Shown here piece by piece: positions 1-64,000 of a DNA stretch of 64,000 bases (position 1 is the first letter of the stretch; each line of letters starts with the position of its first letter). The DNA is from Streptomyces radicis (GTDB lineage: Bacteria > Actinomycetota > Actinomycetes > Streptomycetales > Streptomycetaceae). The notes beneath the pieces are model-generated. The model was not told the origin of the DNA. It worked only from the letters and a program-made list of their open reading frames with translations, and did not search any database. The DNA lies in assembly GCF_003626575.1 (NCBI RefSeq), contig NZ_RBDY01000008.1, positions 1 through 64,000 of the forward strand, read 5' to 3'. Made by a program: the position numbers and the translations under genes.

Positions 1-3000
1 GCCGTCGCGTCCGGTGGATTGCACGATCCGGTGGGTCTGGTCCCCTCCGCTGTCGAGCACCGTGCGTGCGGTGCCGTCGATGGTGACCAGGTGGGAGGTG
101 TCGTTGACGCGGAGGACGTCGCTGCCTGCGACGGTGTTGCCGTGGACGTCCATGAGCCGGGGCGTGCCGTTGGCGGGGGCCCACCAGCGGTACGCGGACC
201 GCAGGCCGCCCAGGGTGGGGTCGTTGCTGACCAGGTAGGTGGTGCCGTCCCTGACGACGAGGTGGTCGCCGCTGGCGAGGGGGGTGATGGTGCCGGGGAC
301 GGGGTTTTCCTCGGCGTCGACCAGGCGGAGGGGGTTGCCGGGGCCGGTGTCCAGGATCTGGAGGTCGCCGAGCGGTCCTCCGGTGAGTTGGGTGACGCGG
401 TGGTGGAAGGTGTCGTCGAGGGCGTGCTCGGTGGTGTGGTTGCCGGATTGGATGGTGACGGTGTTGTCGTCGGACCACGCGCGGTCCGAGATGTCCTGGC
501 CGCCCCGGTGGACGGTGGGGTGGCCGTCCGGGTCCAGGGGGTAGGCCCTGACGATGTCGCCGGGTGTGCCGTCGGGGTTCGGTGGCCGTACCGCGTCGTG
601 GGTGTGCGCTCCCGTGCTGTTGACGACCTGGCGTCCGACGTTGTCCACCTCGATCAGGAACATGTCGTCGGCCAGGCGTTCGACGCGTGCGCCCTCGAAG
701 GGGAGGCCGTTCGCGTCCACCACGTCCGGCAGGCCGCCGCCCGGCGGCAGGATCAGGGAGTAACCGGACAACGTGCCGTTCAGCGGCTCCATCGTCTCCA
801 TCGACGTCAGCGCGGGCCGGGCGGTCGCATAGGAGTTGTCCTGCGACCGCACGGTGTACCAGCCCTCGCCCAGCGGGGTGACGGTTGTCCCGGGTACGGG
901 GTGGTCGCCGGGTCCGAGCAGCCTCGGCGCGTTGTCGCCGGAGTCGACGAAGCGGAAGCCCGCCAAGGATCCCGTGGTGATCTCCAGCGTGCGGATGGGG
1001 GCGGCGCCGTCCGCCCCTTCGGCCGTCTCGGAGCTGGTGCGCACGGTGACATAGGGCGCCGGGGTCATGGCGCCGTCCGCCCCAAGACGGTCGGTGCGGA
1101 CCACGAACGGAGCGTGGTGGGTCTCGTCGAGGGGCAGCAGCGCCAGCTCGTTCGAGGCGTTCCCGTCACGTCCTGGCAGTGGCTCGACGTCGTAGTCGCT
1201 GAGCACTGCCCTGTTGAGGAGCACATGGCCGCGGCCGGGCACCTCGACCAGGAACTGGCCGTCCAGTTCCAGGGGGCGCACGGGCGCCCCGGGGAGCGGT
1301 GTCCCGTCGGGGCGGACCACGAAGGGCGTGTCGCTGCCGTGGGGGACGGCGAGGATGTTGCCGCCCAGGGGCCCGTCCGGGGTGCGGTGCGCGTAGCCGA
1401 GGAAGGTGCCGTCCGCCGCGAAGAAGGTGGCGACGGGGTAGTCGCCGTCCACGCGCAGGGCCGCGCCGTCCATCCAGAAGTCGTCGCTCGGGCCCGTGCG
1501 GTCGGTGCCGATGGGCAGGGCGACCAGGCGGTCCTGCGCGCCCGGCACCTGTACCACGGTGTGGGAGTGCCACATGTATGGCCCCAGCACGGCGCGTCCG
1601 ACTCCGGGTGCGTCGATCATGTTCAGCTCGGTGCCGAACGGCCTGAGGGTCACGCCCGCCACCGGAGCGCCGGTCTCGATGTGGATGACCTGGGCCGTCA
1701 CGGTGCCGTCGGGCAGCTCGGTCAGCTCGAAGCGGTATCCGGTGAACGAGTCACGGCCATCCCCAGGCCGCACGGTGGACTCCAATGTCCCGTCCAGGCG
1801 GTGGAACGTGGTCACCTCCGGGAGGGTGCGGATGACGGTGAGCCGTCCGTCGCTCTCCACGACGTTCGAGCCGGGCACGCTCCTCCCCCCCAAGCCGTTC
1901 TCGAAGTGGTTGTAGAGCGTCCCCCGGCCCGAGCCGCTCGTCGGCCAGGTGGCGATGCTGCCGGTGTCCCGGCCGGACAGGGGCGGCAGCTCGGCGTGGT
2001 TGCGGTAATCCCCGGAGCGGCTGTCGATGACCACCGGGTCACGGCCTGGGATGGTCACCAGGACGTCGGGGTAGCGGGGGTCGGCCCAGGCGTTCAGGTT
2101 CCGCACGTTGGCGCCGTTCACCGGACGCCCGTCGGCGGTGACGACCCAGGAGCCCGCGTCGTCGGCCTGGGTGGTCGAGCGCCATTCGTGGAGCTGGTGA
2201 CCGGCGAGCCGCCCATCGGTCATGGTGAGCCGGACCCCGCGGTAGTTGCCCGCCCAGTCGAAGAACAGGGTGGCGTTCGCCGCGCGGCCACTGATCCCGG
2301 CCGCGTCGGCGACCAGGGTGAATTCCCGCCGTAGTTCGCCCCCCGGGGTGAGCACGAAGGGATCGTCCCCGCGCAGCGGCAGGGCGGCCCAGCCGAAATG
2401 GGTGTTGCCCCAGTGGAGCTTCACCGCGTCGTGGGTGTGGGTGTGGGTGTCCTGGGTGTTGACGATGCCTGGGCGCTGGCGGGGGGTGTTGACGAGGTAG
2501 CCGCCGTTGTCGAGCGGTTTGGCCGTGGCGTTGGGTACGGGGGTGCCGTCGGGGCCGATGACGTGGGCTGTTCCGTCGTGAGCGATGTCGAGGTGGTTGC
2601 CGGGGCCCAGGGGGCCGCCGGGGTGTCGGGTGCTGGAGTCGATCAGGGTGCCGTCGGGGCTGTGGACGGTGTACGCGCCGGGGGTGTGGACCACGACGCG
2701 GTTGCCGCCGAACGTCGAGTGGACGTCGTCGCTGTGGAGGCGGCCGTCGCCGCGGAGGACGGCGTGGGTGTCGGCGTGGCCGGTGGGTGGGGCGAGGAAG
2801 AGGCCGGAGGGGTGTCCTTGGTCGTCGAGCAGGTTGACGGTGGGGGTGAGGCGGCCGGTGTCGTCCACGATGTGGGGGGTGTGGTCGCCGATGCGGACGA
2901 AGGTGCCGCGGTCGCCGAGGGGGGCGAGGGTGATTCCGTCGCCGGAGCTGTCGTGGATGACGAGGGGGCTGTCGGGGCGGTTGTTGGTGGGGACGGCGAT

Positions 3001-6000
3001 GAGGGGGGTGTGGTCGGGGCGGTGGATGAGCCAGCCGGTGTTGTCGGGGAGGCGGGTGACGTGGTCGTGGATGACGAGGGGGCTGTCGGGGCGGTTGTTG
3101 GTGGGGACGGCGATGAGGGGGGTGTGGTCGGGGCGGTGGATGAACCAGCCGGCGTTGTCGGGGAGGGGGGTGACGTGGGCCTGGGGGAGGAGGTTGCCGT
3201 CGTGGTCGGTGACGCGGGCGGTGTTGTCGCCGGTGATGGCGAGTGTGTGGTGTTCGTCGCCGGGGAGGCGGTGGAGGGTGGTGTGGTGGGTGCCGCGGGC
3301 GTCGTGGATGTGTGTGGTGGTGTCGGTGCGGTGGATGGCGAGGAGTCCCTCGTCGAGGAGCTCGACGTCGTGGGTGGGGGTGACGGTGTCGTTGAGGCGG
3401 ATGAGTTGGGGTGACCGGTCGGCTACGAGGGAGATGGCGTGGCCGGCGAGGGGGCCGTCGCGGTGGATGTGGAGGTTGGCGAGGAAGCGGCCGTCGTGGT
3501 CGTGGAAGGTGGTGGTGATGCCGGTGCGGATGGCGATGGAACGCTCGGTGATGCGGATGTGGTCGGTGGCGACGGGCTGGCCGTCGCGGGTGAGGGTGGG
3601 GGCGCCGCCGCCGGGCGGGGTGGTGAGGGTGGTGCCGGTGGGGTGGCCGTCGGGGCCGAAGAGCCTGACGGGGTGTGGTAGTTCGGTCAGCTCGACATCG
3701 CTGTCGCCCATGCCGTGGCGGGCCGGGCCCGGGACACCCGAGCCGTCGGCGGCGTCGGATCCGGGGCTGCCGGGGCGGGTGGCGTCGATGGTGTAGCGGA
3801 TGTCGGGGGCCATGAACACGGTGCGGCCGGTGTCGCCGGGAGGGAGCGGGACGTCGGACCGCCCCCTGTCGCCCAGCAGTTGGCGGCTCACCTCGACCTT
3901 GTCGACGTGGTCGAGCCTCATGAACTCGTCCGCGTCCACCTTGTCAAGGGCCGGCGCCGAGGGGCCGTCGGAACGGAACTGGCCGGTGGCGGGATCGTAG
4001 GCGGCGAACCGCTGCCCCGGGCCGAAGACGGCCACGAGGGCCGAGTCGCCGCCGGGCGGGATGTGGCGCACCACCCGGTCGGAGAGCCGCCCCAGGTCCG
4101 CGTCGCGCGGGAAGGGGTAGAACTGCCCGTCGGAGCGGGCCAGCGCGAGCACATCCGGCTCGCCGGGTCGCCCCGAGAGCCGCACCACCGTGTACGAGGA
4201 CCGGCCGTCGCCCGTGACCAGGTGAACGGTGTCTCCCTGCCGCACCAGGTACTCGCCGGAGTCCAGCACGGTGACGGTCGCCCCGTCCACGACGCGGCCG
4301 TTCTGGTCCCGCAGCCCCAGCGCGCCGTCGCCCGGGTCCACGACGCGGAAGCCGGTCAACGGCCCGTCGTCGATCTCCATGGTGCGCGTGGTGAACGCAT
4401 CGGAGCGCCCGTTCACCGCCTCGACGTGGCCGCCGCCAGGCCCGACCACGCCGGGGGTGCCGCTGACGGGAACGGCGGGCGTCGCCTGCGGCATGGCCGC
4501 CAGTGGCACGGTGCCCTGCTGGGCCGTGGGGAGGGGCGGCGGGGGCATGATGCTCTGCGCAGCGGGGGTGATGCCCTCCACCGAAACCAGGCCCGAGTTC
4601 GGGGCGCTGTCCGCCTCCCGCAGTGGCGGCGGGACGCTGTCGAACTCGGCACTGGCGCCGTCCGCGGCGCGGGGCGCGGGGGGTGGGACCGAGGCAGTGA
4701 TGCCGTCGGCGGTGGCGCCAGGCCGACTGGTCAGCGAGTTGAGGGCGACCGGCGGGGGGCCGCCGAGGGCCGGGGTGGTGACCGTGGGGGGCGCGACGGC
4801 CTGCGCGGGCGGGGTGAGTCCGTTGGCGGCCAGCGCGAGCGGCGTCACCGGGGGCGCGGAGGCGACCTCTCCGGCGATGTCGTCGAACCCGTTGGTGAGG
4901 TTTCCGTTGGTGAGGTTGACGTCGACGTGGCTCGCCGGGCCGACGTCGAAGGAGGCGGGGCTGGAGAGGGTGATGTCGTCGGCGCGGGTGTGGACGCCGG
5001 GGCCGGTGTCGACGGGGGCGAGGGGGTTGACGTCGCCGAAGTGGCGTGCGCTGGCGCCGGTCTGGGCGACGTCGGGGGGGCTGAGGGAGAGTCCCTGGTC
5101 GGCGAAGTGGCTGTGGAGAGAGGGTGCGGCGGTGACGTCGAGGTCGAGGGCCGCTTCGCTCGGGGGGAGGCGGTTGACGGCGGCGGGGGTGGTGAGGGGG
5201 GTGCTGACGGGAGGGGTGAGGTGCGTGCTGACGGCGGTGATGCTGGTGGGCAGGACGTTGGCGTTGGCGTGTGGGACGGCGACGGTGTCGCCGAGGACGG
5301 GCATGTCCGCGGTGTTGAACGCGGGCAAGTGGGTGGCGCTGGTCCCCGTGGGGGAGATGCCGGAGGCGTTGGCGCCGATATCGGAGCGGAGGGGGGAGAA
5401 CGCGCCCTGGTCGAGGTTGATGACGGCGTCGCCGCCGGCGGTGCCGGTGCCGTTGCCGACCAAGGTGTGGGTGGCCTGAGTGGGCGCGGGCGTCGGGGTG
5501 GGTGTGGGTGTGGGTGTGGGGGTGGCGACGTGGGCGGGAGCGCCGGTGGGGTTGGGGAGGTTGGTGGGGAGGTGGGCGAGGCCGTCGGTGGTGAACGCGT
5601 GCGCGGGATTGGGCACGGCCATCGAATTGCCCTGGTCGGCGAAGTGGAGGGAGAGGGGCTGGATGGGGCGGAGGTCGGCGAGGGAGTTGCCGGCGCCGGG
5701 GTCGGGGGCGGTGACCGGGTGGGAGGCGTTGTGGGTGCCGACGAAGCTGACGGGAGTGGTGGGCCGGGTGAGGGACAGGTCGGTGACGGAGGAGTGGGGG
5801 GAGGGGATGGGGGAGTGGATGGGTGCGGAGCGGGCGCCGTCTCCGATGAGGGGGACCACGGAGGTGTTGGCGGCGGTGAAGCGGCTGAGGGACAGGTCGG
5901 TGACGGAGGAGTTGGGGGAGGGAACGGGCGAGGTGCTGACGGGGGTGCCGGCGGCGGGGGTGATGGTGAAGGGGGTGTTATGGAGGCGCATGCCGTCGAC

Positions 6001-7266
6001 GCCGAGAGTGATGACGGGGGCATGGGAGATGTCGTTCCAGAAGTGCATGCCGCCGAAGAACTGGGCGTAGTGGCCCGCGCCCGGTTGGTAGCGGGCCATG
6101 AGGGCGACGTTGACCTGGGGGCGGCCCATGGGGTCGAAGCCGCTGATGGTGCGGATGTCGATGAGCTGGTTGCCGTGGAGGAAGGCGCCGGTGCGGTACT
6201 GGCCGAGGACGCCGCGGTTCCACAGGCTGATGCGGAAGGCGTTGCCGATGCCGCCGCCCATCTCGGCGGCGTTGACGGGGAGGAAGAGGGCCAGCGCGCC
6301 GCGTCCGGTGAAGTGGGCGGCGAAGTATCCGGCGAAGCCGTTCTTCCCGCCCATGCCGATGAAGATGGGGTTGTCGGCCCAGGCGCCGCCGGTGCGGGCG
6401 TGGAGGTAGCCGTCCTTGATGGTGTTGAAGATCTTCGGGACGGTGACGACGACGAAGTTCCTGAAGCCCGTCCAGGTGGCGTCGCCGACGTTGCGCATCA
6501 GCTGGGTGACGCTCCCGCCGCTCTTGGTCCAGGCGCCGGTGATGCGGGTGTTGGCGCCGCGGATGATGCCGCCGATGTTGATGCCCCGGGTGGTGGGGAT
6601 GATCATGCCGAAGATGGCGAGCATGAGGTCGGTGATATTGCCCCGGCCCGAGGTGAAGTCGATGATGCTCTTGACCAGGAGGACGGCGCTGAGGGCGATC
6701 AGGAGCAGGGCGGTGGGGCCGCCGAAGATGATGGCGGGAAGGATGAGGCCGATCACGAAGTAGGTGAGGAACTTCCAGAACTCCTCGCAGGGGTCGATCA
6801 TCGAGGAGATGCCGGAGGTGGCGGCGGAGACGACGCCGGCGGCGGTGGCGGCGGCTTCGTCGAGGGCGTCACCGGCGTTGCGCGCGATGGTCCGGTAGTT
6901 CTCGACGTCGGGGTCGTCCTCGTCCAGGCCCGCCGCGGCGCTCAGGGCGTTGTCGGCGATCTCCTGCTGCTCGATCATGACGAGGCGATAGGCCGACAGG
7001 GCGCTGTGGACATCACTGTGGGATTCGTGGAAGCTCTGGACGAAGTTGCGGACGCGTCTGTCCATCTTGTCGCGCAGGGCGTCGGCGGTTTCCCCGATGA
7101 AGTACTCGCTGTTCTCCTCCATCAGCGCGTCGAGGTCGCGATCGATCTCCTCGGCGAGGTCGACGATCTGTCCCTGGGCATCGAGGAGTTCCTTGAGCCG
7201 GTCGGGGTCTCCCGGAGTCGGGTCGCTGCTGAGGCCGAGCGCGCTCCAGTCCGGAGGACGAGGCAT
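1..7266 (-). CDS. Giant T7SS-associated repeat protein, C-terminus outside window
   Basis: The minus strand is open for 2422 codons from ATG at 7266 to base 1 with no stop, so the protein is C-terminally cut by the window. A Shine-Dalgarno-like GAAGGGAAG lies about 7 nt before the ATG. Residues 5-40 (WSALGLSSDPTPGDPDRL) resemble the helical T7SS signal domain found at the start of many actinobacterial polymorphic toxins. Residues 25-160 are predicted helical. A hydrophobic block lies at about 163-205, with a shorter one at 215-235. Residues 440-950 are Pro/Thr/Ser-rich and include a (TP)n run near 581-594. From about 960 to the edge a beta-type motif (DG-x-PVPGA-x-V-x-PL-x2-G-x-LV) recurs at least ten times. 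The gene is divergent from small WXG100-like genes and near an EccC ATPase, so it is probably a secreted substrate or surface protein. Its C-terminal activity, if any, cannot be seen. Confidence 0.8.
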   Translation of the reverse strand, partial: MPRPPDWSALGLSSDPTPGDPDRLKELLDAQGQIVDLAEEIDRDLDALMEENSEYFIGETADALRDKMDRRVRNFVQSFHESHSDVHSALSAYRLVMIEQQEIADNALSAAAGLDEDDPDVENYRTIARNAGDALDEAAATAAGVVSAATSGISSMIDPCEEFWKFLTYFVIGLILPAIIFGGPTALLLIALSAVLLVKSIIDFTSGRGNITDLMLAIFGMIIPTTRGINIGGIIRGANTRITGAWTKSGGSVTQLMRNVGDATWTGFRNFVVVTVPKIFNTIKDGYLHARTGGAWADNPIFIGMGGKNGFAGYFAAHFTGRGALALFLPVNAAEMGGGIGNAFRISLWNRGVLGQYRTGAFLHGNQLIDIRTISGFDPMGRPQVNVALMARYQPGAGHYAQFFGGMHFWNDISHAPVITLGVDGMRLHNTPFTITPAAGTPVSTSPVPSPNSSVTDLSLSRFTAANTSVVPLIGDGARSAPIHSPIPSPHSSVTDLSLTRPTTPVSFVGTHNASHPVTAPDPGAGNSLADLRPIQPLSLHFADQGNSMAVPNPAHAFTTDGLAHLPTNLPNPTGAPAHVATPTPTPTPTPTPAPTQATHTLVGNGTGTAGGDAVINLDQGAFSPLRSDIGANASGISPTGTSATHLPAFNTADMPVLGDTVAVPHANANVLPTSITAVSTHLTPPVSTPLTTPAAVNRLPPSEAALDLDVTAAPSLHSHFADQGLSLSPPDVAQTGASARHFGDVNPLAPVDTGPGVHTRADDITLSSPASFDVGPASHVDVNLTNGNLTNGFDDIAGEVASAPPVTPLALAANGLTPPAQAVAPPTVTTPALGGPPPVALNSLTSRPGATADGITASVPPPAPRAADGASAEFDSVPPPLREADSAPNSGLVSVEGITPAAQSIMPPPPLPTAQQGTVPLAAMPQATPAVPVSGTPGVVGPGGGHVEAVNGRSDAFTTRTMEIDDGPLTGFRVVDPGDGALGLRDQNGRVVDGATVTVLDSGEYLVRQGDTVHLVTGDGRSSYTVVRLSGRPGEPDVLALARSDGQFYPFPRDADLGRLSDRVVRHIPPGGDSALVAVFGPGQRFAAYDPATGQFRSDGPSAPALDKVDADEFMRLDHVDKVEVSRQLLGDRGRSDVPLPPGDTGRTVFMAPDIRYTIDATRPGSPGSDAADGSGVPGPARHGMGDSDVELTELPHPVRLFGPDGHPTGTTLTTPPGGGAPTLTRDGQPVATDHIRITERSIAIRTGITTTFHDHDGRFLANLHIHRDGPLAGHAISLVADRSPQLIRLNDTVTPTHDVELLDEGLLAIHRTDTTTHIHDARGTHHTTLHRLPGDEHHTLAITGDNTARVTDHDGNLLPQAHVTPLPDNAGWFIHRPDHTPLIAVPTNNRPDSPLVIHDHVTRLPDNTGWLIHRPDHTPLIAVPTNNRPDSPLVIHDSSGDGITLAPLGDRGTFVRIGDHTPHIVDDTGRLTPTVNLLDDQGHPSGLFLAPPTGHADTHAVLRGDGRLHSDDVHSTFGGNRVVVHTPGAYTVHSPDGTLIDSSTRHPGGPLGPGNHLDIAHDGTAHVIGPDGTPVPNATAKPLDNGGYLVNTPRQRPGIVNTQDTHTHTHDAVKLHWGNTHFGWAALPLRGDDPFVLTPGGELRREFTLVADAAGISGRAANATLFFDWAGNYRGVRLTMTDGRLAGHQLHEWRSTTQADDAGSWVVTADGRPVNGANVRNLNAWADPRYPDVLVTIPGRDPVVIDSRSGDYRNHAELPPLSGRDTGSIATWPTSGSGRGTLYNHFENGLGGRSVPGSNVVESDGRLTVIRTLPEVTTFHRLDGTLESTVRPGDGRDSFTGYRFELTELPDGTVTAQVIHIETGAPVAGVTLRPFGTELNMIDAPGVGRAVLGPYMWHSHTVVQVPGAQDRLVALPIGTDRTGPSDDFWMDGAALRVDGDYPVATFFAADGTFLGYAHRTPDGPLGGNILAVPHGSDTPFVVRPDGTPLPGAPVRPLELDGQFLVEVPGRGHVLLNRAVLSDYDVEPLPGRDGNASNELALLPLDETHHAPFVVRTDRLGADGAMTPAPYVTVRTSSETAEGADGAAPIRTLEITTGSLAGFRFVDSGDNAPRLLGPGDHPVPGTTVTPLGEGWYTVRSQDNSYATARPALTSMETMEPLNGTLSGYSLILPPGGGLPDVVDANGLPFEGARVERLADDMFLIEVDNVGRQVVNSTGAHTHDAVRPPNPDGTPGDIVRAYPLDPDGHPTVHRGGQDISDRAWSDDNTVTIQSGNHTTEHALDDTFHHRVTQLTGGPLGDLQILDTGPGNPLRLVDAEENPVPGTITPLASGDHLVVRDGTTYLVSNDPTLGGLRSAYRWWAPANGTPRLMDVHGNTVAGSDVLRVNDTSHLVTIDGTARTVLDSGGDQTHRIVQSTGRDG
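2951..3178 (-). repeat. Tandem 114-nt repeat inside the giant gene
   Basis: Two 114-nt units lie head to tail. The first roughly 80 nt of each are identical and the rest is close. They encode 38-residue units containing VPTNNRPDSPLVIHD and HRPDHTPLIA (residues about 1363-1439 of the giant protein). The near-identity at nucleotide level points to a recent duplication in an otherwise diverged repeat protein. Confidence 0.85.
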
Positions 7267-7531
7267 GACCGGCTTCCCTTCTCTCGGCGACACGGCGACA
7301 CGGCGACCACCGCACGACGTGCTCGCCTTCTTCGCCCTTGCACATCCACGGCGCCGCGAGGGGACCGCCCGCGGCCAGCTGCGGGCGGCCCCTCGCACCT
7401 TCTACGCGCGAGAAGGCCGGGGGGTTCACCAGATCCACGCGGGGGCTGAACCTTCCGCGGGGCTGGTGCGTGGAGGGGGTGAGGGCGTGCCCCGCGGGGC
7501 CGCGAACGCAACCGGCAAGGAAGGAGGCGCC
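7267..7531. promoter_or_regulatory. Divergent intergenic region with two hairpins
   Basis: This 265-bp gap separates the giant gene (leftward) from the WXG-like cluster (rightward) and should hold both promoters. It contains an inverted repeat with arms 7356-7372 and 7381-7396 (one bulged base, 8-nt loop). A second, perfect 6-bp hairpin CCTTCT/AGAAGG spans 7398-7416. I could not pick convincing -35/-10 boxes. A terminator between divergent genes would be unexpected, so the hairpins may be operators or leader structures. Confidence 0.45.
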
Positions 7532-8497
7532 ATGCCCGATTTCGCCATGGACTACGACAAGCTCTACGCCATGCAGCGAGGGCTGCACGGCTTGGCCGAG
7601 CGGGCCGAAACCGCGGGCGGTCTCGGTGCGTGGGAGGAGATCGGCGAAGGCACCGCCACCTCCAACGAGTCGATCTTCGGCAACTACCAACTCGCCTACG
7701 AGTTCCAGCTGTTCTACGGGAAGTCGAAGGTGCGGATCGACGAGGGCAAGGAGAAGCTCGAGAGCTTCGGCGACATGTTCGGCGGCGTCGCCGACGCGCT
7801 GCTCCAGCAGGACGCCATGGTCGCCGGGCAGTTCACGACCATGGCGGGCCAGACGATCTTCGACCGGTGGCTCTCGGAGCACGAGGCGGTCGAGGACTGG
7901 GACCGGCGGAACGAGGAGTGGAACAACTACATCGAGGAGATCGGGGCCGCCGAGTACTTCGAGGAGCACCCGGACGCGAACGTCTGGGAGGTCTGTTCCG
8001 CGGAGGACGCCCCCGAGTGGTGCAAGACGTGGGAGGGCGACTACGGCGACCGTCCCGTGCAGCCGGGTGAGCGGCCGGACGAGCCGCCGGAGCACCCGCC
8101 GAGCCGCATGGAGATCACCGATGACGACGGCGGCAAGATCGAGTTCACGGTGCAGTACGACGAGGACTACAACATCCTCCAGGAGAAGAGCACCGTCACG
8201 ACAGCCAACGGCGACACCGTCACCACCACCGTCGACTACGACGGACCGCCAAGTCCGAGCGACCCCGACAACCCGGACAACTCCGTCGACACCCGCGACT
8301 ACACGGTGACCACCGTCGCCCCGGACGGCAGCAAGTCCACGGTCGAGGTGGAGATCAGCGACGACGGCCAGACCCGGACGGAGACCAACACCACCTGGGA
8401 CGAGGACGGCGACGAGGAGGTCGAGGTCACGGAGTTCGTGCGTTCCGACGCCGAGGACGAGATCTGGAAGGAGGTGGAGGACGACGACGACGACTGA
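7532..8497 (+). CDS. T7SS-associated protein with acidic C-terminal tail
   Basis: This is a 321-residue protein starting at ATG 7532 behind a strong AAGGAGG. The N-terminal 130 residues look helical and WXG100-like in size (YDKLYAMQRGLHGLAERAET; later FGGVADALLQQDAMVAGQF). The remainder, from about residue 180, is Asp/Glu/Thr-rich with alternating beta-type repeats such as DGSKSTVEVEISDDGQT, and ends in DDDDD. It is first in a rightward cluster with two small WXG100-like genes (gaps of 53 and 7 nt), so it is likely made and exported with them. I recognise no enzyme motif. It could be a substrate, a chaperone-like partner or an immunity protein for the divergent giant protein; none of these is shown by sequence alone. 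Confidence 0.75.
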   Translation: MPDFAMDYDKLYAMQRGLHGLAERAETAGGLGAWEEIGEGTATSNESIFGNYQLAYEFQLFYGKSKVRIDEGKEKLESFGDMFGGVADALLQQDAMVAGQFTTMAGQTIFDRWLSEHEAVEDWDRRNEEWNNYIEEIGAAEYFEEHPDANVWEVCSAEDAPEWCKTWEGDYGDRPVQPGERPDEPPEHPPSRMEITDDDGGKIEFTVQYDEDYNILQEKSTVTTANGDTVTTTVDYDGPPSPSDPDNPDNSVDTRDYTVTTVAPDGSKSTVEVEISDDGQTRTETNTTWDEDGDEEVEVTEFVRSDAEDEIWKEVEDDDDD

Positions 8498-8550
8498 TCC
8501 GCCGCACCCCACCACCGCACCGGAACGCATCACCACAGGAGTGAGCTCTC

Positions 8551-8856
8551 ATGCCCAACATCAGCATCACCTTCGATGACGTCGACGCGGCGGCCGCGGC
8601 GATGGACAACTCCAGGACCGAGGTCATCGAGCCGGCGGTGGACGCCGCCAAGCTGGCGATCGACGAAACCCTTGGCCGGGATCTCGTCCTCCAGGATACC
8701 GAGGCGGCGATCACCGACCAGTACAACATCCTCCACGGCCAGCTCGTCGACCTCGCCCTTGCGATCAAGAGCTTCGCCGATCAGTTCCTCAACATCAAGG
8801 ACGGCATGATCAAGTTCGACCAGCAGTACGCGGAGCTCATCCGCAACCCGAAGTGA
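8551..8856 (+). CDS. Small WXG100-like protein
   Basis: This is a 101-residue, almost entirely helical protein starting at ATG 8551 with AGGAG about 8 nt upstream. Its size and amphipathic helices (VDAAAAAMDNSRTEVIEPAV and LVDLALAIKSFADQFLNI) match the WXG100/ESAT-6 class. A canonical W-x-G turn is not present. It lies 7 nt upstream of another small WXG-like gene, the usual pairing for heterodimeric T7SS substrates. The role as a small substrate or carrier is inferred from size, pairing and the nearby EccC ATPase. Confidence 0.65.
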   Translation: MPNISITFDDVDAAAAAMDNSRTEVIEPAVDAAKLAIDETLGRDLVLQDTEAAITDQYNILHGQLVDLALAIKSFADQFLNIKDGMIKFDQQYAELIRNPK

Positions 8857-8863
8857 GGTCGGC

Positions 8864-9301
8864 ATGCCAGATATTTCCGCCGATTACGCCGGGATCGTGG
8901 ATGCCGCGGGCAAGCTCAGCACGACGTGCAACATCATCGTGCCCGAGATCTACAGCCTCATGGGCACGGTCGGCACGCTCCTCGACGAGGGCCTCTACCT
9001 GGAGCAGGCGAGCCCCGCGCTGAAGACCGCCTACGAGGAGTTCAGCAAGTCCATGCAGGCGGCGGCCGCCGGCCTCCAGAACTGGGCCAACCTCCTCACC
9101 GCCATCAAGGATGCCTTCGAGAACAACGACGCGGAGCTGTTCGCCATCACCCTCTCCGCCATCGACGGCGAGGGTGGCTTCGAGGTGACCGCGAACGAGG
9201 TGACGACCACGCCCGGCGAGGTGCCCAAGTGGGACAGCCAGCACGAGCTGAACGGCACGCCCGTCGACTGGAACGAGGATCGCACCCGGCTCGAACCCTG
9301 A
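8864..9301 (+). CDS. WXG100-like T7SS substrate candidate
   Basis: This is a 145-residue protein. Residues 1-100 form a helical hairpin typical of WXG100 proteins, with NWANLLTAI in place of the W-x-G turn. A 40-residue polar tail follows. It is co-directional with and 7 nt from the preceding small helical gene, suggesting translational coupling and possible heterodimer formation. The start ATG 8864 has a weak GAGGT upstream that overlaps the previous stop. A 17-bp perfect hairpin follows, closing this transcription unit. Family assignment rests on length, helix pattern and context rather than a strict motif. Confidence 0.65.
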   Translation: MPDISADYAGIVDAAGKLSTTCNIIVPEIYSLMGTVGTLLDEGLYLEQASPALKTAYEEFSKSMQAAAAGLQNWANLLTAIKDAFENNDAELFAITLSAIDGEGGFEVTANEVTTTPGEVPKWDSQHELNGTPVDWNEDRTRLEP

Positions 9302-9333
9302 CCCCGCGGGACGCCGGAGGGCTGCGGGACGCC

Positions 9334-9371
9334 GGAGGGCCCGGGACCGGCTCTCCGGTCCCGGGCCCTCC
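9334..9371. terminator. Bidirectional terminator between WXG cluster and eccC operon
   Basis: Perfect 17-bp inverted repeat (arms 9334-9350 and 9355-9371) with a CTCT loop, followed on the plus strand by GTTTCC. It lies between two convergent units and can serve both. Confidence 0.85.
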
Positions 9372-9394
9372 GTTTCCGCGCCCCACGCGGGGAG

Positions 9395-12300
9395 TCACGT
9401 GAGCACGGTCAGCGGCACCTGGACCGCCAGCAGACGACCCGAGGTGTCCGCGGTCCAGGCCCGTCCCGGAGTGGTGGCCGGGCGCACGTGCTCCGGCATC
9501 AGCCTGGCGCCGATGAGCTCGCCCTCGTTGAGGTTCTTCGGGCCCAGCAGCAGCCCGCGCCGCCCGCGGCGCGCGACGCCGATCCAGCCCATCGTGGTCA
9601 TGCCGTCCGCGGGCCCGGCCAGCAGCAGCCCGAGGCCCCGGTCGCGCCCGGCCGAGCCGACCTTGCGCAGCTGCGGGTCCAGCTTGCTGTTGACCAGCAG
9701 CTCGGCGTCGTCCACGACCACCACGGCGGGCTTGTCGCCCACGGCCGCCAGCGCCTCCTCCAGCATCGCCGCGCTCGGCTCGGGATCGTCGATCACGTGG
9801 GCCAGGCCGTGCGCGGACAGCCGCCGCAGCGGCGAATCCCTCGGGGTGACCACCACGAGCGCGGTGCCGCCCATCACCAGCGAGACGCACATCGCCGCGA
9901 GCGCCGTCGACCGTCCGCTGTGCGGCGGCCCGGCGACGAGGAACGAGCCTGAGCCGTCGGCGAAGTCGTAGCCGAGCACTTCGCCGTCGTCGCCGCCGAC
10001 GCCGAGCAGCGCCCACAGCGGCCTGCGCTGCTCGTCGGCGATCCGGTCGGCGGCCTCCTGGAAGCCGACGACCTCGGGCAGTGGGGCCACGGTGAACGGC
10101 CGCGCCTCGTCGGCCACCCCGCCGTCCCTGGCCGTCGTCTGCCGCCCGATGGCGCGCAGCGCGTCCGCCTGGTCCCCGCCCTTGGCCAGCGCGGACAGCG
10201 GCAGCGTGAGGATCTGCCCCTCCACGCCGCCGGGGGTGGACCAGCCGCGCCCTGGCGGCACGTTCTCCGGTACGTTCCTGCGGTTGACGCCGACGATGGC
10301 GAAGTCCATCCGGTCCGTCTGGCGCAGCAGGATCCGCCGGTCGTTGTGCTGCCCGGCCCGGCCGCTGAGCAGCATCCGCTCGGATGTGGCGATCACATGC
10401 ATGCCCGCCGTGACGCCCTCCCGCAGCAGCCGCAGCAGGTCGTCGGTGCTCCGCCCGCCGTCCTGCTTCTCCAGCATGGACACCAGGGCGTCCCAGCCGT
10501 CGATCAGGATCAGCAGGTGCGCGGGGCGTTCCGGCCTGGGCAGCTTGGCCCGCAGCTCGGTCAGGGAGTTGACGTCGTGCCGGGCGAGCAGCGCCTGGCG
10601 GTCGGTCAGCTCCTCCAGCAGCCGCCGCACCAGCCGGGCCAGGCGCTCCCCGTCGTGCCGGTGCACCACCGCGCCGCAGTGCGGCAGCGCCTCCAGGGCC
10701 GAAAGGCCGCCGCCGGCCGCGTCGATGCCGTAGATGTGCAGCTGGTCGGTCGTCACATGCAGGGCGGCCGAGCCCGCGATGGTGCGCAGCGTCTGGGTGC
10801 GGCCCGAGCGCGGCGCGCCGATCACATAGAGGTGGCCGAACGACTCGAAGACGACATGCCCGAGCCGCTGGTCCTGGTGGGCGGGCAGGTCGAAGAAGAC
10901 ATACGGCACCGGCTCGAGCCTCAGGGCGCCGGGGCGCGGGTCGCCGTCCGGGGCCGTCAGCGATATCGCCTCGGGCAGCGGCGGCAGCCAGGGGCGCGGC
11001 TGCGGTGCGAAGTCCTCCAGGGCGGAGACCGCCGCCCGCACGGCGTTGACCAGCGCGGTCAGGTCCGTGGGCGGATCGGTCGCCGCCTCGTCCCCTTCCC
11101 CGCCGTCCTTCTCCCCCTCGGCCGCCTCCTCGGCCTCCTCGGCCTCCGGCTGGGCGCCCTCGTGGATGACCCGGGGCGGCGGCAGCGGGTGGCCCAGCCG
11201 TTCCAGGCTCAGCTCGGCGCCGCGCACCGTGCGGGGCACCAGCTGGGCGGCGGGCGCCGCACCGTCGTCGGCGGGGCGCTCGGCGCCGACCCAGGCGGTC
11301 TGGAACGGCATGGGCGGCCCGTCGCCCCGCCTGACCAGGGCCCGGCCCGGGGTCGAGGGCGAGATCGCCGCCGCGGTGGGCGCGTTGATGATGTCCGTGC
11401 TCTCCGTGCGGTCGGTGACCCGGAGCGCGATGCGGAGGTTGGTGTTGGCGCGGATCTCGTTGGAGACCGCGCCCGCCGGACGCTGCGTGGCGAGCAGCAG
11501 GTGCAGGCCCAGCGAACGGCCGCGCTGTGCCAGGCTGATCAACCCGGGCACGAACTCCACCAGCTCGCGGACCAGCGTGGCGAACTCGTCGATGACCAGC
11601 AGCAGCCGGGGCAGCGGCGGCAGCTCGGGCTCCCGCGCGCGCTTGGCCCGGTACTCGCGGTGGTCCTTGACCCCCACGTCGGCCAGCAGCTGCTCGCGGC
11701 GGCGCAGCTCGGCGTCGAGCGACGCCAGCGCGCGCTGCACCAGATGGCCGTCCAGGTCGGTGATCATCCCCAGCGTGTGGGGGAGTTCGGCGCACTCGCG
11801 GAACGCGCTGCCGCCCTTGTAGTCGATGAGCACGAACGTCAGCTCGTCCGGCCTGTTCAACGCCGCGAGCGAGGCGATGATGGTCTGGAGCAGCTCGGAC
11901 TTGCCCGATCCCGTGGTGCCGCCGATCAGGCCGTGCGGCCCGTCGGCCACCAGGTCGAGCGCGGCGGTGCCCTCGTAGCCCGCGCCCACCGGGAACGCGG
12001 TGCTCGCGGGCAGCCGCTCCCAGCGGCGCGCCAGGGCCGCGGGGTCGGGGGGCTCCTGGCCCAGCAGCGGCAGCAGCCGCACCTCGGCGGGCATCCCGGC
12101 GTCGGACTCCACGGTGACGTCGCGCAGCGGGGCCAGGGCGCGGGCGGCCTGCTCGCACCACGCGGGATCCACCTGGTCGGCGCGGATGCCGGAGACCGTG
12201 GGGGCGCCCGAGACGCGCATCGTCAGCCGGTTCCCCGTGGCGGTGACGACGGCGTTGCACTCCTCGGGCAGCAGGTGCTCGCGCTCGTCGAGGCAGAGGC

Positions 12301-14092
12301 TGTAGATCCGCATCGGCGGGCCCTGGGCCAGGATGCTGACCACGCCGGGCACGTCGCGCAGCCGGTAGGCGCCGTCCAGGATCACCAGGATGTCCGGCTC
12401 GCCGGGGGCGACGGCGTTCCCCGTGTTGTGCCCGGCGCCGGCGGCCCGCGCCTGGACGTCCGCGTACAGCTCGCTGACCCGCCTCGCGGTGGAGTCGGGG
12501 TCGGTGCCGATGGACACCAGCGGGGCGCCCGCGGCGCCGGGGCGGGCGGGGCGCAGATGGGTCAGCCAGCGGGCCCACGCCCACTCGGCGACGTGCTCCT
12601 CGTCGGTGAGGATGACGACGCGCAGGTCGCGGGGGCTGTGCAGGACGGCGGCCTGGGCGACGGCCCAACGGGCCACGGCGCGCGCGGTCCTGTCGGTGCC
12701 GGTGAGTCCGATCACGCCGAACATGGGCAGCTCGACGCCGATGGGCACGTCGGCGAGCCGCCAGTGGACGGTGCGGTGGTTGCTCTCCCGCGCCCCGTCG
12801 GTGATGCGCTTGAGCGAGGCGCGGGTCACCGTGCCCAGGCGCAGGGACAGGTAGTCGCCGTGGTGGCGGCGGCGTTCCCACAGCTGGTGGCCGGGGCCCG
12901 TGGCGGTGAGCAGCACGGCCGCGGGATCGGGGGACGCGGTGTTGCGCTGGTGGCGCTCGTCCACGGTGGCGCGGCGCATCTCCCGCTCCAGGGCGGCGCG
13001 GCGCAGCCGGAAGCGGCGCACCTTCTCCGCGTGCTGCTTGCGGTTGCTGCGGCGGCCCATCAGCCAGTTGGCCACGGCCATCAGCGGGGTGAAGGCGATG
13101 AGGATGATGAAGAAGAAGGACCGGAAGAGCGTCATCATGGCCAGGCCCATGATCATCGGCGAGATCATCAGGAGGAACGGGAAAGGGCGGGGGCCCGGGG
13201 GTCCCGGGGGCCCCGGCAGGTTGAGGTCCTCGGCGTCCAGGTGCGGCAGGATGCGCGGCGGGCGGCTGTACTCCAGGGTGTGCCCGTCGCCCGACGGCTT
13301 GACGGCGGCGTCCGCCTCGAAACGGGGCCCGAGCCGCAGCAGATGGTCGCCAAGGGCCAGGTCGGCGAACTCCGGCCAGTGCCACGAGCCGTCGTCGGGC
13401 GGCGGCCGGTGGCCCGGCGGCGGCAGCGGCGGGCGCAGCGGCAGCCCGTCCTCGCCCGCGGGCGGTGGCTCCGCGCTGTGCCCGCCGGGGCCGCCGTCCC
13501 TGGGGCCCGCGGGCTCCTCGTCGGTGAGCGGCGTGCCGGTCTCGGGGTCCACCGGCGGGGGAGGGGTGAGGCTGCGCAGGCCGCACCACCGCCGGTCGGC
13601 GTCCTCGGGCAGCCGGAAGCTGGCCGAGCCGTCCGTGTGCACCGTGATCCAGGTGCCGGATTCGGGCGTCCAGGTCTCCTCGGCCGCCTCCACGGGCGCG
13701 CCGGGGTCGTCGGGGTCGGGCACCGCCAGGCGTATCGCGCAGCGGCGGTCGGTGCCGACCTCGTAGCTGCCGGGACCCAGCAGCCACACCTGTCCGGCGT
13801 TCGGCCCTGAGACGTGCCGCAGTTCGAGCAGCACCGGGTCGGAGTCCGGGGGGCGCCAGGCGTGGGCGGCGTCATCGGTGAGCGGGGCGGGGGCGCCGAG
13901 GCCGAGCAGCGCGCCGTCGCGGACGCCGCAGGCGCCGAGCGGCGTCCCTGAGTCGAGCGGCCGTTCGCCGAGATAGAGGCGAGGGGTGGCCAGCGCGGCG
14001 GCGAGCTCGCCGACCGTGGCGTCGCCCGGCAGGTCGAGCAGGTGGTCCGTGTGCCGCCCCTGGGGGTCGGCGGTGGTCACGGTGAGCTTCAC
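9395..14092 (-). CDS. eccC: EccC/EssC-type FtsK/SpoIIIE ATPase of a type VII secretion system
   Basis: This is the motor ATPase of WXG100 secretion, 1565 residues from GTG 14092. Residues 1-68 look like a ubiquitin/YukD-type beta-grasp domain and about 80-165 like an FHA domain (LGPGSYEVGTDRRC). A hydrophobic double segment lies near 307-345. Three FtsK-type ATPase domains follow. D1 has an intact Walker A GGTTGSGKS (about 722-731) and Walker B LLLVIDEF. D2 (GAPRSGRT, about 1090) and D3 (GPPHSGRS, about 1390) have Arg in place of the Walker lysine. The FHA-bearing layout is closer to EssC of Firmicutes than to mycobacterial EccC. Upstream is a coupled one-pass membrane protein and ECF sigma factor. 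A weak Shine-Dalgarno leaves the exact start uncertain, but no other plausible start codon fits the beta-grasp domain. Confidence 0.92.
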   Translation of the reverse strand: MKLTVTTADPQGRHTDHLLDLPGDATVGELAAALATPRLYLGERPLDSGTPLGACGVRDGALLGLGAPAPLTDDAAHAWRPPDSDPVLLELRHVSGPNAGQVWLLGPGSYEVGTDRRCAIRLAVPDPDDPGAPVEAAEETWTPESGTWITVHTDGSASFRLPEDADRRWCGLRSLTPPPPVDPETGTPLTDEEPAGPRDGGPGGHSAEPPPAGEDGLPLRPPLPPPGHRPPPDDGSWHWPEFADLALGDHLLRLGPRFEADAAVKPSGDGHTLEYSRPPRILPHLDAEDLNLPGPPGPPGPRPFPFLLMISPMIMGLAMMTLFRSFFFIILIAFTPLMAVANWLMGRRSNRKQHAEKVRRFRLRRAALEREMRRATVDERHQRNTASPDPAAVLLTATGPGHQLWERRRHHGDYLSLRLGTVTRASLKRITDGARESNHRTVHWRLADVPIGVELPMFGVIGLTGTDRTARAVARWAVAQAAVLHSPRDLRVVILTDEEHVAEWAWARWLTHLRPARPGAAGAPLVSIGTDPDSTARRVSELYADVQARAAGAGHNTGNAVAPGEPDILVILDGAYRLRDVPGVVSILAQGPPMRIYSLCLDEREHLLPEECNAVVTATGNRLTMRVSGAPTVSGIRADQVDPAWCEQAARALAPLRDVTVESDAGMPAEVRLLPLLGQEPPDPAALARRWERLPASTAFPVGAGYEGTAALDLVADGPHGLIGGTTGSGKSELLQTIIASLAALNRPDELTFVLIDYKGGSAFRECAELPHTLGMITDLDGHLVQRALASLDAELRRREQLLADVGVKDHREYRAKRAREPELPPLPRLLLVIDEFATLVRELVEFVPGLISLAQRGRSLGLHLLLATQRPAGAVSNEIRANTNLRIALRVTDRTESTDIINAPTAAAISPSTPGRALVRRGDGPPMPFQTAWVGAERPADDGAAPAAQLVPRTVRGAELSLERLGHPLPPPRVIHEGAQPEAEEAEEAAEGEKDGGEGDEAATDPPTDLTALVNAVRAAVSALEDFAPQPRPWLPPLPEAISLTAPDGDPRPGALRLEPVPYVFFDLPAHQDQRLGHVVFESFGHLYVIGAPRSGRTQTLRTIAGSAALHVTTDQLHIYGIDAAGGGLSALEALPHCGAVVHRHDGERLARLVRRLLEELTDRQALLARHDVNSLTELRAKLPRPERPAHLLILIDGWDALVSMLEKQDGGRSTDDLLRLLREGVTAGMHVIATSERMLLSGRAGQHNDRRILLRQTDRMDFAIVGVNRRNVPENVPPGRGWSTPGGVEGQILTLPLSALAKGGDQADALRAIGRQTTARDGGVADEARPFTVAPLPEVVGFQEAADRIADEQRRPLWALLGVGGDDGEVLGYDFADGSGSFLVAGPPHSGRSTALAAMCVSLVMGGTALVVVTPRDSPLRRLSAHGLAHVIDDPEPSAAMLEEALAAVGDKPAVVVVDDAELLVNSKLDPQLRKVGSAGRDRGLGLLLAGPADGMTTMGWIGVARRGRRGLLLGPKNLNEGELIGARLMPEHVRPATTPGRAWTADTSGRLLAVQVPLTVLT

Positions 14093-14178
14093 GGGCAGTC
14101 CAACGGTGAGTCCAACGGGGGGTCCGACGGGCAGTCGGAGGCGAGGCGTCGGGAGACCAGGGGTCGGGAGAGCAGGGG

Positions 14179-15408
14179 TCAGGAACGCACCGGGTGGGCG
14201 GAGGGGGCGGGGGCCGGCCGGGTCTCCTCCTCCGCGGCGGCGGGCGCCTCGGCCTCCTCCTCGAACTCGTCCTCCCGCTCGGGGGCCGGGGGCCGGGGAG
14301 CGGCGGCCGCGGGGGCGGTCGGCAGCTCCTCGGTCTCCTCGTCGGCCCCCTCCTCCTCGTCCAGCTCGGCGAACGCGCGGACCGAGCTGATCGCGTCGTC
14401 CCCGCCGGGCCCTGGCGGCAGCACGGGCGGGATCGAGGGGAGCACCCTGGCGAGGGCGCGGCTGAGGGCGTTGCCCTCGGTGATCAACGGCGTGCCCACC
14501 ACGGAGACCTGCCCCGACCTGCCGGTCAGCAGGGTCCGCGCATAGCCGCGGCCCTCGCCGAGCAGCAGCAGCCTCAGCTCGGGGAACTCCTCGGGCGGCG
14601 CGGTCAGTTCGGGCGGCAGCGGGGAGGGCAGCTCGGCGCACACCAGCACGGGGGCGAGCCCGGCCCTCGGCCTGAGCTGGTCGGCCGCCCGGTGCGCGGC
14701 GCGGATCGGGAGCCCGTCGAACGCCCGGTGCACGCCCTCCGCCACGACCACCATGCCCTCGGGCAGCCGGGCGTCCAGCTGGGCCGCCACGGACTGGTGC
14801 AGCGCCACGCCGGAACGCCGTTCGCCCTCCACGCAGACCATCGGCGGGCCCGCCGCCAGGTCGAGGAACGCGCACTGCCCCTCGACCTCGCCGACCGCCA
14901 CCAGCACCGGGAGCGCCAGGTCGGGCACCGGCACCACGGGCGGCAGGTCGGCGCGGTCCGCGCTCCAGTGGTCGGGGCCTTCGCCCTCGGCGATCCACCA
15001 GGGCTCGCGCTCGGGGGCCTCCAGGTCGGGCCCGGTGACCAGCACGGTCACCGTCCGCTCGGCGACCAGCACGGCGTAGGGCCTCGGCCCGCCGGGCCCC
15101 GCGGCCTCCCGGGCGGCGGCCACGGCCCGTTCGGCGTCGCGCCAGGTCGCGGGCGCCCGCAGGCCGTGCACCAGGACGCGCAGCGAACGCCGGTGGCGCG
15201 TCCACGCCTTCACCGGAGCGGCGAAGGCGTGCGCGGTGATCGCGCACTCGCGGCGCAGGCGCGCCCATGCGGCACTCCAGCCGCCGAGCCGCATGGCCAC
15301 GGCCCTGATCAGCAGGAAGACCACGAGCAGCACGGCGAGGAAGCCGAGCACGCGGAAGATGGTGTCCCGATGGCGGTCGAGGAACTCGAAGGGGTCGGTG
15401 GTCCTCAT
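14179..15408 (-). CDS. Single-pass membrane protein of the T7SS operon
   Basis: This is a 409-residue protein with one hydrophobic segment at residues 18-38 (FRVLGFLAVLLVVFLLIRAV) and a large, probably cytoplasmic, remainder. It ends in an Ala/Pro/Glu-rich tail. Its ATG overlaps the stop of the sigma factor gene (ATGA), and it is followed after 86 bp by eccC, so the three probably form one operon. I recognise no known Ecc component; it is not clearly EccB, EccD or EccE. It could anchor or gate the ATPase, or regulate the sigma factor, but it lacks the zinc-binding signature of a ZAS anti-sigma factor. Function unknown. Confidence 0.8.
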   Translation of the reverse strand: MRTTDPFEFLDRHRDTIFRVLGFLAVLLVVFLLIRAVAMRLGGWSAAWARLRRECAITAHAFAAPVKAWTRHRRSLRVLVHGLRAPATWRDAERAVAAAREAAGPGGPRPYAVLVAERTVTVLVTGPDLEAPEREPWWIAEGEGPDHWSADRADLPPVVPVPDLALPVLVAVGEVEGQCAFLDLAAGPPMVCVEGERRSGVALHQSVAAQLDARLPEGMVVVAEGVHRAFDGLPIRAAHRAADQLRPRAGLAPVLVCAELPSPLPPELTAPPEEFPELRLLLLGEGRGYARTLLTGRSGQVSVVGTPLITEGNALSRALARVLPSIPPVLPPGPGGDDAISSVRAFAELDEEEGADEETEELPTAPAAAAPRPPAPEREDEFEEEAEAPAAAEEETRPAPAPSAHPVRS

Positions 15409-16055
15409 GCTCCGGCGAACTCCCGTCGCAGCGCGGTCAGGGCGTAGTGCAACCGCGACTTGACGGTGCCCTGGGGTATGCCCATGATACGCGCGGTGTC
15501 GGCCCTCGACCGATCGCGCAGGTGCACATGGACGAGGACGTCGCGGTGCCAGGGACCGAGGCGGGCCAACGACCTGGTGACGGCCACGCGGTTGACGGCG
15601 GCCTCGGCCACGTCGGCGTCATCGGCGGCCCGTTGGAGCAGGTCGGGGGGCGTGATCCCCACGGGGACGCTGCGGTCGCGGCGGTGGGCGTCGACGGCGA
15701 GGTTGCGGGCCACGATGTGCAGCCAGGCGGCGAGATGGTCGTCGTCATGCCGGAACCCGCTGCCCTCCCCGGCGAATTCGTCGGCGGCGAGCCAGGCGCG
15801 CAGCATCGTCTCCTGCACGATGTCCTCGGCGCGGTGCGAGTCACCCGCCGTCAGCCGGTTCACATAGCGCAGCAACCGGTCCCGGTGCCGCTCGGCCGCC
15901 GGAAGCTGCGGCCCGGCGGAGGGCGCGGCCCGGGCGACCGGTGCCGGCGGGGCGGCCGCCGCCCGCTGCGGGGGCGGCGGCGGTGGTGCGGCGAGAGGGG
16001 GGCCGGGCGTGCCGACCCGCCGGGCAACGTGGTGAGGCGAGTGAGCCAGAGTCAT
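15405..16055 (-). CDS. ECF-type RNA polymerase sigma factor
   Basis: This is a 216-residue sigma-70 family protein of the extracytoplasmic-function class. The first 60 residues are a Pro/Ala-rich extension. Region 2 follows, with the characteristic stretch SHRAEDIVQETMLRAWLAAD at about 73-92. Region 4 is near the C-terminus (WHRDVLVHVHLRDRSRADTA and GIPQGTVKSRLHYALTAL). It is translationally coupled to the T7SS membrane protein gene, so it probably drives its own operon or the divergent substrate genes. No separate anti-sigma gene is adjacent. The start is assigned at ATG 16055; the low-complexity N-terminus means a downstream start is possible. Confidence 0.88.
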   Translation of the reverse strand: MTLAHSPHHVARRVGTPGPPLAAPPPPPPQRAAAAPPAPVARAAPSAGPQLPAAERHRDRLLRYVNRLTAGDSHRAEDIVQETMLRAWLAADEFAGEGSGFRHDDDHLAAWLHIVARNLAVDAHRRDRSVPVGITPPDLLQRAADDADVAEAAVNRVAVTRSLARLGPWHRDVLVHVHLRDRSRADTARIMGIPQGTVKSRLHYALTALRREFAGA

Positions 16056-16268
16056 CGCATGTGCTCCAACGGCGCGTTGCGGGGGGCACTCCTGAGGCTA
16101 TGTGCGCGAAACGGTGTCCGACGTTTCGTTTCGGTTGCGGCCACCACACTATCGGGGCATAGGGGGTATTTGTAGCTCAAGAAAACCTCTGAACCTCAAC
16201 GGCCCAGCCCCCGGGCCGCCTTGACGATCGCGCCGCACCCCGGGGACCCGCCGTCCTGGGGGCCGTCG

Positions 16269-17207
16269 TCAGACCGGGAAGCGCACGCCGACCAGCTCCT
16301 CGGAGACATCCCAGACCCTGCGGGCCTCGTCCATGTCGCGCAGCGGGGCCCACAGCTCGCGCAGGGCGGGGGCGCCGCGGAGGTGGCTGCGCGCGCCGGG
16401 GCCGTAGAACTCGCCGCCCCGCGCGTCGGGCCCGGTCGCGGCGAGCAGCGCGGGCAGGGCCGCGGTCTCGACGGTGCCCGCGAGGACGCCCATGCGGGAG
16501 AGCAGGCCGATCATGCGGCGCCCGCCGGTCTCCTTCTGCCGCCCGAGGCCCGGCTGCGCGGAGAGCAGGTTCGTCGGGGAGATCCCGGGGTGGGACAGGT
16601 TGCTGGTGATGCCCCAACCCGCCGCGGTGCTGCGGGCGTCCAGCTCGCGGGCGAACAGGCCGACGGCGATCTTCGACTGCCGGTAGGCGTTCATGACGTG
16701 GTAGTCGCGATCCCAGTTCAGGTCGTCCCAGTTGATCTTGCCGCTTCGGGCCGCGATGCTCGTCTGGTGCGTGACCCGGGCCCTGCCCTGCCGCAGCAGC
16801 GGCAGCAGCCCCTGGGTGAGGGCGAAGTGGCTGAGGTGGTTGGTGCCCCACTGGAGCTCGAAGCCGTCCTGGGTGACCTGGTGGCTCGGCGGCGTCATCA
16901 CCCCGGCGTTGTTGATGAGGATGTGGATCGGGCGGCCCTCGCCCACGAGCCGGTCCGCGAGGGCGGTCACCGAGGCGAGCGAGGCCAGGTCGAGTGGCCG
17001 GGTGGAGACCCGCGCCCCTGGGACGAGATCGCGGAGGTGACCGGCGGCGTTCTCGCCCTTGGCGGCGTTGCGGACCGGCATGATCACCTCGGCGCCCGCC
17101 GCGAGCAGGCGGCGGGCGATGACGAGCCCGATCCCGTCGCTCGCCCCGGTGACGACGGCGAGCTTGTCCGACAGGTCGGGGATGGTGATGTCGATGGTGC
17201 GGGCCAT
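16269..17207 (-). CDS. Short-chain dehydrogenase/reductase
   Basis: This is a 312-residue NAD(P)-dependent SDR. It has the nucleotide-binding TGASDGIG motif at about residues 19-26, NNAGVM, and a catalytic Y-x3-K (AYRQSKIA). The length and insertions are those of WW-domain-oxidoreductase/protochlorophyllide-reductase-like SDRs rather than the 250-residue classical form. Start ATG 17207 is preceded by AAGGAG at the right distance. It is divergent from an MmyB-like HTH regulator gene, and a 17-bp inverted repeat lies between them, so that regulator is its likely repressor. The substrate is unknown. Confidence 0.88.
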
Positions 17208-17295
17208 GGGCGGTCTCCTTCGTTCCGCGGCGGATCCGCCGCGCCTGTGGGCCCATCGTCGGACCTCGCCGTCCGCGGATTCAGGGCCGCGCTGT

Positions 17296-17367
17296 CCACG
17301 GATCGCCGATCCACCCTTCGGCGGCGCGGCCCCCGGCCCCTCGTTGGGGGGGATCGGCGATCCGTGG
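17296..17367. promoter_or_regulatory. Inverted-repeat operator between SDR and HTH regulator
   Basis: A 17-nt sequence at 17296-17312 (CCACGGATCGCCGATCC) recurs as its exact reverse complement at 17351-17367. Each copy contains a 13-nt palindrome GGATCG-N-CGATCC. The two centres are 55 bp apart, in the gap between divergent start codons, which fits a dimeric regulator binding two sites, possibly with looping. The likely binder is the product of the adjacent gene at 17426. Confidence 0.7.
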
Positions 17368-17425
17368 CTACCTGGCGTCCTGGCGAGGTACAAACGAGGC
17401 AGCACCGCGAGACCAGGGAGGCCCC

Positions 17426-18265
17426 ATGATCGATCGCGCCGGGCTGGCGGAGTTCCTCCGGAGTCGTCGGGCGGCACTGCAACCCGAGGACGTCGGCCTG
17501 CCGCGCGGTCCCCGTCGCAGGACCGACGGGCTGCGACGCGAGGAGGTCGCGTCGCTGTGCCACATGTCGACCGACTACTACTCCCGGCTCGAGCGGGAGC
17601 GCGGGCCGCAGCCGTCGAGCCAGATGCTCAGCTCGATCGCGCAGGGGCTGCACCTGTCCCTCGACGAGCGGGACCATCTGTTCCGGCTCGCGGGACACAA
17701 CCCGCCCGCCCGCGGCGGGGTGAGCGAGCACATCAGCCCCGGCCTGCTGCGCATCTTCGACCGCCTCAACGACACCCCCGCGGAGATCGTCACCGAGCTC
17801 GGCGAGACCCTGCGGCAGACCCCCATGGGCGTCGCGCTCACCGGCGACACGACGCGGTACACCGGACCCGAACGCAGCTCGGGATACCGGTGGTTCACCC
17901 TTCCGGCCGCCCGGGAGCGCCACGCGCCCGAGGAGCACGCGTTCCTCACCCGCATGTACGCCTCGGGGCTGCGCCAGCTGGTCACCCTCCGCGGCCCCGA
18001 CTCCCGGGCCGCGCACCTCGCCGACCTGCTCCTCGCCAGCAGCGAGGAGTTCCGGAGGGCGTGGGACCAGCACGAGATCGGGATCCGCCCCCACGAGGTC
18101 AAGCGCTTCGTCCACCCCGAGGTCGGCCCGTTGGAGCTGACGTGCCAGCGGCTCGTCGACCCGGGGCAGGCCCACTCGCTGATGGTCTACACGGCCATTC
18201 CCGGCACCGAGAGCCACGAGAAGCTCCAGATGCTGGCCGTCATCGGATCGCAGGCGCTTCGCTGA
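17426..18265 (+). CDS. Helix-turn-helix regulator, MmyB-like
   Basis: This is a 279-residue regulator with an XRE-type helix-turn-helix at about residues 10-80 ([30 protein letters not shown]). A C-terminal ligand-binding domain of the MmyB type occupies about 105-270. In actinobacteria this family commonly sits divergently next to an SDR gene and controls it, possibly in response to a lipid-like ligand. Start ATG 17426 is supported by GGGAGG upstream. The gene layout and the 17-bp inverted repeat in the promoter gap support the same arrangement here. The ligand is unknown. Confidence 0.9.
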
Positions 18266-18333
18266 CGCCGGTTCTCGACGCACTCGGCGCGTCCGCAGCG
18301 TCTCGCCCGCCGCACCACCCCAGGAGCACCACC

Positions 18334-19047
18334 GTGGAGATCACCCCGAGCATCCGCCGCGTCGGCAGCGACCACGTCGCCGCCTACCTCGTCGTCACCG
18401 ACGAGGGCATCACGGCCGTCGACGCCGGGCTGCCCGGGTTCTGGAAGGCGCTCCGGCGGGAGCTGGCCGCGATCGGCGCCACCCCCGCCGACATCCGCGG
18501 CGTCGTCCTGACGCACGGGGACGTCGACCACCTCGGCTACGCGGAGCGCCTCCGCGGCGAGTACCAGGTGCCGCTGTACATCCACCACGCCGACGCCGAG
18601 CGCGCGCTGACGGGCAAGAAGCCGTCCACGCCCGCCGGTACCTTCAAGCCGCTCAGGGCGATCAGGTTCGCGTGCTACGTCCTCGCGAACGGCGCGTGGC
18701 GCGACGACCATGTGAAGGAGGTCGTCGAGGTCAAGGACGGTGACGTCCTTCCCCTGCCCGGCGCGCCGGTGATCGTGGCGGTCCCCGGGCACTCGCCCGG
18801 CAGCGTCGCGGTCCATGTCCCCGCCGTCGACGCGCTGTTCGTCGGGGACGCCGTCACCACCAGGCACCAGCTGAGCGGGGAGGAACGCGTCCAGGTCGGC
18901 GCGTTCGCCGAGGACCAGGAGAGCGCGCGCGTCGCGTTGCGCCGCCTCGCCGGGATCCGCGCGTCCTGGGTGCTGCCAGGGCATGGGACGCCCTGGCACG
19001 CGACGCCCGAGGAGATCGCGGCGACCCTCCGCGCCGCCGCGCACTGA
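18334..19047 (+). CDS. MBL-fold metallo-hydrolase
   Basis: This is a 237-residue metallo-beta-lactamase-fold hydrolase. The metal site motif is THGDVDHLGY (about residues 63-72), a variant of H-x-H-x-DH in which the second His is Asp. Further metal ligands are VPGHSPGSVAV (about 150), FVGDAV and LPGHGTPW near the C-terminus. It starts at GTG 18334 with CAGGAG 8 nt upstream, 68 bp after the HTH regulator and in the same direction, so it may be co-transcribed with it. The substrate cannot be told; the variant metal motif occurs in several uncharacterised subfamilies. Confidence 0.88.
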   Translation: MEITPSIRRVGSDHVAAYLVVTDEGITAVDAGLPGFWKALRRELAAIGATPADIRGVVLTHGDVDHLGYAERLRGEYQVPLYIHHADAERALTGKKPSTPAGTFKPLRAIRFACYVLANGAWRDDHVKEVVEVKDGDVLPLPGAPVIVAVPGHSPGSVAVHVPAVDALFVGDAVTTRHQLSGEERVQVGAFAEDQESARVALRRLAGIRASWVLPGHGTPWHATPEEIAATLRAAAH

Positions 19048-19105
19048 TCGGCGGGCGCGGCCCGCGCGGCTTCCTCGGGTGGGCGCCGGCCCGCGCGATG
19101 CCGGG

Positions 19106-19843
19106 TCACCAGGGGATGACGCCGTCGTCCTCGAAGAACGAACCGGTCGGGCCGCCGTCGGGCAGCGTGGCGAGCCGGATCGCCGTGGCCGCGCCCTGCC
19201 GGGGGGTGCGCGGCCCCTGGAAGCCGGTGAAGTCGGTCGCGACCAGCCCTGGGCAGGCGGCGTTGACCAGGATGCCCGTACCGGCGAGCTGCCGGGCGTA
19301 CTGCACCGTGACGGCGTTGAGGAACGACTTCGACGGCGCGTAGGCCGCCATGACGGGGCCGACCTCGATGCCGGGGTCCGCCTGCCGGGTCAGCGAGGCG
19401 ACGGCGCTGGAGACGTTGACGATCCGTGGCGACGCCGAGCGCCGGAGCAGCGGCAACATCGCGTTGGTGACCCGGATGACCCCGATGACATTGGTCTCCA
19501 CGACCCTCAGAACCATGGCGAGGTCGAGCGTGGTCGGGTCCTGCGCCCAGCCGGGGCCCGTCTCTCCCGAGATGCCCGCGTTGTTGACCAGGACGTCGAG
19601 GCGCCCGGCCCGCCGTTCGACCAGCTCCGCGGCAACGGTGACGCTCAGGTCGCCGGTCACGTCCAGGGGCACCCCGAACGCGTCCACCCCGGCGGCGCGC
19701 AGCTTCTCCACGGCGGACCCGCGCCTGACCTCGTCGCGCGCCCCCACGCCCACGCGGTACCCGAGGGCGCCGAGCCCGGCCGCGATCTCGTATCCGATCC
19801 CCTTGTTCGCGCCGGTCACCAGCGCGATCCTCGCTTCGCTCAT
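19106..19843 (-). CDS. Short-chain dehydrogenase/reductase, classical type
   Basis: This is a 245-residue SDR with TGANKGIGYE at the N-terminus, LDVLVNNAGISGE near residue 85, a serine-containing IVNVSSAVASL and a catalytic YAPSKS. The C-terminal motif is CPGLVATD. I chose ATG 19843 because it puts the TGxxxGxG motif at the usual distance and leaves the LysR palindrome (19902-19916) upstream. A longer reading from ATG 19903 would run into that palindrome. It is divergent from a LysR regulator, its likely controller. The substrate is unknown; related proteins are annotated as carbonyl reductases. Confidence 0.87.
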   Translation of the reverse strand: MSEARIALVTGANKGIGYEIAAGLGALGYRVGVGARDEVRRGSAVEKLRAAGVDAFGVPLDVTGDLSVTVAAELVERRAGRLDVLVNNAGISGETGPGWAQDPTTLDLAMVLRVVETNVIGVIRVTNAMLPLLRRSASPRIVNVSSAVASLTRQADPGIEVGPVMAAYAPSKSFLNAVTVQYARQLAGTGILVNAACPGLVATDFTGFQGPRTPRQGAATAIRLATLPDGGPTGSFFEDDGVIPW

Positions 19844-19901
19844 GCCGCCGATGCTCGCTCGCGGACCAGCGGCGCGGCCAACACCGATCCGGTGCCCTGT
19901 C

Positions 19902-19916
19902 ATACCCGACGGGTAT
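19902..19916. promoter_or_regulatory. LysR-type binding palindrome
   Basis: ATACCC-GAC-GGGTAT, a T-N11-A palindrome typical of LysR regulators. It sits 20 nt before the LysR start at 19937 and 58 nt before the divergent SDR start. Confidence 0.7.
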
Positions 19917-19936
19917 CACCGGCCTACGCTGTGGCC

Positions 19937-20800
19937 ATGGACACCGTGGAGACGCGCGAGCTGAGGTACTTCATGGCCGTCGCGGAGGAGCTGCACTTCG
20001 GCCGCGCCGCCGAGCGCCTCGGCATGGCCCAGCCGCCGCTGTCCCGGGCGATCCAGCGGCTCGAGCGGCGCCTCGGCGTCTCCCTGCTCGAACGCGACCG
20101 CCGCGGCGTCTCTCTGACCGGCGCGGGAGAGGTGCTGCTGCACGAGGGCCGCGCGGCCCTCGACGCGACCACCGCCGCCGCCCGCCGCACCCGTCGCGCC
20201 GGTGGCGCGGACCGGCCGGGCGGCACCCGGAACCGCCTGGTGCTCGCGGTGAAGGCCGCCGCGTCCCACGAGCTGCTGCGGAAGCTCCTCGCCGCCTACG
20301 CGGCCGAGCCCGACGCCGCCGAGGTCGAGGTGCTGCCGAGCGGCACATGCGAACAGGGCGAGATGCTGCGCGACGGCCGCGCCGATGTGGCGCTCATGCA
20401 CGCGCCGTTCAACTCCCTCGTCGGGTTCGACAGCGAGGAGCTGCTGACCGAGGGACAGATCGCCATCCTGCCCGCCGGGCACCCCCTCGCCGCGCACCCG
20501 GCGTTGTCCCTGGCCGACATCAGCGACATCCCCGATCTTCCGCTCGCCCGCTGGTCCCGCCACGGCGCCCACCCGCCGGGTCCAGGACCCGAGATCCACG
20601 ATCAGACGCAGCTGGCCCAGCTGATCGCCCTCGGACGCACCGTGGCCGTCTTCCCCGACTCCGCCCGCGCCTGGCTGTGGGCCGAGCACGCCGCCGTCCC
20701 CCTGACCGACGCGCCCCCCGTCGTGACCCACATCGCCTGGCCCGCGCACAGCCGCTCCCTGGCCCTCGCCGCACTGATCCGCACGGCCACAGGGCTCTGA
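19937..20800 (+). CDS. LysR-family transcriptional regulator
   Basis: This is a 287-residue LysR regulator. The winged HTH is at residues 5-65 (RELRYFMAVAEELHFGRAAE, QPPLSRAIQRLERRLG), with a linker helix and a C-terminal periplasmic-binding-protein-like effector domain. The start ATG 19937 gives the standard N-terminus. It is divergent from the SDR at 19106-19843, with a T-N11-A palindrome in the gap, the classic LysR arrangement for autoregulation plus control of the neighbour. It shares the EELHFGRAA and QPPLSRAI signature with the second LysR protein at 22015-22866, suggesting that they belong to the same subfamily. Confidence 0.92.
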   Translation: MDTVETRELRYFMAVAEELHFGRAAERLGMAQPPLSRAIQRLERRLGVSLLERDRRGVSLTGAGEVLLHEGRAALDATTAAARRTRRAGGADRPGGTRNRLVLAVKAAASHELLRKLLAAYAAEPDAAEVEVLPSGTCEQGEMLRDGRADVALMHAPFNSLVGFDSEELLTEGQIAILPAGHPLAAHPALSLADISDIPDLPLARWSRHGAHPPGPGPEIHDQTQLAQLIALGRTVAVFPDSARAWLWAEHAAVPLTDAPPVVTHIAWPAHSRSLALAALIRTATGL

Positions 20801-20925
20801 CTCCCGGACATCCGCCGGCTCAGGCGCTCCGCGAGGGCACGGCGGCCGAGGAATCCGGCGCGTGATCGATTGTCAGTGGTGGGTGGAACGATAGGAGCAC
20901 CGAGTCGGAGAGAAGGGGAGCTGTC

Positions 20926-21966
20926 TTGTCCGGAGCTCAGAATTACATCAATCATGTCGCTCTTGTGCTGGACGCCAGTTCGTCCATGTCGCACCTGAGC
21001 CGCAAGGTCGTGGACGTCGCCGATCGGCAGATCGCTTATCTGGCGCGCCGATCGCGGGAGTTGGACCAGGAGACCCGCGTCACGGTGTATGTCTTCTCGG
21101 ACAAGGTGAAGTGCGTCATCTATGACAAGGACGTGCTGCGGATGCCGTCGCTGAAGCAGCTGTACCGGGTCGGAGGGATGACGGCCCTGCTGGCGGCCGC
21201 GCTGAAGTCACAGCGGGAGCTGGCGCAGACGGCTCAGCTCTACGGCGACCACAGCTTTCTGACGTTCGTGCTGACCGATGGGCAGGAGAACGCGAGTCAT
21301 CGTTCCCCGGACGCCCCCACGAGGGATCCGCGTGAGCTGGTCAGGAATGTGGCCGAGATGATCGAGACTCAGGAGGACAACTGGACGTTGGCCGTCCTGG
21401 TGCCGGATCAGATGGGCAAGCGCGAGGCCACGCAGTGCGGTTTCCCCAAGGACAACATCGCGATCTGGGACGCCACGAGCACCCAGGGTCTCGAGGAGGC
21501 CGGGCAGGTCATCCAGGAGGCCACCGAGAAATTCATGGTGGGCCGCACCCAGGGCATCAGGGGATCGCGGGCGGTGTTCTCCACAGGCGCGAAAGCGGTC
21601 AACAGGAAGACCATCAAGGCGGCCGGTCTCGCCCCGGTGAATCCCTCGGAATACCAGCTGATCCAGGTCTCTCGTGACGCGGCGATACGGGACTGGGTCG
21701 TCGAATGCGGGCACACCTACCGCACCGGTGGCGCGTTCTACCAGCTGAGCAAGTCGGAGAAGATCCAGGCGCGGAAGCGGATAGCGGTGCTGGAGAAGAA
21801 GACGGACCGGGTGTACACGGGGCCCGAGGCCCGAGCCCTGCTCGGCCTGCCGGACGTGGAAGTTCGCGTCACGCCCGACCACAACGACGACTTCACCATC
21901 TTCGTGCAGAGCACCAGCGTGAATCGGAAGCTCGTGCCGAACACCCGGCTGCTGCTGATGCTCTGA
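20926..21966 (+). CDS. VWA-domain protein
   Basis: This is a 346-residue cytoplasmic protein with an N-terminal von Willebrand factor A domain (about residues 8-200). The MIDAS metal motif D16-A-S18-S-S20 is intact (VLDASSSMS), with a later T (GGMTALLAA) and D (VLTDGQENAS). The C-terminal 130 residues (YQLIQVSRDAAIRDWVVECG) form an unrecognised domain seen in streptomycete VWA proteins. It starts at TTG 20926 behind AGGGGAG. It is probably a metal-dependent protein-interaction scaffold. No ATPase partner of the MoxR type lies beside it. It converges with the LysR gene at 22015 with a 48-bp gap. Confidence 0.85.
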   Translation: MSGAQNYINHVALVLDASSSMSHLSRKVVDVADRQIAYLARRSRELDQETRVTVYVFSDKVKCVIYDKDVLRMPSLKQLYRVGGMTALLAAALKSQRELAQTAQLYGDHSFLTFVLTDGQENASHRSPDAPTRDPRELVRNVAEMIETQEDNWTLAVLVPDQMGKREATQCGFPKDNIAIWDATSTQGLEEAGQVIQEATEKFMVGRTQGIRGSRAVFSTGAKAVNRKTIKAAGLAPVNPSEYQLIQVSRDAAIRDWVVECGHTYRTGGAFYQLSKSEKIQARKRIAVLEKKTDRVYTGPEARALLGLPDVEVRVTPDHNDDFTIFVQSTSVNRKLVPNTRLLLML

Positions 21967-22014
21967 CGCCGGTGGCGTCGCGGACGGCGTTCGCGACGGC
22001 GGCGGCCGTGCCGG

Positions 22015-22866
22015 TCAGGCGCGGAAGGCGGCGACGGTCAGGGCGAAGAACGAGCGGATGTACGGGCTGGTCTCCGCCTTGGCACAGGCGACCACGCGGT
22101 GGCTCGGGGGCATGTCGCGGAGGGGGACCATGGCCAGGCCCTCGCCGGGCCGGTGGTCCATGGGGGTCATGCCGACCGTGCCGTTCCACAGGACCGCCTG
22201 GCGGCATTCGGTGACCGCGCGGACGAGGGGGCCCGAGCGGGGCTTGCCGGCGTTCCAGTAGGAGCGCCACTGGGCGTCGGTGGTTTCCGGGAAGCGGAAC
22301 CACTGGCGTTCGTCCAGGTCGGCGAGGGTCAGGTGGGGGTGTCCGGCCAGGGGGTCGTCGGCGCGCAGCAGGGCGGCGACGGGGTCGGTGGTCAGGCGCG
22401 TGACCCGTAGGCCGGTCTCGTCGAACGGGCCGCGGGTGAGGGCGACATCGACGCGTCCCGCGGCGAGGCCGCAGGTGGGGTCGGTCAGGTCCGTCTCGCG
22501 GATACGGATCTCCACCCGGGGGTGGCGGCGGCGGAACGTTTCCATGACGCGGTGGGTGGCGGGGGTGTCCCCGTCGCCCAGCAGGCCGAGGGTGAGGGTG
22601 GCGGGGCCTGACAGGGCGGCGACGCGGTCGCGGGTGCGTTCGGCGTGTGCCAGCAGGGACCTGGCCTCGTCCAGGAGGACGGTTCCGGCCGGGGTCAGGG
22701 TGACTCCGGCGGGGGTGCGGTCGAACAGGGTGGTGCCCAGGTCCGCTTCGAGTTTTCTGATCGCCCGGCTGAGCGGGGGCTGCCGGATGTGGAGGCGGAC
22801 GGCGGCGCGGCCGAAGTGCAGTTCCTCCGCGACGGCGACGAAGTAGCCCAGCAGGCGCAGATCCAT
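22015..22866 (-). CDS. LysR-family transcriptional regulator
   Basis: This is a 283-residue LysR regulator starting at ATG 22866. The HTH is at residues 3-62 (LLGYFVAVAEELHFGRAAVR, QPPLSRAIRKLEADLG), followed by an effector domain. A palindrome with the same arms as the one before the other LysR gene lies only 10 nt upstream of the start codon, so binding there would block its own transcription or translation start. It is divergent from the kelch-protein gene at 23049, which may be its target; the gap is 182 bp. Confidence 0.92.
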   Translation of the reverse strand: MDLRLLGYFVAVAEELHFGRAAVRLHIRQPPLSRAIRKLEADLGTTLFDRTPAGVTLTPAGTVLLDEARSLLAHAERTRDRVAALSGPATLTLGLLGDGDTPATHRVMETFRRRHPRVEIRIRETDLTDPTCGLAAGRVDVALTRGPFDETGLRVTRLTTDPVAALLRADDPLAGHPHLTLADLDERQWFRFPETTDAQWRSYWNAGKPRSGPLVRAVTECRQAVLWNGTVGMTPMDHRPGEGLAMVPLRDMPPSHRVVACAKAETSPYIRSFFALTVAAFRA

Positions 22867-22875
22867 TCCCGCACG

Positions 22876-22890
22876 ATACCCGTGGGGTAT
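22876..22890. promoter_or_regulatory. LysR-type binding palindrome
   Basis: ATACCC-GTG-GGGTAT, with arms and spacing identical to the site at 19902-19916. It lies 10 nt upstream of the LysR start codon at 22866, in the gap divergent to the kelch gene. Confidence 0.7.
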
Positions 22891-23048
22891 CGGCGTGCCG
22901 GAAGAGGTCTTGGACAGGGCGCGCGCGGGGGCGGTGGAATCGAACCGTGGTCCGGCGGCCCGGTCTCGGCCGGGAGCGTCGTACCACGGTGACAGGGCCG
23001 CGGGGAACGGCCGTCGAGGCGGAGCCGGAAGCAGAGGTGGGAACCGAT

Positions 23049-24164
23049 ATGGGGTTCGCGTCGGAGCGCGGAGCGGGATTCGGCATGGGGCGGCGCGGTG
23101 TCGTCAAGGCGCTGGCGTCCGGGGGTGTGCTGGCGGCGGGGGTGTCCGCGCTGGCCCGGCCCGCGGGCGCGGCGGGGGCGGTGGCCGCGGAGCCGTCGCC
23201 GGGGCCCGCCGCGGTGCGGGCGCGCTGGCGTCCGAGGTCGCCGCTGCCGGTGAAGCGCGCGGAGGTGGCGGTGGCCGCGCTGGGCGGCCGGATGTACGTG
23301 GTCGGCGGCACCGTGCAGAACGGTGACGAGCCCCCGGTGTGGGCGACGACGGCCGTCCACGGCTACGACCCGCGCCGGGACCGTTGGGCGGAGCACGCTC
23401 CGCTGCCCAGGCCGCTGACCCATGTCGGGGCGGCCGCGCTGGACGGGCGGCTGTACGTGTTCGGCGGGTTCGTCACGGCCGTGCACATGCGTCCGCAGCC
23501 GGACGCGTACGTGTTCGACCCGCGCCGGAACCAGTGGAGTCGGCTGCCTGACCTGCCGGTCGCGCTGGGGTCGATCGCGGTGGCGGCGGTGGGTGGCCGC
23601 CTGCACCTGCTGGGCGGCCGGGACTCCCGGCGCGTCGAGACGCCGGAGGGATCGCCGGTCTCCTTCGGGCTCGGGACTGTCCGTACCCACCATGTCTATG
23701 ACCCGGTGCGCCGGTCCTACAGCACGGCGCCGTCGCTGCCGGGTGAGCCACGGGACCATGCCGGGGTGGCGGTCCTGGACGGCCGGGTGCACCTGGTGGG
23801 GGGCCGGGTGGAGGACACCGTGGACAATCTGACCCGGCACGACGTGTACGACCCGCGGCGGGCGTGCTGGACGCGGGCCGCTCCGCTGCCGGTCGCCCGG
23901 TCGGCGGGGGCGGCTGTGGCCCTGGACGGTCGGCTGGTGTACGCGGGCGGCGAGTGCAGGCCGGGTGGGGACGAGGAGACGTTCGGTGACGTCACCGTGT
24001 ACGACCCGCGGGCCGACCGGTGGGACGCGGTCACGGATGTGCCGGGCAGCCGCCACGGTTTCGGCGCCGCGGCACTGGACGGCCGCGCCTACTTCGCGGC
24101 GGGCGCGCCCAGTTGTGGCGGCGGGGCGAGCGCGGACACGGTGGAGCTGACCCTGAGCCACTGA
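23049..24164 (+). CDS. Tat-exported kelch-repeat protein
   Basis: This is a 371-residue secreted beta-propeller protein. I chose ATG 23049 (AGAGGTGGGA upstream), giving a twin-arginine signal: GRRGVVKAL around R15-R16, a hydrophobic stretch ending ALARPAGAAG, and cleavage near residue 43. At least five kelch blades follow, each with a GG doublet (MYVVGG, LYVFGG, LHLLGG, VHLVGG, LVYAGG) and a YDPRRDRW-type strand. It probably folds as a six-bladed propeller outside the membrane. No catalytic domain is attached, so it may bind a ligand or polysaccharide. It is divergent from a LysR regulator. A short CGGGC/GCCCG hairpin follows the stop. Confidence 0.88.
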   Translation: MGFASERGAGFGMGRRGVVKALASGGVLAAGVSALARPAGAAGAVAAEPSPGPAAVRARWRPRSPLPVKRAEVAVAALGGRMYVVGGTVQNGDEPPVWATTAVHGYDPRRDRWAEHAPLPRPLTHVGAAALDGRLYVFGGFVTAVHMRPQPDAYVFDPRRNQWSRLPDLPVALGSIAVAAVGGRLHLLGGRDSRRVETPEGSPVSFGLGTVRTHHVYDPVRRSYSTAPSLPGEPRDHAGVAVLDGRVHLVGGRVEDTVDNLTRHDVYDPRRACWTRAAPLPVARSAGAAVALDGRLVYAGGECRPGGDEETFGDVTVYDPRADRWDAVTDVPGSRHGFGAAALDGRAYFAAGAPSCGGGASADTVELTLSH

Positions 24165-24279
24165 CGGGCAGAAGCCCGAGTGCGGCCGAGGCACGGGCGG
24201 AAGGGGCTCGGGGAGGAGAGGAACGGGCCGGATTCCACGTCATGAATCCGCCACGGCCGCCGCACCCACCCGCACACAC

Positions 24280-24320
24280 AAGAAAACCCCGGACTCAGCA
24301 AGTCTGCTGGTCACGGGGCG
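24280..24320 (-). terminator. Stranded tRNA-Arg terminator outside attL
   Basis: Read on the minus strand, a hairpin (CCCC/GGGG outer arms, CAGCA/TGCTG inner arms) is followed by TTTTCTTG. It closely resembles the terminator next to the intact tRNA gene at 35856-35895. It is probably the tRNA's original terminator, now separated from the gene by the inserted element. Confidence 0.6.
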
Positions 24321-24335
24321 CGTTGCGGCCTCATT

Positions 24336-24391
24336 CACTGTGCCCCCGGCAGGATTCGAACCTGCGCACACGGCTCCGGAGGCCGTTGCTC
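24336..24391. repeat. attL, 56-bp direct repeat of tRNA-Arg 3' end
   Basis: 56 bp identical to 35914-35969 and corresponding to the 3' part of tRNA-Arg(CCG), from the discriminator end to the D-arm side of the anticodon stem. After 24391 the match to the tRNA stops, so this copy is a truncated tRNA and marks the left end of the integrated element. Confidence 0.93.
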
Positions 24392-24565
24392 CTCCCGGTG
24401 CGCTGGCTGGTGAGAAGGGTGCGTCCGGCCGATGGTGACCCTTCCCGCCGCGAATACGCCACGGCCCGGGTTCGTGCCTAGGAGCTCAGGGGAGGTGTGA
24501 TTGTGTAGCTGAACGAGATGCGGGTGTGCAGCGACACCATCACACCGACGGAGGGATGCTCGGGC

Positions 24566-25462
24566 ATGGCGTCGGAGTTCACGGAGGATGTGGCGCGGGG
24601 CGTTCTCGCGGAGGCGTGTGCTGCCACGGGGCTGAACGCGGGTGGGGCCGAGCTGCTGCGGCTGGGGTCCAACGCGGTGTTCCGGCTGGCCTCGGCTCCC
24701 GTGATCGTCCGGATCGCCCAGGACCCGAGCGCCGCGGAGGAGATGAAGCGGGGCGCCGCGGTCGCCCGGTGGCTGGCCTCGGAGGACTACCCGGCGACCC
24801 GCCTCGTTCCCGGCCTGGCGCAACCGGCCGTCGTCGGCGGTCGGGTGGTGACGTACTGGGAGAGCGCTCAGGACCGGGTGGAGTATGTACGGCTGGATGA
24901 GCTCGGTGATCTGCTGAAGCGACTGCACTGGCTGGACGAGCCGGAGTCGCTGGGCCTGTCGTACTACGATCCGTTCTCGCGTGTGGCGGGGGGGCTGGCG
25001 GCGTTGACCGAGGTGTCCGAGGACGAGCGGGAGTTCCTGGAGCAGCGCGCGGCGCGGCTTCAGAAGGATCTGGCCCGGGTGGACTTCGTGCTTCCCTTCG
25101 GGGCGATCCACGGTGACGCGAACGTGGGCAACGCGATCCGGCACCGGGACGGGCACGCGATCCTGATCGATCTGGACAGCTTCGCCCTGGGGCACCGTGA
25201 GTGGGATCTGGTGCTGACGTCGCTCTACTACGAGCGGTTCGGGTGGCACACGAAGGCCGAGTACGAGTCGTTCGTCTACCACTACGGCTTCGAGCTGAGG
25301 AACTGGCCCGGCTATGAAGTGCTTGCCGACATCCGCGAGTTGATGATGACGCTGTGGCTGGGCACCCGGACGTCGGGTGACCCGAGGTTGGTGGGGGAGT
25401 TCCGGCGTCGGCTCGACGCGTTGTGCACCGATGGCAGTCGCCGCGACTGGCAGCCGTTCTAA
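24566..25462 (+). CDS. APH-fold phosphotransferase, element cargo
   Basis: This is a 298-residue kinase of the aminoglycoside phosphotransferase/choline kinase fold. The catalytic loop HGDANVGN (about residues 185-192) supplies the HGD-x4-N Asp and Asn. IDLDSF, about 17 residues later, supplies the metal-binding Asp. The N-lobe is VFRLASAPVIVRIAQDP. The substrate is unknown: such genes in mobile elements are often called aminoglycoside phosphotransferases, but the fold also covers other small-molecule kinases. ATG 24566 has GGAGGG about 10 nt upstream. Its stop overlaps the stop of the convergent HTH/TPR gene by 4 nt. Confidence 0.82.
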   Translation: MASEFTEDVARGVLAEACAATGLNAGGAELLRLGSNAVFRLASAPVIVRIAQDPSAAEEMKRGAAVARWLASEDYPATRLVPGLAQPAVVGGRVVTYWESAQDRVEYVRLDELGDLLKRLHWLDEPESLGLSYYDPFSRVAGGLAALTEVSEDEREFLEQRAARLQKDLARVDFVLPFGAIHGDANVGNAIRHRDGHAILIDLDSFALGHREWDLVLTSLYYERFGWHTKAEYESFVYHYGFELRNWPGYEVLADIRELMMTLWLGTRTSGDPRLVGEFRRRLDALCTDGSRRDWQPF

Positions 25463-26835
25463 GGGCCGGTGGCGAGCCACAGTCGGTGTTCGGCGGCTTG
25501 CTCTTGGAAGTCGCGGGTCGCCGCGGTGTCGCCGACGTGGGCCAGGTGCTCGCGGAACTCGGCGAGGTAGCTGACGCAGCGGGCGGACTTGAGCTGTTCG
25601 CCGAGGTCCAACGCGTCCAGCGCCACCCGGCACGCCTCCTCGACGTCACCGGCGCGGAGATGGGCGTCGGCCAGGACCATGGTGGCGAAGAAGTCGCTGC
25701 GGATGTGGGAGCCGCTCATCGCGTTTTCGGCGTGGGCGACGGCTTGGCGAGCGCTGTTCACGTCGCGGAAGCAGTGGGCGGCCTCGGCGGCCAGCTCGGC
25801 CTCGTCGAAGTAGGTGATCCACTCGGGCTCTTCGGCGTTGTTGCGGCTCTCCAGCGCCCTGGTCGCCTCGGCGAGTGCCATCTCGCAGGCGCGGGCGTCT
25901 CCGGTACGGGCCAGGGCGCGGGCCTCCATCGCGTGGAACTGGGCCATAAGCGTCGGCGTCGCCACGCGGGCGATGCCCATGCGGGCGGCGCGGGCGAGGG
26001 TGGCGGCCTCGGTGTAGCGGCCGAGGAAGGTGGCCTGGTGGCTCATGGCCGACAGGATGCTTCCGGCGAGTCGGCGGTCGGCGCCGTCCTGCGCGAGCCG
26101 GAGCGCCTGGAGGAAGTACCGCTGCGCCAGGCCGTGATGGCACGCGTCGTAGGACATCCAGCCCGCGAGGAGGGTGGATTCAGCCGCGGTGGAGAACAAC
26201 GCGCGCCCTACCGCCTCCTTGTACTGGCCTCCGAGGAGCGGGGCCACGTCCCGGCTGAGGTACTGGATCACGGAGTGCCGTGCGTGGTCTCCGCCGAAGC
26301 GGTCGTCCAGTTGCGAGAACAGGTCCGTCGTGGTCTTGATGGCCGCGACATCGGCCAGGCCGACACGCAGCCCGCTGCCGCGCTCGGCGGCCAGGGGCGC
26401 GGGGTCGGGCGCCACGAGCCAGGTCACGGATGCCTCGTGCCAGGTCGGCTCGGACGGCTGTGACGTCAACAGCGGCTCATAGCCGTTGAGGTCGGCGCGC
26501 CAGAGCTGGGTGACGGAGGCGATCGCGCTTTCCACCGTCGCCGGGTAGCCGGTGTCGAGTAGCCGTGCGTCGTGGCCGCTGAGGTGGTTGAGCCCCAGTT
26601 CGGCGGCGCTCATTGCCAGGGCCCTGGAGAGGATGGGGCCGTAGAACTCGTCGGGGACGCTGTGGCCGTTCTCCCAGCTGGCGATCCGCCGCTTCACGCT
26701 GGCGTCGGCGGGCAGCGACCTGCCGTGCTGGGCGGCGGCGGTGCGCATCTCTCGGACGAGCCGGAGCTGGCCCCAGCCGCGGTTCTTGCGGGCCTGACGC
26801 AGAAGATCCCCGGCGAACGCGGGACTGTCGGTCAT
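25459..26835 (-). CDS. XRE-type HTH regulator with TPR-like domain
   Basis: This is a 458-residue regulator. The helix-turn-helix lies in residues 8-70 (LLRQARKNRGWGQLRLVREM, ASVKRRIASWENGHSVP). The rest is helical with tetratricopeptide-like repeats (for example TEAATLARAARMGIARV and DVEEACRVALDALDLGEQL). ATG 26835 is chosen because AGGAGG lies at the proper distance; an upstream ATG at 26982 has no such site. Proteins of this type in streptomycetes usually bind a peptide or small ligand through the TPR domain. It is divergent from the three small cargo genes and may control them. Confidence 0.82.
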   Translation of the reverse strand: MTDSPAFAGDLLRQARKNRGWGQLRLVREMRTAAAQHGRSLPADASVKRRIASWENGHSVPDEFYGPILSRALAMSAAELGLNHLSGHDARLLDTGYPATVESAIASVTQLWRADLNGYEPLLTSQPSEPTWHEASVTWLVAPDPAPLAAERGSGLRVGLADVAAIKTTTDLFSQLDDRFGGDHARHSVIQYLSRDVAPLLGGQYKEAVGRALFSTAAESTLLAGWMSYDACHHGLAQRYFLQALRLAQDGADRRLAGSILSAMSHQATFLGRYTEAATLARAARMGIARVATPTLMAQFHAMEARALARTGDARACEMALAEATRALESRNNAEEPEWITYFDEAELAAEAAHCFRDVNSARQAVAHAENAMSGSHIRSDFFATMVLADAHLRAGDVEEACRVALDALDLGEQLKSARCVSYLAEFREHLAHVGDTAATRDFQEQAAEHRLWLATGP

Positions 26836-26942
26836 GGTTCGCCTCCTGCCTCGGCCTTCCTCCGTTGGCATCTGACTGTACGGAGCCGAAGGCTCACTGT
26901 GAACCAATTCCCGCATGCTGTGGACCGCTTGGCCGGTGACGA

Positions 26943-26995
26943 GGGATGACGGGGGCGGGGGTGACCTGTCATCCCCCATCATCTGTCGTCATCTC
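26943..26995. promoter_or_regulatory. Repeated GATGAC motifs in divergent promoter gap
   Basis: GGGATGAC (26943-26950) and its complement GTCATCCC (26968-26975) form an inverted repeat, and a further TCGTCATCTC follows at about 26987. They lie between the HTH/TPR regulator and the 27072 gene. A regulator-binding role is possible but weakly supported. Confidence 0.3.
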
Positions 26996-27071
26996 CCGGG
27001 GGCGCGCCGGGGCGCCGAAGCTGGATGAACGGCGGCCGTCGGGGCCGTTCAACCGGCTCGGAGTGAGGTGA

Positions 27072-27629
27072 GTGGGCGTGCAGATGATGACGCGGCGGGG
27101 GCTCGGCTGGCTGTCGGAGGCGGCGGACCTGCCGGAGCATTGCCGCGAGGTGTGGGCGGACGATCCGCGCCGCCCCTACGCGCTGCCCACGGGCCGCGTC
27201 TTCGACATGGTGGTGCTTGAACAGCGGGTTGGCGTGGAGACGTTCGACCAACTGGAACGCCACCACATGCCGGTGGGGCCCGTTATGGCGGACTGGGCGA
27301 CGCGGCAGGTCGGCTTCTTCCTCGTGCCCGGCTCGCGCGAACGGTTCGAGCGCACCCTGTCCACCGAGACGCCCGAGCCACCCGCCTACCGCTACCTGGG
27401 GAAGGACTGCGTGGCCGTCGTTCCAGGCCCCATGCCGCTGTCCGGCGACCGCTACACCTGGCTGCGCGCGCCGATGGTGCGCCTGGACAGCGCCCCGACG
27501 CGCGCCGTCGCGCTGGCCGCGATGCTCGTCGCCGCTCACGAACTGGTCTGCCGCGCCGACCGATATGGCGAGGCGCTGTCACGTCGTCCCGCCATTGCCC
27601 GGGGAGAGGAGCCCGGCCATGACCGGTAG
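27072..27629 (+). CDS. Conserved streptomycete protein, primase/polymerase-like annotation group
   Basis: This is a 185-residue soluble protein beginning near GTG 27072; GTG 27078 and ATG 27084 are in-frame alternatives. Motifs include WADDPRRPYALPTGRVFDMV, GVETFDQLERHHMPVGPV and VVPGPMPLSGDRYTWLRAP. As I recall, such proteins in streptomycete elements are often labelled bifunctional DNA primase/polymerase because they resemble the prim-pol N-terminal part. The catalytic acidic residues are not obvious here and the protein is much shorter. It is first of three overlapping genes (11-nt and 4-nt overlaps) divergent from the HTH/TPR regulator. Function is not established. Confidence 0.65.
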   Translation: MGVQMMTRRGLGWLSEAADLPEHCREVWADDPRRPYALPTGRVFDMVVLEQRVGVETFDQLERHHMPVGPVMADWATRQVGFFLVPGSRERFERTLSTETPEPPAYRYLGKDCVAVVPGPMPLSGDRYTWLRAPMVRLDSAPTRAVALAAMLVAAHELVCRADRYGEALSRRPAIARGEEPGHDR

Positions 27630-27918
27630 CGACGACGAGCCGCCGATGGATGCGGCCAGTTGGTCCCCGATCCACAGCCGCGAGTGGTACGCGGCCCGCG
27701 ACGCCGTCGCCGGACTGCGCGATGTGCTGATCGCGGCCGGACTCGACCGGGAATTCCCCTATCTTCGCGCCGACGTGAACGCGTTCGGCATGGGCCTGAT
27801 CGAACTCGGCCGCATCTCCCCGGAGACGGCGGAACGGCTGGCGGAGCTGCTGCGCCTGGCGCTCACCTGTCGGCAAGAACACCAGGACATCGGCGGGCTC
27901 GGAGGAGGGACAACATGA
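27619..27918 (+). CDS. Small hypothetical protein, paralogue of next gene
   Basis: This is a 99-residue protein overlapping the preceding gene by 11 nt, with GGGGAGAGGA upstream of ATG 27619. The central part (AAGLDREFPYLRADVNAFGM, then GLIELGRISPETAERLAELL) aligns with the next gene (DLDALFPQLKADVNVFGEGI, then VRLGTIRPATAQALATLI), so the two are tandem paralogues. It is helical and lacks membrane segments. Function unknown. Confidence 0.65.
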   Translation: MTGSDDEPPMDAASWSPIHSREWYAARDAVAGLRDVLIAAGLDREFPYLRADVNAFGMGLIELGRISPETAERLAELLRLALTCRQEHQDIGGLGGGTT

Positions 27919-28226
27919 CCGACGCACGAGGAGTCTGCGCGAGGAGCGCGACGGACCTGAGCGTGAACGCGCCATACGTCCGCGGTTGGGCGGAGGCGAA
28001 GCACGCGGCCGACAGATTGGCTGAGCAACTCCACACCCTCGACCTGGACGCCCTCTTCCCCCAACTCAAGGCCGACGTCAACGTCTTCGGCGAAGGCATC
28101 GTCCGCCTCGGCACGATCCGCCCGGCGACTGCCCAAGCTCTGGCGACGCTGATTATGACGGGCCTCACCAACGAGGTTCTCCGCAGGGCTGCGGCCGAGG
28201 ACGATCCCCCCACGGCGACGTCCTGA
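27915..28226 (+). CDS. Small hypothetical protein, paralogue of previous gene
   Basis: This is a 103-residue protein whose ATG overlaps the previous stop (ATGA), with GGAGGAGGG upstream. It shares the L-x-ADVN-x-FG-x-G-(I/L) core with the preceding product. It is last in the small cargo operon and is followed by a long non-coding block. Function unknown. Confidence 0.65.
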   Translation: MTDARGVCARSATDLSVNAPYVRGWAEAKHAADRLAEQLHTLDLDALFPQLKADVNVFGEGIVRLGTIRPATAQALATLIMTGLTNEVLRRAAAEDDPPTATS

Positions 28227-28512
28227 CTCCCAACTCCCGTGCCGCTGCGGGTAGAGAGGTCCACCCGCACCGACACGGGCCCCAGCCCCGCGTGCCACCG
28301 TTTGCCGTTTCCCCGACGGGCGGTCGGCGCGCGGGGCCTCTTTATCACAGAATCGTAACGCTTCATCCAGGATCGGCAATTGGCGGTCTGGCGCGCCGTA
28401 TTGAAGTGAGAGCCGGTTGACCGGAGCGACATCCAGGTAGGTCCGCACCGAAGCGAGCGGGCGGCCGGAGAGTGTTGGGTCGGTGTCCTGCCCGGATTGG
28501 GGTCGGGCATGT

Positions 28513-28588
28513 CCAGGGGGCCGTACGCTGGCCCGCGAAATCGGGCAGCCCTTGGCCTGCCCGCTGTTGTGCCCGATTGGCCCCCTGG
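28513..28588. repeat. Nested inverted repeats, candidate origin or clt
   Basis: Outer arms CCAGGGGGCC (28513-28522) and GGCCCCCTGG (28579-28588) enclose inner arms ATCGGGCA (28540-28547) and TGCCCGAT (28570-28577). TGCCCG/CGGGCA occurs about six times between 28485 and 28600. Repeated short motifs within inverted repeats are typical of rolling-circle origins and of TraB-type recognition loci, but no specific consensus is recognised. Confidence 0.5.
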
Positions 28589-28766
28589 GCTTGCCCGACG
28601 CGGGCCCCGGTCCGGGGAGGTGGCTCAAGACTCGGAGGCCGTCAGCCCCAGCCCTGTGCGGCGATAGGCCAAGCGGCTACCCGCGCACGGCGACAATCAG
28701 AGCTGCGATCGCACCAATGAGAGTAGCCAGAGTGCTAAGCCAGCTGAGAATGGATGGTGTCAAGTG

Positions 28767-28816
28767 CGAGTTGGCCAACTCGGAATTGACATGACTGGCA
28801 TCATGTCGACTAGGTT
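28767..28816 (+). promoter_or_regulatory. Palindrome plus candidate promoter
   Basis: A 16-bp perfect palindrome CGAGTTGGCCAACTCG (28767-28782) lies directly before TTGACA (28786-28791), with TAGGTT at 28811-28816. The 19-nt spacer is long for a housekeeping promoter. No coding sequence follows, so a transcript from here would be non-coding or an origin primer. Confidence 0.4.
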
Positions 28817-28910
28817 GAGACGTGGCGTTGACGTCGCGTTCGGTGGTCCGGTCTTCCAAGTTCCACCCCTGTAGAGATTGTCGCAGGCCGCAACGGACAA
28901 TTTGCGCCAG

Positions 28911-28954
28911 AGCACCCCGTGCAGAGGATCGCCAAATCAGACGCACGGGGTGCT
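28911..28954. repeat. 12-bp inverted repeat
   Basis: AGCACCCCGTGC (28911-28922) and GCACGGGGTGCT (28943-28954) are exact reverse complements separated by 20 nt. CGCCA and TGGCG extend the stem imperfectly on the outside. A large hairpin on single-stranded DNA fits a single-strand origin of a rolling-circle replicon. Confidence 0.55.
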
Positions 28955-29324
28955 TGGCGTACTCCGAATGATTGGCGACTTGAAGGTAGCAGGGATGCTG
29001 TTCCAGTCACGCGGTAAGTGAAAAGTTTGAGCGAAGAGGGAGCAGAGACCGGACGGACGTGCCCATAAGTCTGTGACATGCGTTTTCGTAATACAGAAAC
29101 TAGCGCCGAGCTCGGCAGATTAGTAACGCAAGTGCAGCGCAAATACGCTCGGGGCGGAGGCAGTGGGGGAAATGTCGCGATTTACCGGCTCGGCTCGAAT
29201 GGCCGAAAATGACGTCCGCTGAGGGCAGGGGCAGCAAGGTCGGGGCGAAGGCAACGCGGGGCGCCTGCCGCTTGGCCGGACCGGCGCGTCAGCGCCGCAG
29301 CCGGGCCGGGGCGGTGGGACGCCG

Positions 29325-29344
29325 GGCGGCGCGCATGCGCCGCC
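29325..29344 (-). terminator. Hairpin downstream of the GntR gene
   Basis: GGCGGCGC/GCGCCGCC stem with a GCAT loop, about 48 nt after the stop of the GntR gene on its strand. There is no clear U-tract. Likely terminator. Confidence 0.5.
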
Positions 29345-29391
29345 TTGAAGACGTAAGGAAAGTCTGAGCCAACCGTGCTGCGGCAAGCGCC

Positions 29392-30132
29392 TCAGGGGCG
29401 ATACATGAGCTCTACGTCGTCGCCTGGGATGTGGAACTCCTCCAGGGCGAGGGGCTTGGTGCCGTTGCCGTGCGTGACGCGGAAGATGTGGAGCAGGGGG
29501 ACGCCTTCGGGGAGGCGGAGAGACTGGGCCTGATCGGGGAGGGGCATCCGTGTGCGTACGTACTCGGTGAAGTCAAGTTCGTGGCCAAGCTGGGTCAGTG
29601 CCTCGTACAGGTGCGGCGCCGGTGGTGGCGCCTCGTCCTCGTACTTTGTGCCGACCAACGCGGAGAACGGCACGTAGGTGCTGTGGAGTTGGCGGAGGCG
29701 GCCTCGGTCGGCCGTTTGTAGGGCCTGGTACGTGAACAGCGGTTCGCCCGGGGGGATGCGGAGAAGGTCGGCGAGTGCGAGCGGGGCATCCGTGCGCGTT
29801 GCTACTGGCTTCTCGGCGTTCTCCCAGCGGAGGCCGTCGGCCTCGGTGAAGCGGCCGTCCAGCTCGTGGCGGACCCCGCGGGGGCGGGTGAGACTGGGGC
29901 GACCGTGTGGCGAGCGCACGAACATGCCTCGGCCCATGAGGACTTCGACCAGACCGTTCGCCCGCAGCTCTGCGACAGCCTGCCGGACCGTGGGCCGGGT
30001 CACGCCGAACTGCTTCGACAGCGACTCCTCCGAGGGGAGCGGCTGGCCTGCCGGGTAGTCGCCACTGAGGATGCCTTCGCGCAGGTGGTCGGCGATGAGC
30101 CGGTACTTCGCCGGGGCTCTCTCTTGCGGCAT
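29392..30132 (-). CDS. KorSA-like GntR-family repressor
   Basis: This is a 246-residue GntR regulator. The N-terminal winged HTH (residues 5-75) includes YRLIADHLREGILSGDYPAG and VTRPTVRQAVAELRANGLVE. The C-terminal part (about 90-240) is a UTRA/HutC-type effector domain. ATG 30132 has GGAGAAG 5 nt upstream. In pSAM2 the equivalent repressor KorSA keeps the element integrated by repressing pra. Here the gene is likewise divergent from a Pra-position gene, with two 13-bp palindromes between them. Confidence 0.88.
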   Translation of the reverse strand: MPQERAPAKYRLIADHLREGILSGDYPAGQPLPSEESLSKQFGVTRPTVRQAVAELRANGLVEVLMGRGMFVRSPHGRPSLTRPRGVRHELDGRFTEADGLRWENAEKPVATRTDAPLALADLLRIPPGEPLFTYQALQTADRGRLRQLHSTYVPFSALVGTKYEDEAPPPAPHLYEALTQLGHELDFTEYVRTRMPLPDQAQSLRLPEGVPLLHIFRVTHGNGTKPLALEEFHIPGDDVELMYRP

Positions 30133-30215
30133 GGGCTTCTCCGTGGGCTGTAGCTCTTTGGCCTGTCCTATACAGGCACGGCCTGTCTGAGATAGATTCC
30201 CGCACTTCCTCTCCC

Positions 30216-30270
30216 TTGACAACCCGTACTACGGGCCTCCACTCTTGAGATCCACCCGTACTACGGGTGG
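30216..30270 (+). promoter_or_regulatory. Promoter with two KorSA-type operators
   Basis: The palindrome CCCGTA-C-TACGGG occurs at 30223-30235 and 30255-30267; the second extends to 19 bp (CCA...TGG, 30252-30270). Centres are 32 bp apart, about three helical turns. TTGACA at 30216-30221 directly abuts the first operator. Binding by the divergent GntR repressor would block the transfer/replication operon. Confidence 0.75.
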
Positions 30271-30323
30271 AAGTCACCCCGGAGGTGCGACATGCCCCGG
30301 GCCCGAGAGAAGGGAGTTCGACA

Positions 30324-30659
30324 GTGGTAGCCCTACCGATCGACACCGCGAAGTTCACGGGGATCATCTGCGCCGTTCCGCCGATGCCGCGTGTCGCGAA
30401 CCGAGAGACCGGTCAGCTTCGCGTGGACCGCGAAACCGGCAAGACCGTGTACCAGGTCGGCCTGTGCCTCATGGCGGGCACGTCGGCCGACGTTGTCACC
30501 GTGAGCGTGCCGGGGGAGCCGACCGGCGTTCAGGTCGGCGTGCCCGTGCAGGTGCGTGACTTGGTCGCCACGCCGTGGGAGAACGAGGGACGGCACGGAG
30601 TCGCCTTCCGCGCGACGGAGATCAAGCCCCTGACCGCCTCGTCTGGGAAGGCGGCTTGA
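30324..30659 (+). CDS. Pra-like activator candidate of the AICE
   Basis: This is a 111-residue protein from GTG 30324 (AGGGAG 7 nt upstream). It occupies the position of pra in pSAM2: divergent from the KorSA-like repressor and first gene before tra. The sequence (VANRETGQLRVDRETGKTVY, QVGLCLMAGTSADVVTVSVP) resembles proteins labelled plasmid replication, integration and excision activator. A likely role is to switch on rep/xis/int expression. The assignment rests on position and general resemblance; no DNA-binding motif is evident. Confidence 0.6.
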   Translation: MVALPIDTAKFTGIICAVPPMPRVANRETGQLRVDRETGKTVYQVGLCLMAGTSADVVTVSVPGEPTGVQVGVPVQVRDLVATPWENEGRHGVAFRATEIKPLTASSGKAA

Positions 30660-30661
30660 CG

Positions 30662-31963
30662 GTGACCGTCGCGGAGGCCGGACTGGCCTGGGTGCTCATG
30701 GTGGCCGCTGCGTTGGGCGTGGGCCTGCTCGTCGCGGGCCCGACCCTGCGCCGTCGCCACCCGGTGGCCTGGTGGCTGTGCGTCGGATTTCCCGCGGCGG
30801 CCTGGCGGGTGGCGTGTACGTGGCGGCCGTTGATGGCCGCGTGCGGGCTGGCACAGAGCCGTAAGGCCGCGCTGACGGTGGTCTCCGGCCTGGTCGGCAA
30901 CGGCGCGCCCCCGCCTCAGCCGCGCGTGCCTGGACGTTGGCGGATGCACCCGACGTCCGGAGGATTCTGGTTCCTCGTCAGGCTGCTGCCCGGCCAGGTC
31001 CCGGAGGACTTCGTCAAGGCGGCCCCGGCCATGGCGCACGACTGGGAGATGCACGCCGTCCGCGTCACGACGTGGCGCCCCGGCGTCGTCCGGATCGCGG
31101 CGACGTTCGCCGATCCGCTGCACCAGCCGCGCGCTCCTCGGCAACGGGGCGCTGGTCGTCTGCTCCAAGTGGCGGTCGGCGTACTGGAGTCCGGCGCTCC
31201 GTGGGTCATCGACCTGCGCGAGGTGCCGCACTGGCTGATCGTCGGCGCCACACGGTCGGGGAAGTCCACGCTGGTCAACGCGCTCGTGGCGGGCCTCGCT
31301 CCGCAACGGGTCGCGCTGGTCGGCATCGACTGCAAGGGCGGCATGGAACTGGCCCTGTACACCCGGCGCTTGTCGGCCCTGGCCACCGACCGGGCCCAGG
31401 CCGTCAGGCTGCTGGGCGCGTTGGTTGAACTCACACAGGACCGGATGACGATCTGCCGCAAGGCTCGCGTTCGGAACATTTGGAGCCTGGCCGAACAGGA
31501 ATGCCCCGTCCCGGTCGTCGTCATCGTGGACGAGCTGGCGGAGCTGTTCCTCATCGCCAACCGCACCGAGAAGGACGAGTCCCAGGCGGCGGCCACCGCG
31601 CTGGTCCGGCTGGCTCAACTCGGCGCGGCGCTTGGGGTTTTCCTCGTCGTCGCCGGGCAGCGTGTCGGTTCGGACCTGGGCCCTGGTGTCACCGCGCTGC
31701 GCTCCCAACTCGGGGGCCGCATCTGCCACCGGGTGGCCGACTCCGGCACGGCTGAGATGGCCCTCGGGGACCTCAACCCGGATGCGTTGCACGCTGCGCA
31801 GTCCATAGCCCCAGGCGCGCCGGGAACAGCGGTGCTGGCCTCGGCCGACGGCTGGGAATGCGCCCGCTCGCACCTGGTCACGGAGACGGACGCGGAGGCG
31901 GTCGCTGCCGAATTCGCGCACTTGGCTCCGTCTCTGCCTGAACTCGCCGACCACGCCCCGTGA
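30662..31963 (+). CDS. traSA: TraSA/TraB-like FtsK-SpoIIIE DNA translocase
   Basis: This is a 433-residue transfer ATPase. Two N-terminal hydrophobic stretches (about residues 5-25 and 35-55) anchor it. The FtsK core has Walker A GATRSGKST (about 195-203), VALVGIDCKGGMELALY, and Walker B VVVIVDELAELF (about 283-294). A further conserved stretch is VAGQRVGSDLG. AICEs transfer double-stranded DNA between hyphae with this single protein, which recognises clt repeats. The start is GTG 30662; TTG 30656, overlapping the previous stop, is possible. It is in one transcription unit with the Pra-like gene. Confidence 0.9.
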   Translation: MTVAEAGLAWVLMVAAALGVGLLVAGPTLRRRHPVAWWLCVGFPAAAWRVACTWRPLMAACGLAQSRKAALTVVSGLVGNGAPPPQPRVPGRWRMHPTSGGFWFLVRLLPGQVPEDFVKAAPAMAHDWEMHAVRVTTWRPGVVRIAATFADPLHQPRAPRQRGAGRLLQVAVGVLESGAPWVIDLREVPHWLIVGATRSGKSTLVNALVAGLAPQRVALVGIDCKGGMELALYTRRLSALATDRAQAVRLLGALVELTQDRMTICRKARVRNIWSLAEQECPVPVVVIVDELAELFLIANRTEKDESQAAATALVRLAQLGAALGVFLVVAGQRVGSDLGPGVTALRSQLGGRICHRVADSGTAEMALGDLNPDALHAAQSIAPGAPGTAVLASADGWECARSHLVTETDAEAVAAEFAHLAPSLPELADHAP

Positions 31964-31976
31964 AAGGAGGTGTCCG

Positions 31977-32171
31977 ATGCTGCTGTCCGTCTCCGCCGTG
32001 TTGCTGCTCGGCCTGCTGATCTGGTTCCTGGTTCGCATCCGCTACCTGCGGTCGCTTGAGGCCGTGCTCTGCACGACGTTCGGCTTCCTGCTCGGCCAGA
32101 CGGCTGCCGCCCCGCTCATTCAGGCGGTGCTCAACGAGGTCAGCGCGCTCCTGGCACAGATCCAGCTCTGA
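31977..32171 (+). CDS. Small Spd-like membrane protein
   Basis: This is a 64-residue peptide with two hydrophobic segments (LSVSAVLLLGLLIWFLV; CTTFGFLLGQTAAAPLI). It is 13 nt after tra, behind an excellent AAAGGAGGTG. Size and place match Spd (spread) proteins, which assist intramycelial plasmid spread together with TraB. Confidence 0.75.
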   Translation: MLLSVSAVLLLGLLIWFLVRIRYLRSLEAVLCTTFGFLLGQTAAAPLIQAVLNEVSALLAQIQL

Positions 32172-32203
32172 CCCAACTCAACGACAGAAAGGAGAAGTTA
32201 CTC

Positions 32204-32497
32204 ATGTCCGCATACCAGATCCGCACCGGCGACCGGGCCGCGATCGTCGCGGGTCTCCGCGAGTTGGCCGATTTCCTGGCCGACCATCCCGACGTCCTGG
32301 TCCCGCCGTACGCGAGCGTGAGCGTCATCGTCCGGGCCGACGACGCCGACGTGCGCCGATCGGTCGCCGAGGCCGTTGCCGCGCCGCTGGGCGTCCCCGT
32401 CGAGTACTTCGGCGGGGGCCACTACGCCGCGCATCGAGACTTCGGCCCGGTGGCCTACCACGTCATCGCCCCGCCGCCCGAGAGGCGGCCGACATGA
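32204..32497 (+). CDS. Hypothetical AICE protein
   Basis: This is a 97-residue soluble protein starting at ATG 32204 with AAAGGAGAAG upstream. A helix (AAIVAGLRELADFLADHPDV) precedes a strand-rich part (SVSVIVRADDADVR) and YFGGGHYAAHRDFGPVAYHV. It lies in the tra-spd-rep operon, and similar small proteins recur at this position in streptomycete AICEs. Function unknown. Confidence 0.7.
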   Translation: MSAYQIRTGDRAAIVAGLRELADFLADHPDVLVPPYASVSVIVRADDADVRRSVAEAVAAPLGVPVEYFGGGHYAAHRDFGPVAYHVIAPPPERRPT

Positions 32498-32601
32498 TCC
32501 GCACGGAAACGGGCTCCCGACCGGGTTCGCAGTCGCCAAACCCGACCCGGTCAGGTGCCCACTCCAACCCCCGCATCAGGAGAGAAAGGAGCACCCCCAC
32601 T

Positions 32602-32847
32602 GTGTCCAGCGCGAAGCGCTCGCGCAAGCCGCACTCGCCCCTGTGCGAGATACGCGAGGAGGAACGGCCCACCTGCGTGGGCCGCGAACAGGTCGTCCTC
32701 GTCGGAACGGACGGTGTGGAACGGCGGCTGTGCCCGGCGCACGGCGCGGCCCTGTGGCTGACCGACCCGACCTTCCGCTTCTCAGCAAAGACCCGGCCCG
32801 CGGCCGTGGCGGCGGTCCTGCGGCAGGCGTTCGGGGAGCCGCGATGA
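32602..32847 (+). CDS. Small Cys-containing AICE protein
   Basis: This is an 81-residue protein. GTG 32602 with AAAGGAG 10 nt upstream is preferred over ATG 32494, which overlaps the previous stop but would add a low-complexity Ser/Arg-rich leader. The sequence has spaced Cys residues (PLCEIREEERPTCVG, later RRLCPAHG) and could bind a metal. The stop overlaps the repSA start (ATGA). Function unknown. Confidence 0.55.
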   Translation: MSSAKRSRKPHSPLCEIREEERPTCVGREQVVLVGTDGVERRLCPAHGAALWLTDPTFRFSAKTRPAAVAAVLRQAFGEPR

Positions 32848-34154
32848 ACGACTCCCTGACAGCCCTGCTCGAACGCGCCGCCCAACCGGGCTTCGAGAAC
32901 TGGCGACGCGGCATCGTCCGCCTCGGCGGCTGCACCAACCCCGTCAACCTGACCGGCCACGGCACCACCGTGGACCCGGCCACGGGCGAGGTGCTCCGTT
33001 CGCTGAACGGACGGCTGTTGGTCGCGTGCGGCAACCGGCGTGCGGTGGTCTGCCCGACCTGCGCCCGCGTCTACCGAGGGGACACCTACCACCTCATCCG
33101 GGCCGGACTGGTCGGCGGCAAGGAGGTGACCGAAGAGGTCGGCGGGCACCCCCGGGTGTTCGCCACCCTGACCGCCCCCGGCTTCGGCCCGGTCCACACG
33201 CGCCGTGAAGGGAACGGCAGGCTGCTCGCTTGTCGTCCCCGCCCGGCCAAGGACCGCTGCCCGCACGGGGAACCGGTCGGCTGCCACGCCCGGCACACCG
33301 AGAACGATGCCCGGCTCGGTGAGCCGCTGTGCCCCCACTGCTACGACTACGCGGGCGCGGTCCTGTGGCAGGCGTACGCGGGGGCTCTATGGCACCGCTT
33401 CACCTTGGAACTCCGCCGCGAACTGGCCCGGCGAGCTGGTCTCTCGCGCTCCGCCTTCGCCGAACGAGTCCGGCTGTCCTACGCCAAGGTCGCCGAGTAC
33501 CAACGGCGCGGCCTCATCCACTTCCACGCCGTCATCCGCCTCGACGGACCCGACGGGCCCTCGACCACTCCACCCACTTGGGCAACGACCGAACTGCTCG
33601 CGGACGCGGTCCGTTCGGCCGCTCAACGCGTCCGCCTCCGGGCGATCGGCGCCGAGGTCGTGGGCCGCCGCGTGCTCCGTTTCGGCGCACAGGCGGACGT
33701 GCGGCCCATCGCCGCGTTCGGCGCGGATGAGCGGCTGACCTCCTCCGCCGTGGCGGGCTACATCGCGAAGTACGCCACGAAGGGCGCGGAGGCCGCGGGC
33801 GCCACCTCCGGCCGCATCCACCACGCCTCGGAACTGGTCGCGTTGCCGCTGCGCCGCCATGTGCTCCGCATGGCGGGCGCCTGCTGGTGGCTCGGCGGAC
33901 TGCCCGAGTTCGAGCCGCTCGGCCTCCGCCGCTGGGCCCACATGCTCGGCTACCGCGGCCACTTCACCACCAAGTCCCGCCGCTACTCCACCACCCTGAC
34001 CGCCCTCCGCACCGCCCGCGCCACCCACCGTGCGAGCGGCACGGACATGGTCACCGTGGGCCAGTGGCGCTACGCCGGACGCGGCTACGACCTCGCCGGG
34101 GCCCTCATCGCCGCGTCCGTCCGCGCGGAAGGGGACGGCCATGGCGCGGGATGA
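32844..34154 (+). CDS. repSA: RepSA-like replication initiator
   Basis: This is a 436-residue rolling-circle initiator of the streptomycete RepSA type. It has several Cys/His clusters (CGNRRAVVCPTCARVYRGDT; CPHGEPVGCHARH; LCPHCYDYAG) and the metal-binding strand GLIHFHAVIRLDG, whose HFHA equals the HUH motif of Rep nickases. VAGYIAKYATKGAEA follows, containing the probable catalytic Tyr. It is coupled to the preceding gene (ATGA) and overlaps xis by 14 nt. The protein allows the excised element to replicate before transfer. Confidence 0.9.
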   Translation: MNDSLTALLERAAQPGFENWRRGIVRLGGCTNPVNLTGHGTTVDPATGEVLRSLNGRLLVACGNRRAVVCPTCARVYRGDTYHLIRAGLVGGKEVTEEVGGHPRVFATLTAPGFGPVHTRREGNGRLLACRPRPAKDRCPHGEPVGCHARHTENDARLGEPLCPHCYDYAGAVLWQAYAGALWHRFTLELRRELARRAGLSRSAFAERVRLSYAKVAEYQRRGLIHFHAVIRLDGPDGPSTTPPTWATTELLADAVRSAAQRVRLRAIGAEVVGRRVLRFGAQADVRPIAAFGADERLTSSAVAGYIAKYATKGAEAAGATSGRIHHASELVALPLRRHVLRMAGACWWLGGLPEFEPLGLRRWAHMLGYRGHFTTKSRRYSTTLTALRTARATHRASGTDMVTVGQWRYAGRGYDLAGALIAASVRAEGDGHGAG

Positions 34155-34332
34155 GCTGATGACCGTTCCCCAGGTCCTCGCCGAACTCGGCGGCGTCTCC
34201 CGCCGCACCTTCTACCGTTGGCGAGAACTGGGGGATGCACCGCGGGCGTTCAAGCTGCCCAACGGGGAGTTGAGGGTCTGGCGGAGCGACTTCCTCGCCT
34301 GGCTGCGCAGGCGAAGGGAGGCGTCCGCGTGA
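34141..34332 (+). CDS. xis: Excisionase (AlpA/MerR-type HTH)
   Basis: This is a 63-residue small winged-helix protein: MTVPQVLAELGGVSRRTFYR, WRELGDAPRAFKLPNGELRV and WRSDFLAWLRRR follow the AlpA/Xis pattern. It overlaps the rep 3' end by 14 nt and the integrase start by 4 nt (GTGA), the pSAM2 rep-xis-int order. It directs the integrase towards excision. Confidence 0.88.
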   Translation: MARDELMTVPQVLAELGGVSRRTFYRWRELGDAPRAFKLPNGELRVWRSDFLAWLRRRREASA

Positions 34333-35705
34333 AGACCACCGATGTGCGGGTCTGGGGCATCCGGCAGGACGCCCGAAGCAAGAAGGCGTCCTATCAGGTG
34401 CGTTGGCGCGTCAGCACGGCGACCTTTCCGCAGACGTTCAGGACGAAGGCGCTCGCCGACTCGTTCCGGTCCAAGCTGATCCGGGCCATGCGGGACGGCG
34501 AGGAGTTCGACACGGAGACCGGGCTTCCCGATTCGCTGGCCGAGAAGCCGCCGTCGTTGACCTGGTACGCCTTCGCTCTGAAGTACCTGGCGATGAAGTG
34601 GCCGCACGCCGCGTCGAACACCAGGGACGGGATGAACGAGGCGCTGGCTCAGGTCACGATGGCCTTCCTCGACGGCCTTTCCGGTCGCCCGGATGAGCGG
34701 CTGCTCAGAACGGCACTGCGGAGATGGGCGTTTGTGCTTCCTGGCCCGACCGACCGTGAGGTTCCGCCGGAGATCGGCAACGCGCTCGACTGGGTGGCCA
34801 GGGCGTCGCGGCCGTTGGGGGATCTGGCGAAGCCCCCGGAGATGCTGGCCGTTCTCAACGCGTTGAAGCTCAAGCTCGACGGCACCCCCGCCGCCGCAGA
34901 AACCGTACGGCGCAAGAAGAACACGTTCGTCAACGCCATGAAGTACGCCGTCGACCTGGGTGAGTTCGCGGACAATCCGGTGACCGCCGCCCGCTGGCAG
35001 AAGCCGGAGGTCGTCACGACCGTGGATCCACGCGTCGTGGCCAACCCGGCGCAGGCGGAGTCGCTCCTCACCGCCGTGTCCTATGTAGGCCGAACGCGTC
35101 GGTCGCGCGGCCCTCACCTCAGGGCGCTGTTCGCGGGCATGTACTACGGCGCGTTCCGCCCCGCCGAGGCCGTTGGTCTGGCCGAGCCGGACTGCACGTT
35201 GCCAGAAACGGGCTGGGGCCGTGTGCTCCTGCACCGCACCCGACCGACGGTGGGCAAGCGGTGGACGGACAGCGGGGAGACCCACGACGACCGAGGGCTC
35301 AAGAATCGGCCGGAGCAGGAGACCCGACCGGTGCCGATACCGCCCCGGCTGGTCGCCATACTGCGCGAGCACATGGACACCTTCGGGACGGCCGATGACG
35401 GGCGGCTGTTCTTCAACGAACGCGGTGGGCTCGTCGCATCGTGCACCTACTACCGCGCGTGGCACGAGGCCCGAGCGTTGGGACTGCCTCCCGAGCAGGT
35501 GGCCTCGCCGTTGGCGGGCCGTCCCTACGACCTGAGGCACTCGGCCCTGTCCACGTGGCTCAACGCCGGAGTGGACCCGACGGAGGTGGCGGAACGGGCG
35601 GGGAACAGCGTCGAGGTGCTGTTCGCTCGCTACGCGAAGTGCCTCTTCGGCAGGCACGAGGTCGCCAACCGGCGTATCGAGGAGCTGTTGCGCGAGTACA
35701 TGTGA
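34329..35705 (+). CDS. int: Tyrosine site-specific integrase
   Basis: This is a 458-residue phage-type integrase from GTG 34329. The N-terminal arm-binding and core-binding parts cover about 1-230. The catalytic domain has box I YYGAFRPAEAVGL (Arg I near 282) and box II PYDLRHSALSTWLNAG, where the usual first His is Tyr. ERAGNSVEVLFARY contains the nucleophilic Tyr near 443. It catalyses recombination between attP and the 3' end of tRNA-Arg. It is coupled to xis and ends about 210 bp from attR. Confidence 0.93.
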   Translation: MKTTDVRVWGIRQDARSKKASYQVRWRVSTATFPQTFRTKALADSFRSKLIRAMRDGEEFDTETGLPDSLAEKPPSLTWYAFALKYLAMKWPHAASNTRDGMNEALAQVTMAFLDGLSGRPDERLLRTALRRWAFVLPGPTDREVPPEIGNALDWVARASRPLGDLAKPPEMLAVLNALKLKLDGTPAAAETVRRKKNTFVNAMKYAVDLGEFADNPVTAARWQKPEVVTTVDPRVVANPAQAESLLTAVSYVGRTRRSRGPHLRALFAGMYYGAFRPAEAVGLAEPDCTLPETGWGRVLLHRTRPTVGKRWTDSGETHDDRGLKNRPEQETRPVPIPPRLVAILREHMDTFGTADDGRLFFNERGGLVASCTYYRAWHEARALGLPPEQVASPLAGRPYDLRHSALSTWLNAGVDPTEVAERAGNSVEVLFARYAKCLFGRHEVANRRIEELLREYM

Positions 35706-35725
35706 TCGGTTGGCGGCTCTGCATC

Positions 35726-35750
35726 AGGCCCCTGGCTTCGCCGGGGGCCT
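35726..35750 (+). terminator. Terminator after int
   Basis: AGGCCCC-TGG / CCG-GGGGCCT stem with a short TTC-type loop, followed by TTTG, 20 nt after the integrase stop. Confidence 0.75.
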
Positions 35751-35855
35751 TTGCCGTTCTCGGGTGCTGACCAGGGAAAACGGGCTGAACTCCACGCCAC
35801 GAATACGCCACAAGTGGTGGCAGGCAGCCGCTCAGACCCGCATTCGGCTGCGCAC

Positions 35856-35895
35856 ACAAAAAGACCCCAGACACAGCAAACATGCTGGCCAGGGG
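35856..35895 (-). terminator. Element-borne terminator for tRNA-Arg
   Basis: On the minus strand a hairpin (CCCC/GGGG and CAGCA/TGCTG arms) is followed by TCTTTTTG, about 25 nt downstream of the tRNA 3' end. The element therefore supplies a terminator for the tRNA that it has separated from its native one. Confidence 0.7.
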
Positions 35896-35913
35896 GTGAA
35901 CTACCGCCTCACA

Positions 35914-35969
35914 CACTGTGCCCCCGGCAGGATTCGAACCTGCGCACACGGCTCCGGAGGCCGTTGCTC
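35914..35969. repeat. attR, 56-bp direct repeat
   Basis: Identical to 24336-24391 and lying within the 3' part of the intact tRNA-Arg gene. It marks the right end of the integrated element. Confidence 0.93.
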
Positions 35970-35990
35970 TATCCCCTGAGCTACGGGGGC
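35919..35990 (-). tRNA. tRNA-Arg (anticodon CCG)
   Basis: 72-nt tRNA. The acceptor stem GCCCCCG pairs with CGGGGGC and the discriminator base is A. The anticodon arm is ACGGC-CTCCGGA-GCCGT, giving anticodon CCG. The T-arm is GCAGG-TTCGAAT-CCTGC. CCA is not encoded. It is complete on the attR side and is the integration target of the adjacent element. Confidence 0.95.
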
Positions 35991-36114
35991 GACGGGGGAA
36001 ACACTACCAGCTCGGGGGTGGGGGGTCGCACGTGTGATTCCGTGCGTGGGGGCCCGGGCGCTACCGCCGGGTACCTCTTCGGGGGAACGCCGGACGTGCG
36101 GGGTGGGGCGCGCT

Positions 36115-36127
36115 TACCCTGGTGGGG
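36115..36127 (+). promoter_or_regulatory. -10 box of a leaderless gene
   Basis: TACCCT at 36115-36120 lies 6 nt before GTG 36127, and no ribosome site is present. Transcription would begin at or next to the start codon. Confidence 0.6.
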
Positions 36128-36561
36128 TGCCAGGCGATGCCGGCCGGGTCCTTGTCGTCGACGACAACCAGGTCATCCGGCAGTTGATCAAAGTCAACCT
36201 CGAGCTCGACGGCTTCGAGGTCATGACCGCGTCCGACGGCGAGGAGTGCCTGGAGGCCGTCCACCGCTTCAGGCCCGATGTGATCACCCTCGACCTCGCC
36301 ATGCCGCGGCTCGACGGGATGCGGACCGTGGGGCGGCTGCGGGTCGACGCGCGGACCGCGGAGATCCCGCTCGTGCTCGTCAGCGCCTCCGCCGCGCCCG
36401 AGGTGCCGGTCGGGGTCGACGCCGTGCTGGCCAAGCCGTTCGAGCCCGCCGAGTTGGTCGGCCTGGTGCGCGCGCTGTGCGAGCGGGCGCGCGAGCGGGC
36501 CGTCCACCTGGCGAAACCGCTGGCCGAGCGCCGGTGTCCCTCTCGTACGCTGGCTCCGTGA
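36127..36561 (+). CDS. Stand-alone response regulator receiver
   Basis: This is a 144-residue single receiver domain without an output domain. The acidic pocket is D12-D13, the phosphoacceptor D56 lies in VITLDLAMPRLDG, and the conserved Lys lies in VLAKPF (about 105). GTG 36127 is preceded by a -10-like TACCCT, indicating a leaderless mRNA. Its stop overlaps the start of the next gene (GTGA). No histidine kinase is adjacent. It may act by protein-protein contact or as a phosphate sink. Confidence 0.88.
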   Translation: MPGDAGRVLVVDDNQVIRQLIKVNLELDGFEVMTASDGEECLEAVHRFRPDVITLDLAMPRLDGMRTVGRLRVDARTAEIPLVLVSASAAPEVPVGVDAVLAKPFEPAELVGLVRALCERARERAVHLAKPLAERRCPSRTLAP

Positions 36562-37307
36562 CCCCAGCCCAGCTCACCCGGGCCGTGCTCAGCTCAGCGA
36601 GCGAGCTCGGCGTGGCCGACGTGCCCGGGGGCGTGCGGCTCGCGCCGCGCGGGGCGCGGGCGTGGGGGACCGGGATCGCGCTGCGCCTGGCCGGGCCCGT
36701 CGGCGTACCGGCGGTCGAGGTGGCGCGCGCGTTGCGTGCGCGCCTGGTGAACGCGCCCGGCGTGCACGCCGTGGAGGTCAGCGCGCGCGGCTTCCTCACC
36801 ATCGAGCTCGGCGCCGACGCGGACGCCGCGCTGCTGGCCGAGATCCTTCAACGCCCCGCGCCCGAGCCGCTGTCCGACGACCCCGCGCGCGATGTGGCGC
36901 GTTGGGCGGAGGCGGCCGGGGGAGCGCCCGAGGCGCTGCTGGTCCAGCGCGAGGAGAACCCCCTCTTCCGCGTGCGGTACGCGCACGCCCGCAGCCGCGC
37001 GCTGGTGCGCGGCGCGCACGCGCTGGGCGTGCGCCCCGATCCGCGCGGGGCCCGGTTCGACGACGCGCCCGCCGCGCCCGAGCGCGCGCTCCTCACCGCG
37101 CTCGGCGAACAGGTCGGGAACGTCCGCCGACTGCTCGCCGTCGCCGACGCGTTCCTCAGGGTGGAGCGGGAGCGTCCCACGCTGCCCGTGGGCGACGAGA
37201 AACCCTCGGCCGTCCACCGCGCCCGGCTCGCGCTCGCCCAGGCCGCCGGGGCGGTGCTCGCCGACGGCCTGCACCGGATGGGCATCAGCGCGCCCGACCA
37301 CCTGTGA
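36558..37307 (+). CDS. nrtL: ArgS-related anticodon-binding (DALR) protein
   Basis: This is a 249-residue protein resembling the N-terminal and DALR anticodon-binding regions of arginyl-tRNA synthetase without the catalytic Rossmann core. The start has ArgS additional-domain-like [20 protein letters not shown]. The C-terminal helical domain has [20 protein letters not shown] and [20 protein letters not shown]. In streptomycetes this stand-alone homologue lies just before lysA, as here. Start GTG 36558 overlaps the previous stop and also follows a TACGCT -10 box, so it can be made from a leaderless mRNA. It may bind tRNA but should not aminoacylate it. Confidence 0.8.
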
Positions 37308-37332
37308 GACCAGGACATACAGAGGACTTCCC

Positions 37333-38727
37333 ATGAGCCGTTCCGCCCACCCCGCAGGGCCACGCCACGCCGACGTGCTGCCCGAGGGCCACTACGCCGC
37401 GCCGCCCGTCGACCTCAACGCCCTCGAGCCCAAGGTCTGGTCGCGCACCGTGACCCGCGACGCCGACGGCGCCCTCACCGTCGCGGGGATCGGCGTGCGC
37501 GAGCTGGCCGAGACGTTCGGGACGCCCGCGTATGTGCTCGACGAGGCCGACTTCAGGGCGCGTTGCCGGGCCTGGCGCGAGGCGTTCGGCGCGGGCGCCG
37601 ACGTCTTCTACGCGGGCAAGGCGTTCCTGTCGCGGGCCGTGGTCCGCTGGCTGGCCGACGAGGGGCTCAACGTCGACGTGTGCTCCGGCGGCGAGTTGGC
37701 GACCGCGCTGGCCGGGGGCATGCCACCCGAGCGCATCGCCCTGCACGGCAACAACAAGTCGGTCGCCGAGATCACCCGCGCCGTCGAGGCGGGCGTGGGG
37801 CGGATCGTGCTCGACTCGTTCCAGGAGATCGAACGCGTCGCCGCGGCGGCCCGGCGGCACGGCACGCGGCAGCGGGTGCAGATCCGCGTCACCGTCGGGG
37901 TCGAGGCGCACACGCACGAGTTCATCGCGACGGCGCACGAGGACCAGAAGTTCGGCCTCGCGCTGGCCGACGGCACCGCGGCCGAGGCGGTCAGGCGCGT
38001 GCTGCGCCACCGCGACGACCTCGAACTCGTCGGCATCCACTCGCACATCGGCTCGCAGATCTTCGACATGGCGGGCTTCGAGGTCTCCGCGCGCCGCGTC
38101 GTCGGGCTGCTCACCGCCGTCAGGGACGAGCACGGGATCGAGCTGCCCGAGGTGGACCTCGGCGGCGGCCTCGGCATCGCCTACACCGCGGAGGACGACC
38201 CGAGCGAGCCGCACGAGATCGGCAAGTCGCTGAGCGAGATCGTCGCCAAGGAGTGCGACGCCGCCGGGCTCGCCGTGCCCCGCCTCTCCGTGGAGCCCGG
38301 CCGCGCGATCGTAGGGCCTGGCGCGTTCACGCTCTACGAGGTCGGCACGGTCAAGCCGCTCACCGGGCTGCGCACCTATGTGAGCGTGGACGGCGGGATG
38401 TCGGACAACATCCGCACGGCGCTCTACGACGCCGACTACTCCGTGGTGCTCGCCTCCCGCTCATCCGCCGCGCCCCCCATGCTGGCGCGCGTGGTCGGGA
38501 AGCACTGCGAGAGCGGCGACATCGTCGTGCGCGACGCGTACCTCCCGGCCGACGTGGCCCCCGGCGACCTGCTCGCCGTGCCCGCGACCGGCGCGTACTG
38601 CCGCTCGATGGCCAGCAACTACAACCACACGCCCCGCCCGCCCGTGATCGCGGTGGCCGAAGGGCGGGCACGAGAGATCGTGCGGCGCGAGACCGAGGAC
38701 GACCTGCTCCGCCTCGACGTCGGCTGA
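37333..38727 (+). CDS. lysA: Diaminopimelate decarboxylase
   Basis: This is a 464-residue fold-III PLP enzyme converting meso-diaminopimelate to L-lysine, the last step of lysine synthesis. The Schiff-base Lys is K96 in [13 protein letters not shown]. Further PLP-site motifs are [20 protein letters not shown] and [12 protein letters not shown], and the second-subunit Cys/Tyr region DVCSGGEL and [13 protein letters not shown] completes the active site. ATG 37333 lies 25 nt after the ArgS-related gene. It heads the Asp-family amino acid cluster with hom, thrC and thrB downstream. Confidence 0.97.
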
Positions 38728-38802
38728 GCGGCACGCGTCGGGCGCTCCGCGTCCGTATGGTGAACGCGGGGTGGGGCTCGCGCGCGGGTGCGTGAGACTT
38801 GA

Positions 38803-38832
38803 GGGATCAAGGGACCTTGGGGATCAAGGGAC
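38803..38832. repeat. 13-nt direct repeat upstream of hom
   Basis: GGGATCAAGGGAC occurs at 38803-38815 and 38820-38832, a 17-nt period, ending about 20 nt before the hom start. It could be an operator or simple slippage. Confidence 0.5.
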
Positions 38833-38852
38833 ACACGGAGAGGCGAGGTCGA

Positions 38853-40208
38853 ATGGTGCGCACGCGTCCGCTGAAGGTGGCGCTGCTGGGCTGCGGGGTC
38901 GTCGGCTCGCAGGTGGCCCGCCTGATGACGGCGCACGCCGGTGACCTCGCCGCGCGCATCGGGGCGCCCGTCGAGCTGGCCGGGGTCGCCGTGCGCCGCC
39001 TCGGCAGGGCGCGCGGCGACGTCGACCCCGCGCTGGTCACCACGGACGCCGAGTCCCTGGTCACGCGGGGCGACATCGACGTCGTGGTCGAGCTGATCGG
39101 CGGCATCGAGCCCGCCCGTTCGCTGATCAACGCCGCCTTCGAGAGCGGCGCGAGCGTCGTCACCGCCAACAAGGCGCTGCTCGCGGGGGACGGGCCCGCG
39201 CTCCAGGCCGCGGCCGAGAAGCACGCGGCCGACCTCTACTTCGAGGCGTCCGTCGCCGGCGCCATCCCGCTGCTGCGCCCGCTGCGTGAGTCGCTGGCCG
39301 GGGACAAGGTGGACCGGGTCCTCGGCATCGTCAACGGCACGACCAACTTCATCCTCGACCGCATGGAGTCCAGCGGCGCCAGCTACGGCGAGGCGCTGGA
39401 CGAGGCCACCGCGCTCGGGTACGCGGAGGCCGATCCGACCGCCGACGTCGAGGGGTTCGACGCGGCGGCGAAGGCGGCGATCCTGGCCGGGATCGCGTTC
39501 CACACGCGGGTGCGCCTCGACGACGTGCACCGCGAGGGCATCACCGAGATCACCGCGGCCGACATCGCGGGCGCGCGCCAGATGGGCCACGCCGTCAAGC
39601 TGCTGGCGATCTGCGAACGGGCCGAGGACGGCCGCTCGGTGACCGCGCGCGTCCACCCGGCGATGATCCCGCTCAGCCACCCGCTCGCGAGCGTGCGTGA
39701 GGCGTACAACGCCGTGTTCGTGGAGGCGGAGGCGGCCGGGCGGCTGATGTTCTACGGTCAGGGCGCGGGGGGCGCGCCGACCGCGTCCGCCGTGCTCGGC
39801 GACCTGGTGGCCGCCTGCCGGAACCGCCTGACCGGCGGCCTGGGGCCCCGCGAATCCGCCTACGCCCAGCTCCCGGTGAGCCCGATGGGCGAGGTCACCA
39901 CGCGGTACCACGTCAGTCTCGACGTGGTGGACAAGCCAGGCGTGCTCGCCCAGTGCGCCGCGGTCTTCGCCGACCACGGGGTCTCGATCGACACCGTGCG
40001 GCAGACCGGCAAGGGCAACAAAGGCGGCAAGGTCGGCAAGGGCGGCAACGTCGGCAACGACGGCCAGGAGGGCAGGGGCGGCGAGGCCAAGCTCGTCGTC
40101 GTCACCCACCGGGCGCCCGACGCCGCGCTCGGCGCGACCGTCGAGGCGCTGCGCAGCCTTGACACCGTGCATGGCGTCGCGAGCACCATGCGGGTCGAAG
40201 GCGAATAG
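38853..40208 (+). CDS. hom: Homoserine dehydrogenase
   Basis: This is a 451-residue NAD(P)-dependent enzyme reducing aspartate semialdehyde to homoserine, the branch point to Thr and Met. The Rossmann motif is LLGCGVVGS (about 10-18). Catalytic-domain motifs are [21 protein letters not shown] and [19 protein letters not shown]-terminal ACT domain (from about 350) gives feedback control by threonine. A Gly/Lys/Asn-rich stretch ([13 protein letters not shown] and on, about residues 386-411) is inserted within the ACT domain, which is unusual. Start ATG 38853 has GGAGAGGCGAGG upstream. It lies 52 bp before thrC. Confidence 0.96.
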
Positions 40209-40260
40209 GTCCGCGGCCCCGGGCGAACGCCCACGGGCCCGAACAGGAGAGGCAGCAGGC

Positions 40261-41334
40261 ATGTCTGTCACCGGCACGAGCCGACAGTGGCGCGGGGTGA
40301 TCGAGGAGTATCGCGACCGGCTTCCGGTCACGGCCGACACCCCGGTGGTGACGCTGCGCGAGGGGGGCACGCCGCTGGTCCCCGCGGGGGTCCTCTCCGA
40401 ACGCACCGGGTGTGACGTTTATCTCAAGGTCGAGGGGGCCAACCCCACGGGGTCGTTCAAGGACCGCGGCATGACGATGGCCATCTCGGTGGCCAAGGCC
40501 GAGGGCGCGCGGGCCGTCATCTGCGCCTCGACGGGCAACACCTCGGCGTCCGCCGCCGCGTACGCGGTGCGCGCCGGGATGGTGTGCGCCGTGCTGGTGC
40601 CGCAGGGCAAGATCGCGCTCGGCAAGATGGGCCAGGCGCTCGTGCACGGCTCCCGCATCCTCCAGGTCGAAGGGAACTTCGACGACTGCCTCACCCTGGC
40701 CCGCCAGCTGTCGGACAAGTACCCGGTGGCGCTGGTCAATTCGGTGAACCCCGTGCGCATCGAGGGCCAGAAGACGGCCGCGTTCGAGATCGTCGACATG
40801 CTCGGCGACGCGCCCGACGTCCATGTCCTGCCCGTGGGCAACGCCGGGAACATCACGGCCTACTGGCGGGGTTACCGGGAGTACGCCGCCGAGGGCCCGG
40901 CCACCCGCACCCCCCGGATGTGGGGCTACCAGGCGTCGGGCGCGGCGCCCATCGTGCGCGGCGAGCCGGTCAAGGACCCCTCGACGATCGCCACCGCGAT
41001 CCGCATCGGCAACCCCGCGTCCTGGGCCTCGGCCGAGCGCGCCAGGGACGAGTCGGGCGGGCGCATCGACGCGGTGACCGACCGCCAGATCCTGTCCGCC
41101 TACCGGCTGTTGGCGGCGGGCGAGGGCGTCTTCGTGGAGCCTGCCTCGGCCGCGTCCGTGGCCGGTCTGCTCAAGGCGGCCGACGAAGGCGAGGTCGATC
41201 CTGGCCAGGTCATCGTGTGCACGGTCACCGGCAACGGGCTCAAGGACACGGAGTGGGCCGTCTCCGGCGCCCCCCGCCCGGTGACGGTCCCGGTGGACGC
41301 GGACGCGGCGGCCCAACGCCTCGACCTCGCCTGA
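40261..41334 (+). CDS. thrC: Threonine synthase
   Basis: This is a 357-residue PLP enzyme converting O-phosphohomoserine to threonine. The Schiff-base Lys is K67 in [11 protein letters not shown]. The PLP phosphate loop is [12 protein letters not shown] and the C-terminal motif is [11 protein letters not shown]. Length and motifs fit the short actinobacterial ThrC class. ATG 40261 is preceded by CAGGAGAGG. It lies directly after hom and before thrB, completing homoserine-to-threonine conversion. Confidence 0.97.
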
Positions 41335-41595
41335 ACGCGGAGCGCGAGCGCGGCGCGTGTGCGGGGGCGGGCGTCAGGGCCGCGCGCCGGGGCAAACGCC
41401 GGTCCGCGCCCGGCGGATGACGACACCGACCCGCCCTGTATCGCGCATGAACCTTCCTTCGATAGGCTGGTATTCGTCCCGAAGTGGTGTAACGCTCGCA
41501 GTCGCCCGCGCGAGGCGGGGCTCGCGCCGTTCATGCCGGCGCCGCACGCCCGTCGAGGACATGCCGCACATCTCACCAAGGAGAGTCATCGAGCG

Positions 41596-42522
41596 ATGGC
41601 CCATCCCGCCTTCCGCGCCGCAGCCGTGCGGGTGCGTACGCCCGCGACCAGCGCCAACCTCGGTCCCGGCTTCGACGCGCTCGGCTTGGCCCTCGGGCTC
41701 TACGACGACGTGGTCGTCCGGGTGGCGGAGTCGGGGCTGCACGTCGACCTCGCCGGCGAGGGCGCCGACACCCTGCCGCGCGACGAGCGGAACCTCCTGA
41801 TCAGGGCGTTGCGCACGGCGTTCGACGCGCTCGGTGGGCAGCCGCGCGGCCTCGAGGTCGTCTGCGCGAACCGCATCCCGCACGGCCGGGGCCTCGGCTC
41901 GTCGTCGGCCGCGATCTGCGCGGGCCTGGTGGCCGCCCGCGCGGTGACCTCGGGCGGCGAGGCCCGCCTCGACGACGCGACGATGCTGGAGCTCGCGGCC
42001 GAGATGGAGGGCCACCCCGACAACGTCGCCGCGTGCCTGCTCGGCGGCTTCACGCTGGCCTGGGGCGAGAACGGCGCGGTGCGCGCGATCCGGATGGATC
42101 CGGCGCCCACGGTCGTTCCCGTGGTGTTCGTGCCGGCCAGGCCGCTGGCCACGGAGACCGCGCGCGGCCTGCTGCCGCGCACCGTGCCGCACGTCGACGC
42201 GGCGGCCAACGCCGGCCGCGCCGCGCTGCTCGTCGAGGCGCTGACCCGGCGCCCCGAGCTGCTGCTGCCCGCCACCGAGGACCGGCTGCACCAGGAGTAC
42301 CGGGCGTCCGCGATGCCGGAGTCCATGGACCTGGTCGGCCGACTGCGGGCGGACGGGGTGCCCGCGGTGATCTCGGGCGCGGGGCCCACGGTCCTGGCGT
42401 TCGCGGAGGACGGCGAGGCGGACAAGGTGGCCAGGCTGGCCGGCGAGGGCTGGACGGCCAACAGGCTGGCCCTGGACACCGCGGGCGCCTGCGTTCTGCC
42501 ACTGACCGGGACCGGTCAGTGA
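41596..42522 (+). CDS. thrB: Homoserine kinase
   Basis: This is a 308-residue GHMP-family kinase that phosphorylates homoserine. The ATP-binding motif is PHGRGLGSSSAAICAG (about 93-108). ATSANLGPGFDALGLALGLY is the N-terminal signature, and ISGAGPTVLAF is the C-terminal glycine-rich motif. ATG 41596 has AAGGAGAG 12 nt upstream. The 261-bp gap to thrC holds a -10-like TAGGCT (41463-41468) and a 7-bp hairpin (41508-41527), so thrB may have its own promoter. Confidence 0.97.
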   Translation: MAHPAFRAAAVRVRTPATSANLGPGFDALGLALGLYDDVVVRVAESGLHVDLAGEGADTLPRDERNLLIRALRTAFDALGGQPRGLEVVCANRIPHGRGLGSSSAAICAGLVAARAVTSGGEARLDDATMLELAAEMEGHPDNVAACLLGGFTLAWGENGAVRAIRMDPAPTVVPVVFVPARPLATETARGLLPRTVPHVDAAANAGRAALLVEALTRRPELLLPATEDRLHQEYRASAMPESMDLVGRLRADGVPAVISGAGPTVLAFAEDGEADKVARLAGEGWTANRLALDTAGACVLPLTGTGQ

Positions 42523-42933
42523 TCGCCGAAAGACACCGAAGAACGATCGCCGGAACGATCGCCGGAGAACATGGATAGGGGGAATGAAGGCAGGATCCGG
42601 TAGTGTTAACCTCAAGTCTGCACGTACCGTCCCGGTGGACGCCGTGCGGAATTCCGGGGTCCCACCTCCTGGGACCACCTCTTCTTCCGGGAGCCTCCAC
42701 TCATCTGCCCGAGCAGCCTGCCTGGCAGTGCCGAGCCCGCTCCGGAAGCGGTGCGAGACGGTTCGTCGAATCCTCCTCGATCCTCCCCGCACCACACCTC
42801 ATGAATTGATCTTCCGCCGCGATGAGCAGGCGGATCACCGCACCGGCCGGTCCGCCGCACGAGGCCGCAGCCGGAGAGCACGACCGGTCGCCGAGCCAGA
42901 CAGGCCGACGTCCGCTCCAGGGAAGGACCCTAC
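42523..42933 (+). promoter_or_regulatory. rho promoter and long leader
   Basis: The gap of 411 bp before rho has no convincing gene. TAGTGT at 42601-42606, followed by TAACC, looks like a -10 box and would give a leader of about 320 nt. Such long leaders are typical of autoregulated rho genes. GGAAGGA (42921-42927) is the ribosome site. Confidence 0.5.
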
Positions 42934-44901
<1,968 letters not shown>

Positions 44902-44926
44902 CCTCGGGGACGGCACGTCGGACGGC

Positions 44927-44958
44927 GGCCCCGGCTCACCGCGCGGTGAGCCGGGGCC
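44927..44958 (+). terminator. Terminator after rho
   Basis: 14-bp perfect stem (44927-44940 / 44945-44958) with a GCGC loop, followed by GTTCCG. It lies 26 nt downstream of the rho stop. Confidence 0.8.
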
Positions 44959-45054
44959 GTTCCGCGTCACATGAACGGGAGGTGTCGCCCGGATGAACGG
45001 CGGGCGTGCACCGTTCGACAAGCGAGATCGGGCATACCGGGGCACAATGGGTGA

Positions 45055-46179
45055 ATGGGCCCCCCTTCGGACGGAGAGCGACCGGCCGGTCACCCCCGCG
45101 CGGGTGGCCGGGCCCGCCGCCGCAGGCTGCTGCGGTTCGCCGTCCTCGGCCTGGTCCTGCTGGTCGTCGTCACGGGCGTGGGGGCCACCGCGCTCTACGT
45201 CAAGCTCGAGCGGAACATCTCGCAGATCGACATCGACGGCGCCCTCGGCCCCGACCGCCCCGAGGACGCCCCGCACGACTCCCTCGACATCCTCGTCCTC
45301 GGCTCCGACTCGCGCGCCGGCGCGAACGGCGCGTACGGCGGCGAGGACGCCCAGGAGGGCGCCCGCGCGGACACCGCGATGATCGTGCACGTCAACGAGG
45401 GCCACGACGCCGCGACCGTCGTCTCCATCCCGCGCGACACGATGGTCGAACGGCCCGCGTGCGAGCGCGCCGACGGCTCGAAGGCGCCCGCGCGGGAGCG
45501 TTCGATGTTCAACGAGGCGTACACCGTGGGCGGTCCCGTCTGCTCGGTCAAGACCGTCGAGGAGATGACCGGGCTGCGGATGGACCACTTCATCGAGATC
45601 GACTTCCACGGCTTCGCCGACATGATCGACACCCTGGGCGGCGTCGAGGTCACCACCACCCAGGCCATCGACGACAAGGACAGCCACCTCGACCTGCCCG
45701 CCGGCACCCACACCCTCGACGGCGAGCAGTCCCTCGCGCTCGTGCGCACGCGCAAGGCCGTCGGGGACGGCAGCGACCTGAGCCGCATCGAGCTCCAGCA
45801 GCAGTTCGTGCGCGCGCTGGCCGACCAGGTCAGCGGCATGGGCCTGATGACCAACCCCAAGCGCCTGTGGGACCTCGCCGACGTCGCGACCTCCGCCGTC
45901 ACCACGGACTCCTCGCTCGGCTCGGTGCGCGACCTGGCCGGACTCGGGCGCGGCATGCGGGACATCGGCCCCGATGACCTCCAGATGGTCACGCTCCCCG
46001 TCACGCGCGACGCCGCCGACCCCAACCGGGTCGCGCCGGTCGAGGACCGGTCGAGACAGGTCTGGCACGCCTTGCGCGAGGACCGCCCGGTGCCACGCTC
46101 GGCCACCGTGGACTCCAGGGGCGAGGACGGCGGCGGCACCCCCGTGGCCATTCCGGGGCGGGCGCCGCGCGAGGAATAA
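45055..46179 (+). CDS. LytR-CpsA-Psr (LCP) family cell-wall ligase
   Basis: This is a 374-residue LCP protein that attaches glycopolymers to peptidoglycan from undecaprenyl-linked precursors. A cytoplasmic start is followed by one membrane segment at about 23-46 ([20 protein letters not shown]). The extracellular LCP domain follows: [65 protein letters not shown] and [20 protein letters not shown], with the conserved Arg/Asp residues. ATG 45055 lies 6 nt after CACAAT, consistent with a leaderless mRNA. It stands between rho and rpmE as in other streptomycetes. Confidence 0.94.
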
Positions 46180-46298
46180 CGGGCCGCCCGACCTCGTTTT
46201 GGCGGGCACGCCCGGTCCTGGCAGACTGGAGCGTCGGCCCCGGTTCACGGCGCGCGCCCGCGCGCCGACCCGGCGCCCTCCCGAATCTAGGAGAGACC

Positions 46299-46523
46299 GT
46301 GAAGCGCGACATCCACCCGGAGTACGTCGAGACCCAGGTCAGCTGCACCTGTGGCGCGTCGTTCACCACCCGTAGCACCGTGAGCACCGGCAGCATCCGC
46401 GCCGACATCTGCTCCGAGTGCCACCCCTTCTACACCGGCAAGCAGAAGATCCTCGACACCGGTGGCCGCGTGGCCCGCTTCGAGGCGCGCTTCGGCAAGA
46501 ACGCCGGGTCGAACCGCAAGTAG
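46299..46523 (+). CDS. rpmE: 50S ribosomal protein L31, zinc form
   Basis: This is a 74-residue L31. Cys residues C16, C18, C38 and C41 make the zinc-binding set, so it is the C-plus form that would be replaced under zinc limitation. GTG 46299 follows TAGGAGAG. It is next to prfA. Confidence 0.97.
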
Positions 46524-46673
46524 CGACCCCGACGGCGCCGGGTCGGCCGCCCTTCCGCACCGCGTACGCGCGGCGGCGGGGGCGGCCGCGACCCGGCGTC
46601 TTTCGCGTCCCCGTCCCTTCACCCTTGTCCCCTTGCCGCGCCCCGTCGCAGCCACCCCCCAGGAGCACAGAAG

Positions 46674-47744
46674 ATGTTCGAGGCGGTCGAGGAACTCGTC
46701 GGCGAGCACGCCGACCTCGAACGGCGGCTGGCCGACCCCGCTGTCCACGCCGACCAGGCCACCGCGCGCAGGCTCGGCAAGCGCTACGCCGAGCTGACCC
46801 CGGTGATCACCGCCTACCGCGCCTGGAAGCGCTACGGCGACGACATCGAGACCGCGCGCGAACTGGCCGTCGAGGACCCGGACTTCGCCGGTGAGGTCAA
46901 GGACCTCACGGCCAGGCGCGAGGAGCTGACCGACGAGCTGCGCCTGCTGCTGATCCCGCGCGACCCCAGCGACGACAAGGACGTGATCCTGGAGATCAAG
47001 GCGGGCGAGGGCGGCGACGAGTCCGCGCTGTTCGCCGGCGACCTGCTGCGCATGTATCTGCGCTACGCGGAGCGCGTCGGCTGGCAGACCGAGATCATCG
47101 AAGGGAACGAGTCGGACCTCGGCGGCTACAAGGACGTCTCCGTGGCCGTCAAGAGCAAGGGCAGCCCCCCGGCGGGCCAGGGCGTGTGGGCCAGGCTGAA
47201 GTACGAGGGCGGCGTGCACCGCGTGCAGCGCGTGCCCGCCACCGAGTCCCAGGGCCGCATCCACACCTCGGCCGCGGGCGTGCTCGTGCTGCCGGAGGCG
47301 GAGGACGTGGACGTCGAGATCAACGCCGCCGACCTGCGCATCGACGTCTACCGCTCCTCGGGCCCCGGCGGCCAGTCGGTGAACACCACCGACTCCGCCG
47401 TGCGCATCACGCACCTGCCCTCCGGCATCGTCGTCTCCTGCCAGAACGAGAAGAGCCAGCTCCAGAACAAGGAGCAGGCGCTGCGCATCCTGCGCGCCAG
47501 GCTGCTCGCCGCCGCCCGCGAGGAGGCCGACCGCGAGGCGTCCGACGCGCGCCGCAGCCAGGTCCGCACCGTGGACCGCTCCGAGCGCGTGCGCACCTAC
47601 AACTTCCCCGAGAACCGCATCTCCGACCACCGCGTGGGCTTCAAGGCGTACAACCTCGACCAGGTGCTCGACGGCGAGCTCGACGCGGTCATCCAGGCGT
47701 GCGTGGACGCCGATTCGGCCGCCAAGCTCGCGGCGGCGGGCTGA
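46674..47744 (+). CDS. prfA: Peptide chain release factor 1
   Basis: This is a 356-residue RF1 that ends translation at UAA and UAG. The codon-recognition PAT motif is P188-A-T190 ([11 protein letters not shown]). The peptidyl hydrolysis GGQ motif is G232-G-Q234 ([13 protein letters not shown]). The GGQ glutamine is the substrate of the methyltransferase encoded by the next gene, 25 nt downstream. Full length. Confidence 0.98.
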
Positions 47745-47769
47745 TGGCCGGGTGCGTAGGGTGGACGAT

Positions 47770-48639
47770 GTGAGTGCGTCTTCCGGGTCGTCCCGTTCCC
47801 TCCTGCTCGCCGAGGTCGCCAGGGCCACGCAGCGGCTCGCCGACGCCGGGGTGCCGTCGCCGCGCTTCGACGCCGAGGAGCTGGCCGCGTTCGTGCACGG
47901 CACCGAGCGCTCCCGGCTGCACTCGGTGCCCGACGGCGACTTCGACGCGCGCTACTGGGAGGCGGTCGCCCGCCGCGAGGCCCGCGAGCCGCTCCAGCAC
48001 ATCACGGGGCGCGCGTTCTTCCGCTACCTCGAACTCCAGGTGGGGCCAGGGGTGTTCGTCCCGCGTCCGGAGACCGAGTCCGTCGTCGGCTGGGCGATAG
48101 ACGCGGTCCGCGCCATGGATGTCGCCGAGCCGTTGATCATCGACCTGTGCACGGGCTCGGGCGCCATCGCGCTCGCCCTCGCCCAGGAGGTGCCCCGCTC
48201 GCGCGTGCACGCCGTCGAGCTGGACGAGACGGCGCTCGGCTGGGCCAGGAAGAACGCCGAGGGCAGCCGCGTCGTGCTGCACCACGGCGACGCCCGCACC
48301 GCGTTGCCCGAGCTGAGGGGCCAGGCCGACCTGGTGATCTCCAACCCGCCCTACATCCCGCTCACCGAATGGGAGTACGTGGCGCCCGAGGCCCGCGATC
48401 ACGACCCGGGGATCGCGCTGTTCTCGGGGGAGGACGGCCTCGACGTGATCCGCGGCCTGGAGAGGGCGGCCCACCGGCTGCTGCGTCCCGGTGGCATGGT
48501 GGTGGTCGAGCACGCCGACACCCAGGGGGGGCAGGTGCCCTGGATCTTCACCGAGGACCGCGGCTGGGCCGACGCCGCCGACCACCCCGACCTCAACAAC
48601 AGGCCCCGATTCGCCACCGCCCGCCGCGTCGCCCGGTAG
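47770..48639 (+). CDS. prmC: Release factor glutamine methyltransferase
   Basis: This is a 289-residue SAM-dependent enzyme that methylates the GGQ glutamine of release factors. The SAM motif is [16 protein letters not shown] (about 124-139) and the catalytic NPPY is in [12 protein letters not shown] (about 193). The N-terminal substrate-binding helical domain ([20 protein letters not shown]) is present. I chose GTG 47770: TAGGGT at 47757-47762 is a -10 box 7 nt ahead, suggesting a leaderless transcript. GTG 47761 is also in frame. It follows prfA directly. Confidence 0.94.
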
Positions 48640-48670
48640 CGGGCGCGGCGACAGAGGAGGACATTCCGTC

Positions 48671-49315
48671 ATGGCACGGCGCTACGACTGCTCCGACGTG
48701 GTCACCCGCAAGACCGGCCTGCGCGAGGCGGCGGCGGCCGTCCGGCGCGGCGACCTGGTCGTGCTGCCCACCGACACCGTCTACGGCATCGGCGCGGACG
48801 CCTTCAACAGCACGGCCGTCGCCGACCTGCTCGAGGCCAAGGGCCGCGGCAGGGGCGTGCCTTCGCCCGTGCTCGTGGGCTCGCCCACGACGCTGCACGG
48901 CCTGGTCACCGACTTCTCCGAACGCGCCTGGGAGCTGGTGGACGCGTTCTGGCCGGGCGCGTTGACCCTGGTCGCCCGGCATCAGCCGTCGCTCACGTGG
49001 GACCTGGGGGAGACCCGGGGCACCGTGGCGGTGCGCATGCCGCTGCACCCCGTCGCGCTCGAGCTGCTCAAGGAGTTCGGCCCGATGGCCGTCTCGAGCG
49101 CCAACCTCACGGGCCAGCCGCCGCCCCAGGACTGCGACGGCGCCCAGGACATGCTGGGGGACTCGGTGTCGGTCTACCTGGACGGCGGGCCGACGCCCGA
49201 CACCGTTCCCTCCTCGATCGTCGACGTCACCGGCGCGGTCCCGGTGCTGCTGCGCGCCGGGGCGGTGAGCGAGGAGGAGCTGCGCAAGGTCGTTCCCGAT
49301 CTGGAGACCGCGTGA
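48671..49315 (+). CDS. Threonylcarbamoyl-AMP synthase (Sua5/YrdC family)
   Basis: This is a 214-residue YrdC-domain enzyme making threonylcarbamoyl-AMP for the t6A37 tRNA modification. Motifs are VLPTDTVYGIGADAF (about 30-44), a basic KGRGRGVPSPVLV where K-R-x-x-x-P is usual, and AVSSANLTGQPPPQD. ATG 48671 has AGAGGAGG upstream. The stop overlaps the start of the phosphatase-like gene (GTGA). The C-terminal Sua5 domain is absent, as in TsaC-type proteins. Confidence 0.92.
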   Translation: MARRYDCSDVVTRKTGLREAAAAVRRGDLVVLPTDTVYGIGADAFNSTAVADLLEAKGRGRGVPSPVLVGSPTTLHGLVTDFSERAWELVDAFWPGALTLVARHQPSLTWDLGETRGTVAVRMPLHPVALELLKEFGPMAVSSANLTGQPPPQDCDGAQDMLGDSVSVYLDGGPTPDTVPSSIVDVTGAVPVLLRAGAVSEEELRKVVPDLETA

Positions 49316-50007
49316 CCCCGCCCTCGGGTGGTCCCACGGACGTCGGCATACCTCCGCGCGGCGGCTCGGCGCCGCCCCGGCAGGTCTTCCGCATCCTCCA
49401 CGTCAGCACCGGCAACGTGTGCCGTTCCCCCATCACGGAGCGGCTGACCCGCCATGCCCTGGCCGACCGGCTGGGGGAGCGGGCGGCGGGCCTCGTGGTG
49501 GAGAGCGCGGGGACCTGGGGCCACGAGGGCGCGCCCATGGAGGCGCACGCCGCGCAGCTGCTCGGCGAATACGGCGTCGACGCACGGGGGTTCACGGGGC
49601 GCGAGCTGCTCGACGAGCACGTCATCCACGCCGACCTCGTGCTGACCGCGACCAGGGACCACAGGTCGCAGGTCATCTCCATGGGGCACTCGGCGGGGCT
49701 GCGGACGTTCACGCTCAAGGAGTTCACGCGGCTGGTGCGGGCGATCGACATGGCGACCCTGCCCGCCGCCGCGTCCCCCGAGGAGCTGGTCGAGCGCGCC
49801 GGGGCGCTGGCCAGGGCCGCCGCCGCGCTGCGCGGCTGGCTCCTGGCGCCCAACGCCGAGGCGGACGAGGTGCAGGATCCTTACGGCGCCCCGCTGCCGT
49901 ACTTCCGGTCCGTGGCCGAGGAGATCAGGGTCGCGCTCGAGCCCGTCGTCACCGCGCTGACCGGGGTGCCGCCCCGCGGGGTGCTGGCCCCTCGGGCACT
50001 GCTTTAA
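49312..50007 (+). CDS. Low-molecular-weight protein-tyrosine-phosphatase homologue with Ser at nucleophile position
   Basis: This is a 231-residue protein of the LMW-PTP fold, coupled to the Sua5 gene (GTGA). The P-loop reads VSTGNVCRSP, whereas active LMW-PTPs have C-x-GN-x-CRSP. The nucleophilic Cys of C-x5-R is thus Ser, while the downstream Cys and Arg remain. The expected DP pair near the C-terminus is present in VQDPYGAPLPYF. A Pro/Gly-rich N-terminal extension of about 27 residues precedes the fold. It may bind phosphoproteins without hydrolysing them. In its neighbourhood it may act on cell-envelope polymer synthesis (next gene). Confidence 0.85.
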   Translation: MTPPSGGPTDVGIPPRGGSAPPRQVFRILHVSTGNVCRSPITERLTRHALADRLGERAAGLVVESAGTWGHEGAPMEAHAAQLLGEYGVDARGFTGRELLDEHVIHADLVLTATRDHRSQVISMGHSAGLRTFTLKEFTRLVRAIDMATLPAAASPEELVERAGALARAAAALRGWLLAPNAEADEVQDPYGAPLPYFRSVAEEIRVALEPVVTALTGVPPRGVLAPRALL

Positions 50008-50108
50008 CCTGGTGGCCTGGCGGTAACGACGTGACACCGGGTCGGCGCGGGGGCGCGCGGGCATGAGAGGGTGTTGCGGGTAGTCCTGCGAGACCTCTGG
50101 GGCATCTT

Positions 50109-51488
50109 GTGCGCGAGTACCTGCTGACGCTCTGCGTCGCTGCGGCGGTCACCTATCTGCTGACGGGGCCGGTGCGGAAGTTCGCCATCGCGTGGGGCGC
50201 GATGCCGGCGATCAGAGCGCGTGACGTGCACCGCGAGCCGACGCCGCGGCTCGGCGGCATCGCGATGTTCGGCGGCCTGTGCGCCGGCCTGCTCGTGGCG
50301 TCGCAGCTGACCAACGTCGGCGAGGTGTTCCGGATCTCCGACGAGCCGCGCGCGCTGCTCTCGGGGGCCGGGCTGATCTGGCTGATCGGCGTGCTCGACG
50401 ACAAGTACGGCGTGGACGCGTTGATCAAGCTGGGCCTCCAGATGATCGCCGCGGGCGTCATGGTGCTCCAGGGGCTGACCATTCTGTGGCTGCCCGTGCC
50501 CACGGTCGGCCTGGTCGCGGTCACCCCGCTCCAGGGCACGCTGCTCACGGTGGCGCTCGTGGTGATCACGATCAACGCCGTGAACTTCGTGGACGGCCTC
50601 GACGGGCTCGCGGCCGGGATGGTCTGCATCGCCGCCGCGGCGTTCTTCCTGTACGCCTACCGCATCTGGTACGGCTACGGCATCGAGGCCGCCGCCCCCG
50701 CGACGCTCTTCGCCGCGGTGCTCATGGGCATGTGCCTCGGCTTCCTCCCCCACAACCTGCACCCCGCGCGGATCTTCATGGGCGACTCGGGCTCGATGCT
50801 GCTCGGCCTCGTGCTCGCCGCGGGCGCGGTCTCGGTCACGGGCCAGGTGGACCCGGACGCGATGCGGCTGTTCTCGGGCTCCATCAGGAACGCCGTGTTC
50901 GAGATGGTCCCGGTCTACATGCCGCTGCTGCTGCCGCTGACGATCATCGCGGTGCCGTTCGCCGACCTCGTGCTGGCGATCGTGCGGCGCACCTGGAACG
51001 GCCACTCGCCGTTCTCGGCCGACCGCGGGCACCTGCACCACCGGCTGCTCGAGATCGGCCACTCGCAGAGCCGGGCCGTGCTGATCATGTACTTCTGGTC
51101 CGCGCTCATCGCGTTCGGCGCGGTCGCGTACTCGGTGCAGTCGGCCAACGCCGTGCTCGTGCCCGTCGTGATGGCGCTCAGCGCCATCGGCCTCGTCGTC
51201 CTGCTGCTGCCGCGCTTCACCCCCCGCGTGCCGTCGTGGGCCCAGCGCCTGGTGCCGCCGCGCTACCGCGACCGGATGGCGGCGCGGGCGCCCGAGGCCG
51301 GGCCCGCGCCCGGCCCTGAGGCCGCCGGTGCCGAGGCAGGGACCGGTGCCGAGGCGGCGTCGACGACCGCGTCGTCCGAGGCGCCACCGCCCCCTTCGCC
51401 CGCCTCGCTGAGCGGCCTCAACGGCGCCACCGCGGTCGGCGACCGGCACCGTTTCGCGGTCCGCCGCAAGATCGACAGCCGCTCTTAA
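50109..51488 (+). CDS. Undecaprenyl-phosphate sugar-1-phosphate transferase (WecA/TagO type)
   Basis: This is a 459-residue polytopic membrane enzyme of the MraY/WecA family, with about ten hydrophobic segments. Motifs are REPTPRLGGIAMFGG (substrate loop), LIGVLDDKYGVDALIKLGLQ (DD pair), INAVNFVDGLDGLAAG, PARIFMGDSGSMLLG and the late histidine loop ADRGHLHHRLLEIGHSQ. It transfers a sugar phosphate, probably GlcNAc-1-P, to undecaprenyl phosphate to start a cell-wall glycopolymer. A Pro/Ala/Glu-rich cytoplasmic tail of about 75 residues follows. Start GTG 50109. With the LCP ligase upstream it suggests a glycopolymer pathway. Confidence 0.93.
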   Translation: MREYLLTLCVAAAVTYLLTGPVRKFAIAWGAMPAIRARDVHREPTPRLGGIAMFGGLCAGLLVASQLTNVGEVFRISDEPRALLSGAGLIWLIGVLDDKYGVDALIKLGLQMIAAGVMVLQGLTILWLPVPTVGLVAVTPLQGTLLTVALVVITINAVNFVDGLDGLAAGMVCIAAAAFFLYAYRIWYGYGIEAAAPATLFAAVLMGMCLGFLPHNLHPARIFMGDSGSMLLGLVLAAGAVSVTGQVDPDAMRLFSGSIRNAVFEMVPVYMPLLLPLTIIAVPFADLVLAIVRRTWNGHSPFSADRGHLHHRLLEIGHSQSRAVLIMYFWSALIAFGAVAYSVQSANAVLVPVVMALSAIGLVVLLLPRFTPRVPSWAQRLVPPRYRDRMAARAPEAGPAPGPEAAGAEAGTGAEAASTTASSEAPPPPSPASLSGLNGATAVGDRHRFAVRRKIDSRS

Positions 51489-51492
51489 CAGA

Positions 51493-51511
51493 GATGACCT
51501 CGCAGGTCATC
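51493..51511 (+). terminator. Hairpin after the WecA-type gene
   Basis: 8-bp perfect stem GATGACCT/AGGTCATC with a CGC loop, beginning 5 nt after the stop. No U-tract follows, so termination may be partial. Confidence 0.45.
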
Positions 51512-51679
51512 GCCGCAACGCCGGGGTTACCCCTACCGTGTGAGGGTCTCCACACGAACGGGTAAAGACCTCGCCAAATAGTTTGTGATACCGTTCACGA
51601 AACCCGGCGCCGAGCTCACGCGCCGGACCCCGCTCCCGTCAATGACGACCGTCCCCGAAGCACGCGGAGAAGCACTTCG

Positions 51680-52105
51680 ATGCAGTCCAACGACGCCCGG
51701 ATCATCCGTGGCGCCGCGATCCCCACTGCCGTGGTCGGCGTTCTCGCCGTGGCCATCGGCGCCGTGACGGCCGGGGTGGACGGCGCGGGCGGGGTCGCCC
51801 TCGGTGTGCTCGTCGCCGCCGTGTTCTTCGCCGGTGGCCAGCTCTCCCTCGGGTATGTCGGACGCCGCTGGCCCGAGACGTTCTTCGGCGCCGCCTTCCT
51901 GATCTACACGACGCAGATGGGATTCCTGCTCGGCCTGCTCCTCCTGCTGCGTGACGCGTCGTTCCTCGACGGACGGGCCTTCGCCGCGGGCGTGTTGGCC
52001 GGCACCGCCGCCTGGCTCGGCGGCCAGGTGCGGGCGCACGGCAAGCTCAAGACGCTCTACGTCGAGCCGGAGTCGACCTCCGCGTCCCCCGGCGGTCGGC
52101 CATGA
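51680..52105 (+). CDS. atpI: ATP synthase protein I
   Basis: This is a 141-residue membrane protein with four hydrophobic segments (about 15-33, 36-55, 70-91 and 99-113). It is the first gene of the atp operon, as usual, and is thought to help c-ring assembly. ATG 51680 has a GGAGAAG site upstream. The 191-bp gap before it probably holds the operon promoter; AT-rich AAATAGTTTGTGATACCGTT near 51575 is a candidate -10 area. Confidence 0.9.
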   Translation: MQSNDARIIRGAAIPTAVVGVLAVAIGAVTAGVDGAGGVALGVLVAAVFFAGGQLSLGYVGRRWPETFFGAAFLIYTTQMGFLLGLLLLLRDASFLDGRAFAAGVLAGTAAWLGGQVRAHGKLKTLYVEPESTSASPGGRP

Positions 52106-52330
52106 CCGACGCCGATCGGGGCGGGGGCTGTATACAGGGCGCCGCCTGGGGCTGCTATCGTCCCTCGCCGGAAGGCCGGGCCGCTGCCGGTTCGCGTGCT
52201 GCGCGGGACAGCCACGCGAACGATGACCGGTTCTCCTCCCGCCCATTCCGTCCAGTGCCGCTCCGTGGTCGTCCACCACGCCGACACATCGAGGTAGCCG
52301 TATCCATGCGTCACGCCGAGGGAGTTCGCG

Positions 52331-53140
52331 GTGAGTAACGACCAGGTGCTCGCCTTCGAGACCGACTGCCATCTGTTCAACGACTGCGGGTTCCCCTCAC
52401 CCTCGGAGTTCTCCTTCCTCTTCGAGCCGTTGTTCACCATCGGCTCCTTCGAGGTCAACAAGCCGATGGCGCTGGTCGTCCTCAGCACCCTGATCGTCCT
52501 GGGGTTCTTCTGGAAGGCGTTCTCCAAGCCCGCCGTCGTGCCGGGCAAGTTCCAGATGATCGCGGAGGCGGGCTACGAGTTCGTCCGCCGCGGCATCGCG
52601 CGCGAGACGATCGGCAAGAAGGCCGAAGCGTATGTGCCGCTGCTGGTCTCGCTGTTCTTCTTCATCTGGATCATGAACATCTGGGCGGTCATCCCCTTCG
52701 CCCAGTTCCCGGCGACCTCGATCATCGCGTACCCGGCGGCGCTCGCCCTGGTCGTCTGGTCCACGTACATGACGCTGACGTTCAAGACGCACGGCTTCGT
52801 CGGCGGCATCCGCAACCTGTGCGTCCCCAGCGGGCTGCCGAAGGGGATCTATGTGATCCTCACGCCCATCGAGTTCATCTCGAACATCTTCGTGCGGCCG
52901 CTGACCCTGACCGTCCGGCTCTTCGCGAACATGTTCGCGGGGCACCTGCTGCTGCTGGTCTTCATCATCGGCACCTGGTACACCCTGGGCAGCGTGGTCG
53001 GTACGTTCTACGCCGCCACCTCGCTGGTCATGACGCTGCTGCTGACCCTGTTCGAGCTGTTCATCCAGGCGCTCCAGGCATATGTCTTCACGGTGCTGAC
53101 CGCGACCTACATCTCGCAGGCCCTGGAAGAGCCGCACTGA
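52331..53140 (+). CDS. atpB: ATP synthase Fo subunit a
   Basis: This is a 269-residue Fo proton-channel subunit. The N-terminus begins with a hydrophilic stretch. Membrane helices include MALVVLSTLIVLGFFWKAF and LLVSLFFFIWIMNIWAVIPF. The essential Arg is in PLTLTVRLFANMFAGHLLL. GTG 52331 is used; GAGGG precedes it. The 225-bp gap after atpI is longer than other gaps in the operon. Confidence 0.96.
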   Translation: MSNDQVLAFETDCHLFNDCGFPSPSEFSFLFEPLFTIGSFEVNKPMALVVLSTLIVLGFFWKAFSKPAVVPGKFQMIAEAGYEFVRRGIARETIGKKAEAYVPLLVSLFFFIWIMNIWAVIPFAQFPATSIIAYPAALALVVWSTYMTLTFKTHGFVGGIRNLCVPSGLPKGIYVILTPIEFISNIFVRPLTLTVRLFANMFAGHLLLLVFIIGTWYTLGSVVGTFYAATSLVMTLLLTLFELFIQALQAYVFTVLTATYISQALEEPH

Positions 53141-53179
53141 CGCGCGGCGGGCATCAGGCCGCCGCCCCCGACCCGTTGA

Positions 53180-53464
<285 letters not shown>

Positions 53465-53504
53465 CGACGCCGTCGGAAGACGCCCTACCGATGAAAGGTC
53501 CACC

Positions 53505-54077
53505 ATGCTGATCGAACTGGCAGCCGAAGAGCCGCAGAGTCCTGTGGTCCCGGTGGTGCCCGAGATCGTCATCGGCCTGATCTGCTTCGGGGTCATCTTC
53601 TTCGTCTTCTACAAGAAGCTCGTCCCCTCCATCAACAAGGTGCTGGAGGAGCGCCGGGCGGCGATCGAAGGCGGCATGGAGAAGGCCGAGGCCGTGCAGG
53701 CCGAGGCTCGCCAGACGCTGGAGAGCTACAAGGAGCAGCTGGCCGAGGCGCGTCACGAGGCGGCCCGCATGCGCCAGGAGGCGCAGGAGCAGGGCGCGGC
53801 GCTCATCGCGGAGATGCGCGAGGAGGGCCAGCGCCAGCGCGAGGAGATCATCGCCGCGGGGCACACCCAGATCGCCGCCGACCGCAAGCAGGCCGCCGAG
53901 CTGCTCAGGCAGGACGTCGGCAACCTCGCCATCGAGCTCGCAGGCAAGCTCGTGGGCGAGTCGCTCGAGGACCACGCCCGCCAGAGCCGCACCATCGACC
54001 GCTTCCTCGACGACCTGGAGCGGCAGGCCGAGGGCGGCGTTCCGGCTCAGGGCCAGGGCTCCGAGGCGGGGCGATGA
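53505..54077 (+). CDS. atpF: ATP synthase Fo subunit b
   Basis: This is a 190-residue peripheral stalk subunit. A membrane helix lies at about 18-38 (VVPEIVIGLICFGVIFFVFY), followed by a long coiled coil rich in Ala, Glu, Arg and Gln. A Gln/Gly-rich C-terminal end is added. The stop overlaps the atpH start (ATGA). Confidence 0.96.
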   Translation: MLIELAAEEPQSPVVPVVPEIVIGLICFGVIFFVFYKKLVPSINKVLEERRAAIEGGMEKAEAVQAEARQTLESYKEQLAEARHEAARMRQEAQEQGAALIAEMREEGQRQREEIIAAGHTQIAADRKQAAELLRQDVGNLAIELAGKLVGESLEDHARQSRTIDRFLDDLERQAEGGVPAQGQGSEAGR

Positions 54078-54898
54078 TCGGCGCGAGTCGTGAGGCGCTC
54101 GACGCCGCGCGTGAGCGTCTTGACGCCCTGACCGACAACACGCGCGTCGACGCCGCCGCGCTGGCCGCCGACCTGGCGGCCGTCACGGCGCTGCTCGACC
54201 GCGAGACCGCACTGCGCCGGGTGCTCACCGACCCGGCGCAGCCGGGCGAGGGCAAGGCGCAGCTGGTCGGGCGGCTGCTCGGCGGGCAGGTCGGCGGCGA
54301 GGCCGTCGACCTGGTCTCCGGCATGGTCCGCTCCCGCTGGTCCGCCTCCCGTGACCTGGTGGACGCCGTCGAGGAGCTGGCCGACACCGCCGACATGATC
54401 GCGGCGGACCGGGACGGCACCCTGGACTCGGTGGAGGACGAGCTGTTCCGGTTCGGCCGGATCGTCGCCACCTCGCCCGAGCTGCGCGCCGCGCTCAGCG
54501 GCAAGGACAGCGAGGGGCCCGCCGTCGCCGCCCGCACCGAGCTGGCCAGGAGCCTGCTGCGGGGCCGGGCGAAGGCCACCACGGAACGGCTGGTCGTCAG
54601 GCTGGTGGAACGTCCGCGAGGACGTAGCCTGGATGGAGGGCTCGACGCGCTGTCCGGTCTTGCCGCCGCCCGCCGGGGGCGTTCCGTCGCGGTCGTCACC
54701 TCGGCGGTACCGCTCAGTGACCGACAGCGACAGCGGCTCGGCGACGCCCTGGGTCGGCTGTACGGCAGGCAGATCCAGCTGAATCTCGACGTGGACCCGG
54801 CGGTCCTCGGCGGGATCTCCGTCCGGATCGGTGACGAGGTCATCCACGGCACCATCGCGGACCGCCTGGACGAGGTGACCCGCCGGATGGCGGGCTGA
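54074..54898 (+). CDS. atpH: ATP synthase F1 subunit delta
   Basis: This is a 274-residue delta subunit, longer than the roughly 180 residues of E. coli, as is usual in actinobacteria, owing to extra helical sequence. The C-terminal signature LNLDVDPAVLGGISVRIGDE is intact. It is translationally coupled to atpF and links the stalk to the alpha3-beta3 head. Confidence 0.95.
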   Translation: MIGASREALDAARERLDALTDNTRVDAAALAADLAAVTALLDRETALRRVLTDPAQPGEGKAQLVGRLLGGQVGGEAVDLVSGMVRSRWSASRDLVDAVEELADTADMIAADRDGTLDSVEDELFRFGRIVATSPELRAALSGKDSEGPAVAARTELARSLLRGRAKATTERLVVRLVERPRGRSLDGGLDALSGLAAARRGRSVAVVTSAVPLSDRQRQRLGDALGRLYGRQIQLNLDVDPAVLGGISVRIGDEVIHGTIADRLDEVTRRMAG

Positions 54899-54994
54899 CC
54901 ACGGCGCCACCCCACATCGAAGAAGCAGGACAAGCGGCCCGGCTGGGGCCGTAGACGTAACTTACGGGCCCAACAAGGAGAGCAGGGAACCCAG

Positions 54995-56566
54995 ATGGCG
55001 GAGCTCACGATCCGGCCGGATGAGATCCGGGACGCGCTGGAGAATTTCGTCCAGTCGTACGCGCCGGACGCGGCCTCGCGGGAAGAGGTCGGGACGGTCA
55101 GCGTTGCCGGTGACGGCATCGCACGTGTCGAGGGGCTGCCCTCGGCCATGGCGAACGAGCTGCTGCGCTTCGAGGACGGCACGCTCGGCCTCGCCCTCAA
55201 CCTCGAGGAGCGGGAGATCGGCGTCGTCGTTCTCGGTGAGTTCAGCGGCATCGAGGAGGGCCAGCCGGTGCGCCGCACCGGCGAGGTGCTCTCCGTCGCG
55301 GTCGGCGACGGCTACCTCGGCCGGGTCGTCGACCCGCTGGGCAACCCCATCGACGGCCTCGGCGACATCGAGACCGTGGGCCGCCGCGCCCTGGAGCTCC
55401 AGGCTCCCTCGGTCATGCAGCGCAAGTCGGTGCACGAGCCCATGGAGACCGGCTACAAGGCCGTGGACACCATGACGCCCATCGGCCGCGGCCAGCGCCA
55501 GCTGATCATCGGCGACCGGCAGACGGGCAAGACCGCCCTCGCCGTGGACACGATCATCAACCAGCGCGACAACTGGCGCTCGGGCGACCCGAACAAGCAG
55601 GTCCGCTGCGTCTATGTGGCGATCGGCCAGAAGGGCTCCACGATCGCGTCCGTGCGCGGCGCGCTCGAGGAGGCGGGCGCGCTCGAGTACACCACCATCG
55701 TCGCCGCCCCGGCGTCCGACCCGGCCGGCTTCAAGTACATCGCCCCCTACACCGGCTCGGCCCTCGGCCAGCACTGGATGTACGACGGCAAGCACGTCCT
55801 GATCATCTTCGACGACCTGTCGAAGCAGGCCGACGCCTACCGCGCCGTCTCCCTGCTGCTGCGCCGCCCGCCGGGCCGCGAGGCGTACCCCGGCGACGTC
55901 TTCTACCTGCACTCCCGGCTGCTCGAGCGCTGCGCCAAGCTCTCCGACGAGATGGGCGGCGGCTCGATGACCGGGCTGCCGATCGTCGAGACCAAGGCGA
56001 ACGATGTCTCCGCGTTCATCCCGACCAATGTGATCTCCATCACCGACGGCCAGTGCTTCCTGGAGTCCGACCTGTTCAACGCGGGCCAGCGCCCCGCCCT
56101 GAACGTCGGCATCTCCGTCTCCCGCGTCGGCGGCTCCGCCCAGCACAAGGCGGTGCGGCAGATCACCGGGTCGCTCCGCGTGGACCTGGCGCAGTACCGC
56201 GAGCTCGAGGCGTTCGCCGCGTTCGGCTCCGACCTGGACGCCGCGTCCAAGTCCGCCCTGGCGCGCGGCCAGCGCATGGTGGAGCTGCTCAAGCAGGAGC
56301 AGTACAGCCCGTACCCCACGGAGAACCAGGTGGTCTCCATCTGGTCGGGCACCAACGGCCTGATGGACGAGATCCCGGTCCCCGACATCCGCCGCTTCGA
56401 GCGCGAGCTGCTTGACTACCTGCACCGTGAGCACAAGGACCTGATGACGTCGATCCGCGAGGGCGGGAAGATGTCGGACGACACGCTCCAGGCCGTCCGT
56501 TCCGCGGTCGACTCCTTCAAGCAGCAGTTCCAGACCTCGGACGGCAAGCTGCTGGGCGAGGGCTGA
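54995..56566 (+). CDS. atpA: ATP synthase F1 subunit alpha
   Basis: This is a 523-residue non-catalytic nucleotide-binding subunit. The P-loop GDRQTGKT is at residues 173-180. The alpha signature [17 protein letters not shown] appears as [20 protein letters not shown] 54995 has AAGGAGAG upstream. It ends 2 nt before the atpG start. Confidence 0.98.
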
Positions 56567-56568
56567 CG

Positions 56569-58949
<2,381 letters not shown>

Positions 58950-59065
58950 CGCCACGAGCGCGGTACCCGGCGGGGCGGGGTCAGGTGACCCCGCCCCCCG
59001 GGTGCGTGTGCGGGCCAACTATCCTTCGATCAGACAGGGACCACTCCCAGGAATGAGGAGCCATC

Positions 59066-59449
59066 GTGGCTGAGCTGCACGTCGAGCTGGTCGCCGCCGA
59101 CCGTCAGGTGTGGTCGGGAGAGGCCAGCCTGGTCGTCGCGCGCACCACCTCGGGCGACATCGGCATCATGCCGGGGCACCAGCCGTTGCTCGCCGTTCTC
59201 CGCCCCGGCGCGGTGACGATCCGCACCGCGGGCGCGACCGGCGAGGGCACCGTGGTGGCCGCGGTGCATGGCGGTTTCCTTTCATACACGGACGGTAAGC
59301 TGTCGCTGCTCGCGGAGATCGCCGAGCTGGCGGAGGAGATCGACGTGGAGCGCGCCGAGCGTGCGCGTGAGCAGGCACGGACGGAGCAGGACGAGGCGGC
59401 CGAGGGGCGCGCCGACGTCCGGCTCGCGGCCGTGTCGGCGGGGCACTGA
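59066..59449 (+). CDS. atpC: ATP synthase F1 subunit epsilon
   Basis: This is a 127-residue subunit with an N-terminal beta-sandwich (LHVELVAADRQVWSGEASLV, GIMPGHQPLLAVL) and a C-terminal helical part (EIDVERAERAREQARTEQDE) that can inhibit ATP hydrolysis. Start GTG 59066 has GAGGAG upstream. It is the last atp gene. Confidence 0.96.
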   Translation: MAELHVELVAADRQVWSGEASLVVARTTSGDIGIMPGHQPLLAVLRPGAVTIRTAGATGEGTVVAAVHGGFLSYTDGKLSLLAEIAELAEEIDVERAERAREQARTEQDEAAEGRADVRLAAVSAGH

Positions 59450-59521
59450 CACGCACGGAGACGTGGAGAGGGTCGCGGCACCGGGCACACAGGGACACCA
59501 CAGGCGAGGAGGTCGGTCGAG

Positions 59522-59971
59522 ATGGTCCTCGCGCTGTTCGTGGTGATCGGCTCGGTGCTGTTCGCCCTGGTCGCCGGTCTGTTCGCCTTCGGCGCCAGGC
59601 GGCGGCTGATCCAGCGCCCCGGTGGCACGTTCGATTGCAGCGCGCGGTTCGCGCCGCCGCGCTCGGGACAGTCGCCTGGGAAGGGCTGGCTCTACGGAGT
59701 GGCCCGCTACAACGGCGATCATGTGGAGTGGTTCCGCGTCTTCTCGTACGCGCCACGTCCACGCTGTTCGCTCCAGCGCGACCGCATCCAGGTGCGGGAC
59801 CGCCGTCACCCGCTGGGTGAGGAGGAGCTGGCGCTGCTGCCAGGGGCCGTCGTGCTGAGTTGTCGGCACGACGGCCGCGACGTTGAGTTGGCCATGAGCG
59901 AGGACGCGTTGACCGGCTTCCTCGCCTGGCTCGAGGCCGCGCCTCCGGGGCAGCGGGTCAACGTCGCCTGA
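59522..59971 (+). CDS. DUF2550-type membrane protein
   Basis: This is a 149-residue protein with one N-terminal membrane helix (LALFVVIGSVLFALVAGLFA) and a basic-rich soluble domain (GWLYGVARYNGDHVEWFRVF). It matches the DUF2550 proteins found directly after atpC across streptomycetes and mycobacteria. The soluble part has a PH-like strand pattern. Function unknown. It starts 72 nt after atpC and is followed by a strong hairpin. Confidence 0.88.
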   Translation: MVLALFVVIGSVLFALVAGLFAFGARRRLIQRPGGTFDCSARFAPPRSGQSPGKGWLYGVARYNGDHVEWFRVFSYAPRPRCSLQRDRIQVRDRRHPLGEEELALLPGAVVLSCRHDGRDVELAMSEDALTGFLAWLEAAPPGQRVNVA

Positions 59972-60028
59972 GGGCCTGGCCCTCGCGGCCCGTGCCTCCG
60001 CGGCTTGGACGCCCCCGGGGAACGCCGA

Positions 60029-60065
60029 GGGCCGGACAGGCGGGGGCGGTCCGCCTGTCCGGCCC
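60029..60065. terminator. Bidirectional terminator
   Basis: 15-bp perfect stem (60029-60043 / 60051-60065) with a 7-nt loop, between the convergent DUF2550 gene and the chitinase gene. Confidence 0.85.
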
Positions 60066-60092
60066 GTTCGTGGGCGTGGGTGACGAGGGAGG

Positions 60093-61337
60093 TCAGCCCA
60101 GCCCGGTCTCGATGGCGTTCACCAGCTGGCCGTCCGCGGTGTCGCCGGAGAGCTCCCAGAAGAACGCCCCGCCGAGGTCGCGGTCGTTGGCCCAGGCCAT
60201 CTTGTCGACGATGGTCTCGGGGGTGTCGTAGCTCCACCACTCGTTGCCGCAGTGGGCGTAGGCCGTGCCGGCGACGGTGCCGGTGGGCGGGCACTCGTCG
60301 ATGAGCACCTTGTAGTCGTCGATGCCCGCCTCGTAGGTGCCTGGCGCGGCCCCTGTGGCGGTGCCGCCTGGCGCGCTCTGGGTGACGCCCGTCCAGCCGC
60401 GGCCGTAGAAGCCGATGCCGAGCAGCAGCTTCTCGGCGGGAACGCCCTGGGCGATCAGCTTGTCGATGGCGGCCTCGCTGTTGAAGCCCTCGGCGGGGAT
60501 GCCGTCGTAGGACGTCAGCGGCGAGTGCGGGGCGGTGGGCCCTGCCGGGGTGAAGCCGCCGAAGAAGTCATAGGTCATCACCGCGATGTGGTCGGCGTGT
60601 TGGGCTCCTCCGGCGTAGTCGGCGGCGTCGATCTTGCCGCCGTCGGAGGCGTCCGCGGTGATCGCGGCGGTGACCAGCTGGTCGCCGAAGACGCTGCGGA
60701 AGGTGCTCATCATCTCCTCGAAGACCTCGGGCCCGCTGGTGTCACACGTGAGGCCGCACGCGTTGGGGTACTCCCAGTCGAGGTCGATGCCGTCGAACAG
60801 GCCCTCCCAGCGCGGGTCGTTGACGAGGTCGTAGCAGGACTGGGCGAACCGCTGCGGGTCCTGCATGGCCTGGCCGAAGCCGCCTGACCATGACCAGCCG
60901 CCGAAGGACCAGACCACCTTGATGTCGGGGTAGGCCTCCTTGAGCTGGAGCAGCTGGTTGAAGTTGCCGCGCAGGGGCTGGTCCCACGTGTCGGCCTGGC
61001 CGCTGACGGACTCGGCGGCGGTGTAGGCGCGTTCGTAGGCGGCGTAGGAGTCGCCGAGGGTGCACTCGCCGCCTGTGACGTTGCCGAACGCGTAGTTGAT
61101 GTGCGTGATGTCCTCGGCGGTACCCGAGTCGACGATGTTCTTGACGTGGTAGCCGCGGTCGTACACGCCCCACTCGGCGAAGTAGCCGAGGTTGACGCGC
61201 TCACCTGGCTGCTGGGCCGCGGCCTGGGCCGAGCCGCTCTGGGCCGCCATGGTGAGGGGAAGGGCGATCACGGCCAGCAGTGCGGCGACTTTTCGGAAGA
61301 GGCCGCCGAGGCGTGGGGGGGTCGCGGGGCTCGACAA
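60093..61337 (-). CDS. Secreted GH18 chitinase
   Basis: This is a 414-residue glycoside hydrolase family 18 enzyme cleaving chitin. TTG 61337 is chosen because CAGGAG lies 7 nt upstream; it gives a Sec signal peptide (LFRKVAALLAVIALPL, cleavage near AQA at about 36-38). The catalytic DGIDLDWEYPN motif carries the D-x2-D-x-D-x-E acid. KVVWSFGGWSWSGG (the SxGG strand) and the late FWELSGDTADGQLV are conserved. There is no chitin-binding or FnIII domain, so it is a single-domain chitinase. Two dre-like sites upstream point to control by DasR, the GlcNAc-responsive repressor. Confidence 0.95.
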   Translation of the reverse strand: MSSPATPPRLGGLFRKVAALLAVIALPLTMAAQSGSAQAAAQQPGERVNLGYFAEWGVYDRGYHVKNIVDSGTAEDITHINYAFGNVTGGECTLGDSYAAYERAYTAAESVSGQADTWDQPLRGNFNQLLQLKEAYPDIKVVWSFGGWSWSGGFGQAMQDPQRFAQSCYDLVNDPRWEGLFDGIDLDWEYPNACGLTCDTSGPEVFEEMMSTFRSVFGDQLVTAAITADASDGGKIDAADYAGGAQHADHIAVMTYDFFGGFTPAGPTAPHSPLTSYDGIPAEGFNSEAAIDKLIAQGVPAEKLLLGIGFYGRGWTGVTQSAPGGTATGAAPGTYEAGIDDYKVLIDECPPTGTVAGTAYAHCGNEWWSYDTPETIVDKMAWANDRDLGGAFFWELSGDTADGQLVNAIETGLG

Positions 61338-61443
61338 GGAAGCTCCTGAGGTCGGTCGGACAGATCGGGGGGAAGAATCTGCGCCGCCCGCGAGCACGCT
61401 GTGTTTGTCATGTCGTGCTCACTTGCAGATGCGGTGAGCGTAG

Positions 61444-61478
61444 AGTGGTCTGGACCACAGGTCAATAGGTCTGTACCA
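61444..61478. promoter_or_regulatory. Two DasR-type (dre) sites before the chitinase
   Basis: AGTGGTCTGGACCACA (61444-61459) closely fits the known dre consensus ACTGGTCTAGACCACT. A weaker copy TAGGTCTGTACCA follows (61466-61478). The centres are 21 bp apart, two helical turns, and lie about 105-140 bp upstream of the chitinase start. Confidence 0.8.
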
Positions 61479-61511
61479 AAGGATGATTGGCGGAACGCGC
61501 CCCGCCGCCCG

Positions 61512-61790
61512 TCAGGAGTCCAGCGGGAGGAGCGACCCCAACGGGCCCAGATCGAGGTTCAGATCCTCGGGGCGCAGCCCGAAGTGCTCGCGCAGCTGGC
61601 CCATCCGGTCGTCGAGGAGCATCAGCGTGGTGCCGACGCGCTCGACCTGCTCCTCGGTCAGCTCACCCGCGTCGACGCGGCGCAGCGCCTGCCGCTCGGT
61701 GAGCTGGCGCAGCAATTCGACCACGGTGAGCACCAGCGCGGCCAGGTCCCTGCCGACGCTGTCCGCGTCGAGGTTCAGGCGCGCGGTCAC
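61512..61790 (-). CDS. gvpK: Gas vesicle protein GvpK
   Basis: This is a 92-residue protein with the GvpK pattern LVLTVVELLRQLTERQALRR and VGTTLMLLDDRMGQL. Start GTG 61790 overlaps the stop of gvpS (GTGA). It is the last gene of the gas-vesicle operon, as in the streptomycete order gvpOAFGYZJLSK. Confidence 0.93.
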   Translation of the reverse strand: MTARLNLDADSVGRDLAALVLTVVELLRQLTERQALRRVDAGELTEEQVERVGTTLMLLDDRMGQLREHFGLRPEDLNLDLGPLGSLLPLDS

Positions 61791-62017
61791 AGCGGGCCCC
61801 CGTCGGCCCACGGGGCGGGAACGCGGTCGCTGACGGACGCGAGCAGCGCGCGCAGCGACAGCCGGACCAGGGGGACTTCGGCGATGGCGATCACGACGTC
61901 GCCGTTGATCACCACGCCGGCGGCGAGCACGCGGTCGAGCAGGTCGACCAGGGGGACGCCGAGGGGGAGGCTCGGGCCCTCGGGGTCCTGCCAGGGGACC
62001 AGCTCATCCCGCGCCAT
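61787..62017 (-). CDS. gvpS: Gas vesicle structural-type protein GvpS (GvpA/J family)
   Basis: This is a 76-residue GvpA-family protein: LVDLLDRVLAAGVVINGDVV followed by IAIAEVPLVRLSLRALLASV. It has a longer N-terminus than GvpA. It overlaps gvpL by 14 nt and gvpK by 4 nt. It is probably a minor shell or nucleation component. Confidence 0.9.
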   Translation of the reverse strand: MARDELVPWQDPEGPSLPLGVPLVDLLDRVLAAGVVINGDVVIAIAEVPLVRLSLRALLASVSDRVPAPWADGGPL

Positions 62018-62879
62018 CGGGGGCCTCCGTGTGCGTCTCGTCGGCCGCGTCGGTTCCGTCCGCGAACGAGTACGGCGCCCATGGGCCCGTGACCTCGATC
62101 CGCACCTGGTCGCCGGTGTCGGGGGCGTCGTTCAGCGCGCGCAGTGCGGTGGCGAGGGCGGCGGCGCCGTCGCGGCGGACGAGGTAGGCGGCGTTGAGCA
62201 GCTGGTTTCCCGAGCCGCCCTGGGCGGGGTCCTGGCCCTGGGCGCGCAGGCGGCGGGAGGCGACGGCGAGCGGGCGGAGCGCCGCGTCGACGCGCTCGGC
62301 GGCCGTCCAGGCGGCGTGCTGCCTGGCCTCGCGGGCCCGCTGCCTGCCGCGCAGCCGCTCGAGATAGGCGCGGCCCGAACTCCCCGCCGGGCTCTCGTCG
62401 TCGCCCCCGGTGGCGGGCTCCGGCCCGCCGGGCGCCGAAGGGCGGGCCAGCGCCCACACCTTGACGCCCCACTCGGCGCAGCCCTCCACCCGGTCGAGGA
62501 TCCGGTGGAAGCGCGCCTCGCGCTCGGCCAGCGCGCGCCGGGCGCGTTCCTCGCCGCGGTAGAGGGTGGCGAGCGGCAGGGGCACCGCGGTGACGGCCTC
62601 GCACACCGCGGCGACGACCTCGTGGTGGGCGCGGGCGTAACGTTCCAGCTCGGTGCGTTCGGACAGGCGCCGGCGCAGCGCCTCCTCGTCGTGCGCCGCG
62701 GTGGGGACCTCCTGGACCACGGCGGCGAGCGTGCCCGCGGGCAGCGCCCTGACCTCGCCGCCGTCGCCGTGGCCGCGCGCCGTGGCGAGGGCGGGCGCGT
62801 CGGTGGCGCGGCAGACGGCGAACACATAGGTGGCGGTGGAGGGTTCGGCCGAGGTGGCGGGCTCGGTCAGCTCGGTCAT
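62004..62879 (-). CDS. gvpL: Gas vesicle protein GvpL/GvpF family
   Basis: This is a 291-residue GvpL/F family protein that takes part in vesicle assembly. Signature parts are YVFAVCRATD at the start, PLPLATLYRGEERARRALAE and WGVKVWALA, with QLLNAAYLVRR and VTGPWAPYSFA at the end. ATG 62879 overlaps the gvpJ stop (ATGA). Confidence 0.92.
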   Translation of the reverse strand: MTELTEPATSAEPSTATYVFAVCRATDAPALATARGHGDGGEVRALPAGTLAAVVQEVPTAAHDEEALRRRLSERTELERYARAHHEVVAAVCEAVTAVPLPLATLYRGEERARRALAEREARFHRILDRVEGCAEWGVKVWALARPSAPGGPEPATGGDDESPAGSSGRAYLERLRGRQRAREARQHAAWTAAERVDAALRPLAVASRRLRAQGQDPAQGGSGNQLLNAAYLVRRDGAAALATALRALNDAPDTGDQVRIEVTGPWAPYSFADGTDAADETHTEAPDGAG

Positions 62880-63256
62880 GGGGTGGGGCGCTCCTTCCGC
62901 CGCTTGGCCCTCGGGGTGTCGCCCGCGAGGCACTCCCGCGAGGTCTCCAGGCTGTCGAGGCGTTCGCGCAGGCGGCGGTTCTCGTCGGCCAGCGCGTCCT
63001 GGTTGGCGCGGGTGGAGAGGGCGGGCTCGGTCTCCCACCAGTTGACGCCCGCCTTGCGCGCGGTGTCGACGGAGGAGATGAAGAGCCGCAGCCGGATGGT
63101 CAGCAGCTCGATGTCGAGCAGGTCGATCTTGATGTCGCCCGCGATGACGATGCCCTTGTCGAGGATGCGCTCCAGGATGTCGGCGAGGTTGGCGGTCCTC
63201 GGCGGATACGGCTCGAGGGGCTCGTAGGCCTCAAGCGTCCTGCGGGTCTGCGTCAC
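62876..63256 (-). CDS. gvpJ: Gas vesicle protein GvpJ (GvpA family)
   Basis: This is a 126-residue GvpA-family protein. The core LADILERILDKGIVIAGDIK, then IDLLDIELLTIRLRLFISSV, is followed by a charged helical C-terminus (ALADENRRLRERLDSLETSR). GTG 63256 overlaps the preceding stop. It probably acts at vesicle tips or in nucleation. Confidence 0.92.
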   Translation of the reverse strand: MTQTRRTLEAYEPLEPYPPRTANLADILERILDKGIVIAGDIKIDLLDIELLTIRLRLFISSVDTARKAGVNWWETEPALSTRANQDALADENRRLRERLDSLETSRECLAGDTPRAKRRKERPTP

Positions 63257-64000
63257 CGCTGCTCCTCGTCGTCATCCTCGTCGTCCCCTTCGTTGTCCTC
63301 GCCATCGTCATCGTCGTTGTCCTCGCTCTCGTTCTCGTCCTCGTCGTTCTCGTCGTCGTCCTCGTCTCCGCCCTGGTCGCGGGGCTCGGACTCGCCGTGG
63401 TCGCGGACGACTTCGCCGTCGCGGATCTCGCCGCGCCAGCCCTCGGGCACCTCGTCGGCGGCCAGGGTCACCTGGCGCTGGAAGTGCTTGAGGTCGAGGC
63501 GCGTGCGGCGGCCCTGGGCGCGCCAGAGGTTGGCGGTCTTCTCGAAGAAGCCCTCCGGGTAGTACTCGAGGACCAGCACGATCCGGGTCAGCTTGGGCGC
63601 CAGCTCGTGGAACGTGACCACGCCGCGCGTGCTGCCCTTGGAGCCCTCCGACGTCCACTCGATGCGCTCGTCGGGGATCTGGGTCCTTACGGTGGCCTTC
63701 CAGTCGCGGTTCGACGGGCCGATCTTGAGCTTCCAGCTGGACTCGGCGGGGTTCTCGTCGTCGCGCTCGACGCTCTGGACGCCCTTCATGAAGTCGCCGA
63801 AGCCCTCGAACGTGGTCCAGTGGTTGTACGCCTCGGTCAGCGGCACGCCCACGTCGATGGTCTCGATGACGCTGGTCACCTTGGTGTCGCCCGACTTGCC
63901 GCCCCCGCCGTCGCCTTCGTCCCCGCCGCCACCACCGCCTCCGCCCATGGCGCCCTTGACCTTGTCGACGGTCTTGCCCTTGACGTCCTTGGCGCCCTCG
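63253..64000 (-). CDS. gvpZ: SRPBCC-domain gas vesicle protein GvpZ-like, N-terminus outside window
   Basis: The frame stays open to the right edge (…GAKDVKGKTVDKVKGAMGGG), so the N-terminus is cut. A Gly-rich stretch precedes an SRPBCC (START-like, polyketide cyclase) domain: TSVIETIDVGVPLTEAYNHW, FMKGVQSVERDDEN and LTRIVLVLEYYPEGFFEKTA. The last 50 residues are almost wholly Asp/Glu with some Asn. By position before gvpJ it corresponds to gvpZ of the streptomycete cluster. An internal ATG at 63948 exists, but the upstream sequence looks coding. Confidence 0.85.
   Translation of the reverse strand, partial: EGAKDVKGKTVDKVKGAMGGGGGGGGDEGDGGGGKSGDTKVTSVIETIDVGVPLTEAYNHWTTFEGFGDFMKGVQSVERDDENPAESSWKLKIGPSNRDWKATVRTQIPDERIEWTSEGSKGSTRGVVTFHELAPKLTRIVLVLEYYPEGFFEKTANLWRAQGRRTRLDLKHFQRQVTLAADEVPEGWRGEIRDGEVVRDHGESEPRDQGGDEDDDENDEDENESEDNDDDDGEDNEGDDEDDDEEQR

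What the first reader, a model, noticed from the sequence alone, without database searches (positions are those of the whole stretch)
1..7266. Giant T7SS-linked protein of at least 2422 residues divergent from WXG100-like genes
A single open minus-strand frame covers 7.3 kb and leaves the window. It combines a T7SS-signal-like helical N-terminus, a membrane segment at about 163-205 and a very long repeat region. Proteins of this build near an EccC gene are candidates for polymorphic toxins, surface fibres or new secretion substrates.
Basis: partly seen in the sequence, partly recalled or inferred. Interest (0 to 1): 0.8.

Follow-up and report, generated by a model that had tools for sequence, protein, structure and literature searches.

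The report
Giant repeat protein beside T7SS genes
A Streptomyces gene that runs off the end of this contig encodes an exceptionally large protein, about 9,000 amino acids or more, with a type VII secretion-like start and a long chain of cysteine-free repeats, in a conserved gene set that looks built to handle it.

Summary
In detail: window 7266..1 (-) is one open frame of 2,422 codons, and position 1 is a contig end. The rest of the gene lies on three other contigs of the same genome: C61 and C59 are open over their whole length in the same repeat protein, and C27 holds the C-terminus. Together they give about 9,100 residues or more, with gaps. A single-contig Streptomyces genome has an intact 15,831-residue orthologue in the same gene order; the three closest relatives have frames of 4,003-4,099 aa. 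The locus is conserved in several actinomycete genera: sigma factor, membrane protein, EssC-like ATPase, WXG-like genes, acidic partner, divergent giant, beta-helix/EccA-like ATPase. The N-terminus belongs with the Pfam T7SS_signal domain (though this copy is below threshold) and is shared with Rhs toxins of the same genome. The C-terminal ~1,000 residues are conserved, and the next gene abuts or overlaps the stop codon. That leaves no room for a variable toxin plus immunity gene, so the classical polymorphic-toxin reading is not supported here. Best reading: a dedicated type VII-like cargo, an extracellular beta-repeat stalk with a membrane-active end. Some relatives carry enzyme-like domains. 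Secretion and function are inferred, not shown.

The parts
1..7266 (-). N-terminal 2,422 residues of the giant protein; gene continues on contigs C61, C59 and C27 of the same genome
   Evidence: open frame; contig end; continuation
6502..7266 (-). residues 1-255: helical T7SS-signal-like region with the DW..DPTPGDP motif plus hydrophobic segment
   Evidence: translation; alignment A1; PF21725 in 10 of 14 members, no match for the window's own copy
6652..6780 (-). hydrophobic segment, residues 163-205
   Evidence: Kyte-Doolittle windows 1.99 at 163 and 2.36 at 179
19..4335 (-). first repeat stretch, residues 978-2416: about 56-residue beta unit, 13 copies at domain E < 0.01
   Evidence: iterative profile; AlphaFold2 all-beta model of window 1897-3459
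7532..8497 (+). acidic partner gene, 321 aa (called orf315 in the calls), conserved neighbour
   Evidence: translation; nothing above Pfam's cut-off; in 74 of 78 loci
8551..8856 (+). WXG100-like gene A (101 aa)
   Evidence: no Pfam match on its own; its iterated profile hits an upstream ORF in 75 of 78 loci
8864..9301 (+). WXG100-like gene B (145 aa)
   Evidence: PF06013 E 0.0011, below cut-off; 4 of 10 family members match at E <= 0.01, best 1.3e-8
9395..14190 (-). EssC/EccC-like FtsK-type ATPase (start codon not determined; upper limit approximate)
   Evidence: FtsK_SpoIIIE 7.9e-58; TIGR03928 2.1e-152, 509 of 778 bits needed; 62 of 65 loci
14179..15408 (-). membrane protein of 409 aa with one N-terminal hydrophobic stretch (read by eye), conserved neighbour
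   Evidence: no Pfam match; 54 of 56 loci
15405..16055 (-). sigma-70 family factor (regions 2 and 4)
   Evidence: Pfam; 47 of 56 loci

Best explanation
It is the N-terminal part of a single giant gene (about 9,100 residues or more here, 15,831 in a fully assembled relative) that is the dedicated cargo of a type VII-like secretion locus. Steps supported by sequence: a T7SS-signal-like N-terminus; a hydrophobic segment; tens of diverged all-beta units without cysteine; a conserved ~900-residue beta-rich part followed by long helices; and a neighbour set of EssC-like ATPase, WXG-like proteins and beta-helix/EccA-like AAA protein. Steps inferred: the WXG-like and acidic proteins bind the N-terminus; the EssC-like ATPase threads the chain out unfolded (no cysteines means no disulfides to trap it); the EccA-like AAA protein acts as its cytosolic handling factor; outside, the repeats fold into a long stalk or shell; and the conserved C-terminal helices meet or enter a membrane. 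In some relatives enzyme-like domains ride on the same frame, so the stalk can serve as a carrier; in this strain it has grown by duplicating modules.
For: One gene: only one giant N-terminus and one giant C-terminus were found in the genome, while C59 and C61 are open end to end. C59 and C27 share exactly 127 nt at their ends. The intact orthologue of 15,831 aa lies on one contig with the same gene order. T7SS link: PF21725 in 10 of 14 members and in three of three Rhs toxins of this genome scanned, and neighbour counts. Extracellular repeat protein: 1 Cys and 48 Lys in 9,200 residues, 0 Cys in 6,789 repeat residues; 2 Cys in 15,831; all-beta models. Conserved C-terminus: alignment of 24 relatives, C27 matches its profile at 7.6e-274, long helices at the end. 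Coupling: in 35 of 38 loci the beta-helix frame can start within 158 nt of the giant's stop, in 24 of them overlapping it. Carrier role in relatives: ART, weak DXD glycosyltransferase and zincin-like matches.
Against: No expression or secretion data. No EccB or EccD in the locus; both were found only elsewhere in the genome, so the machine may be incomplete or may borrow parts. In 8 of the 78 loci the ATPase hit is on the opposite strand from the usual arrangement (L137, L179-L184, L188), so the order is not uniform. The window's own N-terminus has no PF21725 match at E <= 0.01, and profile comparison with the WXG-like proteins failed (prob 0.9%). The two models have modest confidence (pLDDT 77.5 and 79.6); Foldseek's query-normalised TM is 0.17 or less and VIA-align Z 5.4 or less, so 'stalk' versus 'shell' is open. 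Only one window above 1.6 on the hydropathy scale was found on C27, so membrane entry of the C-terminal helices is a guess. Twelve of 43 frames examined lack the C-terminal module (L148 among them looks broken), so it is not universal. dN/dS above 1 between modules could also mean relaxed constraint.
Confidence: 0.5

Rival explanations
1. Purely structural or adhesive surface fibre: exported and kept on the hyphal surface, holding cells to a substrate or to each other, without any effector role. The C-terminal helices would be an anchor.
For: Repeat units run through the whole middle of the 15,831-aa orthologue with no gap above 371 aa, and no recognised enzyme was found in the window's pieces; acidic, Cys-free composition; a ricin-type lectin gene follows in this strain and in G308.
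Against: No adhesin or sortase-type signature in Pfam for the four pieces nor in NCBIfam, which was run only on C8 and 659 residues of C27; no LPxTG. Relatives carry toxin-like enzyme domains behind the same N-terminus, and the N-terminus is shared with Rhs toxins.
Confidence: 0.27
2. Classical stalked polymorphic toxin: T7SS-exported, variable C-terminal toxin, immunity gene next to it.
For: Same N-terminal domain as Rhs toxins of the same genome, one with a deaminase end; relatives L174 and G085 end in a Scabin-like ART; 12 of 43 frames have another C-terminus; published giant multi-toxin proteins exist in Streptomyces (PMC3482391, passages).
Against: The last ~1,000 residues are conserved over several genera in most complete frames, and the next gene is the conserved beta-helix/AAA gene within 158 nt in 35 of 38 loci, L174 included, so there is no room for an immunity gene directly behind. 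No Pfam toxin domain in C8, C59, C61 or C27.
Confidence: 0.15
3. Spurious or decaying reading: a long frame that is open because stop codons are rare in GC-rich DNA, swollen by repeat duplication or misassembly.
For: Antisense frames over the same DNA are also long; dN/dS between super-modules is 1.16-1.52; contigs break in the gene.
Against: Orthologues in many genera with conserved ends and neighbours; codon-position GC pattern; orthologous comparison L112/L113 gives dN/dS 0.12 (N-terminus) and 0.51 (repeats); intact 15,831-aa frame in a single-contig genome.
Confidence: 0.03

Closest known systems
Giant multi-toxin actinobacterial proteins of Zhang et al. 2012 (SACTE_5178, 13,652 aa; PMC3482391, passages seen)
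   Same: Streptomyces, more than 10,000 residues; some relatives of the window's gene also carry ART and peptidase-like domains.
   Different: The paper's giants are described by several toxin domains; none was found in the four pieces of the window's gene. The 15,831-aa orthologue was not scanned with Pfam, but repeat units fill it with no gap above 371 aa between them. Whether SACTE_5178 has this N-terminus or locus was not tested.
Rhs toxins with T7SS_signal of the same genome (L200-L202)
   Same: N-terminal DW..DPTPGDP motif and T7SS_signal/WXG100-type helices.
   Different: About 1,500 aa, RHS repeats and DUF6531, differing C-terminal ends. No sequence homology to the giant's repeats or C-terminus by profile comparison (prob 1% or less).
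Type VIIb (EssC) and type VIIa (EccC/EccA) secretion systems
   Same: FtsK-type ATPase closest to EssC, EccA-like AAA domain, WXG100-like small proteins.
   Different: EssC and EccA models are below their equivalog cut-offs; the AAA part is joined to a right-handed beta-helix; no EccB or EccD in the locus.
YD-shell proteins (Rhs cores, teneurins, TcC) as a fold lead
   Same: First five Foldseek hits for the C-terminal model are YD-shell proteins, best E 8.6e-10.
   Different: TM-scores of these five are 0.05-0.08; VIA-align best Z 5.4 (OspA) and 5.2 (teneurin, 43 residues); no RHS match in Pfam.

Membership tests
T7SS substrate with Pfam T7SS_signal (PF21725) | Match to the T7SS_signal profile at the N-terminus | tested here: inconclusive
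   10 of 14 members match at E <= 0.01, best 2.3e-8; the window's own copy does not
T7SS substrate with Pfam T7SS_signal (PF21725) | Type VII genes next to it | tested here: met
   EssC-like ATPase in 62 of 65, WXG-like in 75 of 78 loci
T7SS substrate with Pfam T7SS_signal (PF21725) | Export depends on the type VII ATPase | not testable with these tools
   needs a deletion strain
Polymorphic toxin system | Variable C-terminal toxin domain | tested here: not met
   C-terminal module conserved in 24 aligned relatives and in this gene (7.6e-274); no toxin domain in Pfam. Against: 12 of 43 frames have another end, two of those looked at with an ART
Polymorphic toxin system | Immunity gene directly downstream | tested here: not met
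   Next gene is beta-helix/AAA within 158 nt in 35 of 38 loci; in this strain its ATG overlaps the giant's stop
Rhs/YD-repeat protein | RHS/YD repeat sequence profile | tested here: not met
   No RHS_repeat or TEN_YD match; hhalign against own Rhs prob 1% or less
Rhs/YD-repeat protein | YD-shell fold | tested here: inconclusive
   Foldseek E to 8.6e-10 but TM 0.05-0.08; VIA Z 5.2 over 43 residues
Canonical type VIIa (ESX) locus | EccB and EccD in the locus | tested here: not met
   Both found only on contigs C17 and C4; other components not searched
Type VIIb EssC | TIGR03928 equivalog score | tested here: not met
   509 bits against 778 needed; best-scoring of the type VII ATPase models
EccA | TIGR03922 over its whole length | tested here: not met
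   AAA part only, positions 264-548 of 557, 235 bits against 467; N-terminal part is a beta-helix

The most novel reading that the evidence does not exclude
A dedicated type VII-like machine, with its own sigma factor and its own beta-helix/EccA handling ATPase, exists to export one Cys-free polypeptide of up to about 16,000 residues that makes a whole extracellular structure (fibre or shell) from a single chain. Its repeats diversify under positive selection, and its conserved C-terminus inserts into membranes.
Probability: 0.3. Interest if true: 0.88.

Novelty: new variant of a known kind. Interest (0 to 1): 0.68.

Why it matters
Giant actinobacterial proteins with toxin domains are in print (PMC3482391, passages). 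In my eight searches of the held open-access library (listings cut at 10-15 papers, titles and abstract starts only) I saw no description of this locus, of its beta-helix/EccA fusion, or of an all-repeat giant of this size tied to type VII genes. If the cargo is exported, it is an extreme test of how a type VII ATPase handles a polypeptide of 9,000-16,000 residues. A smaller orthologue of about 2,800 aa sits on a plasmid of Streptomyces clavuligerus ATCC 27064, so the question can be tested directly.

Tried and rejected
Polymorphic toxin with immunity gene: rejected for this copy (conserved end, no room downstream). Rhs repeats: no sequence support; fold comparison inconclusive (no VIA row reaches Z 6). 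Embedded enzyme in the window's gene: no Pfam match at E <= 0.01 apart from sub-threshold CarboxypepD_reg (0.0071) and Big_1 (0.0075). The single HExxH on C27 was not taken as a zincin site: a rough hand estimate from composition puts the chance number near 0.8, and the only one in G308 lies elsewhere. The window's repeat units were aligned but not searched against solved structures; the N-terminal and C-terminal profiles were, with no relative. Profile links between the giant's N-terminus and the WXG-like or acidic partner proteins failed; acidic partner against WXG-like was weak (prob 9%). A first neighbour count missed ATPase hits seen and was replaced by the profile-based count, which accepts a hit anywhere on the right side of the giant, on either strand. 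L190 had no N-terminal hit and was left out (78 of 79 loci). One search printed only the first three profile hits per protein, so I count from it only the 12 of 43 without a meaningful match; the 43 include the C27 piece and three G-handle proteins.

Papers: PMC3482391 passages only; PMC11573180 passages only; all others only as search listings with the start of the abstract. The DW..DPTPGDP motif as a mark of type VII substrates and the cytosolic role of EccA are recalled and come from no call; the Pfam matches do.

Full report
WHAT IS THERE. The minus-strand frame 7266..1 is open for 2,422 codons and leaves the window. The window is G000:C8:1-64000 of a 7.57-Mb genome in 81 contigs, so position 1 is a contig end. 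The genus is Streptomyces, inferred because 'same genus' genomes G089 and G056 hold contigs of exactly the lengths of named Streptomyces records (L136, 68,465 bp; L124, 252,412 bp).

THE REST OF THE GENE. A search of the own genome with the frame found repeat homology on contigs C59 (8,336 bp) and C61 (5,371 bp); each is open in one frame over its whole length, 2,778 and 1,789 codons. A protein search found a further hit at the end of contig C27; its frame runs 2,211 codons to a stop. Only one giant N-terminus and one giant C-terminus were found in the genome (the other three N-terminal places are Rhs proteins), so the fragments without start or stop most simply belong to one gene. C59 and C27 share exactly 127 nt at their ends, which looks like an assembly-graph edge, and C61's first 127 nt recur inside C59. 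Order C8-C61-C59-C27 follows by elimination; gaps remain. The sum after removing overlaps is about 9,100 residues or more.

INTACT RELATIVES. With a 14-row N-terminal profile, 38 of 392 Streptomyces genomes match at E <= 1e-20 (some match only the helical part). One of them, G308, an 8.6-Mb single-contig assembly, has an intact frame of 15,892 codons; from the conserved start it is 15,831 residues, with the same N-terminus and the same C-terminal module (5.6e-251). Its neighbours are those of the window: sigma factor (60% identity), membrane protein (56%), EssC-like ATPase (71%), two WXG-like genes (50%, 57%), acidic partner (44%), beta-helix (74%) and AAA (82%), lectin (35%). The three closest relatives by N-terminus (S. 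zhaozhouensis, S. sedi, Streptomyces sp. NBRC 109706; 60-61%) have open frames of 4,099, 4,078 and 4,003 aa. Of the 39 frames over 1,500 aa that end inside the fetched loci, 31 are 2,300-3,200 aa, but 34 of 78 frames are cut by the locus end, so long ones are under-counted. G085, G088 and G112 have 5,574, 6,412 and 6,288.

ANATOMY. Residues 1-255 are a T7SS-signal-like region with a strongly hydrophobic segment. From about residue 978 to the C-terminal module, a ~56-residue core unit recurs: 13, 18, 22 and 3 copies on C8, C61, C59 and C27, and 89 in G308 at domain E < 0.01. At E < 0.1 G308 has 99 units, with no gap above 371 residues between them. C59 holds two super-modules about 1,380 residues apart, 66% and 59% identical to the one on C8 over 1,172 and 1,466 columns. 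The four pieces have 1 Cys and 48 Lys in 9,200 residues; the repeat part has 0 Cys in 6,789 and net charge -351. G308 has 2 Cys in 15,831 residues. AlphaFold2 gives an all-beta model for window 1897-3459 (pLDDT 77.5, pTM 0.62, 4 sequences). For the last 1,180 residues of the S. griseoviridis orthologue it gives about 900 residues of mostly beta strands followed by long helices (pLDDT 79.6, pTM 0.73, 24 sequences). Foldseek ranks Rhs and teneurin shells first for the C-terminal model (best E 8.6e-10; TcC eighth), but TM-scores of the first five are 0.05-0.08 and VIA-align tops out at Z 5.4, so a shell fold is a lead, not a result. For the repeat model the hits are mixed, beta-propellers and YD shells, with VIA Z at most 4.6. 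The repeats and the start of the C-terminal module are related by profile (prob 89%, E 2e-6). Neither relates to RHS repeats.

SELECTION. Between super-modules of this gene dN/dS is 1.16-1.52 in four comparisons. The same method gives 0.12 for the N-terminus, 0.51 for the repeats and 0.44 for the last 300 codons between orthologues L112 and L113, and 0.7 and 0.66 for the window's N-terminus and C-terminal part against L114. The modules have diverged fast, by relaxed or positive selection; codon bias makes the absolute values unsafe.

THE LOCUS. In the 78 loci with an N-terminal hit, counted where enough sequence is held: EssC-like ATPase 62 of 65, WXG-like genes 75 of 78 (one ORF in 40 loci, two in 34, none on the expected strand in 4), acidic partner 74 of 78, membrane protein 54 of 56, sigma factor 47 of 56, beta-helix gene downstream 34 of 38, AAA part 15 of 20. 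In 8 loci, mostly distant relatives (L137, L179-L184, L188), the ATPase lies in the other orientation. The beta-helix frame can start within 158 nt of the giant's stop in 35 of 38 loci and overlaps it in 24; of the three exceptions, L119 and L177 have runs of N in the giant and L187's giant frame is short for a reason I did not examine. The ATPase scores best with EssC (TIGR03928) but below cut-off, and the AAA part matches EccA only over its ATPase half. EccB and EccD occur in this genome only on contigs C17 and C4. N-terminal relatives occur in Embleya, Kitasatospora, Actinacidiphila, Planotetraspora, Nonomuraea, Sphaerisporangium, Kribbella, Catenuloplanes and Dactylosporangium.

TOXIN OR NOT. 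The N-terminal domain is shared with three Rhs toxins of the same genome. Some relatives carry enzyme-like domains: a Scabin-like ART at the end of L174 and G085, two weak DXD glycosyltransferase matches in G085 (23.1 and 21.7 bits, cut-off 23), zincin-like matches in G088. In the window's gene no such domain was found in C8, C27, C59 or C61. Its C-terminal module is conserved (C27: 7.6e-274 to the 24-row profile; though 12 of 43 frames have other ends) and there is no room for an immunity gene directly behind. It therefore does not meet two defining features of polymorphic toxin systems, though it may still work as a long-reach carrier.

MECHANISM. Best reading: T7SS-type export of an unfolded, cysteine-free chain by the EssC-like ATPase with WXG-like partners and a beta-helix/EccA-like handling ATPase, then folding outside into a stalk or shell whose conserved end meets a membrane. 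The anatomy and gene neighbourhood are shown; export, folding and function are inferred.

KNOWN OR NEW. Zhang et al. 2012 report a Streptomyces toxin of 13,652 aa (SACTE_5178) with several toxin domains (PMC3482391, passages). Whether it belongs here was not tested. I saw no description of this locus in eight searches of the held open-access library, judged from capped listings. I rate it a new variant of a known kind.

Noticed in passing
L214-L216 (G308:C1:1375712-1423207, minus strand): Intact 15,831-residue orthologue in a single-contig Streptomyces genome, with about 99 beta units and the same gene order.
   Followed up: yes
L109/L110 (G085) and L174:9986-18484: Giants of the same N-terminal family that end in a Scabin-like ADP-ribosyltransferase domain; G085 also has two weak DXD glycosyltransferase matches; a beta-helix gene follows L174 directly.
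   Followed up: partly
L106:2-12682 (G088): A 6,412-aa giant with this C-terminal module also has zincin-like metallopeptidase matches (M6 6e-8, M57 1e-5).
   Followed up: partly
L208:12220-20769 (S. clavuligerus ATCC 27064 plasmid pCLA1, NZ_CP027859.1): Relative of about 2,800 aa (C-terminal query 26% identical over 97%) on a 1.8-Mb plasmid; 0 Cys. The plasmid gene table lists no feature there.
   Followed up: partly
L031:10310-12625 (-): Protein with an N-terminal right-handed beta-helix fused to an EccA/SpoVK-like AAA domain, ATG overlapping the giant's stop; 74-82% identical in G308 while the giant is about 30-43% in its aligned parts.
   Followed up: partly
L200, L201, L202: Three Rhs proteins of the same genome with T7SS_signal N-termini; one ends in an XOO_2897-like deaminase domain.
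   Followed up: partly
window 7532-8497 (+): Acidic partner protein, conserved beside the giant; weak profile similarity of its N-terminus to the WXG-like protein (prob 9%).
   Followed up: partly
window 1-7449 (+): Long antisense frames (777 and 1,244 aa) over the giant gene: shadow frames of GC-rich DNA.
   Followed up: no
L189, L190 (Microbacteriaceae): Weak N-terminal relatives outside the main group (E 2e-7 and 2e-4); L189 has no ATPase or beta-helix/AAA neighbour in the stretch held.
   Followed up: no
L012, L013 (contigs C60, C62): Short contigs of the same genome that look like modular polyketide synthase frames (read by eye), running off the contig ends.
   Followed up: no
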